In this document: positions 1 to 38,199 of the stretch, piece by piece
How positions within the stretch are numbered: position 1 is the first letter of the stretch
Layout of the letters: every line of letters starts with the position of its first letter
IMG/VR virus record: IMGVR_UViG_3300030110_001274
Coordinates: 11,887-50,085 of that record
Length of the DNA: 38,199 nucleotides
DNA from: a virus
Direction: 5' to 3' (one strand)
The notes under the pieces: model-generated
The model's database searches: none
What the model saw: only the letters and a program-made list of their open reading frames with translations
Told to the model about the DNA's origin: nothing
Program-made: the position numbers and the translations under genes

Positions 1-1
1 T

Positions 2-121
2 TCAACATTCGGAAGTGAAGGACTGGATGTTTTTGTACCAGGTAGTGGTATAAGATTTCAAACTACTGTTTTTGTAGATGTAACTGGTACAGGATCATTA
101 ACTATAGGATACACAGGATAA
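2..121 (+). CDS. C-terminal end of a small beta-rich phage structural protein (partial)
   Basis: The frame is open from the left edge of the window to a TAA that shares its last base with the next ATG (TAATG), leaving 39 residues. They are rich in Gly, Thr, Val and Phe and contain a VPGSGIRF segment followed by alternating hydrophobic residues ending SLTIGYTG, which suggests beta strands. The ending resembles the C-terminus of the next gene (DGILF...ATATIILD against SGIRF...GSLTIGYTG), so the two may be tandem paralogues. I infer a small virion protein (decoration or fibre-like) from composition and position only; the N-terminus is outside the window. Confidence 0.55.
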   Translation, partial: STFGSEGLDVFVPGSGIRFQTTVFVDVTGTGSLTIGYTG

Positions 122-390
122 TGAAATCAGACGTAAAAGCAGTTAGAAAAACAGATGCTACATCAGTCTTTGGAGGCAGAACAAGATTAAGAGGAATAAT
201 TTTAGCTTCATCTGGATCAGCAGGTTCAGTAACTTTACAAGACGGTAATTCTGTTACACAATTTCAATGTGATGTTCCAGCTGGAGACGTGTTTTCATAT
301 AATTTAGCAGAAGATGGTATTTTGTTTGAAGGCGGTATGACCGTATCAGCAATTTCAAATGCTACTGCAACAATTATATTAGACAAGTAA
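121..390 (+). CDS. small beta-rich putative structural protein
   Basis: This 89 aa protein starts at the ATG of a TAATG overlap with the preceding gene. It has no signal peptide or membrane segment. Its make-up (many Ser, Gly, Thr, Val; strands such as SVTLQDG and ATATIILD) resembles the small jelly-roll or beta-sandwich proteins often found among marine phage neck and tail genes. Its closest relatives within the window seem to be the truncated gene just upstream and, more loosely, the 109 aa protein at 19078-19407, which has the same size class and a similar strand pattern. The specific function is not recognised; a virion role is inferred from the structural genes that follow. Confidence 0.65.
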   Translation: MKSDVKAVRKTDATSVFGGRTRLRGIILASSGSAGSVTLQDGNSVTQFQCDVPAGDVFSYNLAEDGILFEGGMTVSAISNATATIILDK

Positions 391-398
391 GGAGATAA

Positions 399-1151
399 AT
401 GGCAACGTCAGGAACTACAGCGTTCGATTTACCAATCGACGAAATAGTCGAAGAAGCATTTGAAAGAACAGGAATGCGTGGTAATAGAACAGGGTATCAA
501 TTAAAAAGCGCTAGACGTTCTTTAAATATTCTGTTGACTGAATGGAATAATAGAGGAATTAATCTTTGGAAAGTAAAATTAGCTACAATTCCATTAGTAG
601 AGGGACAAGCAGAATATACTTACGCAAATGACAATACAAATTTTCCACAAGACATAAGTGATGTATTAGAAGCTTATGTTAGAAATAACACTACAGCTAC
701 TGCACCAGTAGATACAACTTTAACAAAAATAGATAGATCAGCATACGCAGCTTTAGCTAATAAATTAGCAAAAGGAACACCATCACAATACTATGTACAA
801 AAAACAAGATACATAAGAAATGCTGCAGGTAATGTAACAGCATCACCAAGTGTATTTTTATATCAAACACCAAGTTCTTCTTTTTCAGGAACAAACTTTC
901 AATTAAAATTTTATTATGTTGCTAAAGTAGAAGATGCAGGAGCATATACAAATGAAGCAGATGTTATTCATGGTTTTATTCCATGTATGTGTTCTGGTTT
1001 AGCATATTATTTAAGTTTAAAATATTCACCAGAAACAGCTCAAGAAAATAAATTAATTTATGAAGATGAATTACAAAGAGCTTTAACTGCAGATGGTTCA
1101 AGAACATCTACACATATTACACCACAAACATTTTATGGAGATGGAGTATAA
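399..1151 (+). CDS. putative neck/tail accessory protein (P22 gp4-like)
   Basis: A 250 aa protein preceded by a clear AAGGAG ribosome binding site 8-9 bases before the ATG. The N-terminal 60 residues form predicted helices with the pattern RRSLNILLTEW followed by a VEGQAEYTY segment. This arrangement (helical bundle, then a small beta domain with a 'P...G..EY' turn) is typical of the P22 gp4 / tail accessory family, which adds to the portal and closes the capsid after DNA packaging. A C-terminal helical region (about residues 195-235) is also consistent. It shares a TAATG junction with the next gene. The family assignment is by pattern recognition; an alternative is a generic head-tail connector. 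Confidence 0.55.
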   Translation: MATSGTTAFDLPIDEIVEEAFERTGMRGNRTGYQLKSARRSLNILLTEWNNRGINLWKVKLATIPLVEGQAEYTYANDNTNFPQDISDVLEAYVRNNTTATAPVDTTLTKIDRSAYAALANKLAKGTPSQYYVQKTRYIRNAAGNVTASPSVFLYQTPSSSFSGTNFQLKFYYVAKVEDAGAYTNEADVIHGFIPCMCSGLAYYLSLKYSPETAQENKLIYEDELQRALTADGSRTSTHITPQTFYGDGV

Positions 1152-1957
1152 TGGCATTTGCAAAAGGTAGATACGCAAAAGCAATATCAGATAGATCTGG
1201 TATGGAATTTCCATATAATGAAATGGTAAAAGAATGGACAGGTGCATTAGTTCATATTTCTGAATTTGAACCTAAACAACCACAACTACAACCACCTTAT
1301 CATAGAGGAGATCCACAAGCTTTATTAAACCCAAGACCAGATAGAAAACAATTACCAACATCAACTTTAATGGGTGCTAATCCATTTACAACAAATGGAT
1401 CAACTACTGTAACTGTATTTCAACAAGATCATGGTTTTTCTGCAAATGATATTGTTAGATTTATGGATGTAAATATTTCACCTATTGCAGGATTAACTTC
1501 TAATGTTTTTAATTTAGAAACAACATTAAATGGAGCATTAGCTGCAAATGCAACTACAATTCCTTTAGTTGATGATTCTGATTTTCCAACTTCAGGTTAT
1601 GTTTACATAAGAGAAATTCCAGATGCAGTAAACCCAGGACAATATATTAGTGAAGTAATTAAATACACAGGTAAAGCTGGTGGAGCATTGACAGGATTAA
1701 CAAGAGGAACTTCTGCACCTTTCTTTGGTGTATCTCCTGCAACTACAACTGCACAAGCATTTAGTTCTGGAATAAAAGTTTTTGGTGGTAGAGCAGTTAC
1801 ACCTGTTATAGAACAAAGATTAAATCAAAGAGGAGTATTAGAAAACTTTAGTGATAAATACACATTTACAGTTCCTAATGCTGCAAGTGGTAATGCAAGT
1901 GGTGGTGGGTTTCCAATATTTGTAGGACCAGTAAGTACTTCGAGGGCATTATCATAA
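1151..1957 (+). CDS. virion structural protein of a marine phage family
   Basis: This 268 aa protein has a characteristic N-terminus (AKAISDRSGMEFPYNEMVKEW at about residues 9-29, followed by a Pro/Gln-rich stretch KQPQLQPP) that I recognise from structural proteins of many marine podoviruses and siphoviruses; the family has no settled function. The rest is Gly/Thr/Ala-rich and probably beta-structured, with a segment around residues 130-175 describing an 'interface' pattern (IPLVDDSDFP...YVYIREI). It lies between two putative neck proteins and is joined by TAATG overlaps on both sides, so it is probably made with them and may form part of the neck or a head-binding portion of the tail fibres. 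Confidence 0.6.
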   Translation: MAFAKGRYAKAISDRSGMEFPYNEMVKEWTGALVHISEFEPKQPQLQPPYHRGDPQALLNPRPDRKQLPTSTLMGANPFTTNGSTTVTVFQQDHGFSANDIVRFMDVNISPIAGLTSNVFNLETTLNGALAANATTIPLVDDSDFPTSGYVYIREIPDAVNPGQYISEVIKYTGKAGGALTGLTRGTSAPFFGVSPATTTAQAFSSGIKVFGGRAVTPVIEQRLNQRGVLENFSDKYTFTVPNAASGNASGGGFPIFVGPVSTSRALS

Positions 1958-2640
1958 TGGCATATACTTTAACAAATTTACAAGATGATATTAGAAACTA
2001 TACAGAAGTAGATACTTCTGTTTTATCAACAGCTGTAATAAATAGAATTATAGAAAATGCAGAAAATAAAATTTATAGAGCTGTAGATTCTGATGCAGAT
2101 AGATTTTATGCAACGTCAAATACTGTTAATGGTAATAGATATGTAACAATACCATCAGATCTTAGAATTATAAGATATGTACAAATTAAAGATTCTACAG
2201 ATGGAAATAAACAAAAATTTTTAGAACAAAGAGATACTAGTTTTATGGCTGAATATTATGATACTCCAGGAACAGCTTCTGGTGTACCAAAGTATTATGC
2301 TAACTGGGATGCTAATTTTTGGGCTTTAGCGCCTACTCCAAATGCTGCTTATGAGATTACAATGGCATATATTAAGCAGCCTACTAGTTTAACAGATAGC
2401 AGTGTGAGTGGTAGTGGAACTTATTTATCTAACAAATATGCAGATTTACTTTTATATGGTTCTCTAGTAGAAGCGTATGGATACTTGAAAGGTCCTGCAG
2501 ATATGATACAATATTATACACAGGCTTACAATCAAGCTATAGAAACGTATGCGATCGAACAACAAGGTCGAAGACGCAGAGGCGAATATGAAGATGGTGT
2601 TATTCGAACTCCTCTTAAATCAGTCAACCCATCACAATAG
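1957..2640 (+). CDS. putative head-tail adaptor protein (SU10 adaptor-like)
   Basis: A 227 aa protein beginning with a helical segment (LTNLQDDIRNYTEVDTSVLS, then INRIIENAENKIYRA) and followed by a beta region with VTIPSDLRIIRYVQI and a helical C-terminus. This helix-beta-helix plan and the 'AE.KI.R..D.D' pattern match adaptor proteins of the phage SU10 type, which form a dodecameric ring below the portal. The location next to a gp4-like gene supports a neck role. The C-terminus is basic (QQGRRRRGEYE). The start is at a TAATG overlap. Family call from memory of the pattern; a profile search would settle it. Confidence 0.6.
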   Translation: MAYTLTNLQDDIRNYTEVDTSVLSTAVINRIIENAENKIYRAVDSDADRFYATSNTVNGNRYVTIPSDLRIIRYVQIKDSTDGNKQKFLEQRDTSFMAEYYDTPGTASGVPKYYANWDANFWALAPTPNAAYEITMAYIKQPTSLTDSSVSGSGTYLSNKYADLLLYGSLVEAYGYLKGPADMIQYYTQAYNQAIETYAIEQQGRRRRGEYEDGVIRTPLKSVNPSQ

Positions 2641-2650
2641 GAGATAAAAT

Positions 2651-3103
2651 ATGGCAAACATAGTACCTGACTCGTTTAAAACTGGATTATTAAAAGGCAC
2701 TTTTAATTTTGATACCTCTGGTAATGGCGGAAACGCTTTTAAACTTGCTTTGTACACTAGCATCTCATCTTACAGCGCATCATCAACAGCGTACCTAGCT
2801 GGTACAGGAAATGGTGAAGTTAGTTCTTCTGGAACAAGCTACACAGCTGGTGGTAATGCATTAACAAACAGTGGAGTATCAGTTTCATCAAACATCGCTT
2901 TTATAGATTTTTCTGATTTAACTTTTCCATCTGTTACGTTAACTGCTGCAGGAGCTGCTATTTACAAAACTACTGGCGGTGGAAACGAATTAGTTATGGT
3001 TCTAGATTTTGGTGGAAATAAAACGGCAACGAATGGTGATTTTGTCATTCAGTTCCCTACTAATGATTCATCAAATGCGATTCTTAGAATTGGTAACGCG
3101 TAA
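2651..3103 (+). CDS. conserved phage structural protein (tail/fibre associated)
   Basis: A 150 aa protein with an AGGAG ribosome binding site in the 10-base gap after the adaptor gene. It starts MANIVPDSFKTGLLKGTFNF and contains FKLALYTS, YTAGGNALTNSGV and a late VLDFGGNKTA segment. I recognise this series as a widespread family in tail regions of marine and other phages, always without an assigned function. It is beta-rich, without membrane segments. The position between neck genes and the fibre cassettes suggests a component of the tail tip or fibre attachment; this is inference. Confidence 0.65.
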   Translation: MANIVPDSFKTGLLKGTFNFDTSGNGGNAFKLALYTSISSYSASSTAYLAGTGNGEVSSSGTSYTAGGNALTNSGVSVSSNIAFIDFSDLTFPSVTLTAAGAAIYKTTGGGNELVMVLDFGGNKTATNGDFVIQFPTNDSSNAILRIGNA

Positions 3104-3121
3104 TAGTAAGGATAAATAGAA

Positions 3122-3577
3122 ATGGCTTTTGTACTTAACGATAGAGTTAAACAGACTAGTACGTCTACTGGTACAGGAACAATTAACTTAACCGGAACTG
3201 AAACAGGTTTCGAAACTTTTGTAACTGGAATCGGTGATGGTAATAGTTGTTTTTATGCTATAGCAAACGATGGAACTTCTGAATTTGAGGTTGGTATTGG
3301 AACAGTAACTGATGCGGCTACTGATACACTTTCAAGAACTACAATTATCTCCTCTTCAAACTCAGATAATGCTGTTAACTTTTCAGCTGGAACAAAAACT
3401 GTTTTTTGTACATACCCTGCAAAAAGAGCACCATCTGCAGCGATGACAGCAACTACATATGTTAATACACATTCAGCAACAATATCTGATACACAAACAA
3501 TGGAGTCTGGAGTTTTAGCAGGACCAGTAACAGTATCAGGTAGTGTTACAGTAACAGGAACGTTAGTAATTATATAA
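3122..3577 (+). CDS. conserved phage tail/fibre-associated structural protein
   Basis: A 151 aa protein preceded by AAGGA. The N-terminal 100 residues follow a recognisable phage pattern: an LNDRVKQTSTSTGTG opening, a GDGNSCFYAI strand, FEVGIGTV, then TIISSSNSDNAVNFSAGTK and an FCTYPA ending. The C-terminal tail (about residues 115-151) is a run of alternating Val/Thr/Ser, likely strands. In related phages this family precedes tail-fibre genes and is thought to be a collar-like adaptor domain, but no activity is known. It is joined to the first Ig-like gene by a TAATG overlap. Confidence 0.6.
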   Translation: MAFVLNDRVKQTSTSTGTGTINLTGTETGFETFVTGIGDGNSCFYAIANDGTSEFEVGIGTVTDAATDTLSRTTIISSSNSDNAVNFSAGTKTVFCTYPAKRAPSAAMTATTYVNTHSATISDTQTMESGVLAGPVTVSGSVTVTGTLVII

Positions 3578-4371
3578 TGAGTCAAATAGAAGTAGATAAA
3601 ATAATACCTCAATCTGGAACAGCATTACAAGCTGGTGAAAATGGTGATACAATTACAGTACCATCAGGCGCTACTTTAAATTTAACAAACGCTACAGTTA
3701 CATATCCAGATGGTTCTGTGCAAAACGTAGATCTTGCAAACTCTTCTATTACAATAAACGGATCAGCTGTATCTTTAGGTGGATCTGTTACAATTGGTGA
3801 AACAAAACCAACTATAGGAAGTATTAATCCAAGTGTAATTGAAAACACACAAACAGCTGTAACAATAACAGGAACAAATTTTATATCCGTTCCTACTGTT
3901 GAAGCAATTAGTTCCACAGGTGCAATTACAAGAGCAGACACAGTTTCTTTTACAAGTGCAACAACGATTGTTGCTAACTTTACTTTAGCCGTTGATGGCA
4001 CTTATTTTATTAGAGTTGAGAATAATGATGGTAATGCGGTAAGGTCATCCTCTGCATTATTAACGGTTTCAGACGCTCCAGCGTGGACTACAGGTGCTGG
4101 ATCTTTAGGATCAAATGCTGCAGGATCTTCAATTTCATATACAGTAGCAGCAACGAATGCTACTTCTTTTGCAAAAGTATCAGGAACTTTTCCTGGTGGT
4201 GTATCTATTAATTCAGGTTCAGGTGTGATATCAGGTACAGAGAGTGGTGCAACTTCAGAGACTACATATAGTTTCACTATTCGAGCAACTGACGCTCAGG
4301 GTCAAACGGCGGACAGAGCGTTTAGTATAACAGTAACAGTAGGAATTAATAACTCAGGACAGTTTAACTAA
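3577..4371 (+). CDS. Ig-like tail fibre protein, cassette copy 1
   Basis: First gene of the first receptor-binding cassette (264 aa). The N-terminal 40 residues show the marine phage fibre signature IEVDKI.PQSGT...GENGDTITVPSGA. Residues ~75-168 look like an IPT/TIG-type Ig fold (KPTIGSINPSVIENT, ITGTNF, ending LLTVSDAP). Residues ~175-264 look like a cadherin-like 'putative Ig' domain (FPGGVSINSGSGVISGT, then YSFTIRATDAQGQTADR). Paralogues lie at 6844-7662 and 10050-11231. Residues 133-168 are identical in sequence to the same positions of copy 2. Likely a fibre shaft or spacer protein; receptor binding is inferred. Confidence 0.7.
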   Translation: MSQIEVDKIIPQSGTALQAGENGDTITVPSGATLNLTNATVTYPDGSVQNVDLANSSITINGSAVSLGGSVTIGETKPTIGSINPSVIENTQTAVTITGTNFISVPTVEAISSTGAITRADTVSFTSATTIVANFTLAVDGTYFIRVENNDGNAVRSSSALLTVSDAPAWTTGAGSLGSNAAGSSISYTVAATNATSFAKVSGTFPGGVSINSGSGVISGTESGATSETTYSFTIRATDAQGQTADRAFSITVTVGINNSGQFN

Positions 4372-5759
4372 TGGCTAATACTTTTATTACAAAAACAACT
4401 GGAACATCTACAAATGTAGATAAATGTACTTTTTCTGCTTGGGTAAAAAGAGGAAATTTAAGTAGCTCAGATCATATACTTATGGGTCAATATACTGATG
4501 CCAATAATAGAGGAAAAATTTTAATCAGTGATAATCAACTTGCTTATTTTCAAAAAACAGGTGGCAGTACAACTGCTAATGCTAAAGCAACTAGACAATT
4601 AAGAGATACTAATGCTTGGTATCATATTGTTCTTGCTTTTGATTCAACTCAATCAACAGCAGCAGATAGAATAAAATTTTATGTTAATGGTGTTCAAGAA
4701 ACAGTATTTTCTAATACAGATTATGGAGCTCAAAACGAAAATGTTAGAATTAATGAAAGTTCAGTACCTATATTTATAGGACAAGATGGAAATAGTGCAC
4801 ATTATTTTGATGGTCAGATGGCGCATGTTCACTTTGTAGATGGAACAGCATACCCAGCTTCTACATTTGGCGAAACAGATACTACGTCAGGAATATGGAA
4901 ACCAAAAACTAATCCAACAGTTACTTATGGAAATAATGGTTTCTTTTTAAAATTTGAAAACAATGGTAATTTAGATTTAGATAGTAGTGGAAACAACTTA
5001 ACATTTTCTACATCAGGAGCACTAACTCAAAATACAGATACACCTAGTAATAATTTTTCTACACTTAATCCATTATTATGTGGTACAGGAACTGGAAATG
5101 ATGCTGCAGTTCATACTGCTGGTAGTACTAGAGTAGATGTTGGAAATAATGTTTGGAGAACAGTTACAAGTTCAGTTGCTTTACATTCAGGCAAATGGTA
5201 TTTTGAAGGATTTGGTACATCACAAGCATCAGCATATCAACATTATGGAATTACTTCTATAAACAAATTTGAACAAGACCAAACTATGCCTGACAAAGAA
5301 ATTAACGAAGAACAAAATGGTTATGCTTATGGTTATTATGGAAACAACGGACAAATTTATTATTCAACACCATCAGCAAGATCAAATGGAGCTTATGGAT
5401 CATCTTATGGTGCATCTGATTATGTAGGTATATTTGTAGATTTAGATAACAATAAATTATATGTTTCTAAAAATGGTACACTTGCAAATAGTGGAACAGG
5501 ATATGATATTAATGCTGCTGGAAAACCATATTTATTAGCTATGTCAGTTTATGGTGCAAATGCACAAATTAATTTTGGTTCAGGAACATTTGGATATTCA
5601 GGAACAAGTTATGCTAAATTAACTGGTACAACATATGCAGATGCTAACGGACATGGAGTATTTAAATATTCACCTAATCAAGGCGGTGCTGCTAACTTTG
5701 ACAGTGCAGCTAAAAACTTTTACGCATTAAACACTAAAAACATAAAGGAGTTTGGATAA
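4371..5759 (+). CDS. LamG + SPRY-like lectin-type tail protein, cassette copy 1
   Basis: A 462 aa protein with two recognisable beta-sandwich parts. Residues 1-200 are concanavalin/LamG-like: FSAWVKRG near residue 20, NAWYHIVLAFD near 80, an NGVQ turn near 105 and HVHFVDGTAY near 153. Residues ~250-455 look like a SPRY/B30.2 fold, with GKWYFEG near 274 and VGIFVDLDNNKLYVSKNG around residues 355-372. LamG and SPRY domains bind sugars or peptides, so surface glycan recognition is the likely role. Both neighbours are joined by TAATG overlaps. Paralogues lie at 7662-8990 and 11231-12628; this copy differs from the other two at its C-terminus. Confidence 0.7.
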   Translation: MANTFITKTTGTSTNVDKCTFSAWVKRGNLSSSDHILMGQYTDANNRGKILISDNQLAYFQKTGGSTTANAKATRQLRDTNAWYHIVLAFDSTQSTAADRIKFYVNGVQETVFSNTDYGAQNENVRINESSVPIFIGQDGNSAHYFDGQMAHVHFVDGTAYPASTFGETDTTSGIWKPKTNPTVTYGNNGFFLKFENNGNLDLDSSGNNLTFSTSGALTQNTDTPSNNFSTLNPLLCGTGTGNDAAVHTAGSTRVDVGNNVWRTVTSSVALHSGKWYFEGFGTSQASAYQHYGITSINKFEQDQTMPDKEINEEQNGYAYGYYGNNGQIYYSTPSARSNGAYGSSYGASDYVGIFVDLDNNKLYVSKNGTLANSGTGYDINAAGKPYLLAMSVYGANAQINFGSGTFGYSGTSYAKLTGTTYADANGHGVFKYSPNQGGAANFDSAAKNFYALNTKNIKEFG

Positions 5760-6841
5760 TGGCCTATATAACTTTTCAACCTAGAGATCATTTTAGAACA
5801 GTGCTTTATACTGGTAATGCTTCTAATGATAAAGCAATTACATATTCAGAAAGTACAAATATGAAACCTGATTTTGTTTGGATTAAAAGTAGAGCAAATG
5901 ATTCTTACGATCATATGCTATTTGATAGAGTAAGACAAGGTTCTGATTCTCAACCTTTTGATATAAGAGCTAATCAAAATAATGCACAAAGCACAGATAC
6001 TTCAGGATTAAAAACTTTTGATACTAATGGTTTTACTTTAAACAATGGTGGTTATGTAAATCATGCATCAAACTTTGTTGCTTGGACTTGGAAAGCTACT
6101 AATTCAGCAGGTTCAGCAAATAGTGATGGTAGTATTAGTTCTACTGTAGCAGCTAACACATCAAGTGGATTTTCAATAGTTAAATATACTGGAACAGGTT
6201 CAAATGCCACTATTGGTCATGGTCTTAATACTGCACCAAAAGCCATATTTGTAAAAAAATATAGCACAACACAATCTTGGAGATGTGGTCATGTAGGACT
6301 AGCTGGTACAAGTGGTTGGGATTATGGAAATAATTTAAATAATAATAGTGAAAGATACGATAGCGCTACTTACTGGCAAGATACAGCACCAACAACTTCT
6401 GTATTTAGTGTTGGAACAGATACTGAAGTTAATGGAAATGGTGCTACTCATATTGCTTATTGTTTTAGCGAAGTTAAAGGTATGTGTAAAATAGGTCAAT
6501 ATATAGGAAATGGTAATTCAAATGGTCCGTTCATACATACTGGATTTCAACCTGCTTTTTTATTAATTAAAAAAAGATCAGGTGGAACAGCTAGTTGGGT
6601 TATAACAGATAACAGAAGAAGTAATTCTTTTAACCCACAAGATAGACTTTTATTTCCTGATAATGGTGATAACGAAGATGGTTCAGGAGAAACTTATCAT
6701 TGGGATTTTTTATCAAATGGAGTTAAAATTAGAACAACATCAAACAGTTATGGTAATGGTAGTGGTCAAGCATATACATACTTGGCTTACGCAGAATTTC
6801 CTTTTGTAGCATCAAATGGAGATCCAGTAACAGCAAGATAA
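5759..6841 (+). CDS. tail protein with three internal GxxP...K units, cassette copy 1 (DUF7483-like)
   Basis: A 360 aa protein of a family common beside marine phage fibre genes (I believe DUF7483; unverified). It contains three related units, each with a Pro-containing turn and an aromatic strand ending in Lys: MKPDFVWIK, APKAIFVKK and GFQPAFLLIKK. A TGTGSNATIGHGL motif precedes the second unit, and a cytoplasmic-type IAYCFSEVKG precedes the third. The last residues, FVASNGDPVTAR, match the ends of the two paralogues. It closes cassette 1; the next gene begins 2 bases after its stop, unlike the overlapping junctions inside the cassette. A spike or fibre tip role is inferred. Confidence 0.65.
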   Translation: MAYITFQPRDHFRTVLYTGNASNDKAITYSESTNMKPDFVWIKSRANDSYDHMLFDRVRQGSDSQPFDIRANQNNAQSTDTSGLKTFDTNGFTLNNGGYVNHASNFVAWTWKATNSAGSANSDGSISSTVAANTSSGFSIVKYTGTGSNATIGHGLNTAPKAIFVKKYSTTQSWRCGHVGLAGTSGWDYGNNLNNNSERYDSATYWQDTAPTTSVFSVGTDTEVNGNGATHIAYCFSEVKGMCKIGQYIGNGNSNGPFIHTGFQPAFLLIKKRSGGTASWVITDNRRSNSFNPQDRLLFPDNGDNEDGSGETYHWDFLSNGVKIRTTSNSYGNGSGQAYTYLAYAEFPFVASNGDPVTAR

Positions 6842-6843
6842 TT

Positions 6844-7662
6844 ATGAGTGAAGTAAAAGTAAATAAAGTAAGTCCACGATCCGGAACAGGAGTTCAGCTA
6901 GGAGATGCTGGCGATACAATAACTGTACCAAATAGTGCAAACTTAACAGTTGGCGGTACACTCACTGCAACAACAGGTGGTGGAGTTGCAAACGCTGCTT
7001 TAGCAAACTCATCTATTACAATTAATGGATCTGCAGTTTCTCTTGGAGGATCTGTAACTATAGGTGAAACTAAACCAACTATTTCAGGAATTAGTCCATC
7101 AACAATAGAAAACACAGCGACTAACGTTGTTATCTCAGGAACTAATTTTGTATCGGTTCCACAAGTTGATGCGATCAGTTCTACAGGAGCTGTTACCATA
7201 GCTAACTCAGTTTCATTTTCAAGCGCTACATCTATTACAGCAAACTTCACTTTAGCTGTTGATGGTACATATTTTATAAGAGTTGAGAACAACGATGGTA
7301 ATGCTGTTAGAAGTTCATCAGCACTTTTAACTGTATCTGATGCACCAGGCTGGACAACAGGAGCTGGTTCGTTAGGAACAATAGCTGGAAACTTTTCAGG
7401 AACAGTTGCAACAGTAGCTGCTTCTGGTGACACAGTAACTTTTAGTGAAACAACATCTGTATTAACAAATGCTTCTCAAGCTAATTGTACTTTAAATTCA
7501 TCAACAGGTGTGATATCAACAACTGACTTTGGTGGTGCGAGTACAACGCCAACAACTTACAATTTTACCTTAAGAGCTACGGATGCTCAGGGACAAACAG
7601 CTGATCGAGCATTTAGTCTGACATCTAGCTTTGGAGCAACTGGAGGAGCACAATTTAACTAA
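6844..7662 (+). CDS. Ig-like tail fibre protein, cassette copy 2 (apparent chimera of copies 1 and 3)
   Basis: A 272 aa paralogue of the protein at 3577-4371. The N-terminal part (VKVNKVSPRSGT, GDTITVP, SSITINGSAVSLGGSVTI) follows copy 1, including 36 identical residues at 133-168. The C-terminal part (GSLGTIAGNFSGTVATVAA, QANCTLNSSTGVI, DFGGAST, LTSSFGA) instead follows copy 3 at 10050-11231 and is unlike copy 1. The final 'RATDAQGQTADRAF' stretch again matches copy 1. It therefore looks like a mosaic of the other two. It starts 2 bases after the cassette 1 stop. The role is as for copy 1: Ig-like shaft or spacer. Confidence 0.7.
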   Translation: MSEVKVNKVSPRSGTGVQLGDAGDTITVPNSANLTVGGTLTATTGGGVANAALANSSITINGSAVSLGGSVTIGETKPTISGISPSTIENTATNVVISGTNFVSVPQVDAISSTGAVTIANSVSFSSATSITANFTLAVDGTYFIRVENNDGNAVRSSSALLTVSDAPGWTTGAGSLGTIAGNFSGTVATVAASGDTVTFSETTSVLTNASQANCTLNSSTGVISTTDFGGASTTPTTYNFTLRATDAQGQTADRAFSLTSSFGATGGAQFN

Positions 7663-8990
7663 TGGCAACTAGATTAACAAGAGCAAATACAGCAGCAACT
7701 AACAGACAAAAATTTACTTTTTCTTGTTGGTTAAAAAGAGGAAAATTAGGAGCACAAGAAAACTTTTTTACTTCAATACATAATGGTTCAAATGAATTTC
7801 AATTTAGATTTGATTCTGATGATGTATTAAGATGGGTTGGTTCCATTAGTGGTAGTGCAGCAGGATTAATAAAAACAAATAAAAAATTTAGGGATATTTC
7901 AGCTTGGTATAATATTGTTATAGTTGGAGACACAACACAAGCAACAAATATTAATAGATTAAAATTATATATTAATGGAGTTCAAATTCCTGATGGTGAT
8001 CTTAATGGTCCAGGTTATCCAGGTCAAAATACTAATTTTGGTTTTGGAACTACAGATTATAACTTTGTTTTTGGCACAAGTTCTGCAACAGGAACAAATG
8101 ATCCATTTACTGGATTATTAAGCCATTGTCATTTCGTAGATGGTGCAACTTATCAAGCATCTACTTTTGGTTCTACGGATGCTACTACTGGCGAATGGAA
8201 AATAAATACTTCGCCTACAATTACTGAGTATGGAGCTAATGGTTTCTTTATGTTTAAAAATGATGCAAGTATAAATGATGATAGTGGAAAAGGTAATAAC
8301 TTTACATTATCAGGAACAATAACTCAAACAGAAGATTGTCCTGATAACGTTTTTGCTGTTTTTAATAGTTCAACATATCATTTTGTAAATCAATGGCAAG
8401 CTAACACAAATGCTAACACAACTGTAACTGGAGGTAGTGGAAGTGCTTGGAAAACTATTTTGACTACAATAGGTGATTCAAGTGGAAAGTATTATTTTGA
8501 AGCTAAACTAATATCAAGTGGGAGTGGTGCTATTATAGGTGCAGTAGATATAGAAGATGCAAGACAAAATTCTTCAAGTTCATGGTACATTGGTCAAAGC
8601 TCTACAGGTCAAGGTTATCAAAATAATGGTGCCAAAAGTAATGGTGGTGCATCTTTTGGAGCAACTTTTGCAAATGATGATATTATTGGTGTTGCTATGG
8701 ATTTAGATAATTCTAAAATTTATTTTCATAAAAACGGAACTTATCAAGATTCAGGAAATCCAACATCAGGTTCAACAGGCACAGGTGCTATGAGTTTAAC
8801 AGCAGATAAAACTTATGCATTTGCTTTGACAAGTTATGCAGGAACTGTTTGGAATGCTAACTTAGGCAACGGTTTTTTTGGAACAACTCAAATATCTTCA
8901 GAAGGAACTAACGCATCAGGTATCGGTAAATTTGAGTATGATGTACCAGCAGGTTACTCAGCTCTATCAACTAAAGGATTAAACGAATAA
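7662..8990 (+). CDS. LamG + SPRY-like lectin-type tail protein, cassette copy 2
   Basis: A 442 aa paralogue of 4371-5759 with the same domain order. LamG-like region: FTFSCWLKRG near residue 20, SAWYNIVIVGD near 87, YINGVQ near 107, HFVDGATY near 156 followed by STFGSTDATTGEWK. SPRY-like region: GKYYFEAK near 274 and IIGVAMDLDNSKIYFHKNG around residues 340-358. The C-terminal FEYDVPAGYSALSTKGLN is shared with copy 3 and not with copy 1, so copies 2 and 3 are the closer pair here. TAATG overlaps join it to both neighbours. Likely a sugar- or receptor-binding tail component. Confidence 0.7.
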   Translation: MATRLTRANTAATNRQKFTFSCWLKRGKLGAQENFFTSIHNGSNEFQFRFDSDDVLRWVGSISGSAAGLIKTNKKFRDISAWYNIVIVGDTTQATNINRLKLYINGVQIPDGDLNGPGYPGQNTNFGFGTTDYNFVFGTSSATGTNDPFTGLLSHCHFVDGATYQASTFGSTDATTGEWKINTSPTITEYGANGFFMFKNDASINDDSGKGNNFTLSGTITQTEDCPDNVFAVFNSSTYHFVNQWQANTNANTTVTGGSGSAWKTILTTIGDSSGKYYFEAKLISSGSGAIIGAVDIEDARQNSSSSWYIGQSSTGQGYQNNGAKSNGGASFGATFANDDIIGVAMDLDNSKIYFHKNGTYQDSGNPTSGSTGTGAMSLTADKTYAFALTSYAGTVWNANLGNGFFGTTQISSEGTNASGIGKFEYDVPAGYSALSTKGLNE

Positions 8991-10048
8991 TGGCATACAC
9001 AACAATAGATAAAAGCACTCTACACTTTAATACTAAACTTTGGACAGGAACAGGAAGTTCTAATGCAATAACGGGCGTTGGATTTCAACCGGATTTCTGT
9101 TGGGTTAAAATGAGATCTGGTTCAGAAAATCATTTTTTAACCAACGCAATACAAGGTGCAACTAAAATTATTCAATCAGACACTACTGCTGCTGAACAAA
9201 CATCTTCAAATGGTATGACAGCTTTTAATGCTGATGGATTTACAGTTAATACAGATACTGGTTTTAATGGTAGTGGCGATAATTATGTTGCATGGAATTG
9301 GAAAGCAAATGGTGCTGGTTCTGCTAATACAGACGGAAGCATAAATACAATTGCAACTTCAGTAAATACAACAGCAGGTTTTTCAATTTGTAAATGGACT
9401 GGTACTGGTGCTAACGCAACAATTGGTCATGGTTTGGGAGTTGTTCCTCAAACTTATTTTGTTAAAAATTTAAGTGCTACAAATGATTGGAATGTTTATC
9501 ATCATAACATTGGTAATACTCATAGATTATTTTTAAATACCACAGCAGGAGATGAAAATAATGATAGTGCTTTTAATGATACATCACCAACATCTACAGT
9601 TTTTTCAGTAGGCACAAACACTAATGTTAACCAAAGTGGCTCTACTATGATTGCTTTTGTATTCGCAGAAAAAAAAGGATATTCAAAGTTTGGAACTTAT
9701 AATGGTAACGGAAATGCTAACGGCCCATATGTCTACACAGGATTTAAACCAGCTTTTGTTTTATGGAAAAGAAGTGATAGTGCTAATGGTTGGATTTTAA
9801 TGGATAACAAAAGACCAACTGTAAACAGTGTGTCATACGACTCTAATCCTGTAAATTATTTATTAGAAGCACAAAGTAATGGTGCTGAAGCATCAGCTTC
9901 AAGTTATTATGTAGATTATTTATCTAATGGTTTTAAAGTAAGAAATACAAATAATGTATTTAACAATAATGGTGCAAAATATTTATATTGGGCATTTGCA
10001 GCAGCACCATTAGTAGGAAGTAACAACGTGCCATGCACAGCGAGATAA
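8990..10048 (+). CDS. tail protein with three internal GxxP...K units, cassette copy 2 (DUF7483-like)
   Basis: A 352 aa paralogue of 5759-6841. The three units are GFQPDFCWVK (near residue 33), GLGVVPQTYFVK (near 150) and GFKPAFVLWK (near 255). A TGTGANATIGHGL motif and the stretch TSPTSTVFSVGTNTNVN are shared across the family. The end, LVGSNNVPCTAR, matches the other copies. The start is a TAATG overlap with the LamG/SPRY gene; the stop is followed after 1 base by the first gene of cassette 3. No catalytic motif is visible. Tail spike or receptor-contact role inferred from context. Confidence 0.65.
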   Translation: MAYTTIDKSTLHFNTKLWTGTGSSNAITGVGFQPDFCWVKMRSGSENHFLTNAIQGATKIIQSDTTAAEQTSSNGMTAFNADGFTVNTDTGFNGSGDNYVAWNWKANGAGSANTDGSINTIATSVNTTAGFSICKWTGTGANATIGHGLGVVPQTYFVKNLSATNDWNVYHHNIGNTHRLFLNTTAGDENNDSAFNDTSPTSTVFSVGTNTNVNQSGSTMIAFVFAEKKGYSKFGTYNGNGNANGPYVYTGFKPAFVLWKRSDSANGWILMDNKRPTVNSVSYDSNPVNYLLEAQSNGAEASASSYYVDYLSNGFKVRNTNNVFNNNGAKYLYWAFAAAPLVGSNNVPCTAR

Positions 10049-10049
10049 T

Positions 10050-11231
10050 ATGAGTAGTATACTAAAAGTAGATACAATACAGGATCAAAACGGAAACCTA
10101 ATCATCAGTAAAGATTCTGGTGGTGCAGGTTTTGAAGGTACATATTATTCTTCAGCTAGTCCTAAAGTATTTACAGTTAAAGTTATTACTAAAACTGCAG
10201 CTTCACCTTATCATAATGTTGGAAGTACTCTTGGTTATGAAATAAATGGTGTTGAAACACCTATTATAGATTTAAAAGGTCATGATACATCTAAACCTTA
10301 TTACTATAAATTTGATCAATCAGATGCTTCAAACGCAACTCATCCATTAAGATTTTATAACAACGTTGGTAAAACAACTGCATACACAACTGGAGTAACA
10401 ACTTCAGGTACGCCAGGAAATGCAGGAGCACACACTACGATTGCTATCGATAACACAACACCAAATATTTTATATTATCAATGTTCTTCACATTCTAATA
10501 TGGGGAACTTTATTAATCACAATTCTACAAAATTAAACACAGGTGCATTTTTAACAATGCCTGCAACAGACGGTACAAATGGTCAAGCTATAACGACTAA
10601 CGGATCAGGTGTATTATCTTTTGCAACTGTAGAAGAAACTAAACCTACTGTAGCTAACGTAGCTCAAACAATTGCACCGGCAACAGGAGTGTCATTTAAT
10701 ATTACGGGCACAAATTTTTCTGGAATACCAAGAGTAGAATTTATTAAAACAGACGGAGGAGTTACAAACGCAAATACAGTTAGTTTAAGTAGTGCCACAA
10801 GTTTAGCTGTAAATGCAACATTAGCATTAGGTTCATATTATGTAAGAGTAGAATTAGAATCTGGATTAGCTGGTAGAAGTACAAATGCAATTATTACTGC
10901 ATCTACAGCTCCTACTTGGACAACAAATGCAGGTTCTCTTGGAACAATAGCTGGTAACTTTTCAGGCACAGTCGCAACAGTTGCTGCAACTTCAGATTCA
11001 ACAATAGCTTATTCTGAGACAACAAACGTATTAACAAACAACTCACAAGCTAATTGTACTTTAAATTCTTCTACGGGTGTGATAACTACTAGTGACTTTG
11101 GTGGAGCAAGTACGGTACCAACAACTTATACATTTACTTTAAGAGCCACGGATGCCGAAGCACAAACTGTAGACAGAGTGTTTACATTAACAAGTTCATT
11201 TGGAGCAAGTGGATCAGGAGGATTCCAATAA
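10050..11231 (+). CDS. tail fibre protein with cupredoxin-like and Ig-like domains, cassette copy 3
   Basis: At 393 aa this is the longest of the three Ig-like paralogues because it carries an extra N-terminal domain. Residues ~38-155 look like a cupredoxin: a strand FTVKVITK, a histidine in ATHPLRF (His98), and a C-terminal loop YYQCSSHSNMG providing Cys145, His148 and Met151. The C-x2-H-x2-M spacing equals that of amicyanin, a type 1 copper protein. Residues ~195-285 are the IPT/TIG-like domain (EETKPTVANV, NITGTNFSGIP). The C-terminus shares TIAGNFSGTVATVAA and the LTSSFGA ending with copy 2. A fibre component is likely; copper binding is predicted from the ligands alone. Confidence 0.7.
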   Translation: MSSILKVDTIQDQNGNLIISKDSGGAGFEGTYYSSASPKVFTVKVITKTAASPYHNVGSTLGYEINGVETPIIDLKGHDTSKPYYYKFDQSDASNATHPLRFYNNVGKTTAYTTGVTTSGTPGNAGAHTTIAIDNTTPNILYYQCSSHSNMGNFINHNSTKLNTGAFLTMPATDGTNGQAITTNGSGVLSFATVEETKPTVANVAQTIAPATGVSFNITGTNFSGIPRVEFIKTDGGVTNANTVSLSSATSLAVNATLALGSYYVRVELESGLAGRSTNAIITASTAPTWTTNAGSLGTIAGNFSGTVATVAATSDSTIAYSETTNVLTNNSQANCTLNSSTGVITTSDFGGASTVPTTYTFTLRATDAEAQTVDRVFTLTSSFGASGSGGFQ

Positions 11232-12628
11232 TGCCTAGTACATATTTACATAAAAATCAGGGAACACCAACAAATGCAAAAAAATTTACAGTATCTTTCT
11301 GGTTTAAAAGAGGTATCATTAGTACAAGTTCAACTAACTATACAACAAGATTATTTCAAGGTTACAAAGATGGTAATGATAGACTCTATGTAAAACTTGA
11401 TAATGATAATAAACTTATGATTTTCGCAGCAGAAGGTGGAACTGACAGAGTAAATTGGGTAACAAAAAGACAATTTGAGGATCCGAATGCTTGGTATAAT
11501 CTGGTATTAGTAGGAGACTCAACAGAATCAACAGAAGCTGATAGAATAAAAATGTATATTAATGGAGTTAATATAGATAGCTTAGGTGGATATACAAAAA
11601 ATACTACTAACATAACTCAAAATATGGATTGGGGTATTCAATTAGCACAAACTAATAATACTTTTACAATCTCAGGAAATGAAAGTCATGGTGAATTATT
11701 TGATGGATGTATATCACATTTTCATTATATAGATGGAACAGCTTACCAAGCATCTACTTTTGGTTCAACAGACGCAACGACTGGTGAATGGAAAATAAAC
11801 GTCAATCCTACTGTAACTTATGGAACTAATGGTTTCTTAATCTTAAAAGATGGAAACACAATTACAGACCAATCAGCTAATTCTAATAATTGGGCGATAG
11901 GTGCAGGATCACTTTTAGATAATAAAGATAGTCCAAGTAATAACTTTTGTACTTTAAATTCTTTAGACAAAGCACCAATGTCTAATGATCCTTTACAAAA
12001 CAAAATGTTTAATGGTAATCTTTATGTAAGTTTAGATAGCAACATTAAAAATTTAGCAAGAGGCACTTTAGGTGTAACTGCTGGTAAATGGTATTGGGAA
12101 GCTAAAGTAGAAACTAAAGGAAAAGGATTTTACGGAATTTGTAATAGACTCGCTCTTGAAAGCACTTCTGCTCCACATGATAATAGTGCTTACACAGGTA
12201 TATATTATTATGACGCAACACCAGACTTTAGATACTATTCTGGTGCAACAAGCACAACAGGTATAGCAAGTGTTGCTAATGGGGATATTTTAGGTTTTGC
12301 ACTAGATATGGATAACAAAGCACTTTATATTCATAAAAACGGAACATATATGAATAGTGGAGATCCTACTTCAGGTTCATCTAAAACAGGTGCTATTAGT
12401 GAATTGTTTTCTTATTCTACTAACTGGGCAGACTATGGTGAAGTATTTCCTTCTTTTTATGTTTCATCAACTTCAGGAGCCGGTGCAGCATCATTTAACT
12501 TTGGTAATGGATTTTATAGAACAACTGCTGTATCATCAGCACAAAACCCTGATGATGGAATAGGTGTATTCGAGTATGATGTACCTGCTAATTATAGAGC
12601 AATAACAACTAAAGGATTAAACGCATAA
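11231..12628 (+). CDS. LamG + SPRY-like lectin-type tail protein, cassette copy 3
   Basis: A 465 aa paralogue of 4371-5759 and 7662-8990. LamG-like region: FTVSFWFKRG near residue 20, NAWYNLVLVGDSTEST near 93, YINGV near 115, HFHYIDGTAY near 163. SPRY-like region: GKWYWEAKVE near 284 and ILGFALDMDNKALYIHKNG around 355-374, then MNSGDPTSGS. It ends in FEYDVPANYRAITTKGLN like copy 2. TAATG overlaps join both neighbours. It is likely to bind a surface glycan or protein of the host; the variable loops between the conserved strands are where the three copies differ most. Confidence 0.7.
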   Translation: MPSTYLHKNQGTPTNAKKFTVSFWFKRGIISTSSTNYTTRLFQGYKDGNDRLYVKLDNDNKLMIFAAEGGTDRVNWVTKRQFEDPNAWYNLVLVGDSTESTEADRIKMYINGVNIDSLGGYTKNTTNITQNMDWGIQLAQTNNTFTISGNESHGELFDGCISHFHYIDGTAYQASTFGSTDATTGEWKINVNPTVTYGTNGFLILKDGNTITDQSANSNNWAIGAGSLLDNKDSPSNNFCTLNSLDKAPMSNDPLQNKMFNGNLYVSLDSNIKNLARGTLGVTAGKWYWEAKVETKGKGFYGICNRLALESTSAPHDNSAYTGIYYYDATPDFRYYSGATSTTGIASVANGDILGFALDMDNKALYIHKNGTYMNSGDPTSGSSKTGAISELFSYSTNWADYGEVFPSFYVSSTSGAGAASFNFGNGFYRTTAVSSAQNPDDGIGVFEYDVPANYRAITTKGLNA

Positions 12629-13680
12629 TGGCTTATACTACAGTTAATAAATCTACAGATTATTTTAATACTAAACTTTATACAGGAACAGGAAGCACTA
12701 ACGCACAGACAGGCATAGGTTTTCAGCCTGATTGGGTCTGGATTCAAAACAGAGGAGGAACATACGCAAACATATCTGTGGACTCTGTAAGAGGAGCAAC
12801 AAAATTGCTTGAGCCACAAGGAACAGGACAAGAAGCAACAGTAGCAAATTCATTAACAAGTTTTGACTCTGATGGATTCACTCTTGGAGCAGATAGTAGT
12901 AATTATTGTAATAAAAGTTCAAATAATTACGTTGCTTGGAATTGGAGAGCAGGTGGTGCAGCTTCAGCTAATTCATCAGGCACTATAAGTTCAAGTGTAT
13001 CTGTAAATACAACAGCAGGATTTAGTGTTGTTTCTTATACAGGTACTGGTTCAGCGGGTGCAACAGTAGGTCATGGTTTAGGCGTAGCGCCTGCAATGAT
13101 AATTGAAAAAGCAAGAACTGTTACAGATGATTGGTTAATTTATCATCAATCAATTGGAAATACACATGGCCTGGCGTTAAATAACACAACTGCTCAAACT
13201 GATAGTGATACTTATTTTAATGATACTTCACCAACTTCAACTGTATTTAGTTTAGGTAATAATGGAAAAGTTAATACAAATGGTGGAACTCATATAGCTT
13301 ACTGCTTTGCAGAAAAAAAAGGGTTTTCAAGATTTGGACAATATCTTGGTAATGGTAATACCGATGGTACATTTGTTTATACTGGTTTTAGACCAGCTTT
13401 TGTTTTGGTAAAAAAATATTCTGCTACTGAAAGTTGGCAAATAACAGACCACCCAAGAGATGTAAATGTAGCTCCAAATTATGCAAGAGTTTTAGCAAAT
13501 GATGGTTCTTCTGCAGAAGCTACAAATACTACTTGGGCTAAAATACAAAAAGCTTCTAATGGTTTTAAATTATGTCATACCGATGGAGTTATTAATGCCT
13601 CAGGTTCAACATACATCTATATGGCATTTGCAGATGCACCATTAGTTGGATCAAATGATGAGCCATGTAAGGCAAGGTAA
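12628..13680 (+). CDS. tail protein with three internal GxxP...K units, cassette copy 3 (DUF7483-like)
   Basis: A 350 aa paralogue closing cassette 3. The units are GFQPDWVWIQ (residues ~31-40), GLGVAPAMIIEK (~150-161) and GFRPAFVLVKK (~253-263), with YTGTGS before the first two. The block TSPTSTVFSLG and the IAYCFAEKKGFS segment are shared with the other copies, and it ends LVGSNDEPCKAR. The first unit has Gln where the others have Lys, and the second has Glu-Lys. Its stop is followed by a 3-base gap before the 22-residue-repeat gene. Tail tip or spike function is inferred. Confidence 0.65.
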   Translation: MAYTTVNKSTDYFNTKLYTGTGSTNAQTGIGFQPDWVWIQNRGGTYANISVDSVRGATKLLEPQGTGQEATVANSLTSFDSDGFTLGADSSNYCNKSSNNYVAWNWRAGGAASANSSGTISSSVSVNTTAGFSVVSYTGTGSAGATVGHGLGVAPAMIIEKARTVTDDWLIYHQSIGNTHGLALNNTTAQTDSDTYFNDTSPTSTVFSLGNNGKVNTNGGTHIAYCFAEKKGFSRFGQYLGNGNTDGTFVYTGFRPAFVLVKKYSATESWQITDHPRDVNVAPNYARVLANDGSSAEATNTTWAKIQKASNGFKLCHTDGVINASGSTYIYMAFADAPLVGSNDEPCKAR

Positions 13681-13683
13681 CCC

Positions 13684-14355
13684 ATGTTCTTTGGTGTTAC
13701 GTCCTTCTCAGCGGCACCTTTTAGTGCTGAAGGTTTTAGTCCAAATGCCTTTGTAAACATACAAGGCGTTCGATTAAATGTTTCAATAGGCAACGTAGAC
13801 GTAACAGCTCCATTAGATATATCTGTAACTGGTAATCAATTAAACATATCTACAGGCAGTCCAACTGTAATAGCAAAAGCAGTACAAGTATTAACTGGTA
13901 GTAGATTAAATGTTGCTACAGGAACAGCAGAAGGTAGAGCACCAAGAGATGTTCCAGTAACTGGTAATAGATTAAATATTTCTAAGAATGGTGTAACAGC
14001 ATTCGGTAAAGCTACCGTCTTACCAACAGGAGTAGGATTAGAAACATCCATAGGTGATATAACTGTAATAGGTAAAGCTAATGTAACTTTATCTGGAAAC
14101 AGATTAAATATATCTATTGGTAATCCTACTATTAAGGCAAACGCTACAGTAGTTATATCAGGCAATAGAATGAATATTACAACAACTCAATTTGGACAAG
14201 GTGCACCTGTTCCATTTACGGTAAAAGCTGCAGCTAAAATTAACTCTACAAATGGTCTAAATAGTAATAGATTAAATATAAGTAATTCACCGGTAGACTT
14301 TAGAATATGGACTCAAGTAGACCCTAACGCAGAACAGAATTGGAATAATATATAA
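13684..14355 (+). CDS. structural protein built of 22-residue repeats
   Basis: A 223 aa protein. An N-terminal cap (MFFGVTSFSAAPFSAEGF) is followed by repeats keyed on R-L-N at residues 30, 52, 74, 96, 118 (degenerate), 140 and 162, each exactly 22 apart, with a further RLN at 196. Each unit reads roughly GNRLN(I/V)S.G...V.AKA.V..T, which suggests short paired strands as in a beta-solenoid or beta-prism fibre. The C-terminus carries W209, DPN 213-215 and W220. The next gene is a short paralogue with the same cap and ending. Such proteins occur in tail regions of marine phages; the function is unassigned, a fibre or spike shaft is inferred. Confidence 0.7.
   Translation: MFFGVTSFSAAPFSAEGFSPNAFVNIQGVRLNVSIGNVDVTAPLDISVTGNQLNISTGSPTVIAKAVQVLTGSRLNVATGTAEGRAPRDVPVTGNRLNISKNGVTAFGKATVLPTGVGLETSIGDITVIGKANVTLSGNRLNISIGNPTIKANATVVISGNRMNITTTQFGQGAPVPFTVKAAAKINSTNGLNSNRLNISNSPVDFRIWTQVDPNAEQNWNNI
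13771..14232 (+). repeat. seven 66-bp (22-residue) coding repeats
   Basis: Repeat units begin at 13771, 13837, 13903, 13969, 14035, 14101 and 14167, a perfect 66-base spacing. Protein sequence is conserved (RLN(I/V)S or a close variant); DNA is only partly conserved, so the units are not recent copies. One unit (14035) has lost the motif (GLETS). Confidence 0.8.
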
Positions 14356-14606
14356 TGTTATTTGGAGCAACACCTTTTGCAGCAACAACTTTCGCCGGCG
14401 TAGGCGCACAAAATATAGTCTTTTCTGTTACTGGAAATAGGCTAAATGTATCAATAGGTAATGCCACAGCAGGAATTGAGTATCCTGTGGTTATTACAGG
14501 CAAAAGAATTAACCTTGCCACAGGCAGTGTTTCTGTGGTATCTTGGGATCCTATAGATCCAAATGTAAATAGAACATGGACACCTATAGATCCGCTTAAC
14601 CCGTAG
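14355..14606 (+). CDS. short paralogue of the 22-residue-repeat protein
   Basis: An 83 aa protein starting at a TAATG overlap. It has the same N-terminal cap as its neighbour (MLFGATPFAATTFAGVG), two repeat units (GNRLNVSIGN and GKRINLATGS, Arg29 and Arg51, again 22 apart) and the same C-terminal signature W64, DPN 68-70, W75, with the two Trp eleven residues apart as in the larger protein. It looks like a two-repeat version of the upstream gene, made by duplication with loss or gain of repeats. Probably a fibre or tail-tip component; it may co-assemble with the longer protein. Confidence 0.65.
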   Translation: MLFGATPFAATTFAGVGAQNIVFSVTGNRLNVSIGNATAGIEYPVVITGKRINLATGSVSVVSWDPIDPNVNRTWTPIDPLNP

Positions 14607-14613
14607 GAGAATT

Positions 14614-15345
14614 ATGGCATCAACATATAGTAGTAATTTAAATTTAGAATTAATAACAACAGGTGAAAAAGCTGGTACTTGGGGTACTATTACTAACGCA
14701 AATTTACAACAATTAGAGCAAGCATCATCAGGCTATATAGCAATAGCTGTGGGTGGATCAAATGTTACATTATCAATATCTCAAGGAGCTACATCTAATG
14801 GTAAAAATTTATATCTTAAATTAACAGGCACTCTTGTAGCTAATAGACAATTAATAGTACCTGACAATTTTGAAAGAGTTTATATTATAGAAGATGCTAC
14901 AACTAGAGGAAGTGGTGCTAACTTATATACATTAACAGTTAAAACAGCTTCTGGAACAGGCGTTGTATTAGCAGCTGGATCTACATCTATAGTTTATTCT
15001 GATGGCACAAATATAAATAAAGGTATGATATCACAAGGTTGGTTTACACCAACTGGTAATTATACAGCAGTTGCTGGAGATCAATTATTTGTAAATACTT
15101 CTTCAAGCGGAATTAACGCAGCAGCAACAATGACACTACCGGCAACACCTGCAGTTGGTGATCAAGTAACAATCGTTGACAGTGGTAACTTTGCTGCATC
15201 AAACAACATAACTATTGGTCGTAACTCATCTAATATAAATGGTGCTGCTAGTGATTTAGTAATTAATGCTAACAGTGCTGCTTTTACTTTAGTCTATGCA
15301 AACGCGACTAGAGGTTGGGTCTACAAAACGACCAAAATATCATAG
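14614..15345 (+). CDS. conserved phage tail/fibre structural protein
   Basis: A 243 aa protein with an AGGAG ribosome binding site. The N-terminal signature STYSSNLNLELITTGEKAG followed by TWGTITNANLQQLEQA is familiar from a large family of phage tail-region proteins, annotated variously as fibre or structural protein. The middle is beta-rich (NLYLKLTGTL, YIIEDATTRG), and the C-terminal half carries repeated G/N/S-rich strands ending RGWVYKTTKIS. No enzyme motif or membrane segment is seen. The location next to the repeat proteins and the hub protein supports a virion role. Confidence 0.65.
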   Translation: MASTYSSNLNLELITTGEKAGTWGTITNANLQQLEQASSGYIAIAVGGSNVTLSISQGATSNGKNLYLKLTGTLVANRQLIVPDNFERVYIIEDATTRGSGANLYTLTVKTASGTGVVLAAGSTSIVYSDGTNINKGMISQGWFTPTGNYTAVAGDQLFVNTSSSGINAAATMTLPATPAVGDQVTIVDSGNFAASNNITIGRNSSNINGAASDLVINANSAAFTLVYANATRGWVYKTTKIS

Positions 15346-15353
15346 GAGCAACA

Positions 15354-17273
15354 ATGGCTCTTAAACAAGTCAAATTTTTACCTGGAGTTGATAAACAAAA
15401 CACAACGATTGGAGCAGTCGGTCGTTGGGTTGATTCTGATAATGTTAGATGGAGATATGGATTACCAGAAAAAGTTGGTGGTTGGTCTTCTATATTAACT
15501 TCTACTTTAGTAGGTGTTGCAAGAAAACAACATGCATACACAGACTTAGAAGGAAATAGATATATTATTATTGGAACAGATAAATTTTTAATAGCATACT
15601 TTGAAGGTGAAGTTTATGATATTACACCACTTAGAACAACTTTAACATCAGCTACAATTGCAACAACAAATAACTCAGCTACTTGTACAATTACAAAAGC
15701 TACACACGGATTATCTATTGGAGACATTGTACAATTAGATTCTGTAACACTACCCGGTGGTACAGGATATAGTAATTCTGATTTTGAAGATAAATACTTT
15801 CAAGTTATAACCGTTCCTACTACAGGCACATTTACAATTACACAAACTAGTAATGCAGGTGCAACTGTATCTACTGGTGGTAGTTTAAGTATAAAATGTT
15901 TACAATCTATAGGTCCAGCAGAACAATCATATGGTTATGGTTGGGGATTAGAATCTTGGAACACAGGAGGATTTGGTAGTGCTGCTTCTGCATCTAATGT
16001 AACACTAGAACCAGGTTTATGGTCACTAGATAACTTTGGTGAAGTGTTAGTTGCAACTATATTAAATGGTAAAACATTTACTTGGAATGCTGGAGATGCA
16101 GCTAGATTTACAACAAGAGCATCTACTACAACATCTAACTTTCCTACATCAAATAATCCAACAGCTACAAGATTAACTTTAATATCACCAACAACAAGAC
16201 ACTTAATTCATTGTGGTACAGAAACAACAATCGGAACAGATTCAACTCAAGATGATATGTTTATAAGATTCTCTAATGCAGAAGATATAAACACTTATGA
16301 TACATCAGCTATTAACACAGCAGGTTCACAAAGATTACAAGATGGCACAAAAATTATGGGTGCATTAAAAGCAAAAGAAACAATTTTAATTTGGACAGAC
16401 AATGCACTTTATACAATGAAAACTGTAGGAGCTCCATTTACATTTGGTTTTGAACAAGTAGGTACGAACTGTGGATTAATAGGTCAGAACGCAGCTGTAG
16501 AGATAGACGGCGTTGCATATTGGATGAGTCCTAATGGTTTCTTTTTATTTGATGGTACAGTTAAATCTTTAGAATGTTCTGTAGAAGATTATGTTTATGA
16601 TGATATTGAATCTACAAAAGGACAACAAATTAATTGTGGTTTAAATAATTTATATACAGAAGTAGTTTGGTATTATCCTAGTTCAGGAGAAGATTTTAAT
16701 GATAGATATGTAGTTTATAATTATGGAGAAACAGCTACTAGTAAAGCAACTATTTGGTACACAGGAAATGAAGCTAGAACAACATGGCTTGACGCTTCTG
16801 TATATCCTAAACCATATGCAACTAAATATAGCTCAAGTACAAATGGTACATTTCCAGTGGTTAGAGGCATAACAGGATTAGGTGGTACAACACTATTTGA
16901 ACACGAAACGGGAACCGATCAAGTTAATGCTGACGGTAGTAAAACAACAATTACTTCTTTTGCTAAATCATTTGATTTTGATATTAAAACAGAAGAAACA
17001 GATGGTGAGTTTTTCTTATCATTAAAAAGATTTATTCCGGACTTTAAAAATATACAAGGTAATGCTAAACTAACACTAGCAGTAAAAAGATTTCCATCAC
17101 AATCTAGTACAAATACTGCATTAAGTCCGTTTACTATTACATCTAGTAGTCTTAAATTTGACACAAGAGCTAGAGGACGTTATGCAAATATAAAGATAGA
17201 AAATGATGCAGTTAGTGAAACATGGAGATTTGGAACAATTAATTTAGACTTAAGACCGGACGGTAGAAGATAA
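15354..17273 (+). CDS. tail hub / packaged-DNA stabilisation protein (P22 gp10-like)
   Basis: The frame is open further upstream, but the ATG at 15354 follows an AGGAGCAAC ribosome binding site placed just after the previous stop, giving 639 aa. The N-terminus (LKQVKFLPGVDKQNT, then GRWVDSDNVRWRYGLPEKVGGW) is the hallmark of phage stabilisation proteins related to P22 gp10, which form the tail hub under the portal and hold packaged DNA in. The remainder is a beta-propeller-like succession of strands (YIIIGTD, EVLVATILNG, HLIHCGTET, ILIWTDNALYTM, YWMSPNGFFLFDG). It is joined by TAATG to the following gene. Confidence 0.7.
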   Translation: MALKQVKFLPGVDKQNTTIGAVGRWVDSDNVRWRYGLPEKVGGWSSILTSTLVGVARKQHAYTDLEGNRYIIIGTDKFLIAYFEGEVYDITPLRTTLTSATIATTNNSATCTITKATHGLSIGDIVQLDSVTLPGGTGYSNSDFEDKYFQVITVPTTGTFTITQTSNAGATVSTGGSLSIKCLQSIGPAEQSYGYGWGLESWNTGGFGSAASASNVTLEPGLWSLDNFGEVLVATILNGKTFTWNAGDAARFTTRASTTTSNFPTSNNPTATRLTLISPTTRHLIHCGTETTIGTDSTQDDMFIRFSNAEDINTYDTSAINTAGSQRLQDGTKIMGALKAKETILIWTDNALYTMKTVGAPFTFGFEQVGTNCGLIGQNAAVEIDGVAYWMSPNGFFLFDGTVKSLECSVEDYVYDDIESTKGQQINCGLNNLYTEVVWYYPSSGEDFNDRYVVYNYGETATSKATIWYTGNEARTTWLDASVYPKPYATKYSSSTNGTFPVVRGITGLGGTTLFEHETGTDQVNADGSKTTITSFAKSFDFDIKTEETDGEFFLSLKRFIPDFKNIQGNAKLTLAVKRFPSQSSTNTALSPFTITSSSLKFDTRARGRYANIKIENDAVSETWRFGTINLDLRPDGRR

Positions 17274-17689
17274 TGGCAAAACCTTTAAAAATATCAGAAG
17301 AAGCAGCAGTACAAATGCCAATGAAAACGGTTGCTAGTTTAATTGCAATGGTAGCAATTGGAACTTGGGCATATTTTGGTTTACACGAAACGCTCAATCA
17401 GCACTCAACAACTATTGAATTAATGTCAAAAGATCTTGATCAAAACACAGAGTTTAGAATTAAATACCCAAGAGGACAATTAGGTAAATCATCTGGCGAA
17501 GCGGAACTTTACATGTTGGTGGAGGATCTTTATAAGTCTGTAGATCGTTTGAATAAAGCTATTGAAGACGGTATGCACAACAAAGTTAATATTGAATTTT
17601 TACAAAAACAAGTAGAAAAAGCTACTAATGATATTGAAAAATTAAAAGACAGACAAAGAGAGTTTGCAAACGGTAAGGACAAACATTAA
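17273..17689 (+). CDS. small membrane-anchored coiled-coil phage protein
   Basis: A 138 aa protein with one membrane segment at about residues 17-37 (MKTVASLIAMVAIGTWAYFGL) and a long charged helical remainder ending in a likely coiled coil (residues ~80-135). The sequence KPLKISEEAAVQMPMK and the conserved FRIKYPRG motif mark it as a family that recurs in marine phages in the tail region. The function is unknown; a membrane-anchored role in DNA entry or lysis is conceivable from the topology. TAATG overlaps join it to both neighbours. Confidence 0.65.
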   Translation: MAKPLKISEEAAVQMPMKTVASLIAMVAIGTWAYFGLHETLNQHSTTIELMSKDLDQNTEFRIKYPRGQLGKSSGEAELYMLVEDLYKSVDRLNKAIEDGMHNKVNIEFLQKQVEKATNDIEKLKDRQREFANGKDKH

Positions 17690-17994
17690 TGAGAACATAT
17701 TATAAATCAGGCGGTAGATCAGAAAACCCAATATCAAGAAATAAAAAAAATTACAGATCTACAAAATCAGGTGCAGGTATGACAAGAGCTGGTGTAGCTG
17801 CATATAGAAGAGCTAACCCAGGATCTAAATTAAAAACAGCTGTAACTGGTAAAGTTAAAAAAGGATCTAAAGCAGCTAAAAGAAGAAAGTCATATTGTGC
17901 AAGATCTTTAGGACAATTAAAAAGATCATCTGCAAAAACTAGAAATGATCCTAACTCTAGAATACGACAAGCTCGTAGAAGGTGGAAGTGCTAA
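17689..17994 (+). CDS. small basic phage protein (DUF6321-like)
   Basis: A 101 aa protein that is very rich in Lys, Arg, Ser and Gly. The core GAGMTRAGVAAYRRANPGSK followed by TAVTGK and KRRKSYCARS resembles the DUF6321 family seen in cyanophages and other marine phages; it ends ARRRWKC. The high positive charge suggests nucleic-acid contact, perhaps with packaged DNA, but no function is established. It starts at a TAATG overlap with the membrane protein gene and ends in another TAATG. Confidence 0.65.
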   Translation: MRTYYKSGGRSENPISRNKKNYRSTKSGAGMTRAGVAAYRRANPGSKLKTAVTGKVKKGSKAAKRRKSYCARSLGQLKRSSAKTRNDPNSRIRQARRRWKC

Positions 17995-18914
17995 TGGGAT
18001 TTTTACAACTAACACCTGAAAATATAGCTCAAGCTAAAAGTTTAAGTTACCCTGAAGCTTTTAAATTAGATAGAACGTTAGGATATAACCCTAATTTTAA
18101 AGGAGGTGTAAACCCTATAAAATATGCATCAGAAGGTATAAAAAGTATTTTTGGTTTTGGTGATCAAAAAATAGGTGGCGCTACTCCACTTACAAGAAAA
18201 ATAGCTTTAGATGCTATGGATTTTGGTAAAAAAGGAATTAATTTTGCAGGTAAAGTTTTATCAAAAGCATCACTTCCTTTTTCTATTCTTATGCCAACAG
18301 AATTAGGTTCTGCTATACCAACTAAAGAAGAAAGAGAAAAAATGATGGGTATTATGAATTCTAAAATATTAGATGATTACTACACAAAAGGAGAACTTTA
18401 CGAAATTGATGACAGTAATAAAATACCAGGATTTAGAGACAAAATAGAAGGTGGAATTGACACTTTAAAAGATAAACTAGGATCTGTTGGAGATTATATA
18501 AAAGGTGGTGGTATTATGGGTCAAGTATTACAAGGTATAGGTGACATGTTTCAATACAAAGGTGGTATTGGATATGTAGACGAAAATGGTAATTTTATAA
18601 GTGCTGAAGATATAGACAAACAAAATGCAAGAGGTGGTTATTATACAGATGCAGCAAGAGCTTCTAGAAGAAGAGATAAAAGTATTGCAAGATTTAGAGC
18701 TAGAGGTGCTGATGAAACAAAAGGAAGATTTGCAGAATTATTAAAACTACAACAAGCAGAAGAAGCAGCAAGAGTTGCAGCTGAAAGAGCTAAGTTAGAT
18801 GCATACTTTAGAGGTTTTGAAGCTAGTGGTGGAGATTCATCAAACAGATATGATGGTGCTGATTCTTTTGAACAATACTCAGCAGAACCAACAGCATATT
18901 CAGGAAGTAGTTAA
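17994..18914 (+). CDS. putative internal virion/structural protein, unassigned
   Basis: The ATG at 17994 is chosen because it forms the usual TAATG overlap with the previous stop; an in-frame GTG 12 bases upstream is less likely. The product is 306 aa. It starts MGFLQLTPENIAQAKSL and has Gly-rich helical stretches (residues ~35-100) that could be amphipathic, a Gly/Met-rich segment IKGGGIMGQVLQGIGDMF, and a highly charged Ala/Glu/Arg coiled region at about residues 215-270. No enzyme motif is found. Its position at the head of the internal-protein block suggests a virion protein; I do not recognise the family. Confidence 0.55.
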   Translation: MGFLQLTPENIAQAKSLSYPEAFKLDRTLGYNPNFKGGVNPIKYASEGIKSIFGFGDQKIGGATPLTRKIALDAMDFGKKGINFAGKVLSKASLPFSILMPTELGSAIPTKEEREKMMGIMNSKILDDYYTKGELYEIDDSNKIPGFRDKIEGGIDTLKDKLGSVGDYIKGGGIMGQVLQGIGDMFQYKGGIGYVDENGNFISAEDIDKQNARGGYYTDAARASRRRDKSIARFRARGADETKGRFAELLKLQQAEEAARVAAERAKLDAYFRGFEASGGDSSNRYDGADSFEQYSAEPTAYSGSS

Positions 18915-19078
18915 TGGCAAAGATAAACGTTAAAGTACCAGAACCAAAAACAGAATACGATTTCTCTAACCAGAAACAAATTAACAGAGTTATTACAACT
19001 ATAACTGAACAACTAAACTCTACGTTTCTTGATGAAATAAAACAAGAACAAGAGAGATTTTCATACTTTATTAAATAA
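18914..19078 (+). CDS. small conserved phage protein (54 aa)
   Basis: A 54-codon frame that begins and ends in TAATG overlaps and exactly fills the space between its neighbours. It starts MAKINVKVPEPKTEYDFSNQ and continues as a predicted amphipathic helix containing ITEQLNSTFLDEI, with a charged tail. The opening 'VPEPK.EYD..NQ.QINR' is a pattern I associate with very small proteins in other marine phage structural operons. The function is unknown. The perfect fit between two coupled genes supports real translation. Confidence 0.65.
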   Translation: MAKINVKVPEPKTEYDFSNQKQINRVITTITEQLNSTFLDEIKQEQERFSYFIK

Positions 19079-19407
19079 TGGCTAATATATATAAGAACAC
19101 AAAGACAGATCTAACAGCAGCATCAGCTACTACAGTATATACTGTGCCTTCTGACTCTAGATCTATAGTCAAATCTATATTAGTTAACGACGATTCGGGA
19201 AGCGGGGATACTATTACCCTAACCCTTACTAATGCAGCGGGGACCGTGTTTAGTTTATTTAAAGTAAAAGCTGTTGCTGCAAATGCAACTGTGGAATTAT
19301 TAACAAATCCATTAATTATGATGGAAAGCGAGATATTAAAGGCTACCCCTGCAACTGGAAACAGATTGCATATTGTGATATCAATGCTAGAAATGAATAG
19401 GAGTTAA
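19078..19407 (+). CDS. small beta-rich putative structural protein
   Basis: A 109 aa protein. The pattern YKNTKTDLTAASATTVYTVP, then SRSIVKSILVNDDSGSGDTITLTL, is found in many small phage virion proteins with a beta-sandwich fold and no assigned function. It resembles in style the two small proteins at the left edge of the window. The start is at a TAATG overlap; the stop is followed after one base by the next gene, which has an AGGAG upstream inside this gene. A decoration or fibre-associated role is possible. Confidence 0.6.
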   Translation: MANIYKNTKTDLTAASATTVYTVPSDSRSIVKSILVNDDSGSGDTITLTLTNAAGTVFSLFKVKAVAANATVELLTNPLIMMESEILKATPATGNRLHIVISMLEMNRS

Positions 19408-19408
19408 A

Positions 19409-19651
19409 ATGTTTATAGAAAAAGGTGGTGTCGAATATATAACAATAGATGGTAAACAAGTACCTGTTGTTAAATGTGAAGCAGAAGTAGTATTAAGAAA
19501 CAAGAAAACTAACAAAGAATATGCCTCTGATAAAGAGGCAGAAGACGATATTAATAACCCAGATACAGACACTGTTAAAGACGATGTAACTAGATCTGTT
19601 AAGATAAAGGTAGCAAAAATGCCTCCTATAGGCACAGCTACGAAGGAATAG
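19409..19651 (+). CDS. small acidic conserved phage protein
   Basis: An 80 aa protein preceded by AGGAG located in the end of the previous gene. It begins MFIEKGGVEYITIDGKQVPVVK, contains CEAEVVLRNKKTNKEY and an acidic stretch of Asp/Glu around residues 43-58, then ends in a basic VKIKVAK strand. I recognise the type from marine phage structural operons but know no function. It is the last gene before the largest gap in the late operon. Confidence 0.55.
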   Translation: MFIEKGGVEYITIDGKQVPVVKCEAEVVLRNKKTNKEYASDKEAEDDINNPDTDTVKDDVTRSVKIKVAKMPPIGTATKE

Positions 19652-19655
19652 TATA

Positions 19656-19684
19656 TTGACTGTTATAGGAAAAGGTAATAAATT
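19656..19684 (+). promoter_or_regulatory. possible sigma70-like promoter in the late-operon gap
   Basis: In the 92-base gap before the internal-protein genes, TTGACT (19656-19661) is followed after 17 bases by TAAATT (19679-19684), matching the -35 well and the -10 moderately (4 of 6). The gap has no other clear signal. A 26-codon frame starting at the same TTG also exists, without a convincing ribosome binding site. The promoter reading is tentative. Confidence 0.3.
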
Positions 19685-19743
19685 GGATAGATTGGGCATA
19701 ATTCTACAAGCAGCCCACTTGCTATCATCACAATAGGAATATC

Positions 19744-21162
19744 ATGGGATTAAGAAAAATATTTAGAAAAGTAACTCGTCCAATTAGAAAAATTATACCA
19801 AAAGAAATAAGACCTTTTGTGCCTTATGCTGCGTCTATGTTTTTACCTGGTATACCAGGACTTCCTGCAGCTTTTTCAAAATATGGTGGAAATGAATTTA
19901 TTAAAGCAGCATTAACTAGAGGTGTTATAGATGATGAGGCTGATTTTAGAGATGTATTAAGAACAGGTATAACGGCAGCTTTACCTAAACTAGTTGAAAC
20001 AGGTGGTAGTAAATTTTTACCTAAAGAAACTTATTCAGGAGAAAATCAGTTAGCCATGCTTAAAGCAACTAACAATCCTGCTTTAGGGGATACAGGATTA
20101 GCTACAGAAAGTTATGCCAAAGAGTTAGCAAAAAGAGGATATGCAGAACCAGTTTCTACTGTAGCTAAAAATACTAAACCAAGTATATTAAAAAAAGTTG
20201 TAGATACAGCATCAAAATTAACTTCTGGTAGTGGTCTAGAAAATCTTAAAGCAAAAGCTACATTTGGAGTTACAGCAGGATCTATGGATGAAGCTGCAAA
20301 ATTAATTAATCAATACGAAGAAGGTTTAGATGGTCCTTACGATAGAAAAAATGACAGAGGAGCTTTGTTTAAAATATTTGAAAAAGCTCAATGGGGAACA
20401 GACGATGAGATTAATGACATGTTAGATAGATATGGATACATGGGAGGCGGTAGTGTTATGCCAATACAAACTGGTATAGCAGGAGCATTACCAATGCCAA
20501 ATACAAGACCTGGATATGATATAGGTGGTGGTGTTATGATGGCATCAGCAACAGGAGATGAATCTGATGATATAGCTATGGAGTTATTTGGTAAAGGTGT
20601 AAAAGATTTAACTCCAGATGAATTTAGAGAGTTACAAGATGAAATTGAAAGACTACAAAATAAATTTAGATCAGAAAAAGATTCTAAAAAAGGTATTCTA
20701 ATGGCATCTAATATGGAAAATGATGCAATTTTAGAAAGACTTTTTGAAGAGTATTTAGAACTAGGTTTTTCACCAGAAGATGCAGCTAAAAAAGCTAGAG
20801 AAGAATTTGATAGAATGGGTAAAATGATTGATACAAAATCAGATAGAGTTAGAGCTGCTGAAGGTGGTATTATGGATCTTGGTGGTATGGAAAAAGACTA
20901 TAGAAATGATGGTGGTTTTGTACCAATAGGAGAAAAAGAAAGAGCTGATGATGTACCAGCTAGATTAAGTTTAAATGAATTTGTAATGACAGCAGATGCT
21001 GTTAGAAACGCCGGCGATGGAGACATTGACAAAGGTGCAGAAGTAATGGAAAATGTGATGAAAAATCTAGAAGAAGGTGGTAGTATATCTGAGGAATCAC
21101 AAGGTAAAGAAGGTGCTAGAAGAATGTTCAATACTATGGAAGGAATGGAAGCAGTAATATAA
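19744..21162 (+). CDS. putative internal virion protein with conserved C-terminal VPARLS motif
   Basis: A 472 aa protein. The N-terminus is basic (MGLRKIFRKVTRPIRKI), followed by a hydrophobic Pro/Gly segment at about residues 25-48, which could associate with membrane. The centre is charged and helical. Residues ~370-450 hold Gly-rich turns (EGGIMDLGG, NDGGFVPIG) and the recognisable block DDVPARLSLNEFVMTADAVR followed by GDGDIDKGAE, which recurs in proteins of many marine phages next to ejection-protein genes. No enzymatic motif is visible. A role in the virion, perhaps DNA ejection, is inferred from position between tail genes and the 1387 aa protein. Confidence 0.6.
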   Translation: MGLRKIFRKVTRPIRKIIPKEIRPFVPYAASMFLPGIPGLPAAFSKYGGNEFIKAALTRGVIDDEADFRDVLRTGITAALPKLVETGGSKFLPKETYSGENQLAMLKATNNPALGDTGLATESYAKELAKRGYAEPVSTVAKNTKPSILKKVVDTASKLTSGSGLENLKAKATFGVTAGSMDEAAKLINQYEEGLDGPYDRKNDRGALFKIFEKAQWGTDDEINDMLDRYGYMGGGSVMPIQTGIAGALPMPNTRPGYDIGGGVMMASATGDESDDIAMELFGKGVKDLTPDEFRELQDEIERLQNKFRSEKDSKKGILMASNMENDAILERLFEEYLELGFSPEDAAKKAREEFDRMGKMIDTKSDRVRAAEGGIMDLGGMEKDYRNDGGFVPIGEKERADDVPARLSLNEFVMTADAVRNAGDGDIDKGAEVMENVMKNLEEGGSISEESQGKEGARRMFNTMEGMEAVI

Positions 21163-21902
21163 TGGCAACAACAACACAGATTTCACAAAGAGAACCGTTT
21201 ATACAAGCAGCGGGAATGGGTATTACGGAAGCAGGTCTTCCGCTATTAAAAACAGCATTAACACCACAAGATTATACAGGTAGAGAATTTGTTGCTGACC
21301 GTTCACAATTAGAAAAAGATGTAGCTACTAGAGGAGCTGCATTAACTTATGGTCCAGATTCATATCAAGAGTTTATGTCCCCTTATCAAAGGGAAGTTAT
21401 TGATGCAACAACTGCTGCATTAGATAGACAACAGCAACAAGGTATAGCAGCATTAAGACAAAGAGCACAACAAGCAGGTGCATTTGGTGGTGGCAGAGAA
21501 GCTGCAATGTTAGGTGAGTATCAAGCTGTTGGAGATATACAAAGAGCATTAGCTGAAGCACAATTATTACAACAAGGATTTCAACAAGCACAAGCTGGTG
21601 CATTAGGAAACTTACAAGCACAACAAGGTTTAGGACAATATCAATCTTCATTAGGTGGTCAAGAAAGATCAATTGACCAAGCACAATTAACTGCAGATGC
21701 ACAAGAAGCAAGAGAAATGCAACTAGAACCATTTACTAGATTAGGTTTAGTTACACCTCAACTAGCTTCTGTAATCGGTGGATTCCCGGCGCAAACAATT
21801 CAAACAACAACACCACCTCCTAGTTTTGGTCAACAAGTATTAGGACTTGGTATTGGAGCTGCTGGATTAGCTGGCGCTGCTAAAAAATTTGGATTAGCAT
21901 AA
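21162..21902 (+). CDS. putative internal virion protein, Gln/Ala-rich
   Basis: A 246 aa protein. Residues ~65-180 are a long Gln/Ala-rich helix with the conserved feature YQREVIDATTAALDRQ, then a GAFGGGREAAM turn near residue 107; this arrangement is familiar from internal proteins of marine podoviruses. The C-terminus is hydrophobic and Gly/Ala-rich (VLGLGIGAAGLAGAAKK), like a membrane-inserting segment. This size and topology recall T7 gp14-type ejection proteins, but I see no sequence match to claim homology. TAATG overlaps tie it to both flanking genes. Confidence 0.6.
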   Translation: MATTTQISQREPFIQAAGMGITEAGLPLLKTALTPQDYTGREFVADRSQLEKDVATRGAALTYGPDSYQEFMSPYQREVIDATTAALDRQQQQGIAALRQRAQQAGAFGGGREAAMLGEYQAVGDIQRALAEAQLLQQGFQQAQAGALGNLQAQQGLGQYQSSLGGQERSIDQAQLTADAQEAREMQLEPFTRLGLVTPQLASVIGGFPAQTIQTTTPPPSFGQQVLGLGIGAAGLAGAAKKFGLA

Positions 21903-23044
21903 TGAGTAACATATTAAGAAGACCAATGTTCAGACGAGGTGGAGCTGTAAACAGTTCAGGCCAAGGTATTACATCAGGATTAGATACACCTAAAAGAGGT
22001 TTAGTAGATGAACCTGGTAAATATTCACAACCACTACCAGAATCATCAATCCAACAAGCAATAGGCATGTATGGCGATGTAGCTAAAGCTATGCCTTTTG
22101 ATTTTAAACCAGAATTATCTATGGGTGATTATTTAAAGATAGCTTCTAGAGGTATGGAAATATTAGGAGCACCTAGCGAAGGATCAGGATTGGGTGGAGT
22201 GTTAGCAACTGCATCTAAACCTTTAGCTAAATTAGGTATGGAATTAGGAACAGGTATAGATAAAAGACAAGCACTAGCTAAGAAAACATATCAAGATAGA
22301 GTAGGTGCTATAGCTAAATTAGCAGGTGGTATTGAAGAAGAAAAAATTAAAGCAAACAGAACGTTTGCAAAAAAACAAAACCTTGAATTATTTGAATCTA
22401 AAATGAATGAAAGAATTAGTTCATTAACAGAAAAAAGAGATGCTTTTGAAAAAGGAACTCCTGAATATTTAAAATTAGATAGAGTAATACAAGCCGAAGT
22501 AAGAAATAAAAATGATGGTATGCAAGCAATTCTTACTGGTAGTAAAACACAACAAGAACAAAAAAGAGATTTATTTAATATATTTATTAAAAATGCTGAC
22601 GGAGATATCGATGCAGCAATTGCATCATTTATGAGTGTATTTCCTAATGCTGAAATGGATAGTATCTATTCTGGATTTACTGCACCTAGTGTTGAAAAGA
22701 AAACAAAAAAACCTAAACTAGCAACAGGTGGTAGAGTTGGTATGTTTACTGGTGGACCTATGACAGGTGGCACTATGGAAGATGAAATGACAGAAGAAGT
22801 ACTTCAAGATGAAGCTAAACAAAGAGAACTTTTATTAAAGAAACAAGAAAAAAATCAAGCAATACCTTTAAGTTATGATGAACTTAGATCTAGATTACCA
22901 CAATCAATTGGTGATGACATCGTAAGATTATTAGCAGACAACTATGATGCATTAGGTGATTTTGCACAAATTCAAACACAAGCAGACGTAGATAATTTTA
23001 ATTTAAAATACCAAGTAAATCTAGTATTACCTCAGGAGGCATAA
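21902..23044 (+). CDS. putative internal virion protein with RRPMFRRGG N-terminus
   Basis: A 380 aa protein opening MSNILRRPMFRRGG, a motif I associate with SAR11-phage internal proteins. Residues ~100-225 are helical and charged, with a coiled-coil-like section (KRQALAKKTYQDRVGAIAK onward). A second Gly-rich motif, ATGGRVGMFTGGPMTGG, lies near residues 275-295, followed by an acidic helical C-terminus. No catalytic residues are recognisable. It starts at a TAATG overlap and is followed, after one intervening base, by the large internal protein, which has its own AGGAGG. Confidence 0.6.
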   Translation: MSNILRRPMFRRGGAVNSSGQGITSGLDTPKRGLVDEPGKYSQPLPESSIQQAIGMYGDVAKAMPFDFKPELSMGDYLKIASRGMEILGAPSEGSGLGGVLATASKPLAKLGMELGTGIDKRQALAKKTYQDRVGAIAKLAGGIEEEKIKANRTFAKKQNLELFESKMNERISSLTEKRDAFEKGTPEYLKLDRVIQAEVRNKNDGMQAILTGSKTQQEQKRDLFNIFIKNADGDIDAAIASFMSVFPNAEMDSIYSGFTAPSVEKKTKKPKLATGGRVGMFTGGPMTGGTMEDEMTEEVLQDEAKQRELLLKKQEKNQAIPLSYDELRSRLPQSIGDDIVRLLADNYDALGDFAQIQTQADVDNFNLKYQVNLVLPQEA

Positions 23045-23045
23045 T

Positions 23046-26000
23046 ATGCCGATAACTAAATCTGATGTATTGAGTTTAATTCAAGACGCAGAAGAAAGAA
23101 ATCTATTAGAAGAAAGATCGGAAGATAAAGAAGTAGTTAGCAACCCTTTATCATATTTAAGGTTTGATCCTATGCTAGCTCCTTTTGTACAATATCAAGA
23201 CAAAGTAAAAAAAGATCCTAAGTTTGGTTTTGAAAATGAAAACGAAGTAGATATAGCTAAAGACATAGAAAGAATGGTAGTAGGTGGTGGTACCAAACTT
23301 GTAAAAAGTATTGGAGAATTTGTAACATCAGGTGTTGATCTTGCTCTTGATACAAATGCCACAGAAAAATTAGATAAGATTACAAATGACTTTTTAGAAG
23401 AACATGGAAACCCAAAATTATTATCAACTCAAATAGGTGAGTTTGTAATTCAACTTGGTGGTGGTTATAAAATAGCTGCTAAAATGTTAGCTAACATAGG
23501 TAAACTTAAAAATATAAAAAAGTTAGACAAGAGTTTAATTAAAAAATTTGGTGCAGTAAAGTATGGAGCACCTACTCTTCAGTTTTCTAAAAAAATAGGT
23601 ACAGGTGCATTATCTCTAGGAGCTGCTGATATGTTAGCAATGGATTCTGAAAGAGAAACTTTTGCTATAGAAAAAACTCCTGAAGAAGGAAAGACTGGTA
23701 GAGATCTTGCTATAGCTAGATTATCTAATAAAATTAAATTTGGTGCTGAAGGTTCTGTAATAGGTGGTGGTATACCTATAGTAGGAAAAGGATTAAGTCT
23801 TGGATTTAGATATGGTATTTGGAAACCTGCTAAATTTACAGGTAAGATAGGATTAAAAACACTTAACTATACAGTAGTAAATCCATTATCAAAAGGATTA
23901 GCAAGAGTGCCTTATTTAGAACAAGGTGTTGGTATTGTTAAAAATTTACCAGGTAAAGCTTATGACAAAACAGGTTTACCTCCATTTAAACAATGGAATT
24001 TATTTACAGTTAACGACAACATTGCATTAAGAAGAATTTTAAAAAGAGCTGACAATGTTGCATCTGCACTTAAATCTATTGGTAGACAAACTCCTGAGCA
24101 AGCTGATGTAGCATTTAGGGGAGATAAATTAATAAAAGAAAGAGCAAGATCAATAGAAAAACTTTTAGATAGTTTAGAAGCCAGAGCATACGAAATGGTT
24201 AAATCTCAAAAGAAAATGTATGACACTAAAACAACTTCTCCTGCATCTATGGATAAATATTTAGATGAAGTTATGGAATACTTAAGAGGTCAAAGATCAT
24301 TAGAAAAAATACAAGCACCTCTTAGAACTGTAGCAAAAGAAATTTTAAAAATAACTGATGATATTAAAAAAGATTTTAGAGATGTATTACCTAAAGATAG
24401 TGAACTATTACCTAATTTATTAGGTAATGCATTAAGAGGATATTGGAGAAAGTCTTTTGGTATATTTACAAATCCAAATTATTCTGTGCCAGAAAATTCT
24501 AAAATATTTAAAGACGCTGTTAACTTTGTTAAAAAAATAAAAAGTTTAGATGTTGATGATATGGTTAAAGAAATTGCAAAAAGAGATGGTATATCAAAAA
24601 CGGCTGCTAAAGAACAAGTTGCTAAAGACATGGTTAATAACATACTAAGAACTGCAAAAACAGATAACAAAGATCCTATACAAATACTTACAAGAATATC
24701 TAAAGAACAATTAGATAGTGATAAATTTATTGCAACAGGTAAAGAACTACCACCAGAAATATTAAAATTATTAGGTGATGAAAACAATGCAAGAAGTATT
24801 ATTTTACAAACTGTATCTAACTTATCTACACAAACTGCATACAAACGTATGTTTGATAGATTAGGAGAAGTATTATCTAAACCTACAAAAGAAAAATATG
24901 CTCAACAATTATTTAAATCTAGAAGAGAAGCAGAATTAGGATTAAATGTTGCTAAAGGAGATCCTAGTATTATTCAAGTTGGAGAAATACATGGTTTAGG
25001 TTTATTAAAAAGCAGTGCAAGTAAATTATACGGATCTGCAGATAGAGTTAACAGATTAAAAAATTTAAGAGGACCTTTAGATGTTATTGCTAACATACCA
25101 ATATATAAACAATTTGTTTTATATCCTAAGATTGCTGCTCAATATGGTAAGACAGTATTATCACCAGCAACACAAACTAGAAACTTTTCTTCTGCTGGTT
25201 TTTTTGTAGGAAACAGAGGACTATTAGGTAATAGAGCATCTGTAACAGAATCATTTAAAATGATGGTAGATGATATATTTAGTGCTGGTAAAGGTGCAGC
25301 TGATGAAGAATTAAAACTTATAGAAAATGTAAGAGAAGGAATTAAATATGGAGCTCTTGACGAAAACATTGTAGCTGCAGAGCTTGGCGCTGTGCTTAAA
25401 GCAATAAACAAAAAAGGAATAAAAAGCACAGATGAACTTACTGCTATTTTAACAAAAGGTACAGGAGGATCAGGAATATTAAGTAAGATGGGTGGTAAAG
25501 CAAGTAGAGTGTATGCAGGTGGTGATAACGTTTGGAAATGGTATGCATACAATTGGTATAAATCTTTTTTAAATGACTTTGCAGGTAAAGATCTTGGTAA
25601 AATGCAAAGATGGTTTAAAGAAATTGCAGGGTATGAATTAGATCTTAGACAATTAGGTCGTAAACAATTAACTGGAAATGCAGAAAAGATAGAAGAAGCA
25701 ATTAAACAAGCTGCTGGTTGGTATGTAAGAAACACTATGCCAACATATAGTATGGTTCCTGATGTTATTAAAGCAATTAGGGTTACACCATTTGGTAACT
25801 TCGTAGCTTTCCCTGCAGAAATGATTAGAACATCTGCTAAAACATTAATGACAAACATGAGAGAGATGGCTTCTAGTGATGTTGTTATGAGAGAAATGGG
25901 ATATAGAGGTGCTCTTGGACAATTTTTTGCATTAGGTGGAGCAAGCATAGCTACAAAAGAAACATTTGCAGCATTGACAGGAGTATCTACAGAGTTAATG

Positions 26001-27209
26001 AATGCATACAGAGCATATGTAGCACCAGAATTCCAAAGAAATTCTAACTTAATAGCGGTATCTAAACCTGAGAATGGTGTATTTAAAGTTGTAGATTTAT
26101 CTACTTTCTTTCCATACGATGCTGTAACTAGACCTGTGCAAGCAGCTATAAATAAATATCACCAACAACAAGTAAATCCACAAGCTATTAATAGATTTTT
26201 AATGGATATGTTCTTTAGTGCTGATGGTCCATTTGGAGAACTTCTTGCTCCATTTGTTAATAGATCAATTGCATTAGAAACATTTTCTGAAATATTAAAT
26301 AATAAGAAAAAAGAAGGTGGTCAAATTTATAGTGAGTTAGATGGTATGCCAGAAATATTTAATAAATCAATAGCACATCTATTTAAATCTATGGAACCTG
26401 GAGCTGTTACTACTAGTAGACAATTGTATTATGGTTTCGAGCAAATTCTTACACCTACAGGTGGTACATATGATATAGGTGATGTAATGATAGGATTAGG
26501 AACTGGTATTAAACCATTAAGAGTAGATTTAAAAAGATCAATGGATTTTATATTAGGTGACTTAACTAAAATTAGAACAGAAGCACCTAAGACAAGTAAA
26601 CTTTATAGACAGAATCAAAGTAAACGAGAAATACTAGAAGAGTTTATAGCCATACAAAGAAATGCTTGGAAAGAACAACAAAGAATTTACAAAGCTCTTG
26701 CTGTTATGGAAATGTTAACTCTACCTAAATCTGCAATAATTAAAGAAGGTAAAGAAAGAAAACTTTCTATGAAACAATTAAGAGCAGTTATGAAAGGTAA
26801 TTACTATCCAGTTAATTTTTCTAAAGCTAGATTTAAAGGTAAAATAAAAGATATAGAATCTGAAGCTGGTAGAAGAGATTATGATCCTAGTGAAAGATTT
26901 AATAAAGATGATGTTTATCCTAAAAAAGAAATGAAAGAAATTATTAATTATTTAAAAAAACAAGATCTTAATGGAGTTTTTCCTTTTGATATTACAACTG
27001 ATCCAGAACCAGAGATGCCAGAAGATATGATAGTGCAACCAAACCGACAACGAAGTTCTATACAAACACCACCGTTAGGAAATACACCTAACCCTGTGGT
27101 TAGTGGCACAAATGTGGCAAAAATAAACCCAAATACTGGCTTGACATCAACAGAGACAGCTTTATTGTCTCCTGAAGAACAAGCAATAAGGATTAACCAA
27201 AGAGTATAA
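23046..27209 (+). CDS. large putative internal virion (ejected) protein, 1387 aa
   Basis: The largest gene of the window, with a strong AGGAGG site before its ATG. The protein is mainly helical and Lys-rich, with hydrophobic Gly/Ala stretches (for example around residues 180-195 and 955-975). Around residues 850-940 come segments VYAGGDNVWKWYAYNWYKSF, then AIRVTPFGNFVAFPAEMIR, which recall the LPD38-type domain of polyvalent phage proteins (low-certainty match). The C-terminal tail is Pro-rich and ends NPNTGLTSTETALLSPEEQ, a signature of related marine phages. No lytic transglycosylase motif is seen. By size and place it corresponds to T7 gp16-like ejection proteins, by analogy only. Confidence 0.6.
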   Translation: MPITKSDVLSLIQDAEERNLLEERSEDKEVVSNPLSYLRFDPMLAPFVQYQDKVKKDPKFGFENENEVDIAKDIERMVVGGGTKLVKSIGEFVTSGVDLALDTNATEKLDKITNDFLEEHGNPKLLSTQIGEFVIQLGGGYKIAAKMLANIGKLKNIKKLDKSLIKKFGAVKYGAPTLQFSKKIGTGALSLGAADMLAMDSERETFAIEKTPEEGKTGRDLAIARLSNKIKFGAEGSVIGGGIPIVGKGLSLGFRYGIWKPAKFTGKIGLKTLNYTVVNPLSKGLARVPYLEQGVGIVKNLPGKAYDKTGLPPFKQWNLFTVNDNIALRRILKRADNVASALKSIGRQTPEQADVAFRGDKLIKERARSIEKLLDSLEARAYEMVKSQKKMYDTKTTSPASMDKYLDEVMEYLRGQRSLEKIQAPLRTVAKEILKITDDIKKDFRDVLPKDSELLPNLLGNALRGYWRKSFGIFTNPNYSVPENSKIFKDAVNFVKKIKSLDVDDMVKEIAKRDGISKTAAKEQVAKDMVNNILRTAKTDNKDPIQILTRISKEQLDSDKFIATGKELPPEILKLLGDENNARSIILQTVSNLSTQTAYKRMFDRLGEVLSKPTKEKYAQQLFKSRREAELGLNVAKGDPSIIQVGEIHGLGLLKSSASKLYGSADRVNRLKNLRGPLDVIANIPIYKQFVLYPKIAAQYGKTVLSPATQTRNFSSAGFFVGNRGLLGNRASVTESFKMMVDDIFSAGKGAADEELKLIENVREGIKYGALDENIVAAELGAVLKAINKKGIKSTDELTAILTKGTGGSGILSKMGGKASRVYAGGDNVWKWYAYNWYKSFLNDFAGKDLGKMQRWFKEIAGYELDLRQLGRKQLTGNAEKIEEAIKQAAGWYVRNTMPTYSMVPDVIKAIRVTPFGNFVAFPAEMIRTSAKTLMTNMREMASSDVVMREMGYRGALGQFFALGGASIATKETFAALTGVSTELMNAYRAYVAPEFQRNSNLIAVSKPENGVFKVVDLSTFFPYDAVTRPVQAAINKYHQQQVNPQAINRFLMDMFFSADGPFGELLAPFVNRSIALETFSEILNNKKKEGGQIYSELDGMPEIFNKSIAHLFKSMEPGAVTTSRQLYYGFEQILTPTGGTYDIGDVMIGLGTGIKPLRVDLKRSMDFILGDLTKIRTEAPKTSKLYRQNQSKREILEEFIAIQRNAWKEQQRIYKALAVMEMLTLPKSAIIKEGKERKLSMKQLRAVMKGNYYPVNFSKARFKGKIKDIESEAGRRDYDPSERFNKDDVYPKKEMKEIINYLKKQDLNGVFPFDITTDPEPEMPEDMIVQPNRQRSSIQTPPLGNTPNPVVSGTNVAKINPNTGLTSTETALLSPEEQAIRINQRV

Positions 27210-27427
27210 TGGCGATAGAACCTAAAACAACAAGAGAACATATTGTTTCCCTGTATGGTTACATAACAGGATTGCGTAAAGATATTTCCCAAATTAAAAA
27301 TAATCATTTAAAACATATGCATAAAGATATTGACAAATTGGGCGGCAAGATAGATAAAATCTATTGGGTTCTTTTAGCTACGGTGGGGGCTGTAGCCTTA
27401 CAATTAATAAATTATTTAGTAGGATGA
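27209..27427 (+). CDS. holin-like small membrane protein (XhlA-like)
   Basis: A 72 aa protein: a charged helical N-terminus (residues 1-50; EHIVSLYGYITGLRKDI, HKDIDKLGGKIDKI) and one C-terminal membrane segment (residues ~51-70). This plan resembles haemolysin XhlA-type proteins, which often lie next to endolysins. It overlaps the endolysin start by 4 bases (ATGA), so both are likely translated together. I infer a holin or holin-accessory role from topology and position; it could instead be a membrane-anchored regulator of the endolysin. Confidence 0.6.
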   Translation: MAIEPKTTREHIVSLYGYITGLRKDISQIKNNHLKHMHKDIDKLGGKIDKIYWVLLATVGAVALQLINYLVG

Positions 27428-27909
27428 GATTATCTAAACATTTTTCATTAGAAGAAATGACCAAGTCTATGACGGCTGCTCGTAAAGGTATTGACAATAC
27501 GCCAGGGTCAGGTGAGATACATAATCTTACTGAAGTTTGTTATAATATATTAGAACCACTTCGTGCTAAATTTGATAAGCCAGTTACAATCACATCAGGA
27601 TATCGATCCGAAGCGCTGTGCGAAGCCATCGGCAGCAAAAAAACATCGCAACATGCGAAGGGCCAGGCGGTTGACCTAGAAATTATGACTGTTCCTAATA
27701 TTAAAATAGCTTATTGGATAGAAGCTAACTGTGATTTTGATCAATTAATTCTTGAATACTACAAACCAAACGACGGCCAAGCCGGCTGGGTACACGTATC
27801 TTACAATGAGAAAGGTGCTAACAGAAAACAAGTGCTCACTTTTGACGGGAAAAAATACGAGAACGGACTTCCTGAAATGAAATGGAAAGACGGACAAGTC
27901 GTAGAATAA
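27424..27909 (+). CDS. endolysin, M15-family peptidase
   Basis: The ATG at 27424 overlaps the holin-like stop by 4 bases and gives 161 aa; an upstream in-frame extension would lie inside the holin gene. The domain is a D-Ala-D-Ala carboxypeptidase-like M15 (Peptidase_M15_3): SGYRS at 58-62, SQHAKGQAVDLE at 75-86 with zinc ligands His77 and Asp84, and GWVHVS at 121-126 with His124. It should cut peptide bridges in peptidoglycan to release progeny. No signal peptide is present, so export would depend on the holin. Bases 27601-27680, which code for the active site, are 55% GC, far above the surroundings. Confidence 0.85.
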   Translation: MRLSKHFSLEEMTKSMTAARKGIDNTPGSGEIHNLTEVCYNILEPLRAKFDKPVTITSGYRSEALCEAIGSKKTSQHAKGQAVDLEIMTVPNIKIAYWIEANCDFDQLILEYYKPNDGQAGWVHVSYNEKGANRKQVLTFDGKKYENGLPEMKWKDGQVVE

Positions 27910-28134
27910 TTATTGTGGGGGTTCATCTCCACAAATATAACCAATAACCTGTTTACCATCATACATATGATAATAATGATTCGTAAATAATTTTCTTTTT
28001 TTACGTTCATGTACTTTTACATTGTGATGAAACCAAGAGCCACAACTTTCCTTTGATGGTATTTCAAAAGAAGTCATCTCTATATTACCCATTAAGGTTA
28101 AGTATAATAATGTTATCGTCACAATATGTTCCAC
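27910..28134 (-). CDS. small exported or membrane-anchored protein (74 aa)
   Basis: I place the start at GTG 28134, which overlaps the preceding TAG (TAGTG), giving 74 aa; a TTG 9 bases upstream is an alternative. No ATG is available before residue 15. The N-terminus has a hydrophobic stretch (IVTITLLYLTLMGN) after a short leader, like a signal peptide or anchor. The mature part has two Cys (CGSWFHH, ICGDEPPQ), several His and a KRKLFTNHYYHMYDGK segment. It resembles small envelope-targeted proteins in other marine phages, with no known function. Its stop abuts the endolysin stop on the other strand. Confidence 0.45.
   Translation of the reverse strand: MEHIVTITLLYLTLMGNIEMTSFEIPSKESCGSWFHHNVKVHERKKRKLFTNHYYHMYDGKQVIGYICGDEPPQ
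27913..27934 (+). terminator. hairpin at the convergent junction
   Basis: An 8-bp stem TTGTGGGG/CTCCACAA (one G-U pair) with a 6-base loop lies immediately after the endolysin stop, where late plus-strand transcription meets the minus-strand unit. It has only a weak T-rich stretch on either side, and it lies inside the last codons of the minus-strand gene. A bidirectional terminator is plausible but unproven. Confidence 0.4.
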
Positions 28135-28220
28135 TACATCCAACCAATAAGTTTAAAGCCAATGTAACAAATTAAAATTAGTACAATTATATAGAGAAAT
28201 TCATCTTCTTCTAGATCCAT
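28134..28220 (-). CDS. tiny single-span membrane protein (28 aa)
   Basis: A 28-codon frame starting at an ATG overlapping the end of the helicase gene by 10 bases and ending in TAG, which overlaps the GTG of the next gene. The peptide has an acidic N-terminus (MDLEEDEF) and a hydrophobic stretch (LYIIVLILICYIGF), ending KLIGWM. It fills the otherwise empty gap between two minus-strand genes. The perfect stop/start overlaps support it, but its tiny size leaves doubt. Function unknown. Confidence 0.45.
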   Translation of the reverse strand: MDLEEDEFLYIIVLILICYIGFKLIGWM

Positions 28221-29644
28221 TCTCTAAGCTCCTCACCCATGATTTCTGATGCTATATTTATTTTTTTACGTAAAGACTTAACTATCTTTTCGTCAACTGT
28301 CTTTTCTGCCATCAGATCGATATACGTTACAGACTTTTTTTGTCCGATCCTATGCGCTCTATCTTCTGATTGCAATCTTTTTTCTAAGTCATAACCATTA
28401 GAATAATAAATAACCGTATTAGCCGCAGTTAGAGTTAAACCATAACCGGCTGTCTGTGGATTACCTACGAAAAATTTGACCTTGGAACGCGGATCTTGGA
28501 ATTCAGTTACATTTTTCTGTCTAGTTTCTGACGCAATAGCACCATAATAATCTACAACAGATTCTTCTCCATATTCTTTTATAATAGTTTTGACTATCTT
28601 TTCTATGTCATAAATGTAGTTAGCCCATATAATTACTTTGCCTTCTACTTCTTCTAGAACATCCATAAGTTCGTCTAACCTTCTGTTTTTTATATCTTCT
28701 ATTGACCCATCATCTAACTTTAAATGACCACAAGTTATTTGATGTAGTTTTATAAGCTGTGATAGCACATGTGGTGCACTTACAGATTTACCTTTTAATG
28801 CTGTAAGAGCTAATGACTTCATAGATGCATAATGTTTTTGTTGTTCTGGTGTAAGTTCTATTGTTCTTTTCATATAGATTTTAGCAGGTAGATCTAAACA
28901 ATCTTCTTTTAATACTCTATAAGAAAAAGGTTTTATATTATCTGATAATTCATCTAGTCTTCTATAACTGCCTACAATCTGTACTTGTCTACCACCAAAG
29001 TTTCTACTAACCATATGTGCATATCTTGATCTAAATGCGTAATAACTTTGGAAACCTAATAGTTCTGGTTCTAAAAAATTACATTGACTATATAGATCTA
29101 GAGGTGATCTAGTTACCGGAGACCCTGTCAAAATACGTCTATAACGGGCCATAGAAGCCATCTGAGTGATAGCTTTGGTTCTTTTGGCACTTGGGTTCTT
29201 AATTGTTGTAGACTCATCTACAGCGACTAAACACTTTCTTGCATTCATAAACTTTGTGGCAAAAAGGTGTCCCTTTTTTGTCGAAAATGCTTCTACATTC
29301 ATTATAAGGATGTGAAGGTCATAATTAATTTCAAACAATTGTTGGTACTCTTTATCCTTTGCTTTGGATGTAGTCGCAGTCCATAGTACTGTTTTATAAG
29401 GTATATGACTAGGCATATGTGTTGGAATTTCTTGTGAATACCAGTTGCGATACACACCTTTAGGAGCTATAATTATGGCCGAATTTATTTTACCTTTGTC
29501 ATATAGCATAGCAATATTATCAATAAGTACTTTTGATTTACCAGTACCCATTTCCATAAAATATGCATACTCATCTTTATCCCACGATTTTTCTAACGCA
29601 GTTAATTGATGCTTATAAGGCGGCGTTTTAAATTTATATTTCAT
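28211..29644 (-). CDS. SNF2-type DNA helicase/translocase
   Basis: A 477 aa superfamily 2 protein. The motifs are: Q-like YKHQLTALE (10-18), Walker A MGTGKSK (32-38), motif Ia IIIAPKGVYRNW (57-68), Walker B/motif II VDEST (142-146), motif III LTGSP (172-176), then the second RecA-like half with IIWANY (~320), GYGLTLTAANTVIYYS (~405-420) and motif VI SEDRAHRIGQ (~430-440). SNF2-like enzymes use ATP to move along duplex DNA; in phages they sit near replication genes. It lacks extra targeting domains. It is transcribed opposite to the replication unit from an overlapping promoter pair. Confidence 0.85.
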   Translation of the reverse strand: MKYKFKTPPYKHQLTALEKSWDKDEYAYFMEMGTGKSKVLIDNIAMLYDKGKINSAIIIAPKGVYRNWYSQEIPTHMPSHIPYKTVLWTATTSKAKDKEYQQLFEINYDLHILIMNVEAFSTKKGHLFATKFMNARKCLVAVDESTTIKNPSAKRTKAITQMASMARYRRILTGSPVTRSPLDLYSQCNFLEPELLGFQSYYAFRSRYAHMVSRNFGGRQVQIVGSYRRLDELSDNIKPFSYRVLKEDCLDLPAKIYMKRTIELTPEQQKHYASMKSLALTALKGKSVSAPHVLSQLIKLHQITCGHLKLDDGSIEDIKNRRLDELMDVLEEVEGKVIIWANYIYDIEKIVKTIIKEYGEESVVDYYGAIASETRQKNVTEFQDPRSKVKFFVGNPQTAGYGLTLTAANTVIYYSNGYDLEKRLQSEDRAHRIGQKKSVTYIDLMAEKTVDEKIVKSLRKKINIASEIMGEELREWI

Positions 29645-29660
29645 AACTTATTCTTTCTAC

Positions 29661-29690
29661 TTGACAAACATATAGAGATTCCCATATAAG
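29661..29690 (+). promoter_or_regulatory. sigma70-like promoter for the replication unit
   Basis: A perfect TTGACA (29661-29666) and TATAAG (29685-29690; 5 of 6 to TATAAT) are separated by 18 bases. Transcription would begin around 29697, leading into the replication genes. It shares the DNA of the minus-strand promoter, so the two may compete. The two TTGACA boxes form an inverted repeat centred on 29679. Confidence 0.65.
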
Positions 29691-29697
29691 ATGTCAA
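29669..29697 (-). promoter_or_regulatory. sigma70-like promoter for the minus-strand helicase unit
   Basis: On the minus strand a perfect TTGACA (29697-29692) and TATATG (29674-29669) are separated by 17 bases. The expected start is near 29662, about 18 bases before the helicase ATG at 29644, with an AGAAAGA stretch as a weak ribosome binding site. It completely overlaps the plus-strand promoter. Confidence 0.6.
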
Positions 29698-29708
29698 GAG
29701 CAAAAAGA

Positions 29709-30116
29709 ATGAAGAATAAAATATTTGAATTATATAAACCAAAATCTCTACAGGAGTTTTTAACATTTCAAAAAGAGAACCCTGAAGAAAGTTTTGTCTA
29801 TGTATTGCAGCATCCACCTGCAAACATAAATATATTAAGTGCATCTGATTATGGATACTTAGTTATTTGTTTGCCTTTGTATGGACCTGAATCACAAATA
29901 GTTTTTTCATCACAACCTTTTGTTTTTAAAATGAGAAAAAATTTAAGGGACTTTAGAGATAAAGATTATATTCTTTTAACTGGAGATCCTGCAATCATTG
30001 GTATATCATCTGCAATAGTAAGTGATAATACTAATGGAGTATTTAACCTCTTGAAATGGGATCGAAGAGAGGCTAAATATTATCCAATAGCATTCGATCT
30101 CAATCAGAAAGGATAA
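29709..30116 (+). CDS. unassigned early phage protein at the head of the replication unit
   Basis: An ATG at 29691 is in frame, but it touches the -10 box and lies upstream of the expected transcription start, so I choose the ATG at 29709 (135 aa). The protein starts MKNKIFELYKPKSLQEFL and contains VYVLQHPPANINILSASDYG, FVFKMRKNLRDF, and a conserved ILLTGDPAIIGISSAIVSD; it ends KWDRREAKYYPIAFDL. I have seen this pattern near helicase and replication genes of other marine phages but know no function. It is followed by an AAGGA site for the next gene. Confidence 0.6.
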   Translation: MKNKIFELYKPKSLQEFLTFQKENPEESFVYVLQHPPANINILSASDYGYLVICLPLYGPESQIVFSSQPFVFKMRKNLRDFRDKDYILLTGDPAIIGISSAIVSDNTNGVFNLLKWDRREAKYYPIAFDLNQKG

Positions 30117-30118
30117 AA

Positions 30119-30679
30119 ATGAGTAAAGGAAATGGAATAGACTTTGAAGCAGATAAATCAAATGAGTTTGAATCTACAGATTTAGATTCTTTATCAGTGC
30201 ATTTGAGTCAAATGTTTGAACTACAGTTACAAATAGAAGTATCTGAGAAACAAACTAAAGCATTAAAAGAAAAATTTAACAAAATTAATTCAGAGGTCAT
30301 ACCTAATATATTAGCAGAACAAGGTTTGAAATCTTTGAAATTAGCTGACGGCACAACTGTAGAGGTTAATAAAAAATATAGTTGTACACTACCGAAAGAT
30401 CCGGAAAAGAAAGCCGCAGCTTATAAATGGCTTCGAGACCAAGGGTTAGGCGACATTATTAAAAATGAGGTTGCTGTTACTTTTGGTAAAGGCGAAGATA
30501 ACAAGGCGAAGCAATTGCTGGACCTTGCGGTCGGAAATGGTTATGAGCCCAGCCAACGTGAGAAGGTTGAGCCAATGACATTGAAGGCCCTATACAGGGA
30601 GCGTGTCGAGTCCGGACTTGACATGCCTTCCGACGTCTTTCACTTATTTGTGAAGGATGAAACTAAAATGAAACGTTAA
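30119..30679 (+). CDS. conserved phage replication-module protein, unassigned
   Basis: A 186 aa protein. The N-terminal ~75 residues form a coiled coil (LQLQIEVSEKQTKALKEKF), then a small beta unit (LKSLKLADGTTVEV) and a helical C-terminus with WLRDQGLGDIIKNEV, VTFGKG and the block EKVEPMTLKALYRERVESG. This string of motifs occurs in a widespread phage family located beside ssDNA-binding and primase genes; no biochemical role is known to me. Bases 30481-30660 are about 50% GC, unlike the AT-rich first half, so the 3' half may have a different history. Confidence 0.6.
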   Translation: MSKGNGIDFEADKSNEFESTDLDSLSVHLSQMFELQLQIEVSEKQTKALKEKFNKINSEVIPNILAEQGLKSLKLADGTTVEVNKKYSCTLPKDPEKKAAAYKWLRDQGLGDIIKNEVAVTFGKGEDNKAKQLLDLAVGNGYEPSQREKVEPMTLKALYRERVESGLDMPSDVFHLFVKDETKMKR

Positions 30680-30696
30680 ACGCGAAAAGGAGAAAC

Positions 30697-31479
30697 ATGA
30701 AAAGCGAAACAGGAAACGTAACAAAGATGAAAGAGAATCTACCAAGTGTAGATCTTTTCGAAGCTGACGCAAAAGTAGGAGAAGATAATATAGGTTCACA
30801 AGATCTAGCATTACCTTTTCTTAGAATCTTGGGTCAGTTATCTCCACAAGTAAATGAAAGAGATGCAAAATTTGTAGAGGGTGCCAAACCTGGTATGATC
30901 TACAATACTGTAACTAACGAACTTTACGATGGAGTAAAAGGAATCAATGTAATCCCTTGTGCATACAAGAGAGAATATATTGAATGGAAAGATAGAGGTG
31001 AAGGAGGTGGTGCGCCAGTGGCAATCCATGCCGGAACTAGTCCTATTATCAACGAGGCAACTCGTGATTCTATTGGTAAAGATAGATTAAAGAATGGGAA
31101 CTATCTAGAAAATACTGCTTCATATTATGTAGTAGTTGTTAAAGACAAAGCTGCATCAACAGCATTGATAACAATGAAATCTACACAATTAAAAGTTAGT
31201 AGAACTTGGAACTCGTTAATGAAATCAATACAGTTGCAAGGTAAAGATGGGAATATGTTCAATCCAAGAATGTTTTCACATATGTACCACTTAAAAACTG
31301 TACAACAATCAAATGACAAGGGAACTTGGTTTGGTTGGAATGTGTCATTAGTAGGTCCGGTACAAGCCAGACCACTTTACGAGCAAGCAAAAGGTTTTGG
31401 TGAGAGCGTCCTAAAAGGATCTGTCAGTGCAAAACACTCAAAAGAAGAGAGAAGTACAGCGAGCGATACGCCGTACTAA
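30697..31479 (+). CDS. putative ssDNA-binding-like protein of the replication module
   Basis: A 260 aa protein with an AGGAG site 6 bases before the ATG. It contains the phage family pattern LALPFLRILGQLSPQV, FVEGAKPGMIYNTVT, then GINVIPCAYKREYIEW and GEGGGAP, followed by beta-rich segments (YYVVVVKDKAASTALITM). The size, central beta content and a charged flexible C-terminus (SAKHSKEERSTAS) would suit a ssDNA-binding protein of the gp2.5 type, and the location before a primase supports this. I do not see a diagnostic motif, so the role is a hypothesis. Confidence 0.5.
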   Translation: MKSETGNVTKMKENLPSVDLFEADAKVGEDNIGSQDLALPFLRILGQLSPQVNERDAKFVEGAKPGMIYNTVTNELYDGVKGINVIPCAYKREYIEWKDRGEGGGAPVAIHAGTSPIINEATRDSIGKDRLKNGNYLENTASYYVVVVKDKAASTALITMKSTQLKVSRTWNSLMKSIQLQGKDGNMFNPRMFSHMYHLKTVQQSNDKGTWFGWNVSLVGPVQARPLYEQAKGFGESVLKGSVSAKHSKEERSTASDTPY

Positions 31480-31530
31480 AGATTTCCCAAGGGAAAAACC
31501 GGGGCGACGACGGGAGACTGAACTCGCCCC
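31453..31530 (+). promoter_or_regulatory. cluster of three hairpins before the primase gene
   Basis: Three inverted repeats follow one another: AGTAC...GTACT with an inner GCG/CGC (31453-31477, overlapping the stop of the previous gene), TTTCCC-AA-GGGAAA (31483-31496), and GGGGCGA...TCGCCCC (31501-31530, 16-base loop). The GC-rich third stem stands out in this AT-rich genome. There is no T-run after it, so an RNA processing site, stability element or attenuator is likelier than a simple terminator. Confidence 0.4.
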
Positions 31531-31552
31531 ACAAGAATAAAGGAATTATAGA

Positions 31553-33064
31553 ATGAAGTTTAAAAATATATTTGAAGGATTAAAAATTGCTTATGGTCAA
31601 TATCAGAAGGGAGACCGAGAAGAAAATGGAAAACAAAAAGGAAAAGCTTTTATTGTTAGGAAAGAAGTTACAGATGATCTATGGAAAAATCATATCGAAG
31701 GTAAAGGACCTGCATTGGGAATTATCCCAATTACCGAGTCCAATAATTGTAAGTGGGGCTGCATTGATATTGATGAGTATAATCTCAATCATAGTAATCT
31801 TATATCTAGGATCAGGAATTTAAAATTACCACTTGTTGTTTGTCGCTCCAAATCTGGTGGCGCGCACGTGTTTTTATTTACTAAAGACTTTGTGCCTGCC
31901 ATCAGAATGCAAAAGACATTAAAGAAAATGGCTAAAGGTCTTGGTTATGAAGGCTGTGAGATTTTTCCAAAACAAAGTGAAATATTAGTAGAACGTGGAG
32001 ACACTGGTAACTTTCTTAATTTACCATATTACAATGGTACAAATGGTTTACGATATGCTCTTGATGATAATGGTAAAGCTGCTAGTTTAGAATCATTCTA
32101 TTCTATGTATGACCAATATGTACAAGAGAAATTAGAAGAAATAAAAGTAGTAGAAACAAAGGTAGTAGATTCATTTCCTGATGGACCACCTTGTTTAAAT
32201 AAATTAGCAGAGACAGGTTTTGGAGAAGGTGCAAGAAACAATGCACTATTTAATATTGCAGTATATTACAAACAAGCTAAGCCAGATACTTGGGAAGATG
32301 AGTTAGTAAAAGCAAATCAAAATTATGTGACACCACCACTAAGTAATACAGAAGTACAACAACTAATTAAATCAGTAAACAGAAAAGGTTATGACAAGTA
32401 TAGATGTAAAGATGCACCTATAAATGCAGTATGCCAATCAGGTTTATGTAGAACAAAAAAGTTTGGTGTTGGTTATGGTGAAGAAGAAATGCCAATATTA
32501 GGAAACTTAACAAAATATACTTCTAAACCACCACAATGGTTTTTAAATGTAAACGAAGACAGAATAGAATTAAAATCAGAACAACTTTATAGCTCACCTT
32601 TATTTGCATTGGCATGTTTAGATCAAGCTAATTTAGTTGTGCCTGTTCCTAAACCAAAAGATTGGAAACAATTATATTTAAAACCATTACTAGAAAATTT
32701 ACAAGAAGTAGAACCTTTAGCTTCTTTAGATCCAAACAATGAGATTATGGATTTACTACAAGACTGGACAACTAATAGACAGAACGCAAGAACAATGGAT
32801 GATATATTTAATAAATTACCTTTTACAGATAGCAGTAGAGAGTACACATATTTTAGAATGGAAGACTTTTTTAATTTTTGTAAGAAAAACAATTGGGAAT
32901 TAGATAAAACTAAAACAGGTAATCTAATAAAACAACTTGATGTGTTTGTTGATGAGGTTCGTTTAGAAGTTAAGAAACAACACCCAAGGTTAATACAAAT
33001 AAAAGCATTAAAGAAAGTAGAAGCAAGTGTGTCTAATGTAAAATATCAGGAGGATAATTTTTAA
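31553..33064 (+). CDS. archaeo-eukaryotic-type DNA primase (TOTE-like AEP domain)
   Basis: A 503 aa protein. Residues ~1-175 carry an AEP primase fold: CIDIDEY with catalytic Asp72 and Asp74, SKSGGAHVFLF with His105, and a later GNFLNLPYY segment. This combination matches the AEP domain first described in TOTE systems and common in phages. Residues ~205-305 form a helical domain ending in a Cys cluster (C285, C294, C299) that could bind zinc. Residues ~320-503 are charged and unassigned. It should make primers for the family A polymerase. No helicase domain is fused, unlike T7 gp4. Confidence 0.75.
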   Translation: MKFKNIFEGLKIAYGQYQKGDREENGKQKGKAFIVRKEVTDDLWKNHIEGKGPALGIIPITESNNCKWGCIDIDEYNLNHSNLISRIRNLKLPLVVCRSKSGGAHVFLFTKDFVPAIRMQKTLKKMAKGLGYEGCEIFPKQSEILVERGDTGNFLNLPYYNGTNGLRYALDDNGKAASLESFYSMYDQYVQEKLEEIKVVETKVVDSFPDGPPCLNKLAETGFGEGARNNALFNIAVYYKQAKPDTWEDELVKANQNYVTPPLSNTEVQQLIKSVNRKGYDKYRCKDAPINAVCQSGLCRTKKFGVGYGEEEMPILGNLTKYTSKPPQWFLNVNEDRIELKSEQLYSSPLFALACLDQANLVVPVPKPKDWKQLYLKPLLENLQEVEPLASLDPNNEIMDLLQDWTTNRQNARTMDDIFNKLPFTDSSREYTYFRMEDFFNFCKKNNWELDKTKTGNLIKQLDVFVDEVRLEVKKQHPRLIQIKALKKVEASVSNVKYQEDNF

Positions 33065-33258
33065 TGGGTAAGATTGGAATTAATTGGAAATTTAAATGGT
33101 TAGAGTTAATGCAAGAATATGAAATGGCTGAAGCTACAATAAAAAGATTAGAAAGGAGGTTAAAAAAGTATGAAGACAATAATATTAGGTCCACCAGGAA
33201 CAGGAAAAACAACAACGTTGTTAAACTTAGTAGACGAATTTATTCAGAATGGGATTAG
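33064..33258 (+). CDS. small overlapping ORF, charged coiled-coil-like (64 aa)
   Basis: The frame starts in a TAATG overlap with the primase stop and runs 89 bases into the UvrD-like gene in another frame. Residues 1-38 look like a normal small protein (WLELMQEYEMAEATIKRLER, helical and charged). The rest, inside the helicase gene, is rich in Arg and Asn and looks less natural. The coupled start supports translation, and its mRNA contains the AGGAGG site for the helicase, so it may serve to deliver ribosomes there. Confidence 0.45.
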   Translation: MGKIGINWKFKWLELMQEYEMAEATIKRLERRLKKYEDNNIRSTRNRKNNNVVKLSRRIYSEWD

Positions 33259-34678
33259 ACCAAAACAAATAGGTTATTTTTCTTTTACAAGAAAGGCAGC
33301 CAACGAAGCGGCAGAGAGAGCAGCAAAAAAGTTTGAGTTAGATGTAGATAATGATCTAGAAAATTTTAGAACACTACACTCTTACGCATTTCAAAAGTTA
33401 TCAACAACAAAAGAGAAGATGATGTCGAGTGCAGACTATAAAGAGTTTGGACAGAAGTGTGGAATACCAATCAAAACAGCTAAGTATTCGAACGAAGATG
33501 GAACATTTAATTCAGACAACGAATATTTAACAATTATAAATACAGCAAGAGTTAAGCGTATGGACTTATTAGATTACTATGACTCGCGTACTAATATAAT
33601 AGATGTTGAAAGAAATACACTCTATCTACTGAGCGAGGAACTAAAAAAATTTAAAAAGCAAAAAGGATTAAAAGATTTTACAGACCTCATAGAAGAATTT
33701 ATTGAAAAAGAAATTACATCTACATTTAAAGTTTTATTTATTGATGAAGCACAAGACTTATCAAGAATACAATGGGAAATGGTTAGACAGATATGGCAAG
33801 ATGTAGACAAAACATACATAGCTGGTGATGATGACCAAGCAATATTTAAATGGGCAGGTGCAGATGTTGATCACTTTATATCTTTAAAAAAAGAAGTAGA
33901 TAAAATTGAGACACTAGATCAATCATATAGAATACCAGGTGGTCCTATACATGAATTATCACAAAAAATAATAGGTAATGTACAGAATAGATTTAACAAA
34001 GAATATAAACCTAGAGGAGAAGAAGGTATTTTAAAAAGATATTCTGACGTAACACAGGTAGATATGTCAGAAGGTAATTGGTTGGTGTTAGCATCTGCTA
34101 ACTTTTTTCTAGATGATATAAAAGAATTATGTGAGTTAAGAGGTTGGTATTATCAACACAAAGGTAGAAACTCTATTGATGTTAAATTATTAATGGCTTT
34201 GCAAAACTGGGAGCATTGGAGAAAGGGTGCAATGCTTACACATATTGAGGTCAAAAACATATATCAATATTTAGGCACAAATGTGGCAGATGGATTTAGA
34301 GAAGGTAAATTATTACACTCAGAAGATAAATACAGAATAGAAGATTGTAAAAAAGACTACGGATTACTTACCGACAAGGTATGGTATGAATCGTTCGAAG
34401 GACTTGATAATTTTACAGAAAACTATATAAGAAATATGAGGGCTAACGGTGAGAAGATAAACGCTAATCCTCGTATTAAAATGTCAACAATACATGGAGC
34501 AAAAGGAGGAGAGGCAGAGAAAGTATTAATCTTACAAGATCTTACTAATGCAGCGTTAGAAACTTTTAGTTATGATCCTGATGAATTACATAGATTGTTT
34601 TACACAGGCACAACTAGATCTAAAAAAGAATTACACATAGTAGATCCTAAGAACTTTGATCGAGCTTATATATTATGA
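33170..34678 (+). CDS. UvrD/Rep-like superfamily 1 DNA helicase
   Basis: A 502 aa SF1A helicase with a strong AGGAGG before its ATG. Motif I GPPGTGKTTT (7-16), Ia FSFTRKAANEA (~38-48), TLHSYAF, motif II IDEAQ (D192, E193, Q195), motif III GDDDQAIFKWAGAD (219-232), motif IV LDQSYRIP (~245), motif V STIHGAKGGEAE (~440) and motif VI FYTGTTRSKKEL (~482) are all present. It is shorter than bacterial UvrD (about 720 aa), with reduced 1B/2B subdomains. With the primase and polymerase it probably forms the phage replication machinery, unwinding duplex DNA 3'-5'. The stop overlaps the HNH start by 4 bases (ATGA). Confidence 0.88.
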   Translation: MKTIILGPPGTGKTTTLLNLVDEFIQNGIRPKQIGYFSFTRKAANEAAERAAKKFELDVDNDLENFRTLHSYAFQKLSTTKEKMMSSADYKEFGQKCGIPIKTAKYSNEDGTFNSDNEYLTIINTARVKRMDLLDYYDSRTNIIDVERNTLYLLSEELKKFKKQKGLKDFTDLIEEFIEKEITSTFKVLFIDEAQDLSRIQWEMVRQIWQDVDKTYIAGDDDQAIFKWAGADVDHFISLKKEVDKIETLDQSYRIPGGPIHELSQKIIGNVQNRFNKEYKPRGEEGILKRYSDVTQVDMSEGNWLVLASANFFLDDIKELCELRGWYYQHKGRNSIDVKLLMALQNWEHWRKGAMLTHIEVKNIYQYLGTNVADGFREGKLLHSEDKYRIEDCKKDYGLLTDKVWYESFEGLDNFTENYIRNMRANGEKINANPRIKMSTIHGAKGGEAEKVLILQDLTNAALETFSYDPDELHRLFYTGTTRSKKELHIVDPKNFDRAYIL

Positions 34679-35208
34679 TTGATCCAAGAACAGAAGTACC
34701 GTTAGAAGATGTAGACCCAAGAGTTAGAAAAGGTAAATACACATTATATAAAACAGGTGGCTATCATCCGATGGCAGGCATAGGTGACATAGAAATATAT
34801 AATCAACCTATCTGGCCTTACGTAGCAATAACAGGTGGTCCTGTTAGGAAGAGTGCTAACTATAGAAAGCATCCACAACTTTCTGGATGTATATCTGTAA
34901 CAAAACCTTACGTTAACTATACTGTAGACTCAGAAGAAGGAACAGATAGTGTAAAACAAGTTAGAAGAAAAAGAGTTAAAATATATTTTCACGTGCTAGT
35001 AGGTAAGTTGTGGGGACTGAACCCTAACAATTTAACTTATCAAGCAGGTAAAGTCGTTGTTGATCATATCAACGGAAAAAAATGTGATTACAGACCAGAG
35101 AACTTAAGATTGGCGACTGTGTCTGAAAACTCTATTGGATATCCAAAAGAGAAAATGATGCCAAGAAATATTCTATATTTAAAACTAACAGAAAGTGGGG
35201 ATCTATGA
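34675..35208 (+). CDS. HNH endonuclease
   Basis: A 177 aa protein. The C-terminal half contains an HNH fold of the phage HNH_3 type: YFHVLVGKLW with His106, VVDHINGKKCDYRPENLRLAT with Asp130, His131, Asn133 and Asn143, then SEN. The N-terminal ~95 residues contain the strands expected of a DNA-contacting region (YPYVAITG, SGCISVTKPYVNYTV). Free-standing HNH genes in phages often act as homing-type or nicking enzymes; here it is coupled by ATGA overlaps to the helicase and the next gene, which suggests a settled place in the operon. Confidence 0.8.
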   Translation: MIDPRTEVPLEDVDPRVRKGKYTLYKTGGYHPMAGIGDIEIYNQPIWPYVAITGGPVRKSANYRKHPQLSGCISVTKPYVNYTVDSEEGTDSVKQVRRKRVKIYFHVLVGKLWGLNPNNLTYQAGKVVVDHINGKKCDYRPENLRLATVSENSIGYPKEKMMPRNILYLKLTESGDL

Positions 35209-35489
35209 GAAGAAATCTAACAAAAGAATATTTAGAGACAGCAGTTAAATTAATAACTGGACCAAGAGCAAAAGACTATGGAGATAAAATACAAAACCAT
35301 GCAAACATTGCTAAACTTTGGTCAGCTTATTTAGACAGGGAGATAACAGCACACGATGCTGCTATCCTATTAGGGTTGTTAAAAATAGCGAGAGCTAAAT
35401 TTGGTAATCCTCATGCAGATACATACATTGATGCAGCAGCTTACATGGCTATTGCCGGTGAGTGTAAACTTGAAGGCGACGAAAAATGA
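35205..35489 (+). CDS. DUF6378-like small helical protein
   Basis: A 94 aa all-helical protein: RNLTKEYLETAVKLITGPRA, then KDYGDKIQNHANIAKLWSAYL, ITAHDAAILLGLLKIARAKF and DTYIDAAAYMAIAGE. The pattern 'YGD...N...IA.LWSAYL' and 'D.YID.A.Y.A.A' matches the DUF6378 family as I remember it. The spacing of acidic residues and its place next to a polymerase suggest possible relation to MazG-like nucleotide pyrophosphatases, but that is speculation. It is joined by ATGA overlaps to both neighbours, so it is a full member of the replication operon. Confidence 0.7.
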   Translation: MRRNLTKEYLETAVKLITGPRAKDYGDKIQNHANIAKLWSAYLDREITAHDAAILLGLLKIARAKFGNPHADTYIDAAAYMAIAGECKLEGDEK

Positions 35490-37348
35490 GAACTGTTCAA
35501 CCACCATTATTTACTCCTGAAACAGAATGGGTAATGCCGGATGAACTTAAAGATCTTACACAGTACAAAGAGATAGCTGTAGACTTAGAGACTAACGACC
35601 CGCAACTAACTACACTTGGAGCGGGGAACGTGGTTGGTCGAGGTCATATTGCAGGTATCGCTTTGGCTGTAGAAGGTTGGTCAGGTTATTATCCAATAGG
35701 TCATGAGAATGGTGGCAACATGGATACAACGTTAGTATTTAGTTGGCTAAGAGATATATTTAAAGATCCAAACAAAACATTTATCTTTCACAATGCAATG
35801 TATGATGTGTGCTGGTTAAGATCAGTAGGTATAATAATTAAAGGTAAGATTGTAGATACAATGATAGCTGCATCATTAATAAATGAAAACAGATTATCAT
35901 ATAGATTAGATTCACTAGCAAAACAATATGTTGGTAAAGGTAAAGACGAAAAAGTTTTACAAGCAGCAGCAAAAGCATGGGAAGTAGATCCTAAAAAAGA
36001 TTTATGGAAACTTCCTGCAATGTTTGTAGGTCAGTATGCAGAACAAGATGCTGAAGCTACATTAAATTTATGGCAAAGATTAGAAGTAGAATTATACTCA
36101 GAAGAACTTACATCTATATTTGATTTAGAATTAAAATTATTTCCTTGTCTTGTAGACATGAGATTTAAAGGTGTACGTGTAGATTTAGATAGAGCAAATG
36201 AAATTAAACAAAATCTTATAAAACAAGAAAAAGATATATTACAAAAGATAAAACAAATAACTAATGTAGATGTAGAGATATGGGCTGCAGCTTCTATTGC
36301 AAAAGTATTTGATAAATTAAAATTACCTTATGATAGAACAGAAAAGACAGGTGCTCCTAGTTTTACAAAAAACTTTTTAGCTAATCATCCACACGAAATA
36401 GCAAAAGACATAGCTAATTGTAGAGAGTTAAACAAAGCTAACACTACATTTATAGACACTATAATGAAACATGAACACAAAGGTAGAATACATGCAGATA
36501 TAAATCAAATTAGATCAGATGCTGGTGGCACAGTTACTGGTAGGTTTAGTATGTCAAACCCAAATCTACAGCAGATACCTGCAAGACATAAAGATTTAGG
36601 ACCAATGATAAGATCTATATTTATACCTGAAGAAAATACTAAATGGGGTACATTTGACTACTCACAACAAGAACCTAGAATATTAGTACATTACGCAAAA
36701 CTGCAGAATTTACCTGGTGTTGATGAAATTGTAGCTTCATACAAGGCCGGAGACGCTGATTTCCATCAGGTCGTGGCCGATATGGCAGGCATAGAACGGA
36801 AGCAAGCCAAGACTATTAATTTAGGTCTTATGTATGGAATGGGTAAAAATAAATTAATGGCAGAGCTAGGATTAATGAAAGACTCTGCAGAAAAACTAAT
36901 TGGACAATATCATAGAAAGGCACCATTTGTTAAAAGACTTATGGATGATGTTATGCGCAAAGCAAACGATAGAGGTAAGATAAGAACACTATTAGGTAGA
37001 GCATGTCATTTTGATTTATGGCAACCTGTACAATTTGGTGTTTACAAACCCTTACCATTAGAAGCAGCAAGAAAAGAATACGGAGATCATTTGCGAAGAG
37101 CTTTCACATACAAAGCATTAAATAGATTGATACAAGGATCAGCTGCTGATATGACTAAAAAAAGTATGGTAGCATTATATGAAAATGGTATAGTGCCACA
37201 TATACAAATTCATGATGAAGTTGATATATCAGTTGAGTCAGATAAAAAAGCTGAAGAAATTACAAAAATAATGGAATCAGCTGTCGAGTTAAAAGTTCCT
37301 AATAAAGTTGATTATGACAGCGGAGACAATTGGGGACAAATAAAATGA
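35486..37348 (+). CDS. family A DNA polymerase with 3'-5' exonuclease
   Basis: A 620 aa replicative polymerase. Exonuclease: Exo I DLE (Asp33, Glu35), Exo II FHNAMYD (Asp107), Exo III YAEQD (Tyr184, Asp188), so proofreading looks intact. Polymerase: motif A FDYSQQEPR (Asp391), motif B RKQAKTINLGLMYG, motif C IHDEVD (His576, Asp577, Glu578). In motif B the residue equivalent to E. coli Pol I Phe762 is Leu446; in viral polymerases Leu here has been linked to slower, more accurate synthesis and to temperate-type lifestyles. There is no 5'-3' exonuclease domain, as usual in phages. Bases 36741-36810 are 56% GC. Confidence 0.92.
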   Translation: MRTVQPPLFTPETEWVMPDELKDLTQYKEIAVDLETNDPQLTTLGAGNVVGRGHIAGIALAVEGWSGYYPIGHENGGNMDTTLVFSWLRDIFKDPNKTFIFHNAMYDVCWLRSVGIIIKGKIVDTMIAASLINENRLSYRLDSLAKQYVGKGKDEKVLQAAAKAWEVDPKKDLWKLPAMFVGQYAEQDAEATLNLWQRLEVELYSEELTSIFDLELKLFPCLVDMRFKGVRVDLDRANEIKQNLIKQEKDILQKIKQITNVDVEIWAAASIAKVFDKLKLPYDRTEKTGAPSFTKNFLANHPHEIAKDIANCRELNKANTTFIDTIMKHEHKGRIHADINQIRSDAGGTVTGRFSMSNPNLQQIPARHKDLGPMIRSIFIPEENTKWGTFDYSQQEPRILVHYAKLQNLPGVDEIVASYKAGDADFHQVVADMAGIERKQAKTINLGLMYGMGKNKLMAELGLMKDSAEKLIGQYHRKAPFVKRLMDDVMRKANDRGKIRTLLGRACHFDLWQPVQFGVYKPLPLEAARKEYGDHLRRAFTYKALNRLIQGSAADMTKKSMVALYENGIVPHIQIHDEVDISVESDKKAEEITKIMESAVELKVPNKVDYDSGDNWGQIK

Positions 37349-37357
37349 GGATTAACT

Positions 37358-38008
37358 ATGGCTTATTTAAATGCAAATATCCCTTTACAATACGCACAAA
37401 TAAGGAGAGAATACCTTTATGACTGTAAAAAACATCATGGAGAAGTTGAAGACTGTATTATCTTCGGTATTACATCGTTGTCAGGCAGGGCTATCTTATT
37501 TCATTCAATTATGGAAAACGGTGCTGTCTTCTATCGTTTACCGATATCTGCGTTTATTCAAAGAGGTTTTGACCCAAAAGAAGTACCTGAATATAGACTT
37601 GATGAGTTACAGCTTTGGAATTGTTTTAGTTATTATCCTGCTGTTACTACTTGGGATTTATTGGGCGGTGTAAACGGCAAATTCTTTGGCAAAGACAAAA
37701 AATTTCACTCAGGTAAGTATATATTCACAGTTGACTGGGGACACCCAGATGCTAATATACTAAATTCTGATCATTCAGAGATTCCGCATGAACATAAATG
37801 CGCACATATCATAGCCCTAAATGATGGGAACTATGCAGCACAACCTAACAATCGTATAATTTGGGACCTACCTTCTTTTACAGTTAAAGATGAGGTGCCA
37901 GATTGGAAAGTTCAAACTACAGAGTGGAGTGTAGAGGACACAGGTAAATGGATAACAGAAGATTCTGATAGATTCTTCTATGATATTAAGGAGAAAAAAA
38001 ATGATTAA
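37358..38008 (+). CDS. widespread conserved phage protein, unassigned
   Basis: A 216 aa protein in a family found beside phage replication genes: MAYLNANIPLQYAQIRREYL, then DCIIFGITSLSGRAILFH, NGAVFYRLPISAF, LWNCFSYYPAVTTWDLL, IFTVDWGHPD and the Asn/Pro-rich GNYAAQPNNRI. The conservation of Trp, His and Asp residues hints at a real activity, but none is known to me and no catalytic set is obvious. It follows the polymerase after 9 bases with a GAGG ribosome binding site. The C-terminus is lysine-rich and overlaps the next small gene by 8 bases. Confidence 0.65.
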   Translation: MAYLNANIPLQYAQIRREYLYDCKKHHGEVEDCIIFGITSLSGRAILFHSIMENGAVFYRLPISAFIQRGFDPKEVPEYRLDELQLWNCFSYYPAVTTWDLLGGVNGKFFGKDKKFHSGKYIFTVDWGHPDANILNSDHSEIPHEHKCAHIIALNDGNYAAQPNNRIIWDLPSFTVKDEVPDWKVQTTEWSVEDTGKWITEDSDRFFYDIKEKKND

Positions 38009-38069
38009 GTGGATTAAAAAGTGGATTAAAAGATACACTGATTGGATTTTTAAAGATTTTTATAAGTAA
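38001..38069 (+). CDS. tiny amphipathic peptide (22 aa)
   Basis: A 22-codon frame starting inside the end of the previous gene (8-base overlap), with GGAG-like sequence 8-12 bases upstream, and ending in TAATG with the next gene. The peptide has many Lys, Trp, Ile and Phe (KWIKKWIKR, DWIFKDFYK), an amphipathic cationic-aromatic helix as seen in membrane-active peptides. It is supported by the coupled junctions, but its size makes it uncertain. Confidence 0.4.
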   Translation: MIKWIKKWIKRYTDWIFKDFYK

Positions 38070-38199
38070 TGGCTAAAAAAACTAAAAGTAAATTATCCAG
38101 GTTTGAATGGGTAAAAAAGAACATAGTAATTGTACCTGTTGTGGCTGCAATATTAGCCGGAACATTTACATCTGTAAGATATGTTCTTAATCTTACTGA
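38069..38199 (+). CDS. small membrane protein, 3' end cut by the window edge
   Basis: The frame starts at a TAATG overlap and is open to the right edge (43 complete codons). It has a basic N-terminus (MAKKTKSKLSRFEWVKK) and one membrane segment (IVIVPVVAAILAGTFTSVRYVL). The final two bases GA belong to an incomplete codon, so the visible 'tga' at the edge is out of frame and not its stop. Small membrane proteins with this layout are common in phage early operons; function unknown. Confidence 0.5.
   Translation, partial: MAKKTKSKLSRFEWVKKNIVIVPVVAAILAGTFTSVRYVLNLT

Follow-up and report, generated by a model that had tools for sequence, protein, structure and literature searches.

In pelagiphages of the Skadi-1 and HTVC010P type, a tail fibre gene is followed by a gene for a lectin-like protein with LamG and SPRY domains (hereafter L) and then by one for a DUF7483 protein (T), and a single L-T pair is present (PMC10504331). 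We find that the hypervariable region of Skadi-1 (13,646-15,713; PMC10504331) covers its L gene and most of T. A third component, an Ig-like protein (I) encoded here by a short separate gene, forms in HTVC204P the C-terminus of a long fibre protein. HTVC103P, a phage of a different type cultured on SAR11 HTCC7211, carries two complete I-L-T cassettes but, unlike the locus described here, has a one-gene fibre of the phrog_2295 type between them. In cyanophage and MAG proteins (phrog_19943, which spans both L and T; phages C72C1 and S-B68), the same domains occur in the same order but in one long polypeptide. The nearest backbone is that of HTVC023P, HTVC027P and 023Pt_psg01; HTVC023P and 023Pt_psg01 share the flanking gene order and have, at the corresponding site, 3-4 tandem fibre genes, some with the a-type N-terminus defined below, but the fibres of all three phages are single-gene, phrog_2295-type proteins without I, L or T. 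The tail-spike complex of Ackermannviridae likewise combines conserved N-termini with exchangeable receptor-binding parts and places several receptor-binding proteins on each virion, but each spike is one protein, linked to the others by gp10-like XD/TD domains (PMC11414711), whereas here a fibre would be split over three genes.

Here, we analyze 38,199 nucleotides (the window; positions 11,887 to 50,085 of the 50,085-bp virus record IMGVR_UViG_3300030110_001274) containing three I-L-T cassettes, with a DNA-only inspection (the sequence-only reading) as the starting point. All nine cassette genes in the ORF list for 3577-13680 have an ATG start and an open frame; with the profile matches and paralogue identities, this bears out the earlier description of nine intact genes in three Ig-like / LamG+SPRY / three-unit cassettes. 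The features, in window coordinates, are as follows.

399-3577, plus strand: g2-g6, upstream virion genes, left border of the fibre slots; order kept in relatives; g4 is a phrog_10775 tail protein
3577-4371, plus strand: I1, Ig-like, putative slot-1 socket, a-type N-terminus, C-terminal He_PIG; 264 aa; PF05345, 44 bits
4371-5759, plus strand: L1, LamG + SPRY lectin-like protein, slot 1; 462 aa; PF13385, 58.7 bits; PF00622, 30.5 bits; phrog_27411
4800-5114, plus strand: L1 middle block, slot-specific (position-specific signal)
5759-6841, plus strand: T1, DUF7483, three-unit beta protein, slot 1; 360 aa; PF24299, 321 bits
6844-7662, plus strand: I2, putative slot-2 socket, a-type N-terminus; 272 aa; 65% identical to I1, same-slot clustering
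7662-8990, plus strand: L2, LamG/SPRY protein, slot 2; 442 aa; phrog_27411, 1e-79
8094-8405, plus strand: L2 middle block, slot-specific (position-specific signal)
8990-10048, plus strand: T2, DUF7483, slot 2; 352 aa; PF24299, 384 bits
10050-11231, plus strand: I3, putative slot-3 socket, b-type N-terminus (~170 aa), then the shared Ig-like part; 393 aa; from alignment and AF2
11231-12628, plus strand: L3, LamG/SPRY protein, slot 3; 465 aa; phrog_27411, 2e-76
11687-12001, plus strand: L3 middle block, slot-specific; same-slot 0.55 vs different-slot 0.45, z 11.6
12452-12622, plus strand: L3 C-terminal block, slot-specific; z 7.7
12628-13680, plus strand: T3, DUF7483, slot 3; 350 aa; PF24299, 401 bits; AF2 pLDDT 87.6, pTM 0.89
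13573-13677, plus strand: T3 C-terminal tail, conserved and slot-specific; z 7.5; conserved DNA resumes at 13618 against contig L093
13684-17273, plus strand: g16-g19, downstream genes, right border of the fibre slots; order kept in relatives; g19 is a phrog_3287 virion structural protein

TAATG overlaps join I to L and L to T in all three cassettes, with gaps of 2 nt between cassettes 1 and 2, 1 nt between cassettes 2 and 3, and 3 nt after cassette 3. Because the neighbouring g2/g3, g3/g4 and g6/I1 junctions have the same TAATG overlap, junction spacing, on which the sequence-only reading had based its claim that the cassette behaves as a unit, is ruled out as proof. The unity itself is shown by comparison across phages: gene order and junctions are kept where the cassette recurs, in one to three copies, and about 25 of 46 loci in bacterial genome assemblies have L fused to T in a single ORF.

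Comparison of the copies gave mutual identities of 38-41% for the L proteins and 45-52% for the T proteins and showed I1 and I2 to be full-length paralogues; I2 and I3 are 56% identical over their shared part only, the N-terminal ~170 aa of I3 being unrelated to those of I1 and I2. With copies that differ by 35-62%, a recent triplication is not borne out. T1-3 score 321-401 bits over nearly the full length of PF24299, for which the curated cut-off, a whole-protein score, is 27 bits. L1 exceeds the Pfam cut-offs for both LamG_3 (Laminin_G_3) and SPRY; L2 (25.7 bits) and L3 (26.0 bits) fall just below the SPRY cut-off of 26.3, with no LamG match listed for either, and phrog_27411 matches all three over their full length (1e-76 to 1e-79 for L2 and L3). 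Judged from these matches, the homology of the cassette proteins is far beyond chance. The model of T is confident and has no PDB match at E <= 0.001; its close matches among viral models (28-45% identity) look like DUF7483 kin, and a weak profile match links T to the cannula protein CanA (E 0.01).

In the b-type N-terminus of I3, H98, C145, H148 and M151 are invariant in the alignment, and a PDB sequence search with this segment returned nothing significant. The AF2 model of I3 (mean pLDDT 75) resembles titin, cadherin and other Ig-like chains, at low TM-scores; the prediction is no more specific than a string of beta sandwiches. Sequence-profile searches detected no Ackermannviridae-type XD/TD domain in I1-I3 at the thresholds used, nor any gp10-like Pfam or PHROG match at E <= 0.1. 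A search of open-access papers for phage fibres with LamG+SPRY, and for cupredoxin in fibres, found none that describes the arrangement.

The order of virion genes around the fibre slots is shared with HTVC023P, and g19 is 47% identical to its HTVC023P homologue (46-65% across HTVC023P, HTVC027P and 023Pt_psg01), as expected of a pelagiphage of the HTVC023P type. Since SAR11 bacteria are the hosts of HTVC023P and HTVC027P, they are probably also the host here; contigs with L-T occur in Pelagibacteraceae single-cell genomes as well.

Relatives were drawn from the best 80 matches per search, so that the following counts are not a census. At least 13 other marine viral contigs carry this a-a-b triple, bordered by the same flanking genes, so the earlier view that the arrangement is unique fails, given also the two cassettes of the cultured HTVC103P, a SAR11 isolate. 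One-, two- and three-copy versions, for which a search had been proposed, all occur. Among the contigs listed in the DUF7483 family search, 14 of 24 whole contigs have exactly three DUF7483 proteins and none has four; one of the contigs with three (L046) has I proteins without a- or b-type N-termini, and no contig checked has a fourth cassette. One-gene fibres occupy the same three positions in relatives. What is conserved is three slots, not three copies of one thing, because any position may hold another kind of fibre.

This bears on whether the three sets could be stacked or branched into a single heteromeric fibre, with I3 as the base and I1 and I2 as branches. The long, different N-terminus is peculiar to I3, which comes last in the a-a-b order of the triples, and Ackermannviridae are known to have branched complexes anchored by a single member (PMC11414711). 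Two contigs (L124, L134), however, combine a slot-3 cassette with non-cassette fibres in slots 1 and 2, and the two sets of HTVC103P are separated by a one-gene fibre, so a set is not dependent on the other two. We therefore regard a compound fibre as unlikely; a shared hub for the three sets is possible.

Between phages, I proteins from the same position are ~88% identical (I1, for instance, is 90-92% identical to slot-1 I of contigs L093, L101 and L092), and L and T ~48%. Synonymous divergence approximately doubles at the I/L border: across the 59 same-slot pairs whose I proteins are at least 85% identical, the median dS is 0.43 in I, 0.79 in L and 0.92 in T, and in slots 1 and 3 of contigs L094 and L097 it is 0.06-0.08 in I vs 0.86-1.04 in L and T. 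The drop in same-slot identity together with this synonymous jump shows that L and T have been replaced by recombination. The dN/dS ratio is ~0.6 in L and T, raised but below 1, vs 0.19 in I; positive selection alone is disfavoured as the source of the variety in tips, given that synonymous sites jump too. L can be replaced alone, as slot 3 of contigs L109 and L111 shows, with I 97% and T 100% identical but L only 51%. Tips have also moved between slots: the T proteins of L097 slot 3 and L096 slot 1 share 94% identity, and the slot-1 tip of L094 matches slot 3 of L097 at 78% nt.

Replacement is not uniform along the tip. The I tree follows slot (5 changes vs 19.2 when shuffled), whereas the whole-T tree is nearly random with respect to slot (15 vs 18.9; a value as low in 5 of 200 shuffles). 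Full-length L, like I, groups by slot (7 changes), so the tips are not freely exchangeable in every part. When the parts are taken separately, a slot pattern is present only in the L middle (7 changes) and the final third of T (12), vs ~20.4 when shuffled; LamG and SPRY require 18 each and the first two thirds of T 19 each. A windowed permutation test agrees, also with close phage pairs excluded: the position-specific signal extends over the whole of I, L residues ~151-255 and the C-termini of L and T, but not over the LamG core, SPRY or T 31-315. At the T C-terminus, the signal may stem from linkage with the following socket gene instead of contact. The locus shows the pattern of multi-fibre phages, a conserved anchor with a tip replaced by recombination. 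The sequence-only reading missed this pattern of conserved sockets and swapped tips, seen in comparison with about 15 relatives, and the division of labour that it reveals is the main new result.

The same data weigh on two other accounts of the tip variety. If the cassettes were redundant duplicates drifting neutrally, with no exchange and no special use, paralogues at 38-65% identity would be expected, as observed; this is contradicted by the conservation of I by slot and the jump in L/T synonymous divergence at the border, as well as by tips that move between slots and frames intact in all nine genes here and in most relatives, and we give it very little credence. Programmed diversification by a retroelement or invertible DNA has a potential precedent in HTVC200P, an isolate in which 58-nt, 95% inverted repeats flank an L gene and a T gene follows beyond each arm. 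Other loci, however, show no inverted cassette genes, and the 50,085-bp record, which may be incomplete, contains no reverse transcriptase (PF00078), as a diversity-generating retroelement would have nearby, and no serine recombinase or tyrosine integrase, making this account, too, highly improbable.

Genes directly downstream of fibre genes often encode chaperones, and T (or L) could assist fibre assembly as a chaperone instead of belonging to the tip. Alteromonas phage A5 encodes a chaperone cognate to its fibre, and this protein may act as a fibre cap (PMC10579305). Unlike a general chaperone, however, T is among the most diverse parts of the cassette and is exchanged, and single ORFs contain tandem DUF7483 domains, in places ahead of L (loci L262, L265, L284-L294 and L087); we consider a chaperone role improbable.

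The best reading of the locus, and one that we consider likely, is a set of three keyed fibre sockets that accept exchangeable L-T lectin tips; it retains the parallel lectin-like cassettes first proposed and drops their uniqueness and recent triplication. The sets are best read as parallel host-recognition fibres, and they may plausibly serve for different host surface types. The virion would carry three kinds of tail fibre, each built from one three-gene cassette. The N-terminus of I, the socket, would fix the fibre to one of three virion positions, and its Ig-like C-terminus would hold the tip, formed by L, with two lectin-like sandwich domains, and T, the three-unit DUF7483 beta protein. 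L would touch the host, presumably at carbohydrate receptors, through LamG and SPRY, and T through most of its length; the central segment of L and the C-termini of both proteins would be keyed to the socket. L and T would be swapped, singly or together, by recombination at the conserved I/L, L/T and T/I borders, between phages and at times between slots, the sockets staying put. More tentatively, and with rather less than even probability, virion position would be encoded by I together with the blocks in L and at the L and T ends, alternating with freely passing lectin blocks; each phage population would hold a combinatorial three-tip set, and the three-gene split would let L and T swap independently.

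SAR11 ranks among the most abundant groups of marine bacteria, and we found no described receptor for these phages. If the proposed reading is true, it names the genes that read the host surface in a large group of SAR11-type phages, distinguishing the reading parts (LamG, SPRY and T 31-315) from those that hold the fibre (I, the L middle and the L and T ends), and gives a first role to DUF7483, a family without a close solved structure. It would also provide an in-sequence marker of receptor-tip change that could be tracked in metagenomes, and a clear case in nature of receptor-binding tips that change fibre position. Three different tips per virion would offer several chances against a variable host surface, probably that of SAR11, and the swappable tips suggest a modular way to track a changing host surface.

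The sequence-only reading had described nine intact genes in three successive cassettes, each made up of an Ig-like protein (I, here the proposed “socket”), a LamG+SPRY protein (L), and a three-unit tail protein (T, here assigned to DUF7483), and these genes and their order were confirmed at their positions in the window. That the three are copies of one cassette held only in part: the L proteins (38–41% pairwise identity) and T proteins (45–52%) are paralogues throughout, and I1 and I2 are 65% identical, but I3 has an N-terminus of its own and is related to them only over the C-terminal ~210 residues (hereafter, a-type for I1/I2 and b-type for I3). In Pfam profile searches, T1–T3 all matched DUF7483 (PF24299) with scores far above the cut-off, and LamG_3 and SPRY were found on L1; L1, L2, and L3 each matched phrog_27411 over the full length among the PHROG profiles, and a profile match identified a He_PIG (Ig-like) domain in I1. 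The full 50,085-bp IMG/VR record encodes exactly three DUF7483 genes. An assembly artefact is unlikely, given that a second contig (L001), identical across the matched gene, carries the same triple, and that the layout is common to many relatives. The adjoining downstream genes g16 and g17 (window 13684–14606) contain internal repeats of the type “VTGNRLNISIGN” that match each other, g16 with a weak match to a carbohydrate-binding domain (Cthe_2159) under the cut-off. A ferredoxin-family gene (phrog_3704) is located at window 37358–38008, downstream of the DNA polymerase.

The T3 structural model was confident (pLDDT 87.6, pTM 0.89) and yielded no PDB match at E ≤ 0.001; I3 was modeled, with lower confidence, as a string of beta-sandwich domains. 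In the I3 N-terminal domain (window 10341–10502, residues 98–151), H98, C145, H148, and M151 (C-x2-H-x2-M) are invariant in 27 of 27 aligned sequences, a set resembling the ligands at type-1 copper (cupredoxin) sites; searches of the PDB gave no confirmation of a cupredoxin fold for this domain.

The upstream part of the record encodes an SU10-type portal, a capsid protein, and a GroES-like protein. Among named phages, those closest by identity of the virion structural protein g19 are 023Pt_psg01 (65%), HTVC023P (47%), and HTVC027P (46%). The latter two grow on SAR11 HTCC1062, so the window phage likely infects SAR11. Single-cell genomes of Pelagibacteraceae also included T-bearing contigs, in which L and T are separate genes.

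Some 250 loci were screened with profiles for I, L, T, and each of the a and b N-termini. The order aILT-aILT-bILT is not unique to the window: it recurred in at least 13 other contigs (counting L043, where the end of the contig truncates the first I gene), and cultured HTVC103P carries two cassettes, in the order I-L-T, phrog_2295 fibre, I-L-T. In four more contigs (L092, L096, L103, L135), a truncated b cassette comes after two a-type ones, and L046 has three cassettes without a/b N-termini. Among 24 whole contigs, 14 encoded exactly three DUF7483 genes and none encoded four. The order of conserved upstream genes (g2–g6), fibre slots, and conserved downstream genes (g16–g19) is common to relatives, with varied fillings: another fibre kind occupies slot 1 in L005, L111, L122, L130, L132, L136, and L137 and slot 2 in L131; L124 and L134 have I-L-T in slot 3 only; and at this location HTVC023P and 023Pt_psg01 carry three to four fibres of phrog_2295 type, each encoded by a single gene. 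Given this variety, the conserved feature is the three fibre positions, with I-L-T one of several predicted fibre types able to occupy them. In one triple-cassette contig with the L094 layout (L106, IMGVR_UViG_3300002231_000347), several of its nine reading frames are interrupted, probably by sequencing errors rather than decay.

Across 13 triples, the I tree follows the slot (5 changes versus a shuffled mean of 19.2), the L tree has 7 slot changes, and the T tree 15 (versus 18.9; 5 of 200 shuffles were as low). Where same-slot pairs shared at least 85% identity in I (59 pairs), median identity was 0.88 in I, 0.48 in L, and 0.49 in T, and median dS was 0.43, 0.79, and 0.92, respectively. The window and its close relative L093 are 90% identical through I1 to position 4461, 89% at 9923–11242 (T2 end, whole I3, L3 start), and 89% from 13618 onward, with merely scattered, weaker matches across the L and T genes in between. 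In L094 and L097, which are 98.6% identical in the DNA just downstream, dS in slots 1 and 3 is 0.06–0.08 in I versus 0.86–1.04 in L and T. In slot 3 of L109 and L111, identity is 97% in I, 51% in L, and 100% in T, showing that L had been replaced on its own. Slot 3 of L097 and slot 1 of L096 have T proteins that are 94% identical, and the L094 slot-1 tip (the L-T pair) shares 78% nucleotide identity with the L097 slot-3 tip, indicating that tips have moved between slots.

Same-slot and different-slot identity were compared along the alignment of 14 triples (numbered as in L3 and T3, counting from where the profile match begins). Same-slot identity was higher throughout I (z 7–13), at L ~151–255 (z 7–12), and at the C-termini of L (z 4.6–8.5) and T (z 7.6), with a weak excess at the N-terminal ends of L and T and none in the LamG core (76–150), SPRY (271–405), or T 31–315. 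Trees of the separate parts agree with this map. After removal of phage pairs with close sockets, L 151–255 retained the signal (0.523 same-slot versus 0.452, z 9.4), and L 256–405 (z 0.2) and T 111–215 (z −1.2) showed none. For the T C-terminus, linkage is an alternative explanation because this block adjoins the next I gene; the signal in the middle of L is not explained by simple linkage because the unlinked LamG block separates it from I in the DNA, and the most natural reading is that this part of L contacts the socket.

Skadi-1, a pelagiphage, has a hypervariable region at 13,646–15,713 with two ORFs, one encoding a lectin-domain structural protein, and its relatives show low recruitment in the same region (PMC10504331). 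In the Skadi-1 record, T lies at 13353–14408, L at 14408–15730, and the tail fibre upstream at 15783–18185; the region thus takes in almost the whole of L and the greater part of T without the T C-terminal end, an omission that the slot map predicts and that provides independent support.

Judged from their genes, L and T are one unit: of 46 loci taken from bacterial genome assemblies, about 25 have them in one ORF, the fused ORFs often having ~800 residues, near the sum of the two window genes; they are fused, with T in tandem, in phages C72C1 and S-B68; and phrog_19943 covers LamG, SPRY, and DUF7483. The I domain of HTVC204P forms the C-terminal end of a tail-fibre gene, with L and T next, which fits I as the part leading back to the virion. 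In cultured HTVC200P (L089, MH598801.1), 58-nt inverted repeats (8232–8289 and 9765–9822, 95% complementary) flank the L gene, their arms comprising the L end and T start; beyond each arm there is a T gene, the two being on opposite strands, and a flip of L could thus join it to either T, a possible candidate for an invertible tip switch. Large proteins with up to ~12 tandem DUF7483 matches per ORF were encoded in L284–L294, mostly Patescibacteria/CPR genome contigs, suggesting that surface-type proteins of these bacteria also use this phage-tip domain as a repeat unit.

Ackermannviridae tail spikes (PMC11414711) are likewise multi-receptor-binding, with conserved anchors and exchangeable tips; the window system falls outside that family by the sequence test applied. 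What is new relative to known multi-receptor-binding systems is the division over three genes, the a-a-b set of slots, and the movement of tips between slots. The predicted function is that of other such systems, in which conserved anchors would carry exchangeable tips.

Follow-up and report, generated by a model that had tools for sequence, protein, structure and literature searches.

Protein 10050–11231 and its gene neighbourhood

The window analysed here is a 38,199-nucleotide stretch (positions 11,887 to 50,085) of the 50,085-base IMG/VR record IMGVR_UViG_3300030110_001274, which derives from a marine, pelagiphage-like virus related to the HTVC023P-type pelagiphages. The DNA polymerase of the record shares 79% identity with that of phage 023Pt_psg01 and 53–56% with those of HTVC023P and HTVC027P. 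Among the tail and virion genes of the window lies an open reading frame for a 393-residue protein with the following features.

10050..11231, + strand: ORF of the tail-fibre-type protein (393 aa), consisting of a short N-terminus, a cupredoxin-like domain, a linker and two Ig-like domains
10050..10157, + strand: N-terminal segment MSSILKVDTIQDQNGNLIISKD... of 36 residues, present in close relatives and elsewhere swapped for unrelated N-termini
10158..10517, + strand: cupredoxin-like domain, residues 37–156, delineated by alignment, AlphaFold2, fold search and profile–profile comparison
10341..10343, + strand: codon of His98, predicted first His ligand, within THPLRF
10482..10484, + strand: codon of Cys145, predicted thiolate ligand and sole Cys of the domain
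10491..10493, + strand: codon of His148, predicted second His ligand
10500..10502, + strand: codon of Met151, predicted axial ligand at the amicyanin spacing
10518..10640, + strand: linker, the terminal part of which, NTGAFLTMPATDGTNGQAITTNGSGVLSFAT, recurs downstream of the domain in fibre homologues
10641..11228, + strand: two Ig-like domains, common to the paralogues at 3577–4371 and 6844–7662

The assignment to tail fibres, already made in an earlier note on this DNA, is borne out by PHROG matches of the protein (phrog_30742, tail fiber, E 7.6e-24; phrog_677, baseplate wedge tail fiber connector, E 4.6e-6), by isolate homologues annotated as tail fibre and by the location in the virion gene block. 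No export signal is visible in the 393 residues. The region 3577–13680 comprises three tandem copies of a three-gene cassette that encodes an Ig-like, a LamG/SPRY-type and a DUF7483 protein, with 34–63% protein identity between the copies. As the earlier note had observed, the extra domain is present only in the third Ig-like protein of this repeat: the two paralogues align solely with its C-terminal part, from residue ~157–177, and a search with the domain profile returned a single copy in the entire record. By comparison, phage 023Pt_psg01 carries one divergent copy, located towards the N-terminal end of the 366-residue open frame URG13105.1, with the C-x2-H-x2-M loop retained, and the domain was not found in HTVC023P or HTVC027P.

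The four residues named in the earlier note, His98 and the Cys145, His148 and Met151 of a C-x2-H-x2-M loop, are read with their codons directly in the ORF; the other Cys of the protein is residue 336. The loop has the spacing of the amicyanin ligands His53, Cys92, His95 and Met98 (PMC12723479), again in agreement with that note. The motif occurs once across the window ORFs of at least 100 residues, with 0.013 occurrences expected from composition, and the domain that contains it, at ~120 residues, is much bigger than the motif.

Predicted fold and relation to known cupredoxins

Single-sequence searches with the window domain gave no Pfam or NCBIfam match and no PDB sequence match; DUF4766 and an At5g54830-like domain appeared as weak Pfam matches under the cut-off and were rejected. 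From an alignment of 80 sequences (the window domain and 79 homologues), AlphaFold2 predicted an all-beta sandwich of nine strands, the cupredoxin definition being a Greek-key beta-sandwich of 7–8 strands, with a mean pLDDT of 89.2, 92–98 in the core and 87.8–89.2 across the five models. In the model numbering, the ligands are residues 78, 125, 128 and 131 and the relevant strands are 64–69, 80–83, 120–125 and 133–137. Thus His98 lies in a loop preceding a strand, Cys145 terminates the penultimate strand, and His148 and Met151 lie in the loop preceding the last strand, which, as modelled, is the cupredoxin arrangement. A full-length AlphaFold2 run with 27 sequences modelled the two Ig-like beta domains well (~196–383) and the cupredoxin region poorly (pLDDT ~30), so that the fold call depends on the deeper alignment of the domain.

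Cupredoxins make up almost all of the top PDB fold matches of the model. First among them is the N-terminal cupredoxin domain of a three-domain nitrite reductase (2dv6; rmsd 3.2 over 100 residues), with a VIA Z of 8.4 that lies near the range of common arrangements; laccases and rusticyanin come next, and amicyanin and plastocyanin rank lower. Foldseek against PDB chains gave weak E-values, the best being 4.9e-3. Given these modest scores, the case is not built on the fold search alone. Among the BFVD models, dozens of fibre and baseplate proteins from phages show the same predicted fold. The fold is also found there in two proteins of pithovirus- or marseillevirus-like genomes named 'beta-sandwich protein' (A0A481Z6J5 and A0A481YWX9).

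Profile–profile comparison provides a further line of evidence. When aligned with sequences from marine genomes that match PF00127, the family places His98, Cys145 and His148 in register with the His, Cys and His of plastocyanin, with pairwise E-values of 1e-9 for the widened family profile and 1.5e-5 for A2. The PF00127 cut-off is 21.2 bits; divergent phage copies score 13–18 bits and the window domain has no match. Two Prochlorococcus proteins of 148 residues exceed this cut-off and are also recovered by a genome-wide search with the phage-domain profile (E 7e-5 and 9.5e-5). Both (L275 and L276) have a signal-peptide-like N-terminus, an HPFYI segment and a CSPHxxFGM loop, and represent a cellular cupredoxin type near the phage module.

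The earlier note had proposed structure prediction as a way to see whether the four residues converge. Their strand and loop positions in the model, together with the profile register, suggest that they would. The residue after the first His is Pro99 in the window domain, and 94 of 103 copies have a Pro there, at a position occupied by Asn54 in amicyanin and Ser86 in rusticyanin; Asn54 tunes the amicyanin site (PMC12723479). Asn or Ser at this position is a tuning residue and not a ligand, and hence does not strictly define type 1 copper cupredoxins.

That the motif arose by chance in a non-cupredoxin fold has in its favour the empty single-sequence Pfam and PDB searches. We regard this explanation as having a negligible probability in view of the fold search, the profile alignment, the low expected count and the family-wide conservation of the ligands. 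Structure prediction, fold search, profile–profile alignment and ligand conservation together give good support to a cupredoxin fold and to a complete ligand set of the type 1 kind.

Conservation of the ligands and mobility of the module

The ligands stand out in every alignment of the family. In the first, of 23 sequences, they are among eight invariant columns; across 103 copies with less than 85% identity, Met151, His148 and Gly152 are conserved in 100% and His98 and Cys145 in 99%, which exceeds nearly all hydrophobic core positions. Because one search pattern behind the viral-contig loci touches Cys and His, loci in genome contigs were examined separately, using only the ligand-free pattern Y[KR]FD[QV][SA]D[ASN][ST]. 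All 30 of the loci found in this way keep C-x2-H-x2-M; these candidates had also passed tblastn against the query, which leaves some bias. The 15 matching records hold 27 copies, of which 22 retain the ligand set; in two of these 22 the loop is C-x2-H-x3-M, and among relatives it takes the forms C-x2-H-x2, x3 or x4-M. The remaining five copies lie in very large ORFs (one annotated as gp7 baseplate wedge) and are devoid of C-x2-H-x2-M; one keeps the His, followed by an insertion that makes it unjudgeable, and the others have different residues at the ligand positions. Such joint retention or joint loss is as predicted for a metal site. The divergent copies that have lost the metal ligands, L198 (in the same ORF as L067), L212, L214 and L218, lie in very large cyanophage ORFs and suggest that the fold has been reused there without metal.

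These patterns bear on the idea that phages never load the domain with metal and conserve its ligand residues for the sake of folding. It would accord with the Pro where Asn usually follows the first His, and with the low copper content of the cytoplasm in which phage proteins fold. By comparison, residues serving only the fold would hardly be more conserved than nearly all of the hydrophobic core, nor be lost jointly while other hallmarks stay, and we consider this idea very improbable.

The earlier note had suggested a search for the domain in other phage fibres, and it recurs in hundreds of fibre and baseplate loci of marine phages. A 126-residue domain query retrieved 62 close relatives in viral contigs, and one scan with the family profile confirmed at least 550 loci in viral contigs, alongside 30 loci in prokaryote genome contigs, part of which probably stem from phages or prophages. 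Thirty records of the phage collection contain the domain. Their hosts include Prochlorococcus, Synechococcus, Pelagibacter and Methylophilales, and the annotation is mostly that of a tail fibre, a baseplate wedge or a virion structural protein; the carriers are tail-fibre and baseplate proteins of cyanophages, pelagiphages and OM43 phages. The domain was also observed in genome contigs of marine Bacteroidetes and Actinomarina (L175, L176, L177 and L178–L181), with the Bacteroidetes copies in very long ORFs.

The domain is found behind many unrelated fibre N-termini, and relatives of the window protein retain the Ig part behind N-termini that do not contain it. Judged from these sequence comparisons, the cupredoxin-like domain is a mobile, shuffled module of marine phage fibre and baseplate proteins. 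The cupredoxin fold and the type 1 site are themselves classic. A literature search, with most subscription papers outside its reach, found no cupredoxin described as a tail-fibre or baseplate module of phages, and the wide occurrence of such a module in the fibres of marine phages seems not to have been reported.

Putative metal loading and role in the fibre

From the ligand set, the domain probably binds metal. Cupredoxin sites of the Cys-His2-Met kind contain copper far more often than any other metal. The earlier note had claimed a type 1 copper site, of which the fold and the ligand set are supported by several lines of evidence; copper itself is a strong inference. Our preferred reading, to which we assign a probability of roughly 60%, is that a type-1-copper-like cupredoxin serves as a mobile fibre module that is loaded with metal outside the cytoplasm and acts as a surface module for host contact, perhaps also for stability. 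The protein would assemble in the cytoplasm, a compartment with practically no free copper, and the site would probably be filled, most likely with copper, once the virion is in the periplasm or in seawater. Filling outside the cytoplasm is proposed on account of this copper-poor assembly and the lack of a visible export signal. The metal-loaded domain may then form a rigid, metal-locked module on the fibre surface. Docking to a host partner is a reasonable guess given the likely shared ancestry with extracellular cupredoxins of the hosts.

The site may instead be purely structural, with copper or another soft metal (Zn, Cu(I)) stapling the sandwich for survival in seawater and the domain acting as a spacer with no host contact. 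The domain sits near the N-terminus, ahead of Ig-like domains that may be closer to the tip, some baseplate copies retain the sequence hallmarks of the fold without the ligands, and metal-stapled fibres have a precedent in the iron of the T4 gp37 tip (PMC11705849). However, many ocean phage fibres manage without the domain, and a full Cys-His2-Met set is odd for mere stability, for which simpler sites exist; we therefore hold a purely structural site to be unlikely, though worth serious consideration.

A working redox centre that serves arrival sensing or ejection, either by alternating between Cu(I) and Cu(II) or by exchanging electrons with a partner on the host surface, would account for the conservation of the complete type-1 ligand set, axial Met included. 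Cupredoxins in general carry electrons, and the loop length varies among the relatives as it does among electron-carrying cupredoxins. However, the structural block of the phage contains no recognisable redox partner, which makes an electron-carrier role unlikely, and we know of no pathway of redox sensing or ejection through a phage fibre. Overall, we give a redox centre little credence. The window also contains, at 37358–38008, a gene assigned to the 'ferredoxin' family of PHROG (phrog_3704, E 1.2e-73) that adjoins the DNA polymerase gene and is possibly an auxiliary metabolic gene; it was rejected as the redox partner because it sits beside the replication genes, outside the virion block.

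The preferred surface module could also have a more specific use. T4 gp37 and other HxH fibres bind iron, which underlies the Ferrojan or Trojan horse hypothesis (PMC11705849). In a copper counterpart of this hypothesis, copper-loaded cupredoxin modules of the fibre would dock to copper-uptake or cupredoxin-binding proteins of the host surface; we consider such docking a speculative and rather doubtful extension. If it were true, released virions would also be a pool of copper ligands in seawater. An HxH iron fibre was rejected for the window domain, the His residues of which, at 55, 78, 98, 128, 148 and 157, form no HxH pair. Should copper occupy the site, a class of virions abundant in the ocean would carry seemingly uncatalogued metalloprotein domains (at least 550 loci), and copper chemistry would have a testable link with phage adsorption. 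For 30 phage records, including those of cultured cyanophages and pelagiphages, the entry 'Tail fiber protein' or 'hypothetical protein' would then give way to a definite domain.

Comparison with known systems places the phage domain near several cupredoxins. Like amicyanin, plastocyanin and pseudoazurin (PF00127), it has the predicted fold and the ligand order, with a His...Cys-x2-His-x2-Met spacing identical to that of amicyanin. It differs from all three in that it is part of a fibre and not a free periplasmic electron carrier, is longer (~120 residues) and lies under PF00127 detection, and it differs from amicyanin in having Pro in place of Asn after the first His. The N-terminal domain of the Hyphomicrobium three-domain nitrite reductase (2dv6, 6tfd), the best structural match, is likewise a cupredoxin module within a larger protein, whereas there it belongs to an enzyme and has a redox role, and the identity is only 15–18%. 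The secreted cupredoxin of Prochlorococcus matches PF00127 as well as the phage-domain profile and shares the His-Pro and a GTPGTQ-like segment with the phage domain, whereas it is a single domain with a hydrophobic, signal-peptide-like N-terminus and a loop of plastocyanin-type length, C-x2-H-x4-M. Finally, the iron fibres of T4 gp37 resemble the present case in having metal, here predicted, in a phage tail fibre and a proposed role in host attachment (PMC11705849). In T4 gp37 the metal is iron, held by octahedral HxH sites of a trimeric fibre, whereas the domain described here would hold its metal in a single-chain predicted cupredoxin site.
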